DNA from: Plumapathes pennacea
Lineage: Eukaryota; Cnidaria; Anthozoa; Antipatharia; Myriopathidae
Assembly: GCA_964036295.1 (NCBI GenBank)
Contig: OZ038473.1
Location: 8,401,501 to 8,465,500 of the forward strand
DNA: 64,000 bases
Direction of reading: 5' to 3'
Shown here: positions 1 through 64,000 of the stretch, in pieces
How positions within the stretch are numbered: position 1 is the first letter of the stretch
How the letters are laid out: the number at the start of each line of letters is the position of its first letter
Notes under the pieces: generated by a model
Database searches by the model: none
The model's input: the letters and a program-made list of their open reading frames with translations, nothing else
What the model was told of the DNA's origin: nothing
Translations under genes and position numbers: made by a program

Positions 1-1548
1 TGTAGCGTGCACATGCATCGACATCCACAACAATCTGGAGGTCAACATTAGCACGCCAGTGCTGCAGCATGACCCGATTGTGGGAATTGAGGCGGCCATC
101 ATTTTGCTTTGTGACAAGGGTGGCCCTAATCTTATCTTCCCTTATCTCCTCAAAAGTGACACCAGTTTCTTCTCTCAGCTCTTGAGGATAGCCAAACCGA
201 CAGCTAGGCTCTTTTCCTGCTTTCTTGCAACGAAGGCAGTAGGCTATATTACAACGGGTGTGCTGCTCAACAGAGTTGACCAGTTGATGGTAATCCTCAT
301 CTTCCATATCTCTGAAGGGAACAGAGGATGGGTGTGGATCTAGTGCTGACCAGTCATTGAAGTCCGGCATTACCTCATTGTTTTCACAAGCCAATCTGCA
401 TATTCGACTGCTGTTGCCTTGGCTTGGTTGCCTTCTGCAATTGTCGCCAGCAACCCTTCATGATTAGCGTTGGGATCAGAGAGCATATTCTGTGCTTCCC
501 AACCCTTGGCAGCTTTGGTGATGAGGTCACAAAGGCCAGGGTCATTCTTTAGCTGAGCACAGCCATGGGCATGAATAGATCCATGTGCTTGCCATTCATA
601 TCGATACCAGTGCCAACTTGCACCAAGGCACCCATACATCCAACGATTGATGAATTCTGGCAGTTTGGCTGAGAAGTACCAATCTGTTAGATGGGGGTTG
701 TTGATAATGGATTGCATATGCATACCACAGGCTGCACCCTCTGGCTGCTGCAGTAGGTGGTGGAGATCTGGCCAGTAGTTGTCTGCTGCACTGACAGTGA
801 AGAAGGTAGGATTTCCCTTCTAATCAAACAGTGCTTGAAGTTCCTGTAGGCGCTGGAACCAATACTGCCTGGTGCCCTGGATCTTGGTGGCATACATCTG
901 TACATGGTTCATCAGTTGTTTGGCTGACATCTTTCACCATTACATGCAGCTCTTCTATTGTGAGATTAGCATCTTTGGGGTGCTGCTTCAGGTAGATGTT
1001 TGCTTAGGATAACAGCTGGTGCCTGTGCTTCATGTTTAGAGCCCAGTATGGGAAGCAAGCATGAGAAGCAAACCTCCAACGAAAGTGGCCATCAGTTTCT
1101 TGGTCAGCATACTTCATCAGGTGCTTGAATAAGTCAGCTAAAGATACAGCCCTCTTTCGCCCTTGGTTAGTCGGGTCATCTTTTCCATATGGGAAGAGTG
1201 GGGAAAAGTCATAGAAGCCAGGCCTGCGGTCTGGATCTTGTCCATCAACAGCTGATCTGATTGAATCCTGATCTGGCTTTTTGTGGAGTGGGAGAGGAAG
1301 GAAACTTCTCCAACCTTCATCATCTCCATCAGCATCCTCCTGTGTATCAGGGAGTACATTAGGGTTATCTGTGACTTCTTTCTCTTCTTCATGGGCTGTC
1401 ATCATTGTCCTCAACCATTAGCAGACCACTTGGAACATCATCTTCAGGCAGTTGTTGCAGTGATTTGTGGTCGATGATAATGTCCTTGTAGTAGGGATTG
1501 TTGGCCTTGAGCCACTGAATAGCATCCAAGACTCGCTTGCGGCGCACT
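1..1548 (-). pseudogene. Helitron Rep (HUH endonuclease) exon, broken
   Basis: This exon encodes the N-terminal Helitron-like domain of a RepHel protein, which nicks and joins DNA during rolling-circle transposition. A splice acceptor (minus strand, AG at 1550-1549) precedes the exon. Readable blocks include LFPYGKDDPT, HFRWRFASHA and ALNMKHRHQLLS (1414-1004), and the HUH motif in GSIHAHGCAQL (within 723-370). Closer to the edge, another frame gives CRFGYPQELREE and LQHWRANVDLQIVVD, the block that precedes the Rep tyrosines. At least three frame changes (near 1400, 950 and 370) break the frame, so no single protein is made. The relationship to copy B at 33.95-35.16 kb is obvious at both DNA and protein level. 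Confidence 0.75.
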
Positions 1549-2452
1549 CTGTAGTGTTATCTAATAACAGAGGCCAATTCTTTCCTAAAAACACTGCTGT
1601 AAATGCTTTTTAAATATATCAAGTGTATATGGCATAAAAACAAGTACACATCATCATATGGACAGCTGAAGAAACTTCAAAGATCATAAAACACAGTAAA
1701 TTAACAGGCACCAATACTGTAGTAAAAATTGGCAAATATTCTGAAAAACACAAACTACCGCTTTTGCAATGGTAAATCAAAGTACAAACACATGTATGCA
1801 GTAGTGTGTTCTCTTCGATCCTGGTGTATGAAAATGCAGCAAATAATAAAAAACATTCATTGGTCTGATTAAACAGGAATTCAGATAAAACAAAATTTCA
1901 CCATGCATCCTTTGTTCAGCTGTTCTCTGTTGCAAATAAACAATGACAAAGAATGGCCACTTCTGTTCATGTCACTTTCGATCGGCATTCATGCGGTTTT
2001 CTTCCCGGAGTCGTTTCTTTGGCACACTTCTGTTTATGCTGTCAGTCATAACAGGATTGTCATCTTTTCTCGAGACGAATTTGGCACTGTTCAATCGTTT
2101 CACGATTCTCCCTTGCTCATGCCTGTTCCCTTCTCTTTTGAAGACAAGCTTCACGAGACTGTTGTGTTTCAAGTCTTCCATTTTCATGAACACAGCTACG
2201 ATACATGTAGTTGCTTCGTTCAATCTAATTTCTCTTATTGCAAGTAAAACTACAGGGCCACACGTGATCGATCCGGCCTTTCTTATTGGTTATGCAGCGA
2301 TGGGAACTGGGATGAGGTCTTACGCCAGACTGACAGACGAACATTAAATTTCAAGATGGTGACATGCTTGGAGTCTGAATAACGTGACATTTACGCGATA
2401 CTACCGCATTAGCGTCATGATTATTTCCCTTGCTTTGCTCGGCGACGAGTCA
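1..2452 (-). mobile_element. Helitron copy A (5' part, truncated by window edge)
   Basis: This is the 5' portion of a rolling-circle transposon read on the minus strand. In order from 2452 leftward it holds a terminal region, an N-terminal basic exon (2223-1972), an intron-like stretch (about 1970-1549) and the Rep exon (1548 to the edge). The same block, intron included, occurs on the plus strand at about 32.29-35.7 kb, and the terminal part recurs at 40.2, 41.9 and 44.5 kb. Copy A lacks the zinc-finger/DUF6570-like exon that copy B carries at 33.05-33.47 kb, so it has an internal deletion. The outer boundary at 2452 is estimated from alignment by eye with the other copies. The helicase half lies outside the window. 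Confidence 0.75.
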
Positions 2453-3297
2453 CAATACATCCTATTTTATTACTTTCACTCCCTCCCTTCGACCCGCCCC
2501 TCACAGTCGCCGTTTTCCTTGTTAATAATTCTCTATACCCACCTCCCATTGGCCAGCAAAAGGTACGCCCCCACAAACCAAAGGTCACTTCACGTGGCCA
2601 CGATTCAACTTCGTTTACAACTACCTGTCGTATTGCAACCCAGTATTTTACTTAGCGTTTGGATGCAGTCCTATGGCATCGATCTTCGGAAATCTATCGA
2701 GGTAAGTCAATTCCTTCCACCTAATTTTTTCCCTCCCCTCCTTGTGTACAAGTCTTGACCATCTTCCCTTGCCTTCCTCCCTTCACCCTCAACTTGGCTA
2801 GGGCCAAAAGTTTGTAACTGTTGATCGTGTAGGGCATGGATGGCGTGCGCCTACCATTTCGTAACACGTACTATTGAAGGAACTTTCACCTTCATAAGGC
2901 AACCGCGTTACTATGCCCCTGATGAGAATAGCGTGGTTGCTTCAACGGACAACCTCAAATGACGGTCATTAGTTCGACACACCTTTTAGAGCGCTCTTTC
3001 CTAGACCACCCGTTTAACTTCCACTTACTGTTGTGTTAGCGTCTTCACTAATCCCTTCGTTTTTCAGTTCTCTGTTTATTGTATTCTCAGTTTTATTCGC
3101 TCTTCACTCCCGTCCCCTTTGTTACCCAACACACGTGTTAACCCAACCTCAACTACATGTCTCTCTACCGAAAATGTTCCCCACACAAATATAAGCCCTG
3201 ACACGGACCCCACTTTAGTGCTGCAGCATATAATCACGTATTAACGCACATCATTTCAATTTATACTTCACTTTGCCACTCAATCACTCCCTTAACC
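2453..3297. other. No recognisable gene; possible isolated first exon at 2663-2701
   Basis: I see no conserved protein here. A pyrimidine-rich stretch precedes an ATG at 2663 that opens 13 codons (MQSYGIDLRKSIE) ending exactly at a good donor (GTAAGT from 2702). The sequence resembles the helix-turn-helix start of a Tc1/IS630-type transposase, but no following exon is visible, so this is only a suggestion. Confidence 0.3.
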
Positions 3298-3900
3298 TTG
3301 TATAACTCATCCACCATTAATCTTAATAAAATAGCACAGGGGTCAAAATACCCGTGGCACAATTCAAACTATGAGTTGGAAGTTGTCAGAAGAATTGTTG
3401 AAAGCAAAGAGGAGTGGGGCGTCGAGTCAGCCAATGGTAAGACAAGCTATGAGGTTCTTCAGGTGTCTTCATCTTGCTCTCAAAGGAGCCCCTGCGAGCT
3501 GATATGCAAGCCTTGTAACATGTGCATGCACATATTCCAATGCAGTTGTCCAGACAGTTTGATCACTGGATCTGAGAGCCTGAAGACCCTCTGGTAGATG
3601 AGGTGCAATTCCTCAAAACCTCTGTAAAGACCCCAAAAGGTTACGGACATCAGTGATGAGGCCATACAACAACTGGAAAAACAGCTCACAGCTGCACAAG
3701 TTTGTCTCAAGACAAATGCTCCAGCAACTAAAAAAACCAAAATTTAACCAAGATTTTACTCTACCAGAAAGTGCACTAGCCTTTCCAAAGTTCATTTCGC
3801 TTGTCCAACCAGAGAAGAGCAAAAAGAGCCAGAAATGGGCATCCAGGTTGCCAGAAAACACCTTCCAAAAGTACAGTGTCTCTTATGAATTTAGCGTTTA
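3298..3900 (+). pseudogene. SWIM-like cysteine-rich transposon remnant
   Basis: The frame at 3298-3597 (CTC to TAG around a cysteine cluster) shows a run of cysteines ending in CMHIFQCSCPD, followed in other frames by a lysine/glutamine-rich segment (IQQLEKQLTAAQ, about 3655-3700) and a basic tail up to about 3900. The CxC after an aromatic/His patch is the first half of a SWIM zinc finger, but the expected second half (CKH) is not present, so the finger is damaged. SWIM fingers of this kind occur in several cnidarian DNA-transposon proteins. At least two frame changes are needed to follow the homology. It has no clear terminal repeats, and I cannot assign a superfamily. It might also be a decayed host zinc-finger gene. 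Confidence 0.4.
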
Positions 3901-4272
3901 AAACATGAACAAACAACCACTAATTCTGCAATCAAATCTCGCATATGTGGTTTCTATGACAACCACCAGTACACTTCATCACAAGCACCTGTAGCATGCC
4001 TATGGTAAGTTTATTCTTCTCCAGTAAAAAAGTGGCGTCACTTAAAGTTGAACTTGTTTTCTTTTATTTCTCAACACAAATAAAGGTGCTTTCCTGATTT
4101 GCAAGCCCCTATGCAGCAAAAACCTACATGGAAACTGCACAAAATATATCTCCTGCAGACTGTTGTCAAGAGGGCAGAACCTTCCCACAAGAATCTATTG
4201 ATTGTAATGCCACTACATTAAAACTGGTGATGCTTCAATGACAGTGAAATCAGCAGGTGAGGAGTAACAATT

Positions 4273-4333
4273 CATCTTTCATTTTCATATCAATTCATAC
4301 TAATCATCTTTCATTTTTATATCAATTCTCCAG
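4273..4333. repeat. Two tandem copies of a ~32-bp unit
   Basis: CATCTTTCATTTTCATATCA occurs at 4273 and, with one change, at 4305. The rest of 3901-4540 shows no gene that I can recognise. Confidence 0.7.
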
Positions 4334-4770
4334 TTGGAAGTCTGTTCCTACGTGGGTACTAATCCAAACACCATGTCGTTTTTGAACGTTTGTTGTTCAT
4401 GAAGCAACCTCCCTGCACAGTGGGGTTTCTTGGGCAAAACATTGGAGAAGAGTCGCATCCCTATGCAGCGCAGTTTGCTGGGTAGACACTCTGAACAAAA
4501 TCATGCAATGAGTTTTGCTTGGAAAACATAGAGGACAAACTCCGGTTTTAACTCATTCACCCCAGTCCCCTCCTGGTTGGATCCTGCAGGATCCATGAGG
4601 TAATTCGCTCTAAGAATAGCGACCAATAAAAATAATTTGCTAAAAAGGCTTTTGTTGTTGTCGTTATGACAGTATCCAATCACAGACCAAGTTTGAACCT
4701 CATGGGACAACCGAGTGCTTGACGAGAGGTTTTTGTTTACCGACTTGACCCGAAGGTCACACTTGACACA

Positions 4771-7049
4771 ATGGCGTCTCAAATGAAGTGTGCACATTTT
4801 ACTTTGGATGAAGTTGTGGCTCGTTTTGAGGAATCTGACTTCGAAAACATCTCTGAGTGATGATGGCGGCATGTCCAGTTCGGAGGAGTCTCTAATTGAT
4901 AGGCAACTCCTGAATTCGAAGTCGGACATGAGGTAAGGCGTGCCGATGAATTTTGCAAGAAATTTTCGAAGCGGCATTCGCTTTCCCATACCACCCATTT
5001 CTTTGTTCCATTGTTCCGAGTACTTCTGTGAAACCATATCTTCATGTTAGAGCCGGTAATTCACCAAAACAGCAAACAGTATGATTTTCAAGCTGGGACG
5101 CGGTAATTTGATCCTAGCGCGTCCTTTTGATAAACAGCTGAGTCATCATGCGAAACAGCGCTTTGTGCCGTATTCACGGATTTTCCCTGGGCCAAAAGCC
5201 TACTCTTGCATCGCGTGTTCGCATGCTTCTACTCCCGTACGGTTCCCGTTGTTGATATCGGACTATTTCTCATTTTCTTATTTCATCGTTACAAAATCCT
5301 TGAAATGATTTATTTGTGTATTTATCAATAAATTGACTGCTTTTTTCTCATTTCATCAGTGATGAAGCTGTGGGTGTTGAGGTCAAAGGTGCTGAGGGTG
5401 CTGGTGGCGGTGATAATGCTGGAGTAGCTGCAGGACATGATGCTGGCAGCAGTGAGGATGAGGATGAAGGCCATGGTGGTGCTCATGCCCAGGTTGCTGG
5501 TGCGCTGAGACGTGAGGAAGAGAGTGGCAGCAGCAGTGAAGAGGAAGAGGGAAGAGAGCGTGGCAGAGGGTGCAGGCATGCACAAAGACGCAGACCTGAT
5601 GCTGCTCCAGGCCGTGGTCGTAGTGCTGTCCATGGTGCAGCTCGTGGTTGCGCCCGTGGTCGTGGTCATCGTCAAGCTGGACGTCGTGCTGGGCACTTGC
5701 CTCACCAAGAAGCTGAGCGGAGTTACGCATCTCCAGACAATGGAAATGAGCTTCCGCATTTCACACCAAATCGCCAACCAGATGTCCACTTTCCCCGGAT
5801 TGTCCTGAGAAATACCATGACAACAGCCTTGCAGTTTTTTCAGCTTTTTTTCACAGCACAGTTGATTTCAGATATTGCTACATATACTAATCATTATGGC
5901 TATATTCATATTGCAGATGGACAGCATGACAGTTATGCCCAGCTAGATGGTAGCTGGAAAGACACCACTCCTGAGGAAATTCTACGTTTTATTGCATTGC
6001 AAATATATTTTGGTCTTGTCAAGGTGAGTACATTGGACAGATACTGGTCAACGAAAACCCTCTATCATGGTCTTCGGGCCAGGTCCATCATGTCCAGGAC
6101 AAAGGTATTTTGCATTGATGTCCATGCTCCATGTTGTTGACCCCCTGGCTGAGGTTGTTGGCAATAAGCTGGCGAAAGTTCAAACATTGATTGGCCATTT
6201 CCAAGGTAAGTGTAAGGAACTGTACCAGCCAAGACAAAATGTTGCCATCGATGAACGCATGGTGAAGTCCAGGCATAGGTCTGGTATGCGTCAGTACATC
6301 AAAGACAAGCCCACCAAATGGGGAATCAAACTGTGGGTGCTCGCCGATAGTTTCAATGGTTACACATATGACTTTGATGTTTATATTGGCAGGGATGCAG
6401 CAAGGGATAGAAGTGTTCATGGTTTGGGTTATGATGTAGTAATGAATCTAATGCAATCTTTGCTTCACCAGGGTTACCGTTTATTCATAGATAATTTTTA
6501 TACATCCATGCAGCTTTTGCGAGATCTGTTTGAATTAGGTGTAGGGGCAACTGGCACTGTCTCCGAAAACAGAAGAGGATTTCCTGCTAATCTGAAGAAA
6601 AGCAAGCAGTGGGCAAGAGGAAAGGAAAGGGGTAGTATGAGGTGGGAAAGGGTTCCTCCATGCCTTGCTTTGCAGTGGAAGGACAACAGAGTTGTCTCCG
6701 TGCTCACAACCATTGACAATGCCAACGACCATGGATATGTCAGCAGGAAGGCAGAGACAGACAACATGTGGAGGACAGTGAATAACATGCCACAACCATC
6801 AGCGATTCGTAACTATAATAAATACATGAATGCTGTCAACAGATCCGACCAAATGCTGGCTGTAAATAATTGCTGAGAAAGCAGGTCAAAAGATGGTGGA
6901 AAACATTGTTCTTTCATTTTATTGATATGGCAATTGTGAATGCTTTTGTTCTTTTTGGGCAGTATCGGTCTGAGCATCCAGAAGTCGAGGAACTACAACG
7001 GGTTGCTGATTATTCTTTGTTAGATTTCAGGGATACACCATATTCATAA
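4771..7049 (+). pseudogene. piggyBac (PGBD4-like) transposase, two exons, inactivated
   Basis: This is a cut-and-paste DDD transposase. Exon 1 starts at ATG 4771 (MASQMKCAHF) and ends at 4932 before GTAAGG. The intron runs 4933-5359 and ends TTTCATCAG. The join creates a Ser codon and continues into an acidic Gly/Glu-rich N-terminus typical of this family. The catalytic core follows: IDERMVKSRH (first Asp, ~6250), RLFIDNFYTS (second Asp, ~6480), then YMNAVNRSDQML, where related proteins have GVD. The third catalytic Asp therefore appears to be Asn. The tail, including KRWWKTLFFHFIDMAIVNAF, ends at TAA 7047-7049 without the usual C-terminal cysteine-rich domain. Frameshifts lie near 4855, 6095 and 6868. 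A TTAA at 4548-4551 followed by CTCATTCACCCC could be the left end; I found no matching right end. Confidence 0.85.
4933..5359 (+). other. Intron of the piggyBac pseudogene
   Basis: The GT at 4933-4934 and the AG at 5358-5359 join two pieces that read as one protein (…NSKSDM / SDEAVGVEV…). The antisense reading frame across 4501-5037 is a shadow of exon 1. Confidence 0.65.
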
Positions 7050-7359
7050 ATGGTAACCGTCACGGTAGTATTGCTTAGGACATCCTTTATAGGTTGCAGG
7101 ATTGTACTAAGTGATGAGAAGTGCAGGCATGTACTTCTATTAAGTTCTTTTTAGTGCTGCACCAGGACACTCTGAAGGTAATCCACGTGTTGGTGGCCTG
7201 AAAAGGGCTGCACAATCTACCCCTGGATGGGGTTGAACTTTTAAGTCCTCCACAAACTTCATGAATATTTCGGGACATGACGTCCAGGTCGGACCCTTTT
7301 GATGATTACCCTCCAGATGACCAAGGTAATAACCGAATGATGATAGATTGTCTACTCTG
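7050..7359. other. Gap between piggyBac and LINE fragments
   Basis: I see no supported gene. The last ~100 bases (from about 7265) may already be the 5' leader of the LINE reading frame that starts clearly after 7360. Confidence 0.4.
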
Positions 7360-7792
7360 AAATTCAAACCCTTATTATCTGAAAAGCATAGAAACTTTAG
7401 CCTTTCTAAAGGTGTAGACCCTGACTCTAAGTTTTGTCAGAGTTAGGCAATTGTAAGCATTATACAGAGAATCAATTTAATGACCTTTTGCGACAAAAGA
7501 TTGATAATAACCACTTTTCACTTATGCATATTAATACACGAAGCCTTCAATGTAATCTGGATGGAGTAACGAATTTGTTAGTTAATCTTAAGCTGAAATT
7601 TTCCTTTTTCGGAATCACCAAAACCTGGCTAAAAGATTCATCAGATAATTCCCATTTAGCAGGGTACGAATTTGTGCATAAACACCACACTGATACCAGT
7701 GGCAGAGGTGTCAGCCTTTATTTAGCTGACAATTTTGAATTTAAATGCTGACCTTATTTAGCCTTTTCTAACAAACAATGTGCAGAGTCACT
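7360..7792 (+). mobile_element. L2/CR1-like LINE: N-terminal endonuclease fragment (left part)
   Basis: The frame around 7434-7748 encodes the start of an apurinic-type endonuclease of a non-LTR retrotransposon: HFSLMHINTRSL, FFGITKTWLKDSS and a GRGVSLYLADN block match the usual order of motifs. The ETWL motif reads KTWL, which removes the metal-binding Glu. The frame is cut at 7793 by the THAP/YqaJ element, and the homology resumes directly at 12179, so the two halves were once continuous. Confidence 0.75.
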
Positions 7793-8261
7793 GGGTGGGT
7801 TCACACTAGAGCTAAAGTATACTTAAAATGAGCACCACCCTCAAGTGCACTTACACTCTTATGTACTTGCAAAATAAGCGTTCACACTCGTATTTAAGTA
7901 TCTTACTTGAGAGTAGTTTCGCTGTCAATTACCGAAGCAATCACCGATGTCAAGCCTCCTAGCTTCCCGTGCAGACAGCTCTCAGACGAGAAGTTCTCGG
8001 TGAATCATGCGGCCAGCAAACAGAATTGCATGCCCATTCTTTTGTCTCCTGCTTTTTCTTTTGAACCAGAGAGCATGGGACATTCAGCAAATGTATCTCT
8101 ACATTATATTGAATGAAATTTCCCGCGTAAGGAACCACCGAAATTGACCTATTCAGCTATCTACGTCATCAGGCGGTCACGTGGTCTGAAATGGGTAAAC
8201 AAATAATGACCGCGTGCGGTGTTTCAAGTGAGTGACTCTTTATCCAGTTTCTTTGTCCGTT

Positions 8262-9847
8262 ATGGTTCATTATTGCTGTGCGTACGGATGTTACAATAGC
8301 TCAACGGACCCTGAATTATCATTTCATGGATTTCCGAAGGATATGAAACTCCAGAAGGTACAAAAAGCACGATATTTCTCTCGCCATTTTACATGTTGTA
8401 ACGTATGTATCGAATGCTTATATTATGCGACATCAATCTCCAGGTTTGGGCTACCAGGATCAAAAGAGATATTCAAAAGGACTTCAGGATTACAACCAGC
8501 ACGAAAGTTTGTTCAGCACATTTCACGGAAGCGGATTTTGTTAATCCGAACACCAAGTCGCGAAGACTGAAGACGGGCGCTTGTCCATCGGTGTTTCAAT
8601 GGAAAGAAGCCATGCAGCCAAGAGAAAGTTCGGTGATATCAAAGAGAGCTAAACTGGAAGAAGACTTAAAGCTGCAGGAAGAAGAGCTAACGGCTACCGC
8701 CTCAGAAGGAGAGGGTATTTACGAAGAAACTCTTGACAGCAAAGTAAACAGAGGAATCCAAGTTAATGTACAGGTCATGTGTCAACATAAATTTTCCATG
8801 AAAGTGTTGATGTCTAAATGTACCACTCCAGCAAAAGAGAATAAGTACATGAAACACTATACTTGTTTTAAAAGCTATGAGCAGTTTCGTAATGTTCTTG
8901 ATTTTGTTCTTCCAAACCAAGACAGAACAAAGTTAGTGTACTGGAATACTGCTGCTGCAAAGGCAAATCTTGTAGATACCAATCTTTTGTTTGGGTGTAA
9001 CATTGCAGCAGAACCAGAAAGGAGGAGCGATAGTGAGGATGAAGATCCAGAGTATGTGGATAGGATCAAAGAGCATAAGCTGGAATTGGAAGATGAATTT
9101 TTGTTGTTCATGATGAGGCTTAAATTAGGGCTCAGTTGTTTGGATTTATCTCTTCGGTTTTGCATTTCTGAGGGCACAGTCAACACTATTGTGATGACAT
9201 GGCTAAATTTTCTGTATGTGCATTTGGGACACCTAAAGATTTGGCCACACAGAAATGTTGTACTAAGTAACATGCCCAAAGAGTTTAAAGAGAAATATCC
9301 CAACAACATTGTTATCATAGATGCCACAGAATTGAAGATTCAGACACCTTCTTCGTTGCTGAAGCAGTCACAGAGTTATTCTACTTACAAGAGTTCTAAC
9401 ACCCTGAAGGGGCTGGTGGGTGTAGATGCAAAAGGTGGCATTATGTTTGTGTCCCAACTCTACACTGGTTCTATTTCAGACAAAGAGATCACTGTTCGCA
9501 GTGGATTCCTTAATTTGCTGGAAAACAAAGTTTCAGTGAATGAAATTCTACCTGGTGACTCCATAATGGCAGACAAAGGTTTTGATATTGAGCCTCTACT
9601 AAAAAAGATGGGGTTATGTCTCAACATTCCTCCATTTTTAGGGGAAACTCCCCAATTTGATGAAGCAGATGTGGTGAAAACCCAAACAATTGCACAGCAC
9701 CGAATTCATGTCGAGAGAGCTATAGGTAAAGTTAGACGATTTAAGATATTTGCTTCCTATGTGCCTGTTACAATGCTTGGTACTGTTAACCAACTATGGA
9801 CAGTATGTTGTATTCTTTCTAATTTTATGGATCCCATATTAGCGTGA
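8262..9847 (+). CDS. THAP-domain DDE transposase (HARBI/DDE_Tnp_4 type), two exons
   Basis: The protein of about 500 residues binds the element ends and catalyses cutting and joining. Exon 1 is 8262-8357 (MVHYCCAYGC, 32 codons) and ends at GTACAA. The intron 8358-8443 ends TCTCCAG. Exon 2 is 8444-9847. THAP ligands are Cys5/6, Cys10, Cys55 and His58 (VCSAHF). An acidic linker is followed by a helix-turn-helix (about residues 250-285, LRFCISEGTVNTI). The catalytic motifs are IIDATE (~323), MADKGFD (~408) and VERAIGKVRR (~455), giving D, D, E. No stop or shift interrupts it. The start is chosen because THAP domains sit at the extreme N-terminus and this ATG begins one. Its 5' region lies in the left terminal repeat. 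Confidence 0.88.
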
Positions 9848-9978
9848 CTTTTTCTCTTATTTTATTGTTTAATCCCAATGAACTTACAGCATATACAAGT
9901 GTAACAACAACAATGCACTATTGTATTAAGGTTTTTGTTAATTACATTTGTAGGTAAAGTCCATTCTCACTACCAGTT

Positions 9979-11725
9979 CTATACTTTTGCAGAAAAATAT
10001 GGAAGAGCATGCTCAAAATAGAAAGATTTGAGTTTAGGCAAATAAGTCTGGTTCCAGAGGATAGGATCAGAATATATCCTCTGAACATTCATGCATCTTG
10101 ACCCAGACAGCAGAACCACAAAATCACACCATGGTAGTCCAGACAGAGCTAGCTGACCTTGAATCTGGGGGTAATAGCCTGCCTTATGGTTGGGTTTTAA
10201 TCGTGGTTTTTCACCTACCAATTCACACATAAAATCATGATCTTGGCAAGCTTCAGCAAAGGTATTAGACCTCCAACGAAAGGGGGCTTTAATTTCAATA
10301 AGTCCAAAGGGACTTCTTTCTGATGGGTCAAATACTTTTCCATCAGGGGACGCACCAAGAAAGGGATGGGAGGGGTTTACTACAAGACCTGTCTCATATA
10401 CTGTGAATTTCCTGTTTTGCTTTTGCATTGCTTGTGCATACAGAGATCTAGCAATGGATTCATTTGCTTTACCATGTGCAATAGAGGAAACATTTGACAA
10501 GTCTTTTGGTTCAAACAAATTTCTCAAAAAAGCATCACTTGGTCGTCTTTGACGCTTGAGAACCAACCCAAAGTTAGAAGCTGTTAGTCTAAATCTTCTT
10601 GCTGCAAACCAATTACGATCTGAGGACTGCTTTACTGTAGTCTTTGCAATACGTTGTGCATCTTCTAAAGTTAACATGACTTTAGAAATAATTTTATTCT
10701 GGTCTAGGGGTAGGTTAGTGGGAGGGCAATATGGAGCACAACATGGACCAAGTGGGAGGTCAGGAGATGGAAGAATAGTTGCTGGTTGATCTTGTTTGTT
10801 ACAAATTTCATTGAGGGGTCTATCAATAAAAAAAGTGAGCCTGTTTTCATCATGATCAAACAGTTGGTAACTTAGAAATGAACCCAATGGTACATCACCG
10901 AACACTGTGTTGACCGTCATTGAATGTTCCTGATCACTCAAGAGATATGAGTATGGAGGCGCTTTTCTTTCTGCCTCATTCATTCTACCGCACTCTTGCA
11001 TAACCAATTCTTGATCCCAGCCTTCTTGTCTGAGTACTTTTGATCTGGCGTCGTACAGCTTACATTTGACAGGAGGTCTCTTTCTGTTGCCATTCTGATC
11101 GCAGCTCGCCTGGGCAAAACAACAAGACATGACCGGCTCTGGTCGAACGCGGGATCCTCGTGGTTGATGCCAAGTTTGGGGTTGACTAGTGCAGGTTTTA
11201 TCCGCAGGGATTTCTCGAAGGCCCAAAAGAAACCAGTGATTCATTGTGTATAACAAACCAAATATGTGATTGCAGTGACCACCCATCCTGTGTAACAGCA
11301 AATGGATAGCAAATTAACTTCGTTCAGAAGCTCTAGCCGTGCAGGGCCTGCCATTGTGTAGTAAGTATTATGGCCAAGATTACTCACCCTGCTTTGCAGG
11401 AACACTTGGCATGGCGAATTTTTGCTCTCCCATCATCGTCGGCTACTATGATTTCCATGGAATGCGGTGGTTCATTTTTTCTCTGACTCCGATGACACCG
11501 ACCTTTGACACGACTCGCGATTTGATCACACTGGTTCAAACCCACGTAAACGTCTTGAATATACCCTTCAGTGAAAAATTTATAGCCTTTTTTTCCAATA
11601 TCTTTCTTTCCACAACTTTCTAAGTGCTTCTCGACTTGAATGAACGAAAACTGGGGCAAAGAAGCGATTGATTTCGTCCATGTTATGCTTGCGTCCGCCA
11701 TGTTGGAAAGCGTTTGTTTACCCAT
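9979..11725 (-). CDS. YqaJ-type exonuclease with SWIM finger, two exons
   Basis: This transposon-borne nuclease has the lambda-exonuclease/RecB-like fold. Exon 1 is about 11725-11388 and exon 2 is 11287-9979, with a 100-bp GT-AG intron between. The splice reconstitutes a SWIM-type zinc finger: CSCKAG at the end of exon 1 joins GGHCNH in exon 2. Downstream are the YqaJ motifs: FRLTASNFG, then LGASPDGKV (metal-binding Asp, ~427), IEIKAPF (~445) and YYPQIQGQLALSGLPWCDF. The product is about 548 residues with no interruption. The start is uncertain: the ATGs at 11725 and 11701 are both possible, and the frame stays open to 11809. It converges with the transposase, leaving 131 bases between stop codons. 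Related nucleases may process ends or replication intermediates; that role is inference. Confidence 0.85.
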
Positions 11726-12178
11726 TTCAGACCACGTGACCGGTAAGCTGAATAGGTCAATTCCATGTTGTATTTCGCATGAGTGTTTGAAACCAAATTT
11801 TCGCTCCACCAGACACCGTCATACAATAAACTAGCGAGTTTAAGAAACAGCTGGACGGAAGAGGATGACGGCAACGTCAGTGAAACAATAAAACTAATCA
11901 AGACAAAAGGCAGACGTGAATATCTGAAATTAACATGATCTTGGGGTTGTCGTGCTCTCGCGTGCGAGGTTCCTTTTCTGTAATTGGTCGAGTGCAATTT
12001 AAAGTGTGGTCTGCCCCACACTTACAGGCATACTTCAGTTCCTTTGAAATGTGAGCGTTACCACAGTAACCAAGTAGGATCCAAGTATAGTCAAGAATGC
12101 TCATATTTCTCGTTCACATTTAAAGTATGCTCAAACTGCACTTAGGACGTACTTTAAAGCTCTAGTGTGAACCCATCC

Positions 12179-12430
12179 ACTGTTTGTAGAAGTCAATAGA
12201 CCAAAACATAGGAACTTTCAAAAGCAAACAAAGCTGATTTAATTTTGGACCTATTAAAGCATCATTATCATGACTTGACAGGCAAATTTTTGGACGTTTT
12301 CTAGATCATTTTTCCATTGATTTTAAAGTCAACTAGAATAGCTTGAAACACAGAAAACAAGCAAACGCTCAAAACAATATTGTATTGCTAATGGTTTATT
12401 GTTTACCAATAATGCGGACCACAACATGCG
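12179..12430 (+). mobile_element. LINE endonuclease fragment (right part of the interrupted LINE)
   Basis: SLFVEVNRPKHRNF (from 12179) continues the frame lost at 7792 across the DNA transposon. Further on, in shifted frames, are HDLTGKFLDVF and FTNNADHNMRT, the region before the ISDH motif of L2/CR1 endonucleases. The homology stops at about 12430, where the next repeat unit begins. Confidence 0.7.
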
Positions 12431-12612
12431 GACTTGACAAACCGAGTTCTGGTAGGCAAGTCCCTACAACTTGGAACGTTTACCAACCTGACCATCACCA
12501 TAGGGACTTGGTCACCAAACCGAGTTTTGGGGTTCCACTTCATAAACCCTGGTCTAACTTTACCTATTTCACTGAATCGGGTCATTTTAGCAAAGAAACA
12601 TTGTGGGGCAGT

Positions 12613-12764
12613 ACCTCGGTGTAAGAACCCACAGCTGACGTCACAACCTCATATATGAACTACTCTAACCTTATAAACACATTCTGATCCCATAAACATA
12701 GGCGCATAATATTAATTCTAGCAACAATTAGTGTGATTGACTTGTGATTAAGATCATTGGAGCT
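12613..12764 (+). repeat. Left terminal inverted-repeat block
   Basis: The block from TACCTCGGTGTAAGAACCCA onward matches the reverse complement of 23139-23273 nearly base for base, and includes TAACCTTATAAACACATTCTGA. Confidence 0.8.
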
Positions 12765-12972
12765 CTGGAGCGTTGGATCAGTAGATCGCTGGAGCGTTGG
12801 ATCGCTGGAGCATTGGATCGGTAGATCGCTGGAGCATTGGATCAGTAGATTGCTGGAGCGTTGGATCAGTAGATTGCTGGAGCGTTGGATCGTTGGATCG
12901 CTGGAGCGTTGGATCAGTAGATCGCTGGAGCGTTGGATCAGTAGATCACTGGAGCATTGGATCGGTAGATCG
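12765..12972. repeat. 24-bp minisatellite, left terminus
   Basis: There are nine head-to-tail units of the type CTGGAGCGTTGGATCAGTAG(ATCG), eight of 24 bp and one of 16 bp, starting at 12765. Because 24 is divisible by three and the unit lacks stops in several frames, it creates long spurious reading frames (repeated Trp-Ser-Ile-Gly/Val-Asp-Arg) in more than one frame. Confidence 0.9.
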
Positions 12973-13496
12973 CTGCAGGTGGGAACAGAGCCAAAAGAGC
13001 CTGGGAACGATTCTCCGCCACTGCGGCCGCCATCTTGAAAATTACCCATAAGACACCTCAAAACGAGATGAACACCTTTTGACGATTTTTCATTGTTTTT
13101 TACTTCTACCTTTTACTTTTCTATATTTTTTCATTCGATATAGAGAAGGAAAGCAAGTAATTCATCCAGCTAGTGATCGATGATGAACGATGCTGGTGAG
13201 GAACTACTGTGTCAGAAAACTGACCGTGATCAACCGCCGTGAGGAATTACGCAAGGTACTATAACGATGGCCCGGGCTCATTTCCGCTGTCTCTGTGTTT
13301 GCTGAAAATAGAGATGTTTGGGCTTCCTGTGTTTTCAAGTAAACCAATGAAAAAGTGCGATACACGGCAAAAGCATGTGAAAAGCAAAGCGCCTGGCCTT
13401 TAGTGTTTTTCACTTTGGACTTCGTGCTGTCACTTGCAACACTTGGTATCCTGAGAAGTCACCTTTTTGGGTTTTACCCACAAAGATTTGGACAAC
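12973..13496 (+). promoter_or_regulatory. Presumed promoter/leader of the P-loop gene
   Basis: The stretch between the minisatellite and the ATG at 13497 has no conserved frame. It contains GCGGCCGCCATCTTG near 13022 and AT-rich tracts. Its position between terminal repeat and gene makes it the likely promoter; no core element is proven. Confidence 0.35.
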
Positions 13497-15459
13497 ATGA
13501 GTTCTTTCGATTACATCCAATCTGTAGCGGACTTGGAGAGTAAACTTGGGCAAGTCAAGATCCCATGGGAAGAGGTAGCACCACAGAACATCCAGGACTG
13601 GCTCAATACATTCGCCAAAAGTCATGGTACTTCGCATGAATTACTATTAGCAGGAATGCTGCCATCCACTGGAGCCCTCATCGGGGATACATCGGTGAAA
13701 TTGTTCGACTCTCTGAAAGAGAAGGGGAACTTATTTTTTGTTGGTCTAGCTCCATCTGGTGCCGGCAAAACGCAGGCGTGCAACATGGTCTGCGTGGAGC
13801 CACTAATCTCGCACCTCGAGCCATGCATACAAAGAAGTATCCTCATTGACTCCATATCAACAAATGGCCTCTTCAACCACTTCCAGAACAGTAAGAGAGA
13901 AGGTGAAGGGTTCATGTTCCTTTTTTGTGCATTGACGAGGGGTACTCTTTCTTGCACACGTTGATAGGTACCTCAAAATCGGCTTCGCAAACATCCGTTA
14001 CGATGGAACGCCTTTGCAAGTTATATGACAGCAATTATTGGTACTGCGTTAAGGGCCAGGGGAAACGAGTTGGTGTCCAGAGTGCCAGGATGAGTATAAC
14101 AACATTTACCACACCTAGAAGATTTCTCACTGAAATATGGCCAAAAGTTGTTCCTGGCAGGAATGGCTTGGCGGACAGGATCTTAGTGGTGTATCAGGAA
14201 CATACAACCAGGGAGATAGAAGAGATGGAGGCTTTCTCGACCCTTGTAGAGGAGGGATCAGTCAAAGGGCTAGGGACTGTGTATGAACAGATATATGTGG
14301 AGCACCATCAAGAGAACCCCATTGAATATACTCTCAGTCCCAGTGCCAGAGAACTGCATTATAAGTACTGCAAAGGACAAAACACACAAGCAGCTGCAGC
14401 TGGTGCGTTCAAGCCCGAATGCAATGCTAAGTCAACCAAAAATGCCATCAGATTGGCATTGAATCTTCACATAATTTGGCATCGTCTGGACCTTGCTCTG
14501 CAACAGTTGACAGCTCCAAAACCAAGAACTATCAGTGAGACCACTATGAGTTATGCCCTTGCACTGCATGATGCACTGCTTGCATTTGGAGGAATTGCAG
14601 AAGCGGTAAGTGTTTTGTTAGTGTTATTCTAGTAATAATTTTCTGGCCGTGGTGTAATATATAGCAGAAATCAAAAATTGAAGATAGGTATTCTGTTTTT
14701 TCAGTGGTAAACAATTTTTATGAATGAGCATATGTGGATGAGTAAAATTATAAAAATATAAAATTCAAGTCTGTCATGTAATTTTCTTTTTATCGTATAT
14801 ATACAGTCATCCCCAAAAATGTCTGCTTCAATATAAAGTTTCAAATTTCCTGTGGGTGCTAAAGGTTAATTAGGTTTTTCCATTTCTGGCAGTCTCACTC
14901 TGTCGTGATGATGGACTTGTCACCTTTGGTCCCTTTGCAGGACTTGGTCACATGACCATTTTGTGAAAGCTTTTGAGGTTATACTTAGCCAGAAGGTTTG
15001 CATAAATTAAATCAAAATAAACAATAATTGCATAATTATGTTACAATAATGTAAATCAACTTTATTTTGCAGTGTTTACAGCTCAAGAAGGGCACTGGAA
15101 TAGTGCGCATGTCTGTTTCTGAACAAGACATAAAGCACAGGATTCTTACAGTCGCAGGTCCATTCTGCAGCTCCAAGAGAGTTTATAATAGCTTTTCCTC
15201 AAGCTCAACTCCCAAACAAACGGAGGAGTATATGAGGGCACTGGAACAGGCATCCCTTGGCTCTGTGAAAAAGATTAGGAAGATGACAGTGTTCTACAAG
15301 GTGTTGCCCTCCACCCTGGTACACTCAGAGCATCAGTTGGGTAACTTCAATGTGTCCCTCAATGAGTACAAGGAGACCTTCCTGAAGAGTGACGAGTTAC
15401 TTCCATCCTCACAGAAGACCAAAATGCTCGATAAAATCACCCTAATGAAGATGAACTGA
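13497..15459 (+). pseudogene. DUF3987-like P-loop ATPase, two exons, one frameshift
   Basis: The protein is predicted at about 498 residues. Exon 1 is 13497-14605 (donor GTAAGT) and exon 2 is 15073-15459 (acceptor TTTTGCAG); the join is in phase. Walker A is LAPSGAGKTQA (about residues 84-95) and Walker B is FCIDEGYSFL (~142-151). After these come a region with TTFTTPRRFL and a helical C-terminal half. The layout resembles DUF3987 proteins, RecA-fold ATPases best known from phages and bacteria and often near primase or helicase functions. The only lesion is a one-base loss in a T run at about 13919-13926, just before Walker B. Its function here is unknown; a replication or transposition helper is plausible. 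The upstream TTG at 13467 is not needed; the ATG fits better. Confidence 0.65.
14606..15072 (+). other. Intron of the P-loop gene
   Basis: It starts GTAAGTGTT and ends TTATTTTGCAG. It is AT-rich, with no open frame of note. Confidence 0.75.
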
Positions 15460-15604
15460 GCCAGTACTTCCAAGCAGAAGGTGCAGAACTAGATTATGAC
15501 TAAATGTTAGGAACCGTCCACTCTAGGGTACACAGAAATGTAATTCATGATGACTGCTCATTTTAATCACGTAATCAAGTATTTTGAGAATCCTGTTAAT
15601 TTTT

Positions 15605-15714
15605 TTCTCTATATATTTCCTATCAGTTCATGGACCCTCTGACCCCACCCCCTCCCCACCAACCACCAACTACAACCTGCCCATCCAGAATTTCCAGTTC
15701 CCTCTGTGGTGGGG
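15605..15714. repeat. Pyrimidine-rich direct repeat, copy 1
   Basis: CATATATTTCCTATCAGTTC-type sequence, a run of CCCCACC and CCAGAATTTCCAGTTCCCTC recur in the same order at 16613-16699. Copy 1 has a longer C-rich middle. Confidence 0.8.
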
Positions 15715-15917
15715 TTTTTTGAGAATCCCGTTAATTTCTTTCCTTCCTTGAGATTTTTTATACAGCATTTTTAAATACATGTATATTGCTGTAGTTACAA
15801 TGTTAGATTCCACTGACAGATAGTCCCATATATATCAATAAGGTTGTTAAAGTTTGAGGAGAAATACAGCTTTTATCAAAACCATCATTTGCATTTACAT
15901 CCCAACAATTTATTTGC

Positions 15918-16154
15918 TTAACCTTTTCACTCCTGAGAGCAATCAACTTCAAATTTCTCTTTTCATCCTCTCACCAGAGATATATCATACAGTAAGGAGA
16001 ATTTGACATTTGATACCGTGAAAGGTGATTGAACTATGAGTTCTCGCAACATCACTCATACAGTCTTCTTGAATGGTTGAGAGAACATCACTCATACAGT
16101 CTTCTTGAATGGTTGAGAGAACTTCTATTATGAGCTCAGGAGTGAAAAGGTTAA
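15918..16154. mobile_element. TTAA-flanked MITE (piggyBac-like)
   Basis: The element begins TTAACCTTTTCACTCCTGAG and ends with its exact reverse complement, so the 20-bp termini include the TTAA target site at both ends. The length is 237 bp with no coding capacity. It contains a 36-bp perfect tandem duplication (16048-16083 and 16084-16119). TTAA and CCTTTT ends fit a non-autonomous piggyBac-type element. It sits downstream of the P-loop gene. Confidence 0.88.
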
Positions 16155-16870
16155 ATTGTTGTCAGTTTTTGCCATTTATAATAACATTATCATGATTCAA
16201 CATGACAGTACAGTATTTATTGTCAAACCAGTAGCAAGAACTATAGCAACTGCAATAGAAGTGTAAAATAAAAAAGATTGAAACACAGCTTTGTTCTTAT
16301 TACTTGCATTTGCTTTATTTTGAAAAAAAGAAAGCTTGGCAAGGGAACTTGGAAAAAGGTCAAATATATATTTTTAAATTAAACACCAATTATTGCAAGC
16401 ACATTTATAGTTTCATGGACCATGAAGCGAGTTCATATTGGGAAGGCTGGGTGTATAACCTGGGTCCAAGCACTGACAAATCTTAGAGAAAAGCAACTGT
16501 TTCGTATTTGACAAGAGCTTTTAAAATTTGATGAGATTATATCACAAGCATATTGTGTGACTCCAGAAAGTATCCAAACCCCCACCACCCCCTCACCCTC
16601 CAGAATTTCCACTTTTTCTCCATATATTTCCTATCAGTTCATGGACCCTCTGATCCCACCCCCGCCCATCCAGAATTTCCAGTTCCCTCTGTGGTGGGGG
16701 TAGGAAAATATTTTGTGGAATCACACATTAGTACTAGCATAAAATATTATTGAAAACAACTTATTATGAACTTGGGCTGTACAGTATTATCAATTCTTGT
16801 TTCATTGGGCTGTTTTGGTCACTTGAGTTTGCCCTGTCAAAAAACACATCAAGCACAGTATGTACACAGT
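16155..16870. other. Spacer between the convergent genes
   Basis: No gene is evident. It is AT-rich and contains the second copy of the pyrimidine-rich repeat (16613-16699). The polyadenylation signals of both convergent genes would be expected here. Confidence 0.5.
16613..16699. repeat. Pyrimidine-rich direct repeat, copy 2
   Basis: Same order of blocks as 15605-15714. It is preceded by a related C-rich piece (CCCCCACCACCCCCTCACC, near 16578). Confidence 0.8.
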
Positions 16871-17374
16871 TTAACTGAACCAGTTTAAACGAACTTGCTC
16901 TCTAAAATTTGTTTTAAACACTTTTTCATCATTAAGGAATGAAACGACTTTTACAGTTATTTGTTGAGGCGTTTTTGGGTGAATGTCTCTGTCATTCACA
17001 AATTGTGAATACTGTAAATAAATGATATCTATGTTGATGTCGTTGTCAGGTAAATGACTCTGTAAGAGTTGAAAGAGAACTAATTCTCCTAACAGGGTCC
17101 AGCTGTACCTGATGTCATGGCATGGTTGTTTTGAAATAAATGCCCTCCCTGAAAGGCTCCGAGTAGTCATCTGGGGTGCTCGTCTCTTCCTAGGGACTGA
17201 TGATAGGTTGAATGCACACTTCTCGGCAGTGTCATTTCTTCCATGAGGGTTCTGGCAGCCTATGCATTGACACTTAGCATTGCAACCCTTGACACTTTGA
17301 AAGCACTTGCATCTTTTTCTAAAGCTGTCACATGAGGAGATATCTTTTTCTTTCTTTCTTGCTCCTTGACCACA

Positions 17375-18061
17375 TCAACAGCTCTCTACAGTTAAGGACT
17401 CTTCAGTGGAGGTTTGCTTAATATCACTATGAGGAGTTGCAGTAGGTTGCAGTACTTCAACAGCATCATAATGACCTGGACCAGAATGATCAAATGCAAT
17501 GTACAATGGAATGCACTGCAAAGTCTCTCTTGGTGTAACTGGTATCACAGGTATATTCTCCATTTTGGATATTACAACAATGGGGGGGGGGGGGGGGGGT
17601 TTCAAGACATTGGCCATCGCAAGGGGCATTGAGTTCCCCAACTCACTGGCAAAGTAGCCATCGGTAAGAAAGGCATGTGCTTCAGTGTCAAAAGGTTGTT
17701 CATTTGTTAGGAATGCTCTGTACATGTCTGAATTTGACAACCATTCACAAACGACTAAATCCCGTAGTTTAGTACACATACTGGAAACATCTTTACAGTC
17801 TGTTAACCCCAGACCTTCAAGATGCTGAGCAACATCACTTGAAACTGATTTATCTGATAGGATTGTGGTGACTGCATGGGAAACAGATCGAAAGAAACAG
17901 TTGCCATCTGGTGGAACCTGTATGCGTGCCATGTGGTAGTTTGATAAAACATTATCCAGAGCTGTAGATTCTTGGTCACTAAAACATATCGAATTCAAAA
18001 GTGTTAATGAGCTATTTGCAAATAGAGCTGTATGTGGCTTAAATCTCTCATACTGGCCCAA
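17375..18061 (-). pseudogene. OTU cysteine protease module of the large element
   Basis: This is an OTU fold deubiquitinase-like domain. The catalytic Cys lies in DGNCFFRS and the His in GHYDAV, spaced as usual. A C19-G19 homopolymer at 17582-17600 encodes a six-proline run. The frame continues in phase on both sides: upstream across a TAG (…EELFRHI/SLGQYERF) and downstream across a TGA into the CXC cluster. The three pieces were therefore one protein. The substrate is unknown. Confidence 0.75.
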
Positions 18062-19093
18062 ACTCTAGATGTGCCGGAAAAGCTCCTCTGTGGCTTTTGA
18101 GCGATTTCTCATCCTACTTTGTTCCTCCTCATTCAAACTGCAACTCTCCTCTGTTGAGGAAGCATTCTCACAATGATCAAAAGTCATGCTCAAAATTTTC
18201 CTCATCTGATAAAACAGGTATATCGTTATTGAGATGGCCATTCAGTGTGCTAAATATTTGTTTCAGTGTTTTCTTCAGTATTGATTTCAGTTGGTTCAAT
18301 ATAATCTCCATAGCCAGTTCCATCACTGCATTCTGGTGAGTCAAAGTATGACTCCACTGGTGGCATCACTCTAATCTTTCCTTTATCTGCATCCCTTGTT
18401 GACTTTCTCATTCCAATTGTAAAAAAATACCCCAAGTAAAACCAATGCAAATTGCAGCCCAATTCTAGACTTCTTTAGAGTCTTATTTATAACCCTGTGT
18501 ATTCCTTCATTGTGATTTGTTCCTCCAGAAGGGGGGATATCTGATAGGCATCCTTTTCTACCATGTAGAAACAGTCTATTGATCTCATCAATGCCAGCCT
18601 CAGGAATTAGTTGCACACCCTCAAACTTCACTGACTTCCACTGCTTCAGGAAACTCTCAATGTTATTTTCAATGACAGGTCCTGATGGTGTTGACTTGGT
18701 CCTCTGTTTGCTTTGATCAGCTGGGTCTCTTATGACAAGCTTAAAGTCTGTTAGAATTTGCGAGTGTAGCTTTCATATAGGCAAGTGTAATGACCCCTTC
18801 TTTGGTATTGTTGTAGTGAAACGCTGTATTCCATGAAATGGGTCCAGCTTTATAAATGATCCCTCAAAAATGGAGTTCAATTTATTTCTCCACTGACAAC
18901 AATTATCAACATAAATTTGATGTATGTGACAGCCTTGATTGTCAAGTCTTTTCTTGAGGTCCTTTAGTAATCCTTCAACCACAGAGAAACTTGTCCCTTT
19001 ACAAAGTTTCCATGCTACCACAATGCTACAATCTTGGACAAAACCTGTTGAGACAAATGGCACGCTGAAGCATTTTTCTATTTTCGTGCCGAC

Positions 19094-20086
19094 AAATTGT
19101 CCCTCCCCCTCCCCCTCAGATACAATGTTGCATTTTTGTGGGCACAATGCTCTGGCCTGTCTGTTGAAACAAAAACAACATTGTGTGGAGGGGGGATCCC
19201 TCAAAATAGCGCCCATCAAGTTTTTCGTATTGCTCGCACTCTATAACACCTTGGCCGTAACTGATAGCTACGAAAAGCTTAACAACTTTTCCTCCGCTTC
19301 CCTCTTTGTGACCTTTAGCTGTGCATCCTTGCTGTAAACCTTCGCTCTTTTTGCGCCATATGTGACCTCGCGGCGACCTAGCCTGACTAAGAGGGTTTGT
19401 TTTAAAATAAAAACTGACCCCATCCAGATAAAACGCTACTGTTCTTGTCCAAACATCAGACCGGAAATGATCCTTCATGTGTCTTGCGAACTTGCGACGT
19501 TTTCGAAGGTCCATTGACGTCAACCCTTTCTTTTGTGCTTGTAGAAAAAAATACCCCTTCCGTCTTAAAAAGCACTGCACAGTTCGATTGCTGATCTTCT
19601 TCTCGTCAATATCGGCTTTAGTCATCAGTCTTTTTGAGTTACAGTTCCCTTCCTCCCGTCTTAACTGGTGTAACGCTCGAATAATGGTTCAGCTGTCTCG
19701 CTCAGATATTTTTCGCGGGCGGCCTCCGTTTCTTCTTTCCCTAGCATGTCCTATGTTTTTGTACCTGTATACAGTCGCTCGAGACACTTGGCACCTTGCA
19801 GCAATATCAGCTACCAGCAGGCATTTGTAACACAGTAAATAAGCCATGTATGCTCATGTTTCAGCGCTTAAATTCCCTCGGAACACCATCTTGTTAATTT
19901 TATAGTGATAATTTACAACACCATACGTCATTTCGCAAGAGCTTGACGTCATTGCATAAAGGCACTATGTCGCAATCAAAAGCCGTTCTGATGTTTCTAC
20001 AGTTTAATATTTTACTTTCTTGAAACATCACACTTCAAATGAACAACTGGAACAAAATATAACTGCCAGTTTAAAATTTATCGCAG
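19094..20086 (-). mobile_element. IS630/Tc1-type transposase remnant inserted in the transposase-like gene
   Basis: The minus-strand frames 19830-19625 and 19625-19116 give a helix-turn-helix (VADIAARCQVSRATVYRY), a GGRPRK basic hook, TVQCFLRRKGYFFLQAQKKG, a DDE start (VAFYLDGVSFYF) and SYGQGVIECEQYEKLDGRYF. One TGA interrupts the N-terminal part, and the region with the second Asp and final Glu is missing. The insert is flanked by a 66-bp direct duplication of host-gene sequence (19028-19093 and 20087-20152, one mismatch), far longer than the TA duplication expected of this superfamily. Confidence 0.75.
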
Positions 20087-20452
20087 ACAATCTTGGACAA
20101 AACCTGTTGAAACAAATGGCACGCTGAAGCATTTTTCTATTTTCGTGCCGACGTGTGTCAAGACTCGGGTGGAACTGCACAATCAGTGCTGTGTCTCAAC
20201 ATTTTGTTTAAGATTGTAGCTTCATTCATAACAATGAATAAGCTGTCATAGAGTTTAACCCACCTTCCATTGCACCAAAATCCAATGTTTGCAGGGACTT
20301 TAAATGTATGGTCTGCACTCAAAGAAGTAGCTATCATTTGATTCATTCTTCTTTGGTACAAGTGTTCCTTTGCAAAGTAATCTTGTATGAAGCAAGCTGT
20401 TGCTATTTTTTCCCGTCTTCTTTCCTTTTGGCAAAAAACTAGGGAATTCGCA

Positions 20453-20478
20453 TTGTTGTTGTTGTTGTTGTTGTTGTT
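20453..20478. repeat. (GTT)n microsatellite
   Basis: About eight GTT units on the plus strand lie inside a probable short intron of the minus-strand gene. Confidence 0.9.
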
Positions 20479-20605
20479 TACTTTCTCAATCCATGCTCAT
20501 CAAACAGACTCTGATGCCACAATACCTGCACATCAGCAATGGTCATTCCTGCTCTAATATGAGATGTGAAAAACTGGAATAATTCTCTGGTCACTCCAAC
20601 TCTAT

Positions 20606-22297
20606 AAATCAAAGCCGCGATGCCGCTGTAAGGTCAGCTATCTTTTTGATTGGCAGACTTTGGTTGTGGTCTAGTCCGTACAACAGGCTTGTCTTAACTG
20701 CTCTAAAGTAGGGGTTGCCTTGAGTGAATATAGTGGTAAAGTGATGTCACAAAAAATATCGGAATATGGATTTTAGACAATTCTGTGGAATGCCCTGTCT
20801 AAAAACGGTCACACAAAAAATTAGCTCTTTAGCGCATTGAACAGCTGAGATGTGGGCTATTGAAGTTCAAATTGCTCAATAATAAACCCTCCTATTTGGT
20901 GTTAATGGTTCCTTTGATTTAGAACTGATGGAGCTATCTGGTTGCTGTCAGCAGGGCTAGCGATTTGAAACTTTGCTCACGTTTGTGCAGCAGCTGTGTA
21001 TGTTTAGAGATTCGAATGAAAAATTTTGCAAAATAAGACGTCACGCTTGAGGGCAACACGCTTGCACTCAATCAAGCGTAACATGCATATTTAATGAGGC
21101 AATTGGCTCAGCTCAGAGAGTCAAATAACTTCTCGTAAACCTCAAAGTGGCCTAATCCCCTCAACTCAAAGCGAACATTGACAGGATATATTCTAAAGTG
21201 CACAAACCTTGCCCGCTTTACGGGTGTTTAAATCATTTTGAGCGGCATAACTTCCTTCCAAGCGGAAATACATATTCACGGTAATCATTAACTCGGGTTT
21301 CAAATGACGACGAATACAAAATGCTTTTTGAGTGAAGTTTATTATAGTCACATGAATGACCTGTCATAGAAGGTTCACATATTTACGGTCTCGGTAATCC
21401 GATGAAACAGATAAATATTAACCGGATGACTGAATGCGTACATACATACAAGAATGTGTTGTTTTCTTGCATAGTTCGTTCGAGCGAACTCTTAATAATA
21501 TTGTAACTCATTATCAACGAAGAACACCAAAGTAACCTTTCGTTCAAGGGCTTCGGCATACACAATATACTTCAAGTTTTGCGGTAAGTTATCCAGGTGT
21601 AACGTCGACTATCCGAGTAAAGATCTGACTGGAGTTTGTAGTTGCAGATGAGAAATACTCACACAGTACACACGGTTGTACGATTTGGTACGATACCGCT
21701 TTTATTAAACTTGATTAGCTTCTTATATATATTTCGAAATAGCCATTTCACAACTACGTTTCAGCGCATTATAGCAACCGTATTTGGCCTAAGCTATAAC
21801 GTTATCCATTAACTCCGCTACACAGGCAAATTTAAACTGAGGAATGTAAACAACTAAATCGCGCGCGTCCACTGCACAATGAGTGTCGATAGAGATGAAC
21901 GCCGGGTTCCTGTGTACGGCCAACCGACTGAAACATTCACACAAAATAATAACTACACGATCGATATAAAGTCCGTACCGTTACGCCAGTATGAAATGTT
22001 GTTTTCACACAGAGTTTATCAGGAAAATCGGGCGATGCTTGAAACGCTCGAGGTATCGGCCAAGAGCAAGTATAAACCTTTGGAGCATCTTCCGCATTCA
22101 TACCTTCACCAAAAGCCATGATTAAAAGGTTGTATAATTCCGTGCCTTTAAGTTAATCGATCTCTTGAAATGTATTTCATCATGCGTGTCGTGCCCAAAT
22201 TTGGAATAAACTTCCTAATTTGGAAGTCTATTGTTCACACAGATGACGGACTGATTGATGGACTGACGGTGTCATGGCCGCAACAAGGTCGTGCTTC
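20606..22297. other. Insertion or large intron within the transposase-like gene
   Basis: The homology of the minus-strand gene stops with …FKVGVSRK at 22298 and resumes with VGVTRELFQFF at about 20605. The 1.7 kb between shows a different, CpG-richer composition, several AT tracts (TATATATATTTC near 21725) and one small plus-strand frame (21879-22121). A possible donor (AAA/GTGAGAAG at 22300) and acceptor (GTGACCAG) exist, so it may be spliced. No known element is recognised. Confidence 0.4.
21879..22121 (+). CDS. Small intact frame of unknown function (80 codons)
   Basis: An ATG at 21879 (MSVDRDERRVPVYGQ) opens an uninterrupted frame to TGA 22119-22121. The product is charged and hydrophilic, with no signal peptide or membrane segment. 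I do not recognise it. The frame is relatively rich in CpG (CGC, CGG, TCG codons), unlike the decayed elements around it. It could be the first exon of a longer gene, a protein of the inserted unit, or chance. Confidence 0.3.
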   Translation: MSVDRDERRVPVYGQPTETFTQNNNYTIDIKSVPLRQYEMLFSHRVYQENRAMLETLEVSAKSKYKPLEHLPHSYLHQKP

Positions 22298-22899
22298 TCA
22301 CTTTCGTGAGACGCCGACCTTAAAAAGCACAAAAGGTGGTTGAAATTCATCTTCCACTTGAGATAGGATACTTGGATCGTGGCTAAGAGTTTCATGTTTG
22401 TTCTTGCAGAGATAAACTCTTCCAACTAACAAAACGTCACTGCGCAGGCCATAAAGCAGTCGAGGTTGGTTGTGCACTGTGCTACCATCTTTCCATCTGA
22501 TGGGATGGAGATGCTCTCGTTTTCCTTGTTCATCGCAAGACGGGCAGAATAAGGAAAGCTCAGGAAATTATGAGAGTGGGTCCCACAGCATTACATCTGG
22601 AACTAAAAATGCTTCAGCACAAACACCGAGTCTGGCTCTGATGTGTTGTCCTCGTGGAATTGCCCGAAACGGTCCAACTGATATAGAAATTCCTTCCCTG
22701 TTATGATTGTCCAGCACAACTTGGATAAATTGCTTCGTAGGTTGATCTGGGTTAATCACAAAACAAGTCAAGGACATACAAACGACAGCAACTAAAAGAG
22801 CAAAGAACAAAGACACGACAACCGCCATGTTTTCTTTGCCACGAGGAAGGGACTGGGAAGAAAGGGGGACTGGGAAGAAAGGGAGACTGGGTTGGAGAT

Positions 22900-23138
22900 A
22901 TCTACCGATCCAACGCTCCAGCGATCTACCGATCCAACGCTCCAGTAATCTACTGATCCAAGGCTCCAGCAATCTACCGATCCAACACTCCAGCAATCTA
23001 CTGTTCCAATGCTCCAGCGATCTACCGATCCAAACACTCCAGCGATCTACCAATCCAACGCTCCAGCGATCTACTGTTCTACGCTCCAGCGATCTACTGA
23101 CCCAACACTCCAGCAATCTACTGATCCAAATGCTCCAG
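22900..23138. repeat. 24-bp minisatellite, right terminus
   Basis: There are about ten units of the type ATCTACCGATCCAACGCTCC(AGCG), the reverse complement of the left array. Units vary by small substitutions and 1-bp indels. Confidence 0.9.
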
Positions 23139-23520
23139 AGCTCCAATGACCTAAATGTTGCTAGAATTAATATTATGCACCTATGTTTATGAGATCAGAA
23201 TGTGTTTATAAGGTTAGAGTAGTTCATATATGAGGTTGTGATGTCAGTTGTGGGTTCTTACACCGAGGTAAAGTCCATTGTGGGCCAGTACCAACCTGAC
23301 AATCGGCATGGGAATTTAGTCACCAAATCTAGTTTCGGGACTCAAGTCCCACAGCCTGTTTACCGACAGATAGCATGAGGACTTGGTCATCAAACCGAGT
23401 TCTGGGACACAAATCAAACGCTTTCTAACCAGACCGCGATGTGGGGACTTGATCGTCAAACTGAGTTGTGGAACTCGAGTCCCCACTTCATAAAACTTGG
23501 TCTAAATCTTTCACTAAATC
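23139..23520 (-). repeat. Right terminal inverted-repeat block
   Basis: 23139-23273 mirrors 12613-12764. The outer part to about 23520 holds several degenerate units around GGACTTGGTCATCAAACCGA, as does 12430-12560. Confidence 0.75.
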
Positions 23521-23589
23521 TGCAACCCACACCTCGATCCGTTTCCCTTACGTAGGTGTGTTCTCATTCTTGTTCCCACAGGTCCACCC

Positions 23590-23990
23590 AGGGAAACACA
23601 CCAGCTACTGAAGATCAACAATTTTCTAGAAGTCAACAACTCACAATTCTTGACAAAATTTGATGCCAACAGTGGATTTGGCAGGAGTAATAATCCAAGA
23701 AGTCACACCTGCTCATGACATTCCTCACACCCTTTTGACGATTTTGCTTCAGCCAGATGTCGTTTGGAGTGAAGTCAGCATTGGAGCATTATCAGATTAC
23801 CTGTTATTGACTGGCAAGAAGGGAGTCATATGAATTATGGACGACATTGTTGTACATGGAAAGACACAAGAAGAACATGATCAGAGACTGCACAATGCGC
23901 TAAAAACACTCGAGAGAGCATGAGTTACACTCAACAATGATAAGCGCAAATTCTCCAAGAGAGACCACCATATGCAAACCAATTTTTCAA
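23590..23990 (+). mobile_element. Ty3/gypsy reverse transcriptase fragment
   Basis: FLTKFDANSGF and then, after a shift, IMDDIVVHGKTQEEHDQRLH are RT motifs A and C of a Ty3/gypsy polymerase with the intervening B region degraded. A stop interrupts the frame near 23922. No LTR can be attached to this piece. Confidence 0.75.
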
Positions 23991-24029
23991 CCTAATCAGC
24001 GCTCCCCTTGAAAAAGCCTGGCTCAAATC

Positions 24030-24311
24030 ATCCAATATATATCTTTAGGGGATTACAACTGCAACTTCTCTCCACAAGGTTTTCTCCGTGATTCCAGCAG
24101 AGTAAACACAAGAAACTATAATCTATCTTTGACGCATTCAACATGCAGAATGTTGTACAGTACCCTACAAGAGTAAAAACTATGTCATCTACACTAATTG
24201 ATCTGATTGTTACAACCAGAAAAGAACTCGTTAGTTCAATCGGCGTATTCCTTTTGAGCACATCAGATCACAATTTAACATATGCAACTCTGCGGCTAAA
24301 AAGAGCCCAAC
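24030..24311 (+). mobile_element. LINE endonuclease fragment, left of the BEL/Pao insertion
   Basis: GDYNCNFLSTRFSP, YPTRVKTMSSTLIDLIV and STSDHNLTYATLRLKRAQ are the C-terminal motifs of an L2-like endonuclease. The frame is cut after AAC 24311, and the next codons are found at 29655. Confidence 0.75.
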
Positions 24312-24777
24312 TGTAACCGCTAAACATTTGAATCACGGTACAGAGTTACAGTTATTTGAGACTATTGAAATACGAACCTTGATTGATTTTACCGCATGAC
24401 TCGATAAGTAGTAACGATTAAAACTTGTGACTCCGTCAACCAAGAATGCCCTAGCGACCTGCTGACATTGGTATGTATCTCTGCCTTTATATCACATTCG
24501 GAATCGCAATTGGTATCACACATGAAGTGTCTGTAAGACTATTTCTGTAATTGACACTTTTAATTACAAGTCTGATTAGTTTCTATTGTATTAACTTCCA
24601 CTTGACTATATTCCATTGTTCGCATTTGAGAATCAAGTAAATCCAGTGACAAAAGTGACTTGATTATTCTGTGAACGGTGGTGGTGCACAAATGCCAAGG
24701 TGTTTCGGTGTTAACAATCAGGTCATTGCGACATCTTGAGATATTTGGGGTCAGTTCAAGTCTGCCCCAACCAGTCA
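24312..24777 (+). repeat. 5' LTR of BEL/Pao element
   Basis: It begins TGTAACCGCTAAACATT and ends near CCCCAACCAGTCA. It aligns with 29212-29649 with scattered substitutions and a ~25-bp length difference (extra GAATCGCAATTGGTATCACA-like piece near 24500), so the copy is not young. Confidence 0.85.
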
Positions 24778-24934
24778 ACAACGAAGGGTTGTTTCAACGT
24801 AGTTACGGAAGAACAAGCGGAACAATGGCTTAAAAAACCCAAGATGGATTTGAAGTCAATGGACTTTTATATGCTGCTGGCGCCACGCGTGCTGATGAAA
24901 CCCAAAACGGAAATGACTCAGAAAGGGTCTGTTT

Positions 24935-27061
24935 ATGGACTTAGAAAAAGCAAAAAACAAAAGAAATAAGGCTGCCGGAATAGTTAAAGGGCGAATAAGG
25001 TCTGTTGATACGTTACTGAAAGAATCCGTGGATATTGTAAAGTTGAGAGCCGGTAAAGATGGCCTAGACATGGAATTGGAAACCCTTAGATTCCTACAAG
25101 AAGTGACAAGTATATTACCTGAGGTCGCCGATGAGGAATTACAATCAGCAGATGCGGACTACTTCGCAGTAATTTTGAATAATTCTTTGGAATGTCTAAC
25201 CGATGTCAAAATGAGACTAAAGGACAGAACAGGAGAGATTCGAATTACTGTCACACAAGTCTGATCGCTCTTCCACGGCAAAATCATCCGTCTCCAGATC
25301 CTCGAGCACATCCTTGAAACAGGCCGCCGCTCACGCCGCAGCCACAGCACTAAGGGCAAAAATGGATAGCTTAGAGGATCCAAGATATTGACAGAAAACA
25401 GGACGACTTAATGCAGCAACAAAGAGAACTGACATGCCTTGGGGAACAAGATGAACTCCAAGGGGAATTCAGTGTGAAAAGATACTTCAGGAGCCCGATC
25501 CACCTGACGAAATGAAAGTCACTTCGTCACCAGCTTATGCAAGACCTCCCTTCTATTGGAACACTATCCAGGAAAACAATGTCGACGTCGTAACTCCTGA
25601 CGCTCGTACCCAGCTTCCTGTTAAAGGCCACCCCTCTCATCCCAGCCTCCTTGACGTCAACACTCAAGCGGTCATACCAAATCCCGAGGTCAAATTACCA
25701 CCGACAGATGTACCTCTACAGCCATCCCTGGGCACACCGTACTCAACTCAGCACCTTACAGCCTGCATGGAACAACGTTCGCCACCAACACGACTTGAAG
25801 GGGCAAGGAAAGGGAAGGCAATCGTCCACAGCCGTACAAGGCCTCGTGCTCCATGTGTGATGAACCACATAACTTAGAAGATTGCAAAGAATTCTTGAAA
25901 GAACCAGTTAAACAAAGGGCGCAATTCGTGAAATCCAAGGGACTTTGCTTTGCATACCTTAAGAAGGGCCACATGGTGAGGGAATGCCAACAAAAGAAAA
26001 ACTGCCAAGTCTGCAAGAAACCCCATGTTGCCACCCTCCATTATGATACCCATCCTCCGGGCAGAAACGAGCAACCAAGAGAAAATCCCACAAGCAAGGA
26101 AGAACCCAGAGCCACGAGCAACTGCATAAGCATTTGTCACTCCAGCGACTGCGGGATAACAAGCTCCCTGATAGTACCAGTGTGGCTTAGTCACCGAGAC
26201 GACCCCAAACGCGAGGTGCAGGTGTACACAGTGCTAGACAATCAGAGCAATACTTGCTTTGTAACAGATGAAGTTTGCGACACACTTTGACTGACCAGTC
26301 CTGAACTGACACAGGAGCTCGGAATGATACACGCTGTAGAGAACGTCAGTACCAGAAGGATAGAAAAACTCATTGCTTCCCGCTGTGGCAAGCTAGTGAA
26401 TATCCCGCTCCCAAAATCGTACTCCAGAGAGCAAATCCCTGCAAGACAAGAACGCAGTGATGGAAGCACCTTCAGCCAATTGCAGACAAGATACTACCCT
26501 ATCGTGAAGACCTCAAAGTCAGTGCTCTCATCGGTAACAACTGCGTTCAACACAAGAAGTGATAAATCCATCCCCAGTTAAGATGTTTGAAAGGGACTTC
26601 CCCAAAACGCGAGTGTATGAGAAACCCCTGTCTGAGGAGGATATCAAGCTTCTTAAGATAGCGAAGGATGGCATTCACTTAACTGAAGATGGCCACTACG
26701 AGATAAGCCTTCCTTTACGCGACAAGAAAGTCAACCTCCCACGCAACAAGAAACTCAGGCTTGTCTTCATCACCTGCAAAGATGCTTCGACAAGAGTCCC
26801 AACTACAAGAAAGACTATGTAACCTTCATAAAAGACATGATTGAGAAAGGCTATGCTGAAAGGGCGCCCAAGGAATGTGAGAAGGCATGGTGTATGAACC
26901 GAACTATCTCTGCCGGAGCAAATGAAGATTCCCAGATGCTTCAAGCAGACGGTTTTGGAGGTCTTAAGAGTGTCGAGCTGCACCACTTCTCTGACGCAAG
27001 CACCGAAGGTTATGGACAGTGCAGCTACGTTCAACTTGTGAACAACAGTGACCGCATTCAC
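24935..27061 (+). pseudogene. BEL/Pao gag, protease and RT remnants
   Basis: 24935-25264 encodes a helical, charged gag-like segment (MDLEKAKNKRNKAAG…). From 25840, CxxC-type knuckles appear (MCDEPHNLEDC, CFAYLKKGHMVREC, CQVCKKPH), then the Pao-type protease (VQVYTVLDNQSNTCF), IPLPKSYSREQIPARQ and the RT entry segment (DGHYEISLPLRDKK, NLPRNKKLR). The RT catalytic core is deleted between about 26890 and 26945, where the frame jumps to an RNase H segment (LHHFSDASTEGYGQC). There are several stops and frame changes. Confidence 0.7.
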
Positions 27062-29022
27062 TGCACTCTAGTCATTGGAAAGACATGTGTAACTCCCCTG
27101 AACCCAATCACCATCCCGAGACAGTTGTCAAATGCTGCAACATGATTTTCGTTATGACGAGCTGAAGAATTCTACTGGACAGACAGCCAGGTCGCCTTAG
27201 CATACATACAGAGTGACACCTGCTGCTTCCACACATTTGTTGCGAATCATGTGCAACAAATTAGACATCGCACCACCCCAGATCAATGGAACTACGTGGA
27301 AAGCAAGCACAATCCAGCTGACGACGCATCACAAGGACTCAGTGCGCAAGCTCTCCTTCACAGTCCAAGATGGATAAGGGGGCCCGCATTCCTATGGGAG
27401 CCGCACCAGAACTGGAAACTACAGCGGTGAGCCAACAGAGCTGTCACCAGGTGACAAGAAAGTGAAGTCTTCAGCATTGGCTACTTCAAGCAATGAGTTA
27501 GCAGTTCTCCCCCAGAGACTGGAATACTTCTCCGACTGGTTCCACGCAAAAAGAGCCCTCATGGTCTGTGTCAGATACCTACGAATCCTCCTGGATAAGG
27601 TCCGAACAAGAAAGGCCACTGAAACAAGAAAGACAACCTCCAAAACCCCTAAAGCAGGAACCCATTACAGTTGAAGAACTCACGAGTGCTGAGCAGACAC
27701 TCATTAAGTCAGTTCAGAGAGAAGCATTTGGCAACAAATTTAAGGCACTGAAATCAGTACAGCTGAACAACGAAACCAAAATGAGAGATGGCACAAGGCA
27801 ACAAAATGCTGATATGAAGAAAACAAGTGACCTCTATCGCCTAGATCCCTTCCTCGATGAGCATGGCATTCTGAGTAGGACGAATCAGACAAGCCAGCCT
27901 TGCCTATGAGATAAAACACCCAATGATCTTGCCATGCAGAGGACACATTTCCCGACTTGTCATAAAGAACTTCCACAAGAAGACCACACACCAAGGGAGA
28001 GGCTTTACCACTAACGAAGTTCACTCCTCTGGATACTGGGTTGTTGGATGCAGTGTAGCCATCTTCGAGCTAATACAGAACTGCACGTGTAAGAAGATCC
28101 GAGCAAGCACCCAGGAACAAAAAATGGCAGATCTTACCAAGGACCGGCAAGAACCAGCTCCCCCCTTCTCCTTCTGCGGAGTGGACTATTTTGGCCCATG
28201 GTACATCAAGGATGGACAAAAGGAACTCAAGAGGTATGGTGTACTTTTCACCTGCATGAACTGATTCCTTCATCAACGCTTAGAGACATTTCATGTGCAG
28301 ACGTGGTCTCACCCGGCAACTCCGAAGTGACAGAGGCACCAACTTCATTGGCGCAAGACATGAGATTTGAGAGGCAATCTCTGAGATGGATCAAAGCAAA
28401 GTGAAAGCTGAAATGCTAAAACTGCACTGCGACTGGCTGAAAGTTCAACATTCTATCTGCTAGCCACATGGGAGGCATCTGGGAGCGGCAATTCAGGACC
28501 GTGCAAAGTGTCTTGTCAGCCATCCTTGAGAAAAATGGAACATCGCCAAATGATGAAGCGAAGCAAAGTTTATGTGCAAGGCAGAAGCGATCATGAACAG
28601 TCGCCCCCTTACAACTGAGACCATCAGTTCACCAACCATTGACTTCCAACCACCTGCTGACTATGAAAACCAAGGTAGTCTTACCCCCAGGAGTTTTTCA
28701 AGCCGCAGACCGATACTCAAGGAAGCAGTGGAGGCAGGTACAGCACCTCGCAGACGAATTTTGGGCATGGTGGAGAAAGGAGTTTCTACACTCGCTACAG
28801 GAGCGTAAGAAGTGGAATCGGCTGAGATGGAATCTGCAAGTTGACGATGTGGTCATTAGAGTCACACGAGTCTTAGAAGCCTTCAAAGACGAGGACGGGC
28901 TGGTGCGCAAGGTGAAATTTGCCCTTCAGGATCCTCACCTGGCGGATTGTGGCAACCAAGCCTGTGACTGTTCTGGAGCGACCCATCCACAACCTTGTGC
29001 GGATGTTATCCCAGGAAAGTGA
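26945..29022 (+). pseudogene. BEL/Pao RNase H and integrase remnant
   Basis: RNase H motifs (HHFSDASTEGYGQCSYVQL, then QVALAYIQSDT) are followed by the integrase zinc region (HPMILPCRGHISRLVI, KTTHQGRG), the core start (FCGVDYFGPWYIKDGQ), the conserved AEAIMNSRPLT segment and the C-terminal motif for viral-type BEL integrases (QWRQVQHLADEFWAWW, about 28711-28760). Frames change at least five times, so no functional integrase is encoded. Confidence 0.75.
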
Positions 29023-29211
29023 TGAGACCAGGTATCCCCGAGGAGCCTTAAGATGCCAACACAACAAGTGCTTACAAACAGTTTTAAGGGCACCTGGAAC
29101 TGTTCTTTGATACATAAGGCATGAACTACGATCCGTGTGTGTGATGATTTTACTCGTCAGCATACGCACGAGTGCAGAATTATAAATTAATGTTACAATT
29201 TGGGGGTGCCA

Positions 29212-29649
29212 TGTAACCGCTGAACATTAGAATCGCTGTACAGGGTTACAGTTATTTGAGACTATTGAAATACGAACCTTAATTGACTTTACCACATGAC
29301 TCGATAAGTTGTAGCGATTAAAGCTTGTGATTCCGTGGACCAAGAATGACCTAGCAACCCGCCAATGTTGGTATGTATGCCTGCCTTTATATCGCATTTG
29401 AAGTGTCTGTAAGGCTATTTCTGTAATCAACATTTTTAAGTACGAGTCTGAATAGTTTTTATTGTATTAATTTCCAGTTGACCATATTCCATTGTTCGCA
29501 TTTGAGAATCAAGTAAATCTAGTGACAAAAGTGACCAGTATTCTGTGAATGGTGGTGGTACGTGAACGAAAAGGCATTTGGGTATTAACAATCACGACAT
29601 TACGACATCTTGAGATATTTGGGGTCAGTTCAAGTCTGCCCCAGCCACA
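29212..29649 (+). repeat. 3' LTR of BEL/Pao element
   Basis: It begins TGTAACCGCTGAACATT and ends CCCCAGCCACA just before the CCAAC target duplication. Confidence 0.85.
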
Positions 29650-29654
29650 CCAAC

Positions 29655-30005
29655 CGAAAGTAATCAAAACAAGAGATTTTAAAAGAATAGATGTGGATAA
29701 ATTTAGATACGACATTCATTCCACACCATTCCTCATTGCCTCTGCATTTGACAATCCGGGCAACTGCTTGTGGGCATGGCAGAGCTTATTCAACGACATT
29801 TGTGATGAATATGCTCCTTGGAAATAAGTAAAAGTAAAAAGTTGCTCTGCTCCATGGATAAGCAATGAAATTCGCTTCAAGACAAACCAGAGATATCAAC
29901 TATTCAAATCAGCAGTTGCAACTAAATGTCCTAAACTGTGGTCGGAGTACAAGAAAGTCACAAATGCTCTAAGGATTGCAAAGGCTTATAAGACTGTGAA
30001 TAGTT
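29655..30005 (+). mobile_element. LINE fragment, right of the BEL/Pao insertion
   Basis: KVIKTRDFKRIDVDKFRYDI and CDEYAPWK continue the L2-like endonuclease/RT linker cut at 24311. Then come INSEIRFKTNQRYQLF-type motifs in a shifted frame and YKKVTNALRIAKAYK. It stops near 30005. Confidence 0.75.
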
Positions 30006-30029
30006 TCTGAGGCTGTCTAAACTCTTTTG

Positions 30030-30640
30030 TTCACCACTATCACCGCACCTCCCAACATTCTGGTGCAAAGGACATCTGTTACTGCTTAAAGAGAGGTTCC
30101 GTATCATAAGAGCAAGAGCCACAGTGAAGAAAGGTCTAAATGAGTGCTTCGACTGCAGATACAGGTCCCTGCTGTTTGAGCAAAAAGTAGGCTGACTTGT
30201 CAAAGACTAGTCACCCTTGACAAACCACAATTTACATACTTGGGTGTAGACTGCTTTGACCAGTTCCTAATGCGACTCAGAAGGAGCATAGTGAAGAGCT
30301 GTGGCAGGTTATTTGTAATCTCATGACACTGATGCGCAAAGTAGTCTACTCTTAATGATAGATCAATCAGCAAGGTCTCAGACGATCAGAGGGATGTAGA
30401 GGCAATGACACCAAATCACCTGCTGCTGTTGTGTCAAGGCGTTTTCCAGAAAGAAGACGTCTACTTCTGTCAAAGATGACACCAAGCATAGTATCTCGCA
30501 GATGTATCCTGGTGACACTGGGTCAGGGAGTACCTCCTAAAACCACAAGAGAGGCAGAAAAGGAGAGTTTGAGAACTTGTTGTCAATAACAACTCTGCAA
30601 GGAGTTTGTGGCCTTTTTATTGCATCTTTTAGACACCAGG
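30030..30640 (+). mobile_element. Second BEL/Pao integrase fragment
   Basis: FRIIRARATVKKGLNECFDC, then RLVTLDKPQFTYLGVDCF, then [12 protein letters not shown] and HWVREYLL are integrase zinc, core-start and C-terminal motifs with the middle deleted. It differs from the 24.3-29.6 kb element, so it is a separate insertion. No LTR is attached. Confidence 0.65.
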
Positions 30641-31005
30641 AAACAAACAATACCATTGTGTGAGGCAGGTAAAAGACCAAGAATTCATCCCAGTGCATAT
30701 ACAGAGTTCCCATTAACAGCTGTGCATATATGACACACACAAATCTTAAAGGACACACTTTTTCACTACTGTGTGTCCCAGGGCCGCACAAATCTGAGAA
30801 GTCTGGGTCCTATCCAAACGTCTTTGCAAACCATCTCCCCCATGCACTTCACAGATCCGCCATATTGTAACTTGACCAATCATCATGTCTATGCAGAAGA
30901 CATTAATTGACATTGTTTGACCTTCAACGTTGATACCAGATGGATGGTCAGCAGTCAGCGTGCAAGATGGCAGCATTATTCTCTGCTCTATCACTTTTTC
31001 TAACT
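30641..31005. other. No gene recognised
   Basis: The open frames on the minus strand here have no motif that I can place. Confidence 0.5.
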
Positions 31006-31720
31006 TAGTCTTGTCTTTTCTGTTATTTGTTCGTCCTCAATTTGTCTACTTCACGAGAAGAATTAAATCAAGTACTGGGGGAGCTTCTGGAGTAAAATAG
31101 AGTCGCTAAGAAAATCTATAGAGTTCCTAAGCACTCAATATAACAATTTCCACTCACAGCTCAAGAACAACAAAACAACCATAAAACTCCTGACTGTGGA
31201 GAACAAAGCCCTAAAGTCTGATTCAACCACAATGAAGAAAAAAGCACAGACCTTCAAGCTCAGGTAGACACACAGGAACAGTATTCAAGAAGAGCATTTG
31301 AAATTCAAGGGCATTCCAGTTGGATCGGAGGGTATGACCAAAAGTATGCTCGATTGCATTGCTACTTTATGTTCAAGTTGACAAATCTGATACCTTCGTC
31401 TCCCATGGCCTGCCAATATCAACAGATGCCAAATATTCACCAGCAATCATAGCTAAATTCGTAGGACGAGAGGTGAGAGATCGCCTCTTCAAAGCGAGAA
31501 AGCATTTGTATAATTGTAAGGTATAGGATTTGGGCTTCCACAGCGACAACAAGATATTCATTCCTGAGAGCCTTTCACAGAGAAACAGAGTTATTTAAAA
31601 AAACTCTCCAGCTTAAAAGGGATTTTAGCTTCAAGTTCATTTGGACTAATTCTGGCCAGATATACTTAAGGAGGAATACAAGCACCCCCTTTGAAGTTGA
31701 TCCCGTCTCCAGCTGACCTC
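31006..31720 (+). mobile_element. LINE ORF1-like (coiled coil / RRM-type) remnant
   Basis: A heptad-like helical stretch (SIEFLSTQYNNFHSQLKN, KKKAQTFKLR) is followed by GIPVGSEGMTKSML, HGLPISTDAKYSPAIIAKF, REVRDRLFKARKHLY and FIWTNSGQIYLRR. The order of coiled coil, IIaKF and FxWTxxGxIxLR motifs is that of ORF1 proteins of non-LTR retrotransposons. It is broken by stops. Confidence 0.65.
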
Positions 31721-31999
31721 AACTCCATTAGATTGTTAGCTCAAGGAAAAGGTAATGCTGCCCAAGTCAAAGCTCAAGACGCCAATAACACTGGCTAAGT
31801 ATTGTCTCTATCTGCATGTTTTTTTTTACTCGTGGAACTATCTCATGGCTCTAGTGGTCTGATTTACTGGATGTTTGCCTTCTCAAGTAAGACACTTAAA
31901 TATAAACATTATATTCACTATGTAATTTGCATTTAAGCACATGGTTTATTGTCATGCTTGTTCTAGATTAGTGCGTAAAAATAAAAAAAGTTAATTCTT
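31721..31999. other. No gene recognised
   Basis: AT-rich linker between two LINE fragments, probably the inter-ORF part of the same decayed LINE. Confidence 0.4.
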
Positions 32000-32275
32000 T
32001 AGAACACCTTTCAGTGAGTGGAAACTTACTCTATATTTCTGATCATCTTCAAAACTTTCTAATCACCAATAATCTCCCAACTATTTGAAACAAGGTAAAA
32101 ATATCTAAAAGGGATTAATCAAACTTTGATGAGTCAGCTTTGATTAGGGATTTTCAGATGATTAATTGGTATCAAACTCTTTCTAGGTTAATGGCATGTT
32201 TTTTTTCTAAGAAGTAACAGAATTAGTTCACAAAGCAGTTATCCTCCAGAGAAGTATCAGTTTTCAATAAAATTC
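32000..32275 (+). mobile_element. LINE endonuclease/RT linker remnant
   Basis: NLLYISDHLQNFLITNN and KRDXSNFDESALIRDFQMINW (X is a stop) match the end of a LINE endonuclease and the start of the RT linker. Only one short block survives. Confidence 0.5.
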
Positions 32276-32485
32276 TTGAACTCTCATGTATAATCCCCCA
32301 AGCGAAGCGAGGGGTTACTAAACGTGACAACATTTGATTGAGTGAATGTTCGTCTGTCATTCAGTCAGGCAAGGGGCAGACAACACTTTATGTAAAGACT
32401 AATGGAAAACTATTCTACTCCTTATAAGGAAGTTCGTTCCAACAGAGAGCATCGGAAGGAAAGCTGGGCCAAGCTAGCAAATTTG

Positions 32486-32898
32486 GAAAGACAAAAGCGC
32501 TTGAAAGCAAATACAGAGTTTCAGAATCAAAAGCGTGCCCAGCAGAAAACTCTGGAAAGACAACAGCGCTTGAAAGTGAATTGAGAGTTGCAGAAGCGAA
32601 AGCTGGCCCAGCAGAAACCTCCAGAGAGACAACAGCGCTTGAAAGCAAATCAGGAGTTGCAGAATCAAAAGCATGCCCAGCAGAAAACTCCAGAAAGACA
32701 ACAGCGCATGAAAGCAAATCAGGAGATGCAGAAGCAAAACCTGGCCCAGCAGAAAACTCCAGAGACAACAGCACTTGAAAACGAATTGAGAGTTGCAGAA
32801 ATGAAAGCGGGCCCAGCAAAAAAAAACCAGAATGACAACAGAACATGAAAGCAGATCAGGAGTTTCAAAAGCAAAAGCGGGCCCAGCAGAAAACTCCG
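32486..32898 (+). repeat. Six 69-bp tandem coding repeats in the Helitron N-terminus
   Basis: The unit encodes about 23 residues of the pattern ERQQRLKANQELQNQKHAQQ(KTP). Six copies run from 32486 to 32898, the fifth shortened by one base. The units would form a Gln/Lys-rich coiled coil. The second copy contains a TGA, and the fifth shifts frame. Confidence 0.9.
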
Positions 32899-33049
32899 CA
32901 AAGAGGGCAATCACCAGTGAGTCACTTTCCGACGTGGCAATGAAACGTCTGACAAAAGACGTGCTGCAGTTGTTGAAGAGTGTCACGATCAGAGACAATA
33001 TCTGCATGACCGTGGGTGGGCAAATCCAGAAACTCCTTCATTCCACGAA

Positions 33050-33470
33050 CAAGAGTGGGTACAGGAGGAACTTGTTGCCTTTCACCACTTTGAGGAAAAC
33101 CTCCGACACTTACACTGCAAGGCATGCAAAAAAACATGGCCGATCACCAACCAAAGTATGTCCGAGCAGAACTACACCTGCACCAGGTGCAAGCGCAACA
33201 AAAAGACTTCATGTCGATTGTTTTCAGCTGACAATGACATGGATCCTGGGACAGTGCCTGCAGAACTACAGGACCTCACTGAAGTAGAGGAAATGCTGAT
33301 TGCCAGAGCTTTCCCCATGTGTTTACTGGAAACACAGCAGCCAGCGTGGGTACAAAGGTCATGTTTTCAACTTGCCACAGGATGTTCAGGGATTTCTCAA
33401 CACTCTTCCAGCCAATGTGAGTGATCTGCCCGTTCTTATCACCAGGAAGCAAGGGGCAGGTAAGAATTGA
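33050..33470 (+). pseudogene. Helitron zinc-finger / DUF6570-like exon
   Basis: HCKACKKTW and YTCTRCKRNKKTSCR form paired CxxC motifs, followed by FSADNDMDPGTVPAELQDL and VEEMLIARAFPM, the signature found ahead of the Rep domain in many animal Helitrons. The frame shifts at about 33312, and the remainder (GHVFNLPQDVQGF, VSDLPVLI) reads in another frame. Confidence 0.7.
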
Positions 33471-33948
33471 AAACTATTCTGTATGGCTTTTATGGTTGTA
33501 TTTAAATTTTTGACCTCTTGTGTATTGATTGCCAAATTTACACAATTATGCATTAATTACAATACAGCCATTCTTTGCCATTGTTTATATTCAACGAACA
33601 GCTGAACAAAGAACGCATGGTGAAATTTTGTTTTATCTCAATTCCTGCTTAATCAGACCACTGATTGTGTTTTGTTATTAATTGCTGCATTTTCATACAG
33701 AAGGATCGAAGAGAACACTACTGTGTACTCTGTACTTTGATATACTATTGCAAAAGCTTTAGTTTGTTTTTAGAATATTTGCCAATTTTTACTATCAGTC
33801 CTTAATTAATTTACAGTATTTTATGATCTATGCAGTGTCTTTTTAGCTGTCCATATGTGCATTCGTTTTTATGCCATAGACACTTGATGGATTCAAAAGC
33901 ATTTACAGCAGTGCTTTTAGGAAAGAATTATTTATTAGATAACACTTC

Positions 33949-35700
33949 ATGAAGACTATAGTGCGCCGCAAGCGAGTCTTGAAGGCCAACAATCCCTACT
34001 ACAAGGACATTATCATCGACTACAAATCACTGCAACAACTGCCTGAAGATGATGTTCCAAGTGGCCTGCTAATGGTTGAGAACAATGATGACAGCTCACG
34101 AAGAAGAGTTACACATAACCCTGATGAACCCTCTTATACACAGGAGGATGCTGATGGAGATGATGAACTTGCAAGAAGTTTCCTTCCTCTCCCACTCCAC
34201 AAAAAGCCAGATCAGGATGCAATCAGATCAGCTGTTGATGGACAGGATCCATTAGAATGGCCATCAGTCACTGGAAACTCCATCAATGAGTTCAAGACCG
34301 CAGGCCTGGCTTCTATGGCTTTTCCCACCCTCTTCCCATATGGAAAAGGTGACCCGACTAACCAAGGACAAAAGAGGGCTACATCTTTAGCTGACTCATT
34401 CAAGCACCTGCTGAAGTATTCTGACCAAGAAACTAATGGCCACTTTCGTTGGAGGTTTGCTTCTCATGCTCACTTACCCTACTGGGCTCTAAACATGAAA
34501 CACAGGCACCAGCTGTTATCCCAAGTAAACATCTACCTGAAGCAGCACCCCAAAGATATATAGAAGAACTGCGTTCAATGGTGAAAGATATGTCGGCCAA
34601 ACAACTGATGAACCGGGTAAAGATGTATGCCACCAAGATCCAGGGCACCAGGCAGTATTGGTTCCATCACCTACAGAAACTTTAAGCACCGTTTGACCAG
34701 AAGGGATACCCTACCTTCTTCTTAACTGTCAGTGCAGCAGATAACTACTGGTCAGATCTCCACTGCCTACTGCAGCAGCCAGAAGGTGCAACCCGTGGTA
34801 TGCAGATGCAAGCTATTATCAACAACCCCAATCTAACAGATTGGTACTTCTCAGTCAAATTGCCAGAGTTCATCAACCATTGGATGTATGGGTGCCTTGA
34901 TGCAAGTTGGCACTGGTATCAATATGAATGGCAAGTACGTGGATCTATTCACGCCCATGGCTGTGCTTAGCAGAAGAATAACCTTGGACTTTGTGACCTC
35001 ATCACCAAAGCTGCCAAGGGCTGGGAAGCACAAAATATGCTCTCTGATCCCAACGCTAATCGCGAAGAGCTGCTGGCAACAATTGCAGAGGGCAACCAAG
35101 CCAAGGTAATGGCAGTCGAATGTGCAGATTGGCTAGTGACAACAATGAATGAGGCAATGCTGGACTTCAATGCCAACTGTTTCCAGCAGTGTGCCAAGGC
35201 ATGAACCAAGAAAATGTCAGCACTCAAATGTTGCACTATGTCACAAATGTTCACTTCAATCACTGCATCATCAACTCAATCAAGTGTGAGGCATTGAACC
35301 AGCAATCTATGATGGCATGCAGGTTTCAGAAAGGTGCATCATGGCAAAGCTCCATCCTGTTGTACAAACTCTACACAGCACTTCCAACCAGTCCTGATGG
35401 CAACTGCCTGTGGCATATGGTCTCACAGGGACTGATAGGCACAGAAGATTTGACAGCTGACCTGCGACTCCTAACCTTGCTGACAATGATAGAGAATGAG
35501 CAGTACTTCAGGCAGCTCCTCAGCCTTGAGAGTAAAGATGACACGTTTGCAGACATTGTCATGACAGCTGCCACATGGGGCTTGGGGTGGAAAATTTCAT
35601 CTCCATGCACTTTCCTTGTACTGAACAGAGCAATATATGTCTACTCAACATTCCGTCTCAGGGATAGCAATGGACACCAATATTCAAACAAAAGACCGTT
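33949..35700 (+). pseudogene. Helitron Rep (HUH) and OTU remnants, copy B
   Basis: 33949-34560 is a clean frame (RRKRVLKANNPYYKD, DEPSYTQEDADGDD, FPTLFPYGKGD, HFRWRFASHAHLPYW). It ends in a TAG just after HPKDI, where the next frame continues. The HUH motif appears as RGSIHAHGCA, followed immediately by a stop, and the Rep region then breaks off near FNANCFQQC. 35189-35700 encodes an OTU protease start (SPDGNCLWHMVSQGL, VMTAATWGLGW). Compared with copy A, six codons are missing near 33985. Confidence 0.7.
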
Positions 35701-35702
35701 AT

Positions 35703-36870
35703 GCAAAAAAAAATTACAGGCCCATATCAGTCCTCCCTTGCATGGATGACGTATTTGAAAAATACTGGAAAAACAGATTACAACTTTCTATGTAGCCTCA
35801 TAGTAAATTTTAATTCATAGCTTCATAGCCTTCTTTTCCGGTAGCTTCATCTTCAGTTTCATAGCCACAATAATTTCACACCTTTGTAGCTACTATTATT
35901 TCACGGCTATACAGCTATTATTTCACCGTCTCATAGCCATTTCTTCTCTACTACTATAATTACCTCTTCTACCTCAAAGCTTTATAGCTGTATAATATCA
36001 TCATTTTACATTGCAGCCTGTTACGTATGGACCTCATAGCCCATTATTAGGGTCACCGCTGTCCGGTGCATAGTTTCACTTCATCCTAGTCTGACAATTG
36101 TACCCATGCTCTTGATTTAGTATTTGCCTATAATTACATGAACAAATATGTTATTGTGCCATTGACTACACCCATTCATTTTACTCTTTTGTTCCTTTAC
36201 AAATCACTTCACACAGATATCAAGTCCTCTGCTTGCCTCATTGGCCCAAGCCCTACCCATCCTCCTCACTTCTTGCAGTACTAAAGGGTTGCCATGGACA
36301 CTTCCAGAGGTGGAAGGATTAGGCAGCCAACCTTATTAAGATCCCCTTAGTTCCAAGCACAAAATACCCATAGCATTCTTTATTTAGTAATCTTATTTCT
36401 CTAGGGTTTGGCCTTTTCTACAGACTAATACACCATTGCTTTTTGCCTTTTGTTCATTCTCTTCGGTATGAGAAAGAAATTATGTAATATGTCCACAAAC
36501 TTTCCTCATATTTCTCTTCAATTGGCAGGAGAGTGTATAAATCAAGAAACACACACAAAGTTCTTGGGTGTAATCGCTGACAAGGAAATTTCATGGAATA
36601 AACAAATAGATTACATTATTCGTAAAATATTCTCGTAAAGCATTCTTTATAAAACCAGGCATTATTTAAGTGCGGATATTTTACTGAAACTTTATTACAA
36701 TTTAATATATCTTATTGTACTTTAATTTGGGGAAGTAATTACAAATCAAAACTTAATCCTATTTATATTTTGCACAAAAGAGCTCTGAGAGCTATTACTT
36801 TCAGTGAGAGGACATCTGAAATGAAATTAATTTGGGCTACAAAGGGTTAAGGCTATTGTACATAGTCTTA
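35703..36870 (+). mobile_element. LINE reverse transcriptase fragments (start and C-terminal parts)
   Basis: KKNYRPISVLPCMDDVFEKY at 35709-35768 is the start of an RT domain, abutting the Helitron at an A-run. The thumb-side motifs reappear at 36450-36640 (HTKFLGVIADKEISWNKQI) and, frame-shifted, YKTRHYLSADILLKLYYNLI to about 36860. The stretch 35795-36400 has no coding signal but many TCATAGCYATTATTTCAC-like words. Whether both ends are one deleted LINE is uncertain. Confidence 0.6.
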
Positions 36871-38230
36871 AAAAGGCTTTGCCCTTCCAAGCCTTCCGCC
36901 AATAAGCAGCGCCTGCCTATTTTACCTCATCACCTTTGCAAATTGGTTTCACGCTTTGCGGGTCCTACAACAAAACCTTATGCTTGATCAACTTTTTAGG
37001 GTTTTTCCGTTTCAATGAGCTATGCAGTTCTAGATGTCACACGTGACCTTTCACGATTCGTACTTCTCAGTGTTCATTCCCAAGAGCACAACCGAAAGCC
37101 AAGATCAGTTTCACACAGGTCCTTCCATACTCATTTCCAAAACTGGCAATGCCACCTGTCCTTATGACATGCTCAAGAGATATGCCTCAATGAAGTTTTC
37201 TGAAACTGACCCTGCATAAACCAGCCCTGTAAAAATGTTCTTTTAGAGCTAAACCATATGATCACTGAAAGCGATTGCAATATTGCTGGCATAATCCCCG
37301 AGATGTCAGAACCACTTCCGACAGCCATCTTGCCCATAAAGTCCCCAGTCAAGAGGCCAAATTCCAGAGATGATATTTAGTCATCACAGCCCGCTCCCAA
37401 ACGTCCAAGGACAGAAGAGAGATTCAGATCCATCCAGAACAGAATCACCTCCCTTCAGGCCAGACAAGCAAAGGCAAAACTGTCCTTGTTCATTCTTAAG
37501 AAACACATCGCCAAATCTACCTGTCCAGTGAGCCTACAGTACCAACCTAAACTGCACCTGAGGTCAGAGACAATTCGACGACACTTAAGAAAGATCTCCA
37601 AAGCAGCTGAAAAACAACTGCTACTACTGATGGTGAATCAACACGAACACAACTTACACTGAGACCATAAACAGCCTTAACGCACAGCTTCTGACCCTGT
37701 TGCCAGACCAGCCTCAGCTCAACCTAGCCCACAAGAGTCCATTGAGCCAGCCACAGATCCTTGATAAGGACAGAAACCACAGAAGTGCCCAACAACCATC
37801 AGCCAATCCGCGTACGTGACTACACTCTAAGAAGAGCCCAAAGCAAAAAAAATTGATGCAGAACACTTTGTAGTTGTAACAACAAGGACCCAAAATGAAC
37901 AGTTCATTAAAAACCTTTCAACCAGAGTCCCACCTGACAGCAAAGTCAATTCACTGTCTAAAAATCTTAGATAGCTTTTACAAGCCATTGCCAAGATAAG
38001 TTTGTTTTTAGATCCCTTTTGTATCAACAAAGCGCTATTCTCTCTGTTCAGGGTCTCAAGTATCCTACAGCACGAGAGACTTTTTTTAGGAGTTCAAAGC
38101 TCTCAGGATACACACCTCACCTGGGCACACTCTCTACGCACCAGAGGTGCATCCACAGCCACCAACCACGATCTGCCCAACAGAGTGATGAAAACACAAG
38201 GGCAATGGAAGTCATAGAGAAGCAAGGACC
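36870..38230 (+). pseudogene. Tyrosine recombinase (Crypton/DIRS-type), split
   Basis: The N-terminal half of the catalytic domain at about 36880-37219 shows FFRFNEL (first Arg), VTFHDSYFSVFIPKS and ATCPYDMLKRY. The C-terminal half is at 38005-38217: GLKYPTARETFF, KLSGYTPH, then HSLRTRGASTATNH (HxxR) and QGQWKS, with a shift at about 38120. The final Tyr region is missing because a stop follows. About 770 bp of unrelated sequence separates the halves. The proteins resemble XerD-like recombinases found as repetitive genes in cnidarians. Confidence 0.7.
37235..38000 (+). other. Unknown sequence inside the tyrosine recombinase, with coiled-coil-like frame
   Basis: One frame (about 37395-37660) gives RFRSIQNRITSLQARQAKAK and a helical basic stretch with SLQYQPKLHL, open for about 85 codons. 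It is not recognised. It may be a separate insertion or a family-specific spacer. Confidence 0.4.
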
Positions 38231-38985
38231 TCTATTGTGAGAAAGATGTTAGGCATCAGCTATTATTCACTCTCAATTTGGACATTTGATTTTCACCCCA
38301 TCTACCATAACCTTTGGTAGTATTATCTTTTTCTCCACATGCTTTTCTTCCTTGACTTGAGCTGGTCGGCTCTTCCTTTTTTTAGGTAAGAAATACTTCC
38401 TATTCCGCTGAGCAAAGCATAAGAAAATAGAAATATATATTTTTCAGTTACTAATGAGCTAGCTATTTGCCTTTGTTCGCATCCCACGGGACATTGATAA
38501 TTCACTTATACCACCCTTTAAACATTCCAAGTCACTTGATACCTTCCAGCAAACACGTTTAACTCTGTCAAATTGCCAGGCCAACAACCCTGTTTCCTGT
38601 ATTTAGGTAAGAAATATTTTCTATTGGCTGAGCGTAGCAAAAGAATAGAAGGGTTCATATCATTTTGTATACCGTGGATCTAACACAGGTCTAACCATGG
38701 GTCTAACTACAAAGGTCTACTAGATATTTCATTACTCAAAACTTGGTTAGTTCTTTGTCTCACAATAAATTCCCCATTTCTAGCCGGAATGTAAGTGCCA
38801 AAATACAATGTATTCCTTTAGTCTATTGTGTTATGTTTAATTTTATTTGTTTGTTTCGTTTTGTTAACTTTATCTTGTAAGCTTATATAGCCATATTCAC
38901 ATTCAGTCTTCACGTCAGGTCAGGGAAATACAAGCAACTACAGTTTTTTTAATATAATGGCCAAATATGTTCACATGTAGCTGGC
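38231..38985. repeat. Short direct repeat in otherwise uninformative DNA
   Basis: TAGGTAAGAAATACTTCCTA…GAGCAAAGCATAAGAAAATAGAA (38383-38432) recurs with changes at 38604-38650. No gene is seen. Confidence 0.6.
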
Positions 38986-39355
38986 TCCACCACAAAAATA
39001 TCTTCAATGGTCTACTTTTAAAGGAAAGCAAGCTGATTGCCCCAGGCACATTGAAGTCCCAAATGCTTGAGATTTTACACAAGTCACATCAAGGCATCAT
39101 GAGGTGCAAGTGACACGCACATGATGTACTCTGAAGGCACGGAATGTCAAGCCAGATCGAAGACACAGTGGCAACTTGTCCAGTGCAGCAAGTAAAAGAA
39201 ATCCCACCCAAAATAGCTGATGGTGATCAGTGAGCTGCCAAACTGACCCTGGCCTAAAGCTGGAGCAGACCACCTTGAACCCAACAAAGCACACTACTTA
39301 GTTTGTGTCTACTACTATTCCAAGTGGATTGAGCTTGCAAAGCTAGACAACCTAA
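38986..39355 (+). mobile_element. Ty3/gypsy integrase remnant
   Basis: The zinc region and core start are readable in shifting frames: EILHKSHQGIMRCK, then YLVCVYYYSKWIELAKL-type residues near 39300-39345. The piece is short and heavily broken. 39356-39620 shows nothing recognisable. Confidence 0.55.
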
Positions 39356-39624
39356 CAAGAACACCATCTGCTATCTCAAGATCCAGAATTTGGAGCACCG
39401 CAACCGACCTAATCGAAAAGGCAAAAACTCCATACAAAGCTGTTACAACACAGAAATACTTAACTGGAAAAGGTTAACCTATCACGCAGGTTGAAGACAA
39501 CCATCCTAACAACAGTGCCACTACTAAAACCTTAACCCATTAGCACTCAAAGCGCCATCATGCGTCCATAAGATATACCGCTGTGAAAGTTAAAAGCGCC
39601 ATCATGCGCCCGCTGCAACTTGGC

Positions 39625-40085
39625 ACACTTTGAAGTATCGTGATTGATGAAGTTTTGGTGAAATTCACTGGAAGGTTTAGCATCAAGCACTACATGTACA
39701 AGCACCACAGTTTGCAGGGACAAACAAACTGTCAATTCCTCTCGCCAAACACTCAGCCAGCCAGCCATAAAAATCCATGCAGAAAATCAGGGTCAAAAGA
39801 AAGTTGTTCCGGAGGTACACTGGCAGAAGGCCCCGGTTGTTGAAACATACGTCAAACATTGACATCATTGATCAATATTGAAGCTACTACAAGGCTGGTG
39901 GGAGCTACCATAAATGGTGGAAGTGTCTTTCCAGGTTCCTTGTAGATCTGTGCGTGGTGAATGGTTTCATCTTGCACCGACTTTGAGGACACACTTGAGG
40001 AAATCAACGCAGTCACCAACTGGAGCTTATTCACCAGTTGATAGCTGACTACAGCAGCTACAAACAAAACTCCAAACACTGTCGC
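39625..40085 (+). pseudogene. Second piggyBac transposase fragment
   Basis: VIDEVLVKFTGRFSIKHYM (39640) is the first-Asp motif of piggyBac transposases. SYHKWWKCLSRFLVDLCVVN (about 39905-39965) and a following LIADYSSYKQ (40037) are the C-terminal motifs. The middle with the second and third Asp is deleted. This copy is a different subfamily from 4771-7049. Confidence 0.65.
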
Positions 40086-40214
40086 CTACATTACCCTTCA
40101 GTGATTTCGACATATAGAGCAGCCCTCATACAGTACAAAAATTCCAATCTCCACTGCATTGAGCGCCAGTGGCAGTTTTGTAAAAACATGGATCCTTTTA
40201 ACTTCAATCCTGTA

Positions 40215-40580
40215 AATGTCAAATGGTGAAATTTGCCACTGTGATTGTTCGATTTCCACCAACTACATTTTGTTGATCTTTTCTGAAGTACCCGAGTTTT
40301 AAGATAATATTGGTGCCTCGGATTGTGCTCAGGTCAGCTCCAGTCAACCCCTTAAAGAAAGCATTTCATTCACTTTACAGCTGCAAGCTTGCCTCCCATA
40401 AAAAGGCCATTCACAGCTGTCCATCTAACTGCTTGGCCTTGTATCTTGTAGTATCAAAACACTTCTGTCGGTACTCAATCACTGCTCACCACAATGAATT
40501 AAACTTGAACTGCTTAGCCACCAGGAGGTCGTACGCCAGACAGCCCGGCGAACATTAGATTTTGAGACAGCAACCTGCTT
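40215..40580 (-). mobile_element. Helitron terminal fragment C
   Basis: Blocks such as GTGATTGTTCGATTTCCA (40239) and CCGGCGAACATTAGATTTTGAG (40546) recur in the same order and orientation at 41.9-42.6 and 44.5-44.9 kb and near 2.3 kb. It has no protein capacity. Confidence 0.6.
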
Positions 40581-40719
40581 TGCATCTCAAAAAATAGCAC
40601 AATACTGCTGTACACCATTTGGGTCGTGATGTATACTGTGAAGTATCATGGGTAGCTGGAATAAATCATCTTTTCATTCATGCAGTGCTTAAAGTAGCGG
40701 TTGCCCTGTCATATAAGAA

Positions 40720-41420
40720 GACTCCTTCCACGTCGAGCCGAGACACCAGAGCTTCCTACGCTTTCTGTGGTTCAGGAACAATGACCCCTCGGAGATCATC
40801 GAGTATCAGATGACTGTACACCTGTTTGGAAACGGACCAAGTCCAGCAGTAGCAACATTTGGACTACGGAAGACAGCGCTTCACGGCGAGGAGGTCCACG
40901 GAGCTGACATCAAGAAGTTTATCGACAGGAACTTCTACATAGACGATGATCTTGATGGCTGAAGTGACCAGAATTGTCAACTGCCGCCCCATAGCAGTCG
41001 TCTCATCGGACGCAGAAGAGGTCCAGCCTTTGTCACCATCGATACTACTCACCGGGAAGACACGCCCACTCGCCCCTCCACCGGGAAACTTTGTCGCAGA
41101 AGACCTCTATGCACGGCATCGATGGAGAAGAGTCCAGTACCTGGCCGACCAGTTCTGGACCAGATGACGGTGTGAGTACCTGCACAACCTACAGCGTAGA
41201 CCAAAGTGGCAAGAACAACGAACCAACCTGGCAGCTGGAGACATAGAGTGGTCAACAATATCAAGAGCGAAGACGGAGAAGTCAGAAAGGCGGAGATCTT
41301 GACGACGAATGGACAGCAAAAGAAGACACTGCTTCGTCCCATCAGCCAACTCGTTTTTCTGATGTCTACCAAGGAAGTTGGAGCCTGACTCACGGACACC
41401 CTACTACGTGTGACTATCAC
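40720..41420 (+). pseudogene. Third BEL/Pao fragment: RT joined to integrase C-terminus
   Basis: FLRFLWFRNNDPSEIIEYQM and GPSPAVATFGLRKTA with FIDRNFYIDDDL (RT motifs up to the catalytic Asp pair) stop at about 40960. The next codons (VTRIVNCRPIAVV, RWRRVQYLADQFW) belong to the end of the integrase. Thus RT-RNase H and most of integrase have been lost in one junction. It is followed by a probable 3' LTR. Confidence 0.75.
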
Positions 41421-41503
41421 TTACTAGTAGAACTTCGGATTGGATATTGTTACAGTTAGACTCGTAGTGTGGTTTGTTTTTTTTTGTATCCTTGGGCGAG
41501 GAG

Positions 41504-41866
41504 TGTTACGTTTAGTTATTATACCCAGCCTTTGTAATTCAGTTAATCTGTTAGCTGTTAATCCACCATGCTTCCAGTGTTACACAATACTTTGGCGTCC
41601 CTTTCACGCCACGTTTCAGAGAGCTGGAGCGTAAGCCCATAAGATGTACGTACATCGCTATAATTAGCTCTTGTTCACCACCCTCGTAGCCACCACTCTT
41701 CACCTCATTTAGTAATTTTGTGTTATGATTTTACTGCAGTTTTCACCGTTTCGAATGATTCCTGTATGACCCAATAAATACTTTGGAGCACAACCTTCAG
41801 GCATTCATTCAGCGGTTGACACTAGCAGCTCTGGTTGAATATCGGACGTCATCCGGAGACGCGACA
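41504..41866 (+). repeat. Probable 3' LTR of the third BEL/Pao fragment
   Basis: TGTTACGTTTAGTTATTATA follows a purine-rich GGGCGAGGAG, contains AATAAA at 41775, and ends near GGAGACGCGACA before Helitron-like sequence. No second LTR is visible to confirm it. Confidence 0.5.
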
Positions 41867-42590
41867 TTTGACTAAATCATTCAAGACTCCCAAGTTCCAA
41901 TTGCTCTGAGCGAATACAGTAGCTGAAACTGGCGACAGAAGCATATTAAAACAATACTTCGAGGGATAATGATCAGCATACAGATTTTAATGCATTCTTG
42001 AAGTGATCGAATTACAAGATAAGGGTAGAATATATTTGTCACGGTGATTGTTCGATTTCCAATGACTAACCTTTGTTGCTTCTCCTTTCTGAATAAGTAT
42101 CTGAGTTTAACACAAAACGGCATCTGAAGCTCCCGATTTGCTTCCAAGCACTGTTCCCTTTGCAGAGCCATTTCTTCGGCACGCTTCCGTTCATGATACT
42201 GTCGGTTACAACATGTTTGTCATCTTTTCTCTAGACGTATTTGGCGCTGTTCGATTGTTTCACAATTTCGCCTTGCCCGTGCCTGTTCCCTTCTCTTTTG
42301 AAGACGAGCTTCGCAAGACCGTTCTGTTTCAAGTTTTCCAGTTTTCAAATTCATTTTCGTGAATGCAGTTACATACAATTATTGCTTCGTTCAAATCTTT
42401 TTTCTTCCAAACTGTCAGTAAAACACTGCCAGAAACGCTAATCGATAAATATTATGTCATTGCCTTGGGCACCTGGCCTAAAAAGTCGTACATAACACTG
42501 ACTGACAAATATTAAATTTCGAGGTGGCAACACACTTGGAGTCTTCAAATAAGGCGATTTTGCTGCATTAGCATAATGATTATTACCCTT
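41867..42590 (-). mobile_element. Helitron fragment D (terminal region plus N-terminal exon)
   Basis: It matches copy A (1972-2440) across the coding part and fragment E (44541-44945) across the terminal part. Shared words include CCTGTTCCCTTCTCTTTTGA (42281). Confidence 0.65.
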
Positions 42591-43990
42591 GCTCAGGACA
42601 AGGACCACATCGTACCACCCTCACTACGACAACAGATACTGGCTGTACTTCACTCAGCACACCAGGGTGTAACCTCAATGACAGCTTGTGCAGAATCAAC
42701 TGTCTTCTGGCCAGGCATCACCCCTGCCATCACAGCGCTACGAGCAAACTGTAGTCACTGCAACAGCATGGCACCTTCACAACCCAGTGCCCCACTGTTC
42801 CCACCCACGACACCAGTATACCCATTCCAGTAAATATTTGCCGACTTCTTCCACTACAAGGGCTTCAACTACTGTTGTGATAGACCAATATTCCAACTGG
42901 CCAATCAATGAAAGAGCACAAGACGGATCAAAGGGACTGATTGACTGCCTGTGACACACATTTGTGACATTTGGCATCCCAGATGAATGCACAACTGATG
43001 GTGGCCCCAAGTTCACTGCAACAACCACACAAAAATTCCTTAAGGAATGGGGAGTACATCACCAGTTATCCTCTGTGGCATTCCCACATTCAAACTGTCG
43101 GGCAGAAATTGGAGTGAAAACTGTTAAACGGCTGATCACCAACAACACCAATTCACATGGGAGCCTCAACACAAATGCACTAAAACAAGCTATACTCCAA
43201 TATCACAACACTCCTGACCCCAACACAAAGTTCTCGCTGGCTCAGTGTGTATTTGGCAGACCTATTAAGGACTTCATCCCTATCCTCCTGGACCGCTACT
43301 AGCCACACCCTACCTGGAGTGACACCTTAGCTGCGAGGGAGGAGGCACTCAGAAACCAGCATATGAAAGGAGCAGAAAGATGGTCAGAACACACTAAGAG
43401 ACTACCACCCTTAGCATTTGGCAACCATGTACGAATCCAAAACCAGACCAATCCACACCTAACAAAATGGGACAAAACAGGCACCGTTATCGAAGTCCAC
43501 CAATTTGACCAATATGTAGTACAAGTCAATGGTTTGGGCAGGTACAGTCAGCAACTGGAAGTTCTTCAGGAAATACCTTCCAGTATGCATGCCACCACCC
43601 CACCGCACCATCAAAGATGACCTGTGACTAGCTACCAACCTGCCAAAATCAGGCAGGTCACCAGCCCCTCAACCACCTGGACCAATGCCCATCACTACAG
43701 CAACAGAACCATCAGAGCCTTAGCCACGTTCAAGCCCTCCAACGCCAGAGCTGAGCACCGGAAACCCTTCTGTCACAGAAGCACAAGCACCAACAGAGGC
43801 TTTGCAATCTCTTGATCTTCCCATGGCCAACCCTACATCCCACCAGGCTATTGGCCGAACCACAACAACCACAGAAGAGCCTACCAGAGAGAAGCAGCCC
43901 TTAGCCCGTGGAGGCTGACAGACCATAATAAGAAAGGCCTCCTAGAACAATGAACCCTGGACAATATACTCTAAGTTACCCATTGACATT
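42591..43990 (+). pseudogene. Ty3/gypsy integrase region, frameshifted
   Basis: The zinc region (SAHQGVTSMTACAES and CSHCNSM) is followed by core motifs with Asp (FADFFHYKGF), Asp (TTDGGPKFTATTTQ) and Glu (SNCRAEIGVKTVKRL), so the DDE residues survive. After a stop at about 43300 the C-terminal part continues (REEALRNQHMKGAERWSEHT, GNHVRIQNQTNPH). Frameshifts lie near 42835 and 42880. The protein belongs to a gypsy lineage common in cnidarians. Confidence 0.75.
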
Positions 43991-44092
43991 TAAACAAGTT
44001 TAGTTTTGTTTCATGCAATTCAGTCTTTATCATCCCAATCAATTCCAAGCTAGCTTCACCAGGATATGGAACATTTAAGACTTGGGGGGAGA

Positions 44093-44540
44093 TTGCATGA
44101 CAAAGTCGTATTTCCCATGGTCGGCACATCAAATTACGGTCTGCTAAGCACGTTCTCAAAATTTAATACTTAAATTTTAAAGTTGGCCGGCCGTCGTAGT
44201 ACGGGAAAAAAAGAACACTGATTTTCCAATTTTGAATTCATAGGCAGTACAATTAAATAGGCTTCCTGTGCAATTTTTTTTTTTTACTCTGGACTGCATG
44301 CAACAGAGTCAGGCATGCATATTTAATAGGCTCGAATTGTTTTTTATGTGAACCCACTCAAAACAGCATGATTTCTCCCAGAATCAAAGCAAAACTTGAA
44401 TGGTTTACTTCAAATTATACACGGGCTTCAGACCTAGTCATAGGTCTTCTAAGGGCTTCTGAACGATTCTCGCTGCAATCACCACATGTCAGATTACAGC
44501 ATTTGTTACAGTTTTAGTCTTGAAAGAAAAATAAGACATC
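44093..44540 (+). repeat. Probable 3' LTR of the gypsy element at 42.6 kb
   Basis: TGCATGACAAAGTCGTATTT begins right after a polypurine tract (ACTTGGGGGGAGAT). The end is placed before Helitron fragment E. No partner LTR is seen, so both limits are tentative. Confidence 0.45.
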
Positions 44541-44945
44541 TGACTAAATCATTCAATACTCCAAGTTCCGATTGCTCTGAGCAAACTGGTGACAGAAGCG
44601 TATTAAAACAATACTTCGAGAGAAAATGATCAGCATACAGATTCTAAATACATTCTTGAAGTGATGGAGTTACAAGATATGGGTAGAATATATTTGTCAT
44701 GGTGATTGTTCCATTTCCACTAACCTTTGTTGCTTGTCCTTTCTGAATAAGTATCTGAGTTTAATACAAAACAGCGTCTCAAGTTCCCGATTTGCTTTCA
44801 AGCACTGTTACCAGACTGACAGAATGACTGACAGACGAACATTAGATTTCGAGATGGCAACACGCTTGGAGTCTCCGAATGATGCGATACTACTGCATTA
44901 GGGTTGTGATTATTTCTCTCACTTCACTCGGGGATAATCACCTGA
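44541..44945 (-). mobile_element. Helitron terminal fragment E
   Basis: It starts TCTGACTAAATCATTC like fragment D and ends at CTCGGGGATAATCACCTG (minus-strand 5' end). The N-terminal exon is absent, so it is a short non-autonomous or truncated copy. Confidence 0.65.
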
Positions 44946-45041
44946 CTGCTCATTAGGGGACTGGGACCCACTGTTTCTTCCACATTGTTTCTCCCAGTCA
45001 TTCTATGACCGCGTGCATGTTAAATGGAATAAACAAAATGG

Positions 45042-45371
45042 GTGAACTACTATTTACACTTCAGCAAGAATGGGTCCCTTGTCATAAAGAATTACCTTAC
45101 TGGAGGCCTGTTGTGGTATGGACACAAGTGTATGCAAGGGAGAGATGATGTGGCGGAGGAAGACCTCTTCAAAGGTACATCAAAGTTGATGGAAGGAGTG
45201 TTGTCTGAAGAGTGCTATGGCCAAGCAAAGGAAGAAGACTGCATGGTGGAGGTCATGTGGCAGGATGCTGACTCCAGTTCTGCAAAGTCTGTGAAAGTGC
45301 ACCACCCTGCTGGTAAAGTTTATAAATGTGGAGATCATGTCATCAAGCCATCTGAGACGGGTATTTTTTAG
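45042..45371 (+). pseudogene. Mutator-like transposase domain fragment
   Basis: The frame shows GHKCMQGRDDVAEEDLFKGT, ECYGQAKEEDCMVEVMWQDA and KVYKCGDHVIKP, ending at a TAG. Family proteins, as I recall, have a WQDGDSS-type catalytic motif followed by a CxGHVGRAH block. Here only the start of that arrangement remains. Upstream and downstream parts are missing. Assignment is from memory of repetitive cnidarian proteins. Confidence 0.4.
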
Positions 45372-45799
45372 CTTGGATAATCAGATTTCCCAAAGTACTT
45401 GTCTGGCCTGGCAAGTGAAAATTACAAGGTAAAAATATTATTTTCATGCTACATATTTTAGCTTTGCATGGAATTGCTTAAAGGGGTACTTTGACCAAAA
45501 TTGGACCATCACTTAAATTCAATTAAAAACAGTCAAAAACAGTCTTTAGCACACCACTAACAATCCTACCAAACCGTTTGTCGAAATTATTTTTGGAAGT
45601 GTCACTTTTTGACCTGTTTTTCTTGAGCCGTGAATAAATCGATAATTCCGAGTGGGGATTGGAGAGACCGGCGTGACGTCATCTTACCAACACAAAGTAT
45701 CACAACTATAAGGGAAGTGTGAAGTTTTGCAGAAGAGCGCGTGTAACTCTTGATTGAAATCGAAGTAGAATTTGGAATTTTCAAACAAAACTGCACAAC

Positions 45800-46108
45800 A
45801 TGTCAGGTAGGTGTGTAGTGCAGGGCTGCGACAGCAAGTCCAACCCGAAAGAGGGCATTTCCCTTCACATTTCGCTCAATAATAAAGCGCTGTGCGCGAT
45901 GTAGAAGAACGGTTTGTGCTACTTCATCGCAAGAACTTCAATCCTGGTGATCGCTTCTCTGTCTGCTCGAAGCATTTCGAAGAGAGCTGTTTCTCAAGGC
46001 TCCACCAAGAAGGTTTTCTCCAGCAGACTGATTCCAGGATCAGTCCCCACAATTTGGAGAGCAACTAAAGATCGAGGCGAAAGTGCAAGAGATCGTCGTA
46101 AGTCTTGA
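45800..46108 (+). pseudogene. THAP zinc-finger exon of the Kolobok element, frameshifted
   Basis: ATG 45800 starts MSGRCVVQGCDSKSNPKEGI, the first cysteine pair of a THAP domain. In another frame NFNPGDRFSVCSKHFEESCF supplies the CxxH half, and LIPGSVPTIW in a third frame is the usual end. Two shifts (near 45900 and 46010) and a TAG prevent a working domain. Confidence 0.75.
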
Positions 46109-46572
46109 CGAGGAAAAAAATTCGGAATTTTTCGAAGTTTGAGCAGTTTAAGAGTCCCACAATTTACAAACTGTCATTAAACTGCTTTCTTAGATGTTTA
46201 GTTTAGCAGAAATTGCAAGAACTGAACTTTCGCTTTCATCGCAAATCGCATGCTGTGGCGGCGTGACAACTTGTTATGAGTCCATTCGAGTAAATTTGAA
46301 GCACTTTTCGGACTGATGCAACCAAAAGCCATACTATTACAAGTTAATGAATACAAAAAGGCGGTGTTTCAGTGTAATTGTTGTAGTTTAATAATAAAAC
46401 GGTCAAGTTAGCTAGACGGCGGCTTTTCATATAGACACAACGCCGGGCGGAATCACACAACAGTTGGCATGTCAAATCAATGCAATTGTATTTATTCAAA
46501 ATAGTGGCACTGTGTACGATCTATGAATTTCACTTTACATTAAAACCCATGCATTTACTAGATCCTTCAATA

Positions 46573-47003
46573 ATTTGATAGAATCAAAAAGTTCATGTTG
46601 ATTTTGCAGTAGTTTGTGTGCTACTGACTTCGTAAATTTTCCGAGTTCTGAAGTGTGTTAAAATTAATAATGGTCTTACCACGTTCCAAAATTTACTTCT
46701 CGGCTGAATCTTTTCTTGAATTCGGCTTCTTCTTCGACCGTGACTTTCTCGACGTACGCCGCTAGTTCTTCGATGTTTTAATAGAATTGAAATGTTTTGA
46801 TAGAATCGAAAAGTTCATGTTGATTTTGCAGTAATTTGAGCGCTACCGTCTTCGTAAATTTCCGAGTTCTCAAGCGTGATACATTAATAATGGTCTTACC
46901 ACGTTCCAAAATTTACTTCTCGGCTGAATCTTTTCTTGAATTCGGCTTCTTGTTCTTCTTCGACTGTGACTTGCTCGACGCACACCGCTAGTTCTTCTTC
47001 CGT
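46573..47003. repeat. ~222-bp tandem duplication inside Kolobok
   Basis: AATGGTCTTACCACGTTCCA occurs in both copies (46669 and 46889), each with flanking GTTCATGTTGATTTTGCAGT and CTCGGCTGAATCTTTTCTTG in the same order. The copies differ by scattered substitutions and a small insertion. Confidence 0.85.
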
Positions 47004-48302
47004 GGCAACTGGTTCAAAGACTGTCGTCGTACGCAAACGTACTGCCTTCAACACTCGAATGTACATGTGAAACATCTAATAATGACTCGTGAGTCAATAA
47101 AAAAGAATTCGAAGAAATTATCAATGAAAGTTCGCTCTCACTCGAAGACATTTGCAAAGAAATGTGTGTGAAGTCCGCGTCTCGTTGGTAAGATGACGTC
47201 AGAGTGGTAAACCGCTGGCCCGAAATATTTATTCACGGCCAACATGGCGGACAGGCGTTTTAGCCTTCTTTGAATTAATATATCTCGGGAGTCTTACATC
47301 TGAAAAAAAAGTTTTGGGGACATTTTGCTATTCATACCATACACTTTCATTTAAAGTGGTTAAAATAGTAATTCAAAGTGGTCCGATTTTGGTCAAAGTA
47401 CCCCTTTAAAAAATGGCGAAAATACTGTCACAGAACATGCAGTACAGCTCAGAGATACTGTAAGCAAACAACACACAGTAAAAATGCACACATGAAAATT
47501 ATCACATTTTCTCATAAACCTACAGTAAACACTGTTTTTCACATATGCAACTTACATGTTTTTGTGTCTACTGCTTTCAAAGAAGCATAGACACTGTCAT
47601 CGGGTGTGTAATGCCGTGTTCAGACTGGAGCGTTTTACCGAGATAGCAGAGTTTACTTACTTAGGTAAACATTTTGTGAGTGTAAACATCAACTGATACC
47701 ACAGTAAACGCCGCCAAAGACAATAGAAATTTGACCAAGGTAAAAGGTGAAATGACCCTGTGATCAGGCATGGTTCAGGTCGGTAAACCGAGGTGAAGGT
47801 GACAAATATTTCAGCTATTCAGCTTGCGGTGGCATAAGATTTCACTTCCCACGGTGTGCGCTCACAGCGTGATGGAGATTATTTTGAAGGGCGACCATGT
47901 TTTTGTCTGCTCCAGTGATGGCACAAGATAGAACATACAATACTCCCGAAGGACTGTCCGACAGATAAGAGATAGCATTGTAGTTCTTTACATTTATATT
48001 ATTTCATGCTTTTGTGCTTTCTCGCGGTAATCTTCCAGGTTTACTCTGTGTTTACTGTGTTCTCGATCTATTACTGTAGTGTTCTGAACCGGAAGTCAGC
48101 CTACCGGAAGTATTCTGATAGTGTCCGACCGCAATGTATGACGGTCGAAAATAGGCAGCCATTTTGTCGTATCTATGTTGTGTTACGTCTTGAGTGATTA
48201 AACGTGTTATGTATTAATCTGACTCAATCCTTGCCATCCGGCACCTAAACGTTACGTTGGCGACGAGGATCGATTCGATGGCAATTGTCCTGTCTTCGTG
48301 AA

Positions 48303-49118
48303 ATGGCTGAAGGAGGAAAAAGCGATCCGCCAAGTTCTGGAAGCGCCCAGCCGAGTTCTGGCCAAGTTCCGTTGACCAAAGTTAGAAGTCTTCCCTGCTT
48401 CAACCCCAAGGATGACCCGAACACTTTGTCAGTTCATTGGAAGCAATCCTTCAACTTGTATTTACTGGCGAAAGGGATCACGAAGGACACACAGAAGGTA
48501 GCGTTGTTGTTGCACACGGGCGGGTTAGATTTACAAGAGTTGTATTTCACATTGGTACCCGAGGGGGAGTCGAAGACTTTTGAAGAATGCCTGGTGGTGC
48601 TGGACAATTACTTTGTGCCCAAAGTGAACGTACCTTTTGAAAGACATTTGTTTAGACAAATGGAACAATTGCCCGGAGAAAAAGTCGATCAGTTTGTTTG
48701 TCGACTGAGACAGAAAGCCCTCACCTGTGATTTTGACCACGTGGATGACACTATACGGGATCAACTGATTGAGAAATGCAAACATCCTAGACTTCGTCGT
48801 AAGCTTTTGGAGAAAACTAATGCAAACCCGAAAGACCTACAAGACATTGCTAGAGCAAATGAAGCAGTGGAGGTGCAGATGAAATCGTTGGAGCAGTCTT
48901 CTTTGCAACGCAAGCCAGCTGGTGGTCAAATTAATGCTGTCGGTCAGCACAGCAGAACCCAGAAGAGAGGAAAGGGATATGGCGCAATCAGGGGCAGCAA
49001 TGGCAGTCGAAATGGCAACAAAGCACCTGATAGAAAACCAAAAACTGACCAAACTCAGAGATGTTACAACTGTAACCGCACTGGTCATTTTGCGATGACT
49101 ACGAGACCAGGATTGTAG
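48303..49118 (+). CDS. Ty3/gypsy Gag (truncated after the zinc knuckle)
   Basis: The 271-residue frame starts at ATG 48303 (MAEGGKSDPPSSG), about 50 bp after the 5' LTR. It has a helical capsid-like region (LSVHWKQSFNLYLLAKGITK; FRQMEQLPGEKVDQFVCRLRQ is 21 residues further on), a basic linker and one CCHC start (CYNCNRTGHFA). The frame then crosses the deletion junction at about 49095 and ends at TAG 49116-49118. Gag forms the retrotransposon particle and packages RNA. The ATG is preferred over the in-frame upstream TTG at 48285. The C-terminal end is an artefact of the deletion. Confidence 0.8.
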   Translation: MAEGGKSDPPSSGSAQPSSGQVPLTKVRSLPCFNPKDDPNTLSVHWKQSFNLYLLAKGITKDTQKVALLLHTGGLDLQELYFTLVPEGESKTFEECLVVLDNYFVPKVNVPFERHLFRQMEQLPGEKVDQFVCRLRQKALTCDFDHVDDTIRDQLIEKCKHPRLRRKLLEKTNANPKDLQDIARANEAVEVQMKSLEQSSLQRKPAGGQINAVGQHSRTQKRGKGYGAIRGSNGSRNGNKAPDRKPKTDQTQRCYNCNRTGHFAMTTRPGL

Positions 49119-50842
49119 CTGATGCAGGCCCAGAAGGTCTTGGTGCAGTGCTGCTACAACTTCAAGGGGAAGAGTGGAGAGCAGTTTCCTATGCTTCACG
49201 GAACCTCACAGAGGTTGAGAGACGGTACGCTCAGACAGAGAAAGAGGCACTTGCTCTGGTTTGGGCATGCAAGAGATTCAACATTTATGTGTATGGTCGC
49301 GAGTTTGAGTTGGAGACCGACCATAAGCCGCTGCAGTATATCTTCAGCAAGTCTTCCAAGCCATCCGCAAGGGTCGAGCGTTGGGTTCTTCGTTTACAGT
49401 GCTACAACTACAAAGCAGTTTACCGCCCCGGGAAGACAAACGTTGCGGACGCTTTGTCTAGGCTCAACCAAGCAAACCCCAAGGATCCAAGTAGTGAGAC
49501 TGAGGACCTTGTGAGATTTGTTGTGCAAGAGAACACACCTGTTGCTGTGACCCCAAGAGAAATTGAAAGGGAATCGGAGAATGATCCAGAGATAGCAAGT
49601 GTACGCCACTATATCCAGATGGGAGATTGGTCACAGTGCAAGATGCCAAGTTACCTCTATGTAAAGAATGAACTGTGTTCCATTGGAAAGCTTGTTCTTC
49701 GAGGAGACAGAATTGTTATACCCCAGAGCCTCAGGAGAACAGTGCTAGAGTGTGCTCATGAGGGACACCAGGGCGTTGTGAAAATGAAGAGTCGGTTGCG
49801 AACCAAAGTATGGTGGCCGAAAATGGACGCAGACGCTGAAAAACTGTGTAAGTCGTGCCATGGATGCCAAGTTGTAGGAGAGTTTAGATGTCCGGAGCCA
49901 ATGCAGAGAACAGAGCCACCTACAGGCCTATGGCAGGACGTTGCAATGGACCTGATGGGTCCAATGCCTTCAGGAGAAAGCTTGTTAGTCATCGTGGATT
50001 ACTACAGCCAAGTGGTAACCATGCATTCAACTACAACACAGAAGATAATTGTAGCTCTGAATGGAGTCTTCGCAAGATTTGGTTTTCCCCACTCTGTGAA
50101 GGCAGACAATGGCCCACAGTTTGTGTCTGAACAGTTTTCAAGATACCTACAAGACAACGGGGTGGAACACAGGAGGTCTCCACCACTTTGGCCGCAAGCC
50201 AACGGAGAAGTTGAACGTCAAAACCGAATACTTCTGAAAACCTGCACAGTTGCTGCAGCAGAAGGGAAGAACTGGCAGGAGGAAATGCAGAAATTCCTCC
50301 TGGCATATCGCAGCACACCCCAAACCAACACAGGAGCTACACCAGCCTATATGATGTTTGGTAGAGAACTAAAAACCAAACTGCCAGAGTTGAGGCGCGA
50401 TGGGACTGTGCTAGATGAGGGAATAAGAGAGCAGGACTGGAGCCGGAAACTAGCCCAGAAAGCCTATGCAGACAACCGGCGAGGAGCCTCAGCAAGCCCA
50501 ATAGTTCCAGGAGATCAAGTTCTGTTGAAGAACACCAAGACAACTGGAAAACTTGCACCCAACTTTGAGAAAGAACCATATACAGTTCTGACTAAGGAGG
50601 GACACGAGGTGACACTGCAATCAAATGAAGGAGTCGTGTACAGAAGGGACAGTTCATTTGTGAAACCATTTAACCCTCCATTGGAGATGGATACTCAGAA
50701 GGCTGATGATCTGCAAGTTTGTTCTGACACAAATTTGAGTGACACTAAACCTTTTGAAACTGTCGAAGAGTCTTTGAGACCGAAGCATGTTACTAAGTTA
50801 CCTGAGAAGTTCAAAGACTTTGTTATGGAAAAGCCAAAGTGA
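49095..50842 (+). CDS. Ty3/gypsy RNase H-integrase frame (RT deleted)
   Basis: This is an uninterrupted frame of about 580 codons. RNase H motifs are VADAGPEGLGAVLLQLQG, TEKEALALVWACKRF and ETDHKPLQYIF. The integrase has the zinc motif (HEGHQG … CKSCHGC), catalytic Asp (DLMGPMPSG), Asp (KADNGPQF) and Glu (NGEVERQN) and a C-terminal GDQVLLKN segment. All catalytic residues seem intact, but the frame has no proper start; it would need frameshifting from gag. It ends at TGA 50840-50842. Confidence 0.85.
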
Positions 50843-51162
50843 AGTGACACTTGTTCATGTGGAATCTTGGACATTTGTTATGTTTGTTCTGTTTATAGCA
50901 TAAGCAGTAGGCATGCTATGTTAAGATATTTTCGATCTTAGGTTTCAGTGCTATACTTCTGAGAAAGGAAGGGATGTAGTGTTCTGAACCGGAAGCCAGC
51001 CTACCGGAAGTATTCTGATAGTGTCCGACGTATGTAGTATGACAGTCGAAAATAGGCAGCCATTTTGTCGTATGTATGTTGTGTTACGTCTTGAGTGATT
51101 AAACGTGTTATGTATTAATCTGACTCAATCCTTGCCATCCGGCACCTAAACGTTACAATTAC

Positions 51163-52196
51163 CTCGCCAGGAAAGATGCATATTTGCGATTCAACGCGTT
51201 TCATTACCCACTGTACAATCATCTTGGAAGGCAAGAATTTGCGTCTCAGTACTATGGATCTATGCAAATGATGGCGCCACAGTTTGCTCCTACTGTTCCG
51301 GCCATTCATCCTTCAAAGTGTTTGGATCCGCCTGTGCCATCAACAAGCGGAGAGCCACAGAAGAAAATGCATTGGAGTGAAACGGAAGAAAAATAATCAA
51401 ATTGTTTGGCAAAAATGAACAGGGGCTCCGTTATAAATCGTATAACTCGCCTGAATGGAAATCCATAGCCCGTCAACTCCACAAAAGGTGCAAACGAGAA
51501 AATGTGACCAGCGACAAAAGCGCACAACAATGTAAAAATAAAATGGCAAACCTCACCAAGAAGTACAAGAACGTAAAAGACAAGCTCCAGTCAACTGGCT
51601 ATGGAAGAGGAGAAGGATGAGCCAGACAAGGAAACCCAAGCTAGTGCCGAAGCACTATCGGGATATGGATGACATTCTCGGCAACTGAGAAGCAGTAAAT
51701 CCCCGTCATGTGCTGGAGAGCAGTTCCACAATTGACGAGGACAGTTCGACTGATCGTGACCTGTTGGAGAAGGAAGAGGATGAGGAGATTCTATCGGCTG
51801 CAAGCGCCCAAAATCCCAACATTTCCCGACAAGATGATTCCCCTGGTGAGGGCACAGATTGTGCTGAATCTGGTGAGGACGATTTTTTGGCTGCTTCAGA
51901 AGCGTTGTTCTTCAAGCTGAACAAAAGTGGTAAGAGGAAGCATACCAGTACACCAAAGAGTCGCGCAGGGGAAACAACTGCGAAGAAAAACAACAGAAAG
52001 AAGGCCAAAGGCTCATCGGGAGTGGAAGAGTCTACGGTACTGTCGTTTCTTGAAAGAGCACAAGAGGGACGAGACATTTATGGAGAGGATGGCTGAAGCA
52101 GAGCGACAAAGTAGACGAGAACAACAGAAGTTCTCAATGGACGCTTTGGCTATGCTCGGAAACATCCTCAAGGACGTCGCTAAAGGGAAAGAATGA
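51163..52196 (+). pseudogene. Myb/SANT-like protein of the Harbinger element
   Basis: The second Harbinger protein, thought to help import or target the transposase. Readable parts are YLARKDAYLRFNAFHYP, MHWSETEEK / IIKLFGKNEQG, SPEWKSIARQLHKRC and KSAQQCKNKMANLTKKYK (trihelix DNA-binding domain), then an acidic region, a basic stretch (KSGKRKHTSTPKS) and a C-terminal helix (REQQKFSMDALAML) to TGA 52194-52196. Frames change near 51395 (an A run), 51605, 51705 and 52060. The 5' part of the gene lies left of the gypsy insertion, before 48070, but is not clearly readable. Confidence 0.7.
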
Positions 52197-52417
52197 ATTT
52201 ATAGAGACATTTTCCTTTTTTATCTGCACTTTTCGTTCGTTTTAGTTCAGTTTCAGTTTTTTCACTCATTACAGTTGGAACATAAATTTAGAATGATGCA
52301 AAAAAGGCGGTTTTGTTTATGCCAGAAAAGTAATTCTATAGTATGTATTTAAAATATTGGTGAAGCTACAATAAACAAACTAGTCTCATTTGGTGTAATG
52401 AATCGTTTTGCTTGGGG

Positions 52418-53637
52418 CTAAGATAAATGGTGCAATATGCTATCTCTAATGTCAGAAGCACCCAGCCGTACATCACCATCAAAAGAGCCTTGATCCATTC
52501 CATCGTCGTCCTCAGCTGGGTCAATATTGCATGGATCCGCAACATCTATGCAAATGTTGTGAAGGATACAGCAAGCCATGATAGTAGTAGGGACTCTACT
52601 TGTCTTTTCCTCCATTAGTTCATAGAGACACCTCCAGCGACCTTTCAAAATTCCAAAGGCTTGCTCTATAACAACCCGGGCCTGGCTGAGAATGGTTGTA
52701 CCGCAATTGGCTTTCAGTTAGTGTCCGTGTTTGCTTAAAAGGTTTCATTAGCCAAACTGATAACGGGTAAGCCGAGTCCCCAACCAGCAAAGGTCCAACT
52801 TCACAAGCCCCAATTCGTTTCAAAGGCCCATTCAGCCATTTACCTTGATCGACCTCCTGGTGCAATTTACTTAACCAAAGAATGCGGGCATCATGAATAC
52901 TACCAGGGAAGCCTGTACTTACATAGAGAAATTTAAAGGACGCGTCAGCAACAGCTTGAACCACAACGGAATAATCCTGCTTTCGATTGAAGTACTCTAT
53001 CCGCTCGTTCACGGGTATGGTTTTTAAGGGAATATGACTGCCATCGATTGCTCCAATGACTTGACGACTTGTTTGTGAATAGTCGAATGCTCTGTGCAAG
53101 CTCCTGTTCGGTCACTGGAAATTTTATGAATTCATTTGCTCTTCTGGCAATAGCCTTACAAAAATCATGTTTTATTAACATGGCTGTGCATCTTCCAATG
53201 CCGAATTGCAGGCCTGTTGATCTGTACGTGTCGCCGGTTGCCAATCGCCATAATGCCACAGCGACTCTCTTGTCTACAGGAATAGATTGACGCAATCTAG
53301 TGTCCTCCTTCGCCAAATCCGGACCAACCACTCCCATGCTGTACTCAAATGTACGTCTTGATATTCTGAAGTTTTCTTTCCACCAATCTTCAACGATCGC
53401 TCCTTGTAAGAGGTTATCAAACCAGAACTGGTTTCACGGCCATGACCACGCACATCAAGCATTCCATCTGTTTTTTAAAGCAAGTTGAAGGATAATCAAC
53501 CGCCTTCGCCTCAACCTCTTGAGGTGCTGCAAAAGCAACTGCCATTGAAACCTTGTAGCTTGTGTTTGCTGCTCAAGAACAAGGAAATGAAATGCGATGA
53601 CTACAAGAGCCACAGCTTCTCTTCTAAACGCAAACAT
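52418..53637 (-). pseudogene. HARBI-type DDE transposase of the Harbinger element
   Basis: Reading from 53637 leftward: a basic N-terminus, VEDWWKENFRISRRTFEYSM, then RLATGDTYRSTGLQFGIGRC (HTH), IGAIDGSHIPLK (first Asp), LLVGDSAYPLSVWLMKPF (second Asp) and, in a shifted frame, the Glu-containing block before KGRWRCLYELMEEK. The C-terminus has IMACCILHNICIDVADPC and ends at TGA 52418. Frame changes lie near 53330, 53085 and 52650. It converges with the Myb-like gene, as is normal for this superfamily. Confidence 0.78.
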
Positions 53638-53795
53638 TTCCCGCCAATTTGTAATTCAAGCCCAGTCTATTTGCTCTTGATTGATGACAGGTTTACTTCG
53701 GTTATTGAGTCAGTATACACACTTACGAATATACCAAGGTTAAGTTGACCTCAGTACATTTTAACCTCGGTAAATGCTCAAGTGTAAACACAACA

Positions 53796-56070
53796 TAAGT
53801 GAGGTAAGAATCAATAAATGGTCAGGCATTGATATTTGGAACCAATGAAAGGAAGCATTGGATTGCCGATTGTACACGAGCTTCGCTATTGGTCAAGGAA
53901 ACAATAACTGGGCGGCGAAGGTTATTTCATGGCGAATATTTCATGGTGAATTGCTTTAAACTTACCAGGATAACTTGCCACAGCTTTCAAAGTATGTGTC
54001 AAACAAAAGGTTACTTCAGTGTTGCTAATCAACAAACTTGGCGCGAACTGAACGGATACGGAGTTAGAGCAACGAGTTTCCTTGCCGAGGGATGAAAGCT
54101 GCAGATGCTTGTTGAGTTTCCTCAAATCGCAGTTTTTGAAAATATGTATGCCGAAAACACTCGAATGAAAGGTTCTGGCCAGTACTATGCATCGGCCAAT
54201 TTTCCTGACGAACTGTGTACATGTTGCAACGGTACGTAAATCAACCAGTAATTATTTTGTGTCAATGTTTCAGTCAGCAGAGACAGTACAGTAAAATGTG
54301 AAGCATCTATGAATCTTCCATTGGTCATTCATGTACAAGTTGAAACAAATATATACTTTACTTGAGCTTAATTGTGCTTGTTGTTACTGATTTGATTTGG
54401 TCGTGACAGCTGTGAAGTGAAATGTTTACAAAAACCATCAATGGCAACTGAATAGGCATATTTCCCAGCAATGGTTACTGCATCCTCAAGCATCTTCATC
54501 TCGGGGAACCTATATTTCTCCAGTAGTTCAGTTTCGCCTAGCGACACTCTTAGAGTCAAAGTAACACAAGTCCTTCTTTGTGCTGATCCAAGTTTTGATT
54601 TCTGAAATGCCTTCTGGGTATCCCTCTCTCTGTTCCTGCATTAAGTGTGTGCATTTTCCCAATTCTTAAATGTTTTCCAGTTTCCCAGAAAAGAATCGTT
54701 TCTTATAGAACAGTTTTAGCGTAAACACAGATGCAACGCGACATTTTGGCAGAGGGCCACCTGATTCAAGCTAACGGAAATACATCACAAATCATCTTGT
54801 GGTGCAAGAAAGGTGCCTGTGGCAAATGCCATTTCTTCATACAAAAAAAAAAAAATAGAAGAACAAATGCAGTAGACACATGCACCTCAAAGGTGCCTAT
54901 TTTTTGTGCTATATTTTTTGTGAGACCCAAAAGCCAAGTTTAACTCCAACAAAAACTGCATAAATTAATTTGATTTGAATTTCAACCAACTTTGTGTGAG
55001 ACTGCACCTAATTTTACTCAAATTTGCAACTTACTGCTGATTTGTAAATAGCCAGGCAAAAGTTCAAATAATTGGTGAAACCAAGTGATCAACAACGTGC
55101 CACTTGAAATTTGAGATAAAAAACATACTTCTTTCCAATTTTACAAAAGTTTGCATAGTTACCACAAAGTTTGAATACAGTTAGGCAAATGTTCGGTGAA
55201 TCAACAAAAAAACCACCTGAGCAAACACTAATCAAACCTAACAAGAAATGTTTGCACTCAAGATTAAGCAAAGCAGCAAGGCAGCTGTAATCTTGTGAAT
55301 TTGTCAAAAGTACTTTTGTTTGTGGGAGTAGCTATTTAATAGAACTGGCTCAATTCACCACTTTGTGGTGAATGAGGGCTTAAAAAATGTTTTATAATAA
55401 TTGAGAAAAAATAATTATCGACACGGTTTTCACAGGTCACACGACCACAGCACCCTCCAAAATAACAGATTGTACCTTTTTGACTCCAGAACTAAAAGGA
55501 GCATGGAATTAGTCCAGATGCCAATTTTGGATTGTCTGGGCTGCATTTTGGCGAAGCAGCGGCAATTTGGGTTTTTTTTTTTTTTTTTTTTTTTGAGATT
55601 TGATAAGAGTTTGTATGTGGCCGCCATCATAGTTGAACTCCGAACACAAAATGAAGCTGATCTGTAACTCAGCTTGATGTTTGGTTACTTCACATCTTTC
55701 ATAGTGCCAATTTTAAAATGTTTTGTGAAGGAAAACTTCGTAATTGCTCACGGGGCCTGGGGCCCAGTGCGAGCTTAAAAATGCAAATTTTTATTTATTT
55801 TTGTTCCTTTTTGTCGGTCGAGAAAGAAAAAGGGAGGAAAGAAAAGAAAGATATTTGCCCTGCCTAAAACTTAAGACAAAACTGTCAGGACAACAATCAT
55901 GATTTATGCCTGTCACATGACAATCACACTCCACTTCCCCCCTCCCATTTCAATTCTTGGAAAGCAGAGAACAAAAACATATTTTTGTGTGCATTGTCAA
56001 GTTTGTGTGTTCAACATAAAGGAGGGGAGGGAGTATTCATATCAAAAGCATCAAATCTGTGAGCAGAAAG
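53796..56070. other. Intergenic DNA upstream of ELP2; possible small exon at 54105-54231
   Basis: No gene is certain. A plus-strand ATG at 54105 opens 42 codons (MLVEFPQIAVFENMYAENTR…DELCTCCN) that end at a donor-like GGTACGTAA. It could be a first exon, but nothing downstream supports it. T24 (55569-55592) and A-rich tracts are present. Confidence 0.3.
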
Positions 56071-56276
56071 GGGACATTCCATTTTTTCTAAACCCCCCTA
56101 TGGAAGAGCAATTCCTACCCCCTGGATTTCAGCTGATTCCCACAGGTCATTTTAGAAGATCGACTCATTCCCACAGGGCATTTCTAAAATATCGATTGAT
56201 TCCTACGGTTCTTTAAAAAAATGGAATTCCTAAATTTCGTCCATAGGGGGAATTCGGAAAATAAATGGAACGTCCC
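56071..56276. mobile_element. Small MITE with ~36-bp inverted ends
   Basis: The left end GGGACATTCCATTTTTTCTA…CCCCCTATGGA mirrors the right end (TCCATAGGGGGAATTCGG…GGAACGTCCC). The middle contains near-repeats of GATTCCCACAGGTCATTT. No coding capacity; target duplication not clear. Confidence 0.75.
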
Positions 56277-56939
56277 GAGCCGCTCAAGATATTGCGTCTA
56301 CACAATTTTGTCTTAAATTGTACAGTATTGACGATACTTAAAAACTTAAATGTTTGACTTATGCATCGAAAGAGTGACTTCCACTTTCCAAAAATACCAG
56401 CAACACTGCGCGATTTATTCATTTTACAACGGGACATCACTATTCGTACGTACGTGCAAAATGCACGTGTTAAAATTTGCAGGCAAGAGACGCCAATAAT
56501 CGTGAAGAGAAAAGAGCCGTATAAATACGTGAATCCAGGACGTCTTGTCCGCTTTGCTTCCTTGTTCCTCGCGCAAAACATGCGACACGAACTCCAAACG
56601 CGAGCAATACTAGAGAAACGGTCATCGTTTCCGAACCTTCGTCAAACGTTCGCACGCCGCCAAAATGCCCTTTGGTGGAGATAAAAGCTTACTACACTCT
56701 AAAGCTTACCGTTTACTATCGTTCTATCCATCCGACAGACGCAGAGAGACGAAACAAAGTTCCCCACTTGCAAACAGCAAGACTTTTTAGGTATTCACTG
56801 TACATGCGCGGCCGCCACTTGCACGCGGGAAAATCTGAATCAGCTCGGAGCATGCACTTCGCAACATCTGCTGACTGAACTGTTTGCAGGTTCTCTCTGG
56901 TGGCCGGCGGCAATGACCGGCCAGCGGTTGTCATCCAAC
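56277..56939. promoter_or_regulatory. Presumed ELP2 promoter region
   Basis: CpG-containing DNA directly upstream of the ELP2 start. Overlapping frames on both strands (56213-56684) have no known domain and are probably chance. No TATA element is assigned. Confidence 0.35.
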
Positions 56940-59900
56940 ATGGCGGGCGCTTTGTGCTCTTCTTGTCGGCTTGCATATGTGAGTGTTGGCTGCAACAGAA
57001 CACCGCTGAGCGTAGATTGGGGAAAGAACGGATTAGTGGCTTATGGTGCCTGTCATTCAGTCGCTTTGTACAGACCAGAGGTATGTGATAATTGTGTATT
57101 TTGTGTGCACAGTAGTTAAATGAACCGCTCAGTCCGCTGCGAAACAAACGTAACAGGAAAGTAGCTTGGGATGTGGTTGGAACCATGAAAGAGGGCGTTA
57201 GCTAATTACCAGACACTGTTTCCATATGTAGTACATGTCTTCAACCCCAAACGTTTCAAAATGACTTACCGGCCGGATTCGTGTGTAATTTTTGTCTGTT
57301 GCTTCACATTTCCATACATGTACTGTACCATGTAGTTCCAAGGACTGCAACAAATATTTGGAGAGTAATCAGGGCCATCTGCACAGCCACCAGAAACATG
57401 TAGTAATGAAGGTCGTCCCGAAAATCTGGAACATCCTCCCGAAAAAAATTAATCCTGAAGTTAAAGGTTCACTCGACTGTTAAACACTCTGGACACTATG
57501 AAACATATTCAAGCATAAATGCATCGATCAATTCTGGGCCAAATCCCAGGGATTTGCTTTTGTTTTTTTGTTTTTGTTTTTGTTTTTGTTTTTTTCGTTG
57601 GACTACAAATTCCCCACCTCCAGGCCACCAGAAATCACAAATGCCCTGCCCCGGACAACAGGAAAGCAGCAGAACACATATGAAACATGAACATGTTTAT
57701 TAACATGAAGCATCAGCATAGTAATTACTGAAAACAAAGTTGCTGTTCTCTTGTACACAGGTTTATCATCAATATAAGTTATAAATATCTACTCCTTTGC
57801 AGAGCAAAGCTCAAATGGTCACATGCAACTTTCAAATGATCCAGAGTGGCCACAGTCACGGTCATACTTGACCTGCTCCGTGTCAAATGGGAGCTGTGGG
57901 ACTATACCTTTTACATATCATGTTTTAATATTTATGTTCATATATTGACATGCATATTATTGTAGTGACAAAACAAGATCTGATCATCAAATATGATTAT
58001 ACAGATAAACATGCCACCACGTGTAGTTTCTTATGCAACATATAAAAATGGCGACATATTTCATTTAAAAAGAATTCTCATGCACTTTCCAATGTCTTGC
58101 TTCTTGAGCCAGTCATCCACAAAAGTAGTCAGTTTACCGGCTGGTAATACTTTTCCTCACAACTTTTGGTTTCCTTCAACACACTGCATTTTGAATTCTT
58201 GGGTTTTGTAATTGACATCAAAACCCTGTCTGTAAAATTGGTTCTAACAGAACAAATATGCTGCTGGTGCCGTGGAATTTGTTCTTAATGGCCACAAGGA
58301 TAGAGTGAACTGTGTGAAATGGATTCCAAGGGAAGGCTTTGGTAAGTAGTGCTCTAAATTTTAGCCTTATCACTCTCAGTGATGCTGTCCAGGATATGGT
58401 CAAATGTTCATTTGTGATGCTAAACTGGATACTGCAAAATCAACATCACAGCATCTGCTGTTTTTATTCCAAGGAGTGATCAACTTCAATTTCTCTTTCA
58501 TAGTTTACATAATTGTACAGTGTATAATCAGTAATATAATCTGTGAGTTGAGAGCTCCTCCATACTGTAACTTTGTCAATCCCAGGAGCTGGTGTGACTA
58601 ATTATTACATGTACAGTAGCTCTACTGTTGACATTTACCAGGAATAACTGAGAATGAGTCTTTTGGGTTCTGATTATCACATTGCCAATCTTACTTTCCC
58701 CCATGGGCACAGTAAAATGTAGTTAATGGAAGCCAGCAAGACACGGGTCAAGTTTACTTGCGTGTCCAAAGGTCGTTCCTTATCGCTATTCCTTTATCTT
58801 ATTGTCTGGCTTTCATACCTTGCATTGGTCAGTAACTTGCGATACCAATCTGTAAAGCATTCATGTTGTTTCAATTGAGCACCTGTTGCCTAGCAGTACA
58901 GCCACAAGGATTGGCTAGTTCAAGGTCCCTATTGACCAGCTGTCTAGATATAAAAGCCAGTAATCATGATATAGTTCATATTGCATACAGCCTTGCTGCT
59001 AAAGACATTATTGCAGTACAAAATTTTTCCCTCCCACCCTCCCTAGTTTTGGGGTTGTCATTGAATTTAGTGGATTGTAACTTTATTAGAGCTATCATTC
59101 CAATAAAATGGGGAGTGCCCTTCAGTTGGCGGTTAGTCTGTCTGGCGACTTTCCCAAGCATAATTGGCTGGTTAAAGCATGCTGCCAATGTCACAGCTAT
59201 GTCTTTGCATTCGACCTGCCAATAACTTGTCCAATCCAGCACGCAGAGTGCTGGGGGGAGATGAATAAGGCTTCAGGGTCGTGTTGTTATTGCTGCTAAG
59301 TTTTGCACAAATGGAAGTCGTCACGCCAGACTTCGCTGCTATCTGTTGGGCTCATTCCCCCAACTATATGCCACAAATGCATGCACTGTTTTGTTGCCTT
59401 TTGTGAGGAGCAACATTAATCATATTTTCCTTGGTTGCCTGGCAACCACTGCACATTTTATCAGAGCGCCAACTAGAATTTTGGTTGCAACTAATGTCCC
59501 CTGTACTTGTACGTCAAGAAATACGAAGTGGGGCAAGCTTAAAGGAGCCGTGATGTCCCTCCAGCAATTCTAAATTTGGGCATGATCGTGTTACACATTA
59601 TAATATAGCAGTTCTCCAAGTAGGTTTTGTACGGGAGCTTTTCTGGAACTCGTCATCCTGGTGGTCAAGCATTCGAAGTTTGTTTGGTCACTGAGCCTAA
59701 AAGTTTCCGCAAATGAAGATTACATTGTGATTATTAAGGCACGAAAATAGAACACCGTTGAGCACAGACTCTGAAGACACTGAAATATTAATAGTTGAAC
59801 TGTATGGCTATACTGTTATGATGAAGTGCAGCCATTTCGTTGTTTTTAAACGAAAACCAGCTGCTGAATGAGGGTGCAACAGCAAGCTTGTGAACTTGAA

Positions 59901-62900
59901 ATGTTTGACGAATGCTCGCGTTACTATTTGAACAGAGTGGTAAGGGTAAATAAAGTCGATTTATATTCAGAAGCAACTCAACCAGAGAACCATCACATAT
60001 TCTTTTACGCAAACTTCAAAGACTCTTGGAAAAAAAGAAACAACGTCGCTGTCACTTGTTCAAATTTCCATATTCCACAGCAGTAAAAACTGTACACAAA
60101 TGGAAGAAGAATAATGTGTGACCGAAGCACTGCAAGTCATGTCCTTGAACTTGAAACTCAGCCAAAAAAAGAATGACACAGTTTTCTCTACGTGTGTTAA
60201 TTTAGTTTGGATGCAGCCCAGGCGTAGTATCATGGCTTCTGATAAATTTGTAGGTGTGAAATACTAACTGTACATGATACTGGATACTGGAAGAAGAATT
60301 CAAAAGTGAATATGATTGACCAAAACCGCAAGTACAGTTGTCAACAAGTTAAGTGTATTTAACTTGAAACTCTGCCAAAAGAAGAAAGGCATAGTTTTTA
60401 TTTCGCACGTATTTAGTTTGGATGCAGCCCAGGCTGGAATATCATGGTATCTAATAAATATTGAGGTGTTGAAAAAGTCACGGATAGACCTTTTTTTCTT
60501 TGCCAGCTTGGGAAGTCCTGTCATGGTTCAGAGTACTAAATGATTGCCACAGTGTTTTGGAGATAAATCTAAATTCTCTCATTTCAAGCGCCACATTTTA
60601 GCAAAAGTGGAGGCCCGCAGAAACAGTTCCAAACTTCCACATACCAAAAATTGAGCAAATTATAAAATGTGACCTTAAGCTGCAAAAGTAACTTTCACAA
60701 ATTCGCAAGCTTGGAGCTGCCCTGCTGCTTTGATCTGCTGTTTTCAGTCCTTTTTAAAAAATATTCAAAAAAATTGTTTCATTGTTATGGGCAATGCCAA
60801 TCCCAAACTAACTTTTGCAAACAATTATTGAATTTGTCTCTGCCTCATTAAATAGTAGAAAAGTATACCCGAGCTAGCAAGTGCAACAAAACCTATTGAT
60901 TGACAAGAAATGGGCGACCTTTCAGTGGCGACGCTGCTTTGATTTTGAATTAATGTGAAATAGGATTAATCTACATGTAGCCCCCAAACCCTTGGATTGA
61001 GATTTGGATTAAATGTTACAGTTACAGTTACATGTAGTAAGGTTTATAGTTAGTTTATAGTAAGGTTGGTTAGTACTGTGAGTACTACATGCTCTGATCA
61101 GAGGTGGAAACATGGTTTTGGAGTATCCAGCATAGTCACTGCTGTGAATATAACCCTAAAGATGGAGTCGGACACATCGAAAGTTGCCTTGGGGTGGGCA
61201 GGGTGTTGTGTGTTGGTATTGTATTAGGTGAAGCAGAGTAAGGAATTAGTGATAAATGCATTATCTACATATAGTATAACTTGGCATTTCCATTCATCCT
61301 TCTGCTCTTGCATTTTTAGACCCAGAGGATGAACTTGTGTCTGGCTCAACAGATAACACTGCCATTGTTTGGCAATGGGCCCAAAAAAAGGTTTGGCTGA
61401 CTAGTGTTTGATATACATGTACTGTTGTTTTGTAGTTTATATACTGTGTATTGATTGACAATTGGTCTTTTAGTCTCCTGGAAGTCACAATATTATTTTG
61501 CTAGGATGAAAGATGATTTACAGATTCTTACTACTTCAGTTAATTCCATTCATACATATTCTTTTCTTTTTTTACTGAATTAATTATGTTCAAAACAAAC
61601 AAACATAGTCAGTTTGCATGCAGATCCAGAGAACTGGGCAGGTGATGTTTCCTTGGGATCAAGCAACTTGTGCTGCAGTGCTGCATTCATTTTGTCCTCT
61701 GAGTTTCAGTTTGCTGAAACACATACAAAAATATACTTCAAAACATAATGATTCTAATAAACACCCTGCTTTTAATAAGCACCATTCCCCCCCCCCCCCT
61801 CCCCCTCAGGTATGCACTTTTAAATATTGCCATCCTGCTAGCCACACTATAATAAACCTATTGATATTGAGTGAACTTTTATCAGTGTGGACAACACATA
61901 AACTTTGACGTAGACGTAGAGTTGCTGAAGCACTATACCACATTGTTCCTATGAAAATGATTGTTAAAATTTTGATAAGTGCCATGTGTCCAAAGAGTGC
62001 CCTAGTACTAATCAGAAGCCCCCCTCCCCCTCGACTTTCCAAAATTAATTAGGTGCCCCAGGCAGTTCTTAGAATCATTACAGTATTTGTGCAACAGTTA
62101 TAATTTTGATGTTCCTTATGCACTGTCTTGTTATACTGTAAGGCAGAACTCCTGTAATCTTTTTTGTTTACAGTGGCAGCAGTATGCCATCCTCAGTGGT
62201 CACACAAGTGCGGTGAATGCAGTGTCTGCCATTTGTATTTCAAATGAAGAGGAAGGAGAACGGACATTAGTTGTGACAGCATCAGCTGACTCCACTGTCA
62301 AAACATGGGAGAGAGCCAAGAAAGGAGGTACTGTATATGTACAGCAATACCGTGGTATATCTATAATAGTACGCTAAGAGTCCGTCGTTTGGAGGTCCTT
62401 TCTATGGCGTCACCCTCAATGAACCAAAATCAAAGATGGCAGCCAAATGCCAGTGGAAGAAAGTACAAAATATTGGCTTTGTATGCCAACCACAATTCTT
62501 TTGAAAATTGGAAATGAGTTTAGAAAGAGAATTTGAGCTGTCAGGTTACTGGATGTCAAGCTGATGCTGTCGCATGTTCTAAAAGTGGGAGATTTTGATG
62601 TTGATCGATTGGCGCTTCGTCAAGTCCGGTATGTCAAGTGGTACACACACTACAGAGAAGTTTGTACTTTGACACCATAAAGTGTTCAAGATGCTTAAAA
62701 TGAACTTTAAAAAGCAAGAGAAAAAAAGATATCTGATCACCATATTTTACAAGGGTCCCACTACTTTTGTTTTGTTTTATTGGGAGTAGCACTTAATATG
62801 TACAAATCATGTACTGCATGCATGACCCTCATCAGAAAAAGAAGAGGTGTGAGGTTTGTTTGTGTGAACAGTGAAAAGGAGTAATAATATTTCAGGGTTC

Positions 62901-64000
62901 GAAATTAACAGTTGTCCTTTTGTCCCAAACAACTGAAAAATAATATGCAGTGGCAACCAAATACCCTGCAGTGGTTACCAGAGGGGAATAAAAAGCACAG
63001 AAAACAATTTTCCACACTTTACATAAAATTAATAACTACTAGTTTGCCATGTCAACCCAACAACATGGCACATGTACAAATATCAGAAGACTTCGTCACT
63101 CTAAGGTGGTTCTGTACAGTAGCTGGCAGAAACATGTTTCTACGTTGCCTGAAGACATACTGTAATGTACCAACAGGAGGGATCCTTCCCTCTTTTGAGA
63201 ATCACAGAAGTGATTGCTGTCAAACTTAAAGTCTTCAGTGCAATGAAGACTGTTAATTTTCTTTTTTTTTTTTTTTTTTTTTTGGAGGGGGGGATAACAT
63301 CATGTGATTTGTGATGAAGTTATATCATTAACATGAATTTACTCGCAAACAACTTGAGATTTGGGGATTGAGTTGTACATTTCATGTACTTGTCTAAAGT
63401 TTGCTCTACTCTTGATGGTATGACATCATTCATTACTGTACAAAAGAATCAAAATTATTAATTCCTGGCCTGCAAAGCTTCACAGTGGTGAGTGTTCAAG
63501 GGTCTGGAAGACCTTTGAATATATTTTGATAGATGCTGCTACGAAACAGCATCGCAATTAGCTCTGTTGCCACTAAAGTGGTCTTTACCAAAGTACCCGT
63601 GGAAACATGGAATACCTCTGGGAAGATACTGTACTAAGCTGAAAAAATATTATTCTACATCAGCTTAAAGGAGCATGTCATGTGAACGATTTTGGCTTGG
63701 CCATTGACAATTACTGGTATGCCTTACACATTTATGCTGTAGCTGTTTGTCAAGTTTTTTTTTTTTTTTTTTTTTTTTTTTTCATTGCCAAAGATATATC
63801 AGTTTCAATCCAGAAAGAAACAGAAAATAATTGATTCTAGTGGTCCCCGACAAGACTCCAGTCACTATGACTCTGTTGTAAAGGTACCACTACGAAACTG
63901 TACCACAAACAACTCTGACGCTGCTGAATTAGTTGCAACAAAAGTTTCTGTGGTGACACAGAGTATGGCTTGGAAGGGTACAACAAGCTAAAAGTATATG
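56940..64000 (+). CDS. ELP2: Elongator complex subunit 2 (WD40), first four exons, gene continues beyond window
   Basis: ELP2 is a double-propeller WD40 scaffold of the Elongator complex, which modifies wobble uridines of tRNAs. Exon 1 is 56940-57080 (MAGALCSSCR, YVSVGCNRTPLSVDWGKNGL, AYGACHSVALY). Exon 2 is 58251-58341 (VEFVLNGHKDRVNCVKWIPR). Exon 3 is 61320-61390 (DELVSGSTDNTAIVWQWAQ). Exon 4 is 62174-62327 (ILSGHTSAVNAV, TLVVTASADSTVKTWERA). All junctions are GT-AG with matching phases (0, 1, 0, 1), and the joined frame is open. The order and spacing of the GH and W motifs match the N-terminal blades of known ELP2. Exon 5 onward was not found before 64000. It is the only host gene recognised. 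Confidence 0.93.
57081..58250 (+). other. ELP2 intron 1
   Basis: GTATGT … TTCTAACAG. Contains T-rich tracts (TTTTTGTTTTTG repeats, 57558-57597). No embedded gene seen. Confidence 0.85.
58342..61319 (+). other. ELP2 intron 2
   Basis: GTAAGT … CATTTTTAG, about 3 kb. It contains the direct repeat described at 60144-60480. Reading frames inside show no domain. Confidence 0.85.
60144..60480. repeat. Imperfect ~110-bp direct repeat in ELP2 intron 2
   Basis: CTTGAACTTGAAACTCAGCC…TTAGTTTGGATGCAGCCCAGG…TATCATGG (60144-60250) recurs as AACTTGAAACTCTGCC…TTAGTTTGGATGCAGCCCAGG…TATCATGG (60360-60470). Confidence 0.8.
61391..62173 (+). other. ELP2 intron 3
   Basis: GTTTGG … TTTGTTTACAG. A C-rich run (61786-61806) is its only notable feature. 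Confidence 0.8.
62328..64000 (+). other. ELP2 intron 4 (incomplete)
   Basis: It starts GTACTG and runs to the edge without a recognisable next exon. T-runs lie at 63262-63283 and 63756-63782. Confidence 0.6.

Follow-up and report, generated by a model that had tools for sequence, protein, structure and literature searches.

Mirror-image ends that enclose two genes raise the question of whether a locus is a single mobile element and, if so, how such an element would move. We addressed this question for the window, a stretch of 64,000 nucleotides from the anthozoan Plumapathes pennacea (GCA_964036295.1, contig OZ038473.1, positions 8,401,501 to 8,465,500). The locus quite probably represents a cut-and-paste DNA transposon with two genes, of which the window holds a degenerate copy. 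At the level of sequence, this is a unit with inverted tips, mirror-image minisatellites, two genes and 8-bp target site duplications (TSDs), present in four subfamilies.

Extent of the element and its recurrence in the genome

The element spans positions 12607-23275 (10,669 bp) and not 12430..23520, as a preliminary description had it; the outer ~180 and ~245 bp of that interval are flanking DNA. An exact 8-bp duplication, CATTGTGG, is located on either side (12599..12606 and 23276..23283). Comparison of the two ends defined a left terminal inverted repeat (TIR) on the plus strand (12607..12728), with the tip GGCAGTACCTCGGTG and with TGACGTCA at position 30, and a right TIR on the minus strand (23154..23275), which differ by 8 mismatches over 122 bp. 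Two further loci (L003 and L047) start with GGCTTTACCTCGGTGTA, which supports the same first base for the left TIR of the window. Element tips start with GG, and one of the two window tips reads GA. The left minisatellite (12753..12975, plus strand) consists of ~9 copies of the 24-bp unit CTGGAGCGTTGGATCAGTAGATCG of the GATC class, and ~10 copies of the same unit lie in mirror orientation at the right end (22900..23138, minus strand). The mirror-image terminal blocks with a 24-bp minisatellite recognized earlier were confirmed, the inverted blocks 12612-12731 and 23151-23270 being 96% complementary. From an early look at the ends, TA had been considered as the target duplication, an idea that was dropped once further copies fixed the tips.

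Five insertions in the genome have both tips readable, and the 8-bp TSD is exact in four of them and matches at 7 of 8 positions in the fifth. Besides the window copy, exact TSDs flank C7:10875042-10882435 (GCTGAATG), C7:12565293-12568654 (GAGGTTTC) and C8:6410761-6418374 (ATTCTTTC), and the imperfect pair TTAAATTT/CTAAATTT flanks C11:10257727-10264422. The TSD is unreadable in C3:10.46, C1:13.51 and C3:9.14 because their tips are cut or decayed. No empty site was found for the insertion in the window. For the C7:10.88 insertion, a paralogous empty site is present on C10 with 89% identity over 249 columns spanning the junction, where a single GCTGAATG stands ungapped. An internal-deletion derivative is flanked by its own exact TSD. 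Of the hallmarks of a cut-and-paste element (class II, TIR), inverted terminal repeats, a constant 8-bp TSD and a paralogous pre-insertion site were found.

Seven units of the four subfamilies, the window copy included, carry both genes between inverted minisatellites at both ends in this genome (window; C7:10.88; C11:10.26; C3:10.46; C8:6.41; C1:13.51; C3:9.14), and with such a unit found at other loci too, the observation in the window exceeds chance. Over the parts that they have in common, C7:10.88 and C3:10.46 show 97-99% identity. The C3:10.46 unit contains extra DNA and its right tip is cut; the tips of C1:13.51 are decayed and the right tip of C3:9.14 is missing. The three measurable two-gene copies that lack a large insert are 6.7 kb (C11), 7.4 kb (C7) and 7.6 kb (C8) long, and the window copy exceeds these because of its inserts. 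Recurrence as one ~10 kb unit with a constant target duplication had been proposed as a check; within this genome, both genes and the termini do recur with an 8-bp TSD, but the length is not a constant ~10 kb.

A transposase locus is located within 10 kb of 12 of the 18 ATPase loci, compared to a mean of 0.04 for random placement (10,000 placements on eleven contigs; maximum of 2 loci paired). No partner was found within this distance for 6/18 ATPase and 20/32 transposase loci, and 8 of 20 ATPase loci lack one when two DUF3987 matches left out of the 18 (C7:4254930 and C12:4550287) are added. Such partnerless loci fit decay, loss or partner exchange; pairing is not universal, and on C4 a group of transposases occurs without an ATPase. 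Most pairs are convergent, and the genes are co-oriented in C1:13.51, C3:9.14 and C7:5.10. Lone genes and a varying gene order would be in agreement with two separate elements, in which an ATPase gene within or beside a transposon was brought together with it by chance and duplication only, and the preliminary description had named separate occurrence of the genes as evidence against its proposal. Partnerless loci do exist, but complete TSD-flanked units hold both genes, and the pairing extends over four subfamilies, some at saturated synonymous divergence, against a random expectation of 0.04 loci. We consider two separate elements very improbable and disfavour this explanation. The arrays of three transposases on C2 (L056, L080 and L081) are of 9 bp, and an ATPase was not found with these genes; they were excluded from the units because a direct repeat flanks them.

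The DUF3987 ATPase gene

Exon 1 of the ATPase gene (13497..14605, plus strand; splice edge from sequence) encodes a DUF3987 domain with Walker A and Walker B motifs. It is followed by a probable intron (14606..15072, gtaagt...cag, splice edges likewise from sequence) and by exon 2 (15073..15459) for the C-terminal domain, which shows 57% amino acid identity to exon 2 of L005. By eye, exon 2 resembles a winged helix, which is a guess. The ATPases of L005, L007, L008, L011 and L013 are likewise in two separated parts. The ORFs that contain Walker A (APSGAGKT; 13455-13964) and Walker B (CIDEG; 13907-14632) are in different frames, so that a frameshift separates the two motifs, at ~13922-13928. 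Both motifs had been noted before together with a likeness to DUF3987, which held true: the window protein matches PF13148 with E=2.8e-14 and 53.5 bits and that of L005 with 73 bits, at a gathering cut-off of 27. Among 14 control genomes, a DUF3987 match was present in Bacteroides ihuae only.

The match to PF13148 over the cut-off and a similarity to phage primase/helicase families in PHROG (best E=2.1e-7) connect the protein with bacterial and phage DUF3987 proteins, from which it differs by its probable spliceosomal intron and its location in a eukaryotic TIR element. No primase part was seen in the DUF3987 protein of the element. The phage similarity would also agree with an origin from a larger, Polinton-like self-replicating element or provirus that was cut down to two genes. 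We regard this origin as extremely improbable: besides the window copy, the four TSD-flanked units measure only 3.4, 6.7, 7.4 and 7.6 kb, no further long gene is among the ORFs listed for the pieces read, and the element proteins scanned gave 0 matches to polymerase, capsid, packaging or integrase. A tblastn search of phages returned no relative of the ATPase or the transposase. Pattern searches of IMG/VR gave 0 matches for the transposase and 82 for the ATPase, none of them confirmed, and ATPase patterns gave 21 and 307 matches in GTDB genomes, again none confirmed. Among the literature matches listed (Repbase and Dfam were outside the scope), no paper on a eukaryotic transposon with a DUF3987 ATPase was found, and the four papers on DUF3987 with transposons concerned, by title, bacterial or phage topics.

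Substitution patterns indicate that the ATPase has been maintained by selection. Comparison of the C7 type with the C1/C3:9.14/C12 type gave a dN/dS of 0.10-0.14 (seven finite comparisons at a high dS of 1.5-2.4); these comparisons have sequences in common and therefore amount to one contrast between subfamily groups. In ATPase pairs at saturation, pN was well under pS. Other ratios were 0.73 (C7-C3:10.46) and 1.17 (C3:9.14-C1) at a dS of only 0.008-0.025, 0.51-0.53 when the C12 copy was compared with those closely related to it, and 0.27 (C7-C8, exon 2) and 0.54 (window-clade III), both near saturation.

The transposase gene and its relation to known superfamilies

The second gene runs on the minus strand. 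Its Cys/His-bearing N-terminus (22301..22864; 72-89% amino acid identity to L047 and 47% to L053) is separated from the piece with the first D (SADHTFKV; 20209..20615, ORF 20158-20496, matched to relatives) by a foreign insert of ~1.7 kb (20616..22300, the gap between the flanking transposase pieces, with approximate edges). Another foreign insert of ~1.2 kb (~19040-20208, minus strand, edges approximate) contains a Tc1-like transposase fragment (HTH_Tnp_Tc3_2, E=5.6e-4, below cut-off). A 66-bp direct duplication is associated with it (19028-19093 = 20087-20152), and the stretch of this insert has many copies in the genome. According to the alignment with relatives, the second D (YVDNCC) and the DxxH signature LDPFHGIQR follow at 18773..19039 (ORF 18773-19240) and the probable catalytic E (GTNHNEGIH) at 18383..18772, which forms an ORF of its own; the D, D and E blocks are conserved in this alignment. 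An OTU-like protease domain occupies the separate ORF 17375..18064 (GNC and GHYDAV by eye; Pfam OTU/otubain E=0.003-0.012, below cut-off), and the C-terminus with a CXC cysteine cluster lies at 16871..17398 (ORF 16871-17374; MSL2-CXC below cut-off with E=4.4e-5; positions 17129-17398 match L058). The motifs of the Cys-rich, D-D-E, OTU and CXC protein proposed initially are hence present, with D-D-E as probable, in a gene that is interrupted by ~1.7 kb and ~1.2 kb. With a frameshifted ATPase and a transposase split by two inserts and further breaks, the window copy is, as judged from its reading frames, dead.

Both the window and the C7 copies have the Cys and His motifs of the OTU-like domain; the C8 copy shows S in the Cys column and, by eye, an altered His motif. 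The domain appears to have been lost in some subfamilies. PDB profile searches gave nothing usable (best match OTUD2 with E=0.15 in one, best E=0.89 in the other).

From motifs and sub-threshold matches we infer that the product of the large gene is a D-D-E transposase with an RNase H fold that belongs to the C/DxxH clan and has a zinc-type N-terminus as well as C-terminal OTU and CXC domains. The consensus LD[LIP]FH[AG]IQR agrees with the C/DxxH signature, which excerpts of PMC9587614 assign to the hAT/P/MuDR/Kolobok/Dada clan. Pfam hAT and P transposase models had 0 matches in 16 aligned or 10 pieces at an E limit of 10, where HMMER filters drop most weak matches. The IS256 model NF033543 matched 3/16 members in the same profile region, with 19.7 bits and E=3.5e-4 at best (cut-off 150 bits), and may serve as a lead to shared ancestry only. 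Other NCBIfam matches as weak as this one were unrelated proteins.

With MULE/MuDR elements, the unit shares a probable C/DxxH D-D-E transposase, and its 8-bp TSD lies within the MULE range of 8-11 bp (excerpts of PMC6446971). MULEs are described with long or internally repetitive inverted ends, as seen here, and some have a second ORF (excerpts of PMC6446971, PMC10218199 and PMC9587614). A minisatellite near an end also occurs in Rehavkus, close to the 3' TIR, and a 9.5-kb Rehavkus element of Tribolium has satellite repeats in its inverted termini (PMC6446971, PMC10218199, in part). Together with the DxxH signature and the weak IS256 similarity, these features would allow for a diverged MULE/Rehavkus-type element with the ATPase gene as a passenger, which we consider unlikely. 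The Pfam MULE model PF10551 missed all loci of the element, although it had 30 matches in the genome (11 over cut-off), and gave 0 matches in 16 aligned pieces, where the HMMER filters remove most matches with an E above 0.1. A DUF3987 ATPase as partner also distinguishes the unit from MULEs. Rehavkus is described with a 9-bp TSD, one ORF and a PHD finger (excerpts of PMC6446971), whereas the unit has an 8-bp TSD and two genes, and no PHD finger model was among the Pfam matches of the pieces scanned; this comparison covers the described features of Rehavkus. Furthermore, a passenger ATPase is not expected to hold a low dN/dS or to be swapped along with an array.

KDZ elements (Kyakuja, Dileera and Zisupton) have a large transposase with extra domains, like the unit, and Kolobok makes TTAA TSDs. 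Zisupton and a Dileera family also share the 8-bp TSD (excerpts of PMC12730594). KDZ, suggested by this TSD and the CXC cluster, was rejected: PF18758 had 21 matches elsewhere in the genome and 0 at the loci of the element, and the domain was also absent from Pfam scans of the transposase pieces. Kolobok has the clan signature in common with the unit, as well as an accessory enzyme next to the transposase (RecQ helicase in KolobokH, exonuclease in KolobokD; PMC9587614, in part). It is distinguished by TSDs other than TTAA in the unit (CATTGTGG, GCTGAATG, GAGGTTTC, ATTCTTTC), by a DUF3987 instead of a RecQ partner and by the minisatellite ends.

Mosaic elements and a possible division of labour

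In two mosaics, the C1 and C3:9.14 elements, tip and transposase are those of one subfamily, whereas ATPase and minisatellite are those of another. Their transposase is of the C8 type (90% amino acid identity for C1, 75-89% for C3), and 2/40 positions distinguish the C8 tip from the left tip of C3:9.14. Their ATPases are closer to the C7 type (60-64%) than to C8 (40-41%), and their minisatellite is of the GATC class. From these two joins it follows that the minisatellite class tracks the ATPase and the tip tracks the transposase.

Most eukaryotic cut-and-paste transposons are regarded as one-enzyme systems. The bacterial Mu, Tn7 and IS21 are two-component transposons with ATPase regulators, and by analogy the unit would have in common with them a transposase, a separate ATPase and the proposed division of labour; their ATPases are AAA+ proteins, unlike the DUF3987 protein, which matches helicase/primase families. 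The mosaics point to a two-component machine with the transposase on the tips and the ATPase on the arrays, as judged from few independent events. The transposase would recognize the outer tip, excise the element and join it to staggered 8-bp cuts. As a regular partner, the helicase-type P-loop ATPase may load on the minisatellite arrays and spend ATP to pair the ends, to remodel them or to license the target; the role as a replication or target helper, as initially put forward, is likewise a conjecture from sequence. The OTU domain may shield the complex from ubiquitin-dependent turnover, which is a guess. The ATPase could also be a passenger or act at another step.

We tentatively raise the possibility, itself rather doubtful, that these elements form a new superfamily among eukaryotic DNA transposons and work as a true two-protein machine, in which the tip specifies the transposase and a minisatellite loading array the ATPase, with interchangeable modules and the mosaics as natural swap experiments. 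If so, an ATPase under selection and swapped with its minisatellite would extend the bacterial two-component logic to a eukaryote, and minisatellite-bearing ends would gain a function, making the reason for transposon repeat arrays directly testable.

GATC arrays were present in 7/7 clade I units and TGGTTCTC arrays in 2/2 clade II units, counting the nine units with terminal array and ATPase both readable and assigning ATPase clades by best match and not by tree. Seven of these nine are near copies within subfamilies, so the link between array and ATPase comprises few independent events (some four subfamilies and a single clear swap). An array that has no function could also spread by gene conversion from one inverted end to the other. 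A clade III ATPase (C8:790499), whose membership in a unit is not proven and which was left out of these nine, is followed by an array at a distance of 0.8 kb and preceded by a reverse-transcriptase-bearing element that we take to be DIRS-like.

Architecture of the window copy

The window was placed at G000:C12:8401501-8465500 of the genome (290 Mb, 24 contigs). The element spans window positions 12607-23275 and ends in the tips GGCAGTACCTCGGTG (left) and GACTTTACCTCGGTG (right), with the exact 8-bp repeat CATTGTGG on both sides. Two other loci, L003 and L047, start GGCTTTACCTCGGTGTA, in support of the first base assigned to the tip. Mirror-image arrays of a 24-bp unit lie inward of the tips, followed by two convergent genes. 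Tips of different subfamilies have a TGACGTCA box in common, 30-49 bp from the end (window 12636-12643; about 504-511 in locus L013; also in L003), which we take to be a CRE motif and which perhaps serves as promoter for both genes.

Gene 1 (plus strand) encodes a P-loop ATPase of the DUF3987 family (53.5 bits against a cut-off of 27); the copy at locus L005 has matches among families of phage primases and helicases (best E=2.1e-7). A probable intron was read from the sequence at 14606-15072 (plus strand), and in five other copies the ATPase is likewise found in two separated parts. In the window, Walker A and Walker B are divided by one frameshift. Among the matches listed, no open paper described a DUF3987 ATPase in a eukaryotic transposon.

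Gene 2 (minus strand) encodes the transposase-like protein. Alignment of the window copy with its relatives identified the blocks SADHTFKV, VDNCC and NE-H as the probable D, D and E, with LD[LIP]FH[AG]IQR downstream of the second D, a motif that fits the C/DxxH signature (PMC9587614). The D-D-E blocks are followed by an OTU-like domain and by a CXC cluster. Two inserts, one of which contains a Tc1-like fragment, split the window gene, and the leftover pieces lie in separate frames. In the C8:6.41 copy the OTU Cys column holds S and the His motif is altered (judged by eye), which suggests that the protease is dispensable in some subfamilies.

Recurrence and mobility

Searching the genome with the window ATPase yielded 23 matches, merged into 18 loci, and the C8 transposase yielded 52 matches, merged into 32 loci; the latter include the transposase rows from the window-transposase search, leaving out those matching the Tc1-like part of the query alone. 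A transposase locus was located within 10 kb of 12 of the 18 ATPase loci (random mean 0.04, maximum 2, 10,000 trials). The other 6 ATPases and 20 of the 32 transposases are partnerless within 10 kb. Two further DUF3987 matches are also without a transposase partner.

The unit recurs as seven elements, named by contig and Mb position, that contain the two genes and have an array at either end: the window copy, C7:10.88, C11:10.26, C3:10.46, C8:6.41, C1:13.51 and C3:9.14. The right tip is missing in C3:10.46 and C3:9.14, the tips of C1:13.51 are decayed, and C7:12.57 is a deletion derivative retaining the ATPase and the transposase N-terminus. These elements have transposed: of the five insertions in which both tips are readable, four show an exact 8-bp duplication and one matches at 7 of 8. 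In a diverged repeat on C10 the flanks of C7:10.88 are joined at a single GCTGAATG, and the alignment, 89% identical over 249 columns, crosses the junction without a gap. C7:10.88 and C3:10.46 are 97-99% identical across their shared parts, indicating that the last spread was recent.

The C3:10.46 copy (G000:C3:10452345-10466464) contains extra DNA at the point where its two matching parts have 8 bp in common (732-739 of locus L053), as if another element had inserted there with an 8-bp duplication.

Mosaic elements and the proposed role of the ATPase

The transposases of C1:13.51 and C3:9.14 are 90% (166 codons) and 75-89% identical to that of C8:6.41, and the left tip of C3:9.14 has 2 mismatches in 40 positions against the C8 tip. 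The ATPase of both elements is 60-64% identical to the C7 type and 40-41% to the C8 type and is co-oriented with the transposase; both arrays are of the GATC and not of the TGGTTCTC class. Locus L047, near which no ATPase was found, combines a window-type tip and transposase with a TGGTTCTC array. Grouped by best match, without a tree, the 18 ATPases comprise 11 of clade I, four of clade II and three of clade III. A terminal array was readable in 7/11 of clade I (GATC in 7/7) and 2/4 of clade II (both TGGTTCTC, one a 49-bp remnant), and stretches of about 1.5 kb on either side of the other six showed none. Together with the mosaics, these sequence comparisons indicate that the array goes with the ATPase, and the tip with the transposase, over few independent events. 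The left array of C3:9.14 has a tip on one side and a transposase on the other that are both C8-type, so a single simple exchange is insufficient; either gene conversion involving the two ends or joint selection would be needed.

ATPase dN/dS for the C7 type (C7:10.88, C3:10.46) against the C1/C3:9.14/C12:8.36 type was 0.10-0.14 in seven finite estimates, which share sequences and form one contrast, and which are rough because dS was 1.5-2.4. On these values the ATPase is unlikely to be a passenger. Two other finite ATPase comparisons, both close to saturation, gave 0.27 (C7-C8, exon 2) and 0.54 (window copy with clade III), and close pairs with low dS gave 0.51-1.17; for the transposase, two pairs had 0.22 and 0.12. 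The transposase would bind the tips and cut there, as is standard for D-D-E enzymes. The ATPase may load onto the arrays and supply an ATP-dependent step, be it synapsis, unwinding or target licensing, a role suggested by selection, protein family and module tracking.

Class of the transposase and neighboring features

Pfam models of the established superfamilies of eukaryotic transposases matched none of the 16 aligned and ten further pieces (E limit 10), and the sole transposase-type match, DDE_Tnp_1_3, was below the cut-off; as HMMER filters lose most weak matches, this blank is no proof of absence. KDZ was rejected as a candidate, its model matching 21 places in the genome and none of the family loci. 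One lead recurred in the profile search: 3 of 16 members matched IS256, always in one and the same region of the profile and with scores far short of the cut-off (best E=3.5e-4); weaker single matches to unrelated proteins also occurred. The protein could, less probably, be a distant member of MULE, whose model had 30 matches in the genome and none at family loci, or of Rehavkus, compared here through its published description. As described there, Rehavkus has minisatellites, as does our element, but differs from it in its 9-bp target-site duplications, PHD finger and single ORF (PMC6446971). We read the transposase as a distinct family inside the C/DxxH clan.

Two relatives were observed in other settings. 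A transposase-like gene of the same family at G000:C6:11464190-11468737 (loci L078, L079) has long open frames, with the first catalytic D changed to G and NE to TE; no ATPase was found nearby and no arrays within the 14 kb read, and the gene is possibly domesticated. A related transposase remnant at G000:C2:13891620-13895770 (loci L080, L056, L081), where no ATPase was found, adjoins arrays of the 9-bp TATAGAGCC and has a 107-bp direct repeat on its flanks.

The window also contains a DDE_Tnp_1_7 transposase in two overlapping frames (5337-6876), presumably of piggyBac type, and a THAP and DDE_Tnp_4 transposase adjoining a YqaJ-type nuclease gene (8402-11313), a pair that to us looks like an ISL2EU-type two-gene transposon. 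At 33943-35749, a protein stretch with no Pfam match, which we assume to be Helitron-like, precedes an OTU domain (E=5e-7), and at 48249-50842 lies a retrotransposon, presumably Gypsy, whose domains include RNase H and integrase. Finally, a 69-bp tandem repeat occurs at 32486-32904 and, with units that look similar by eye, at 456-674 of locus L088.
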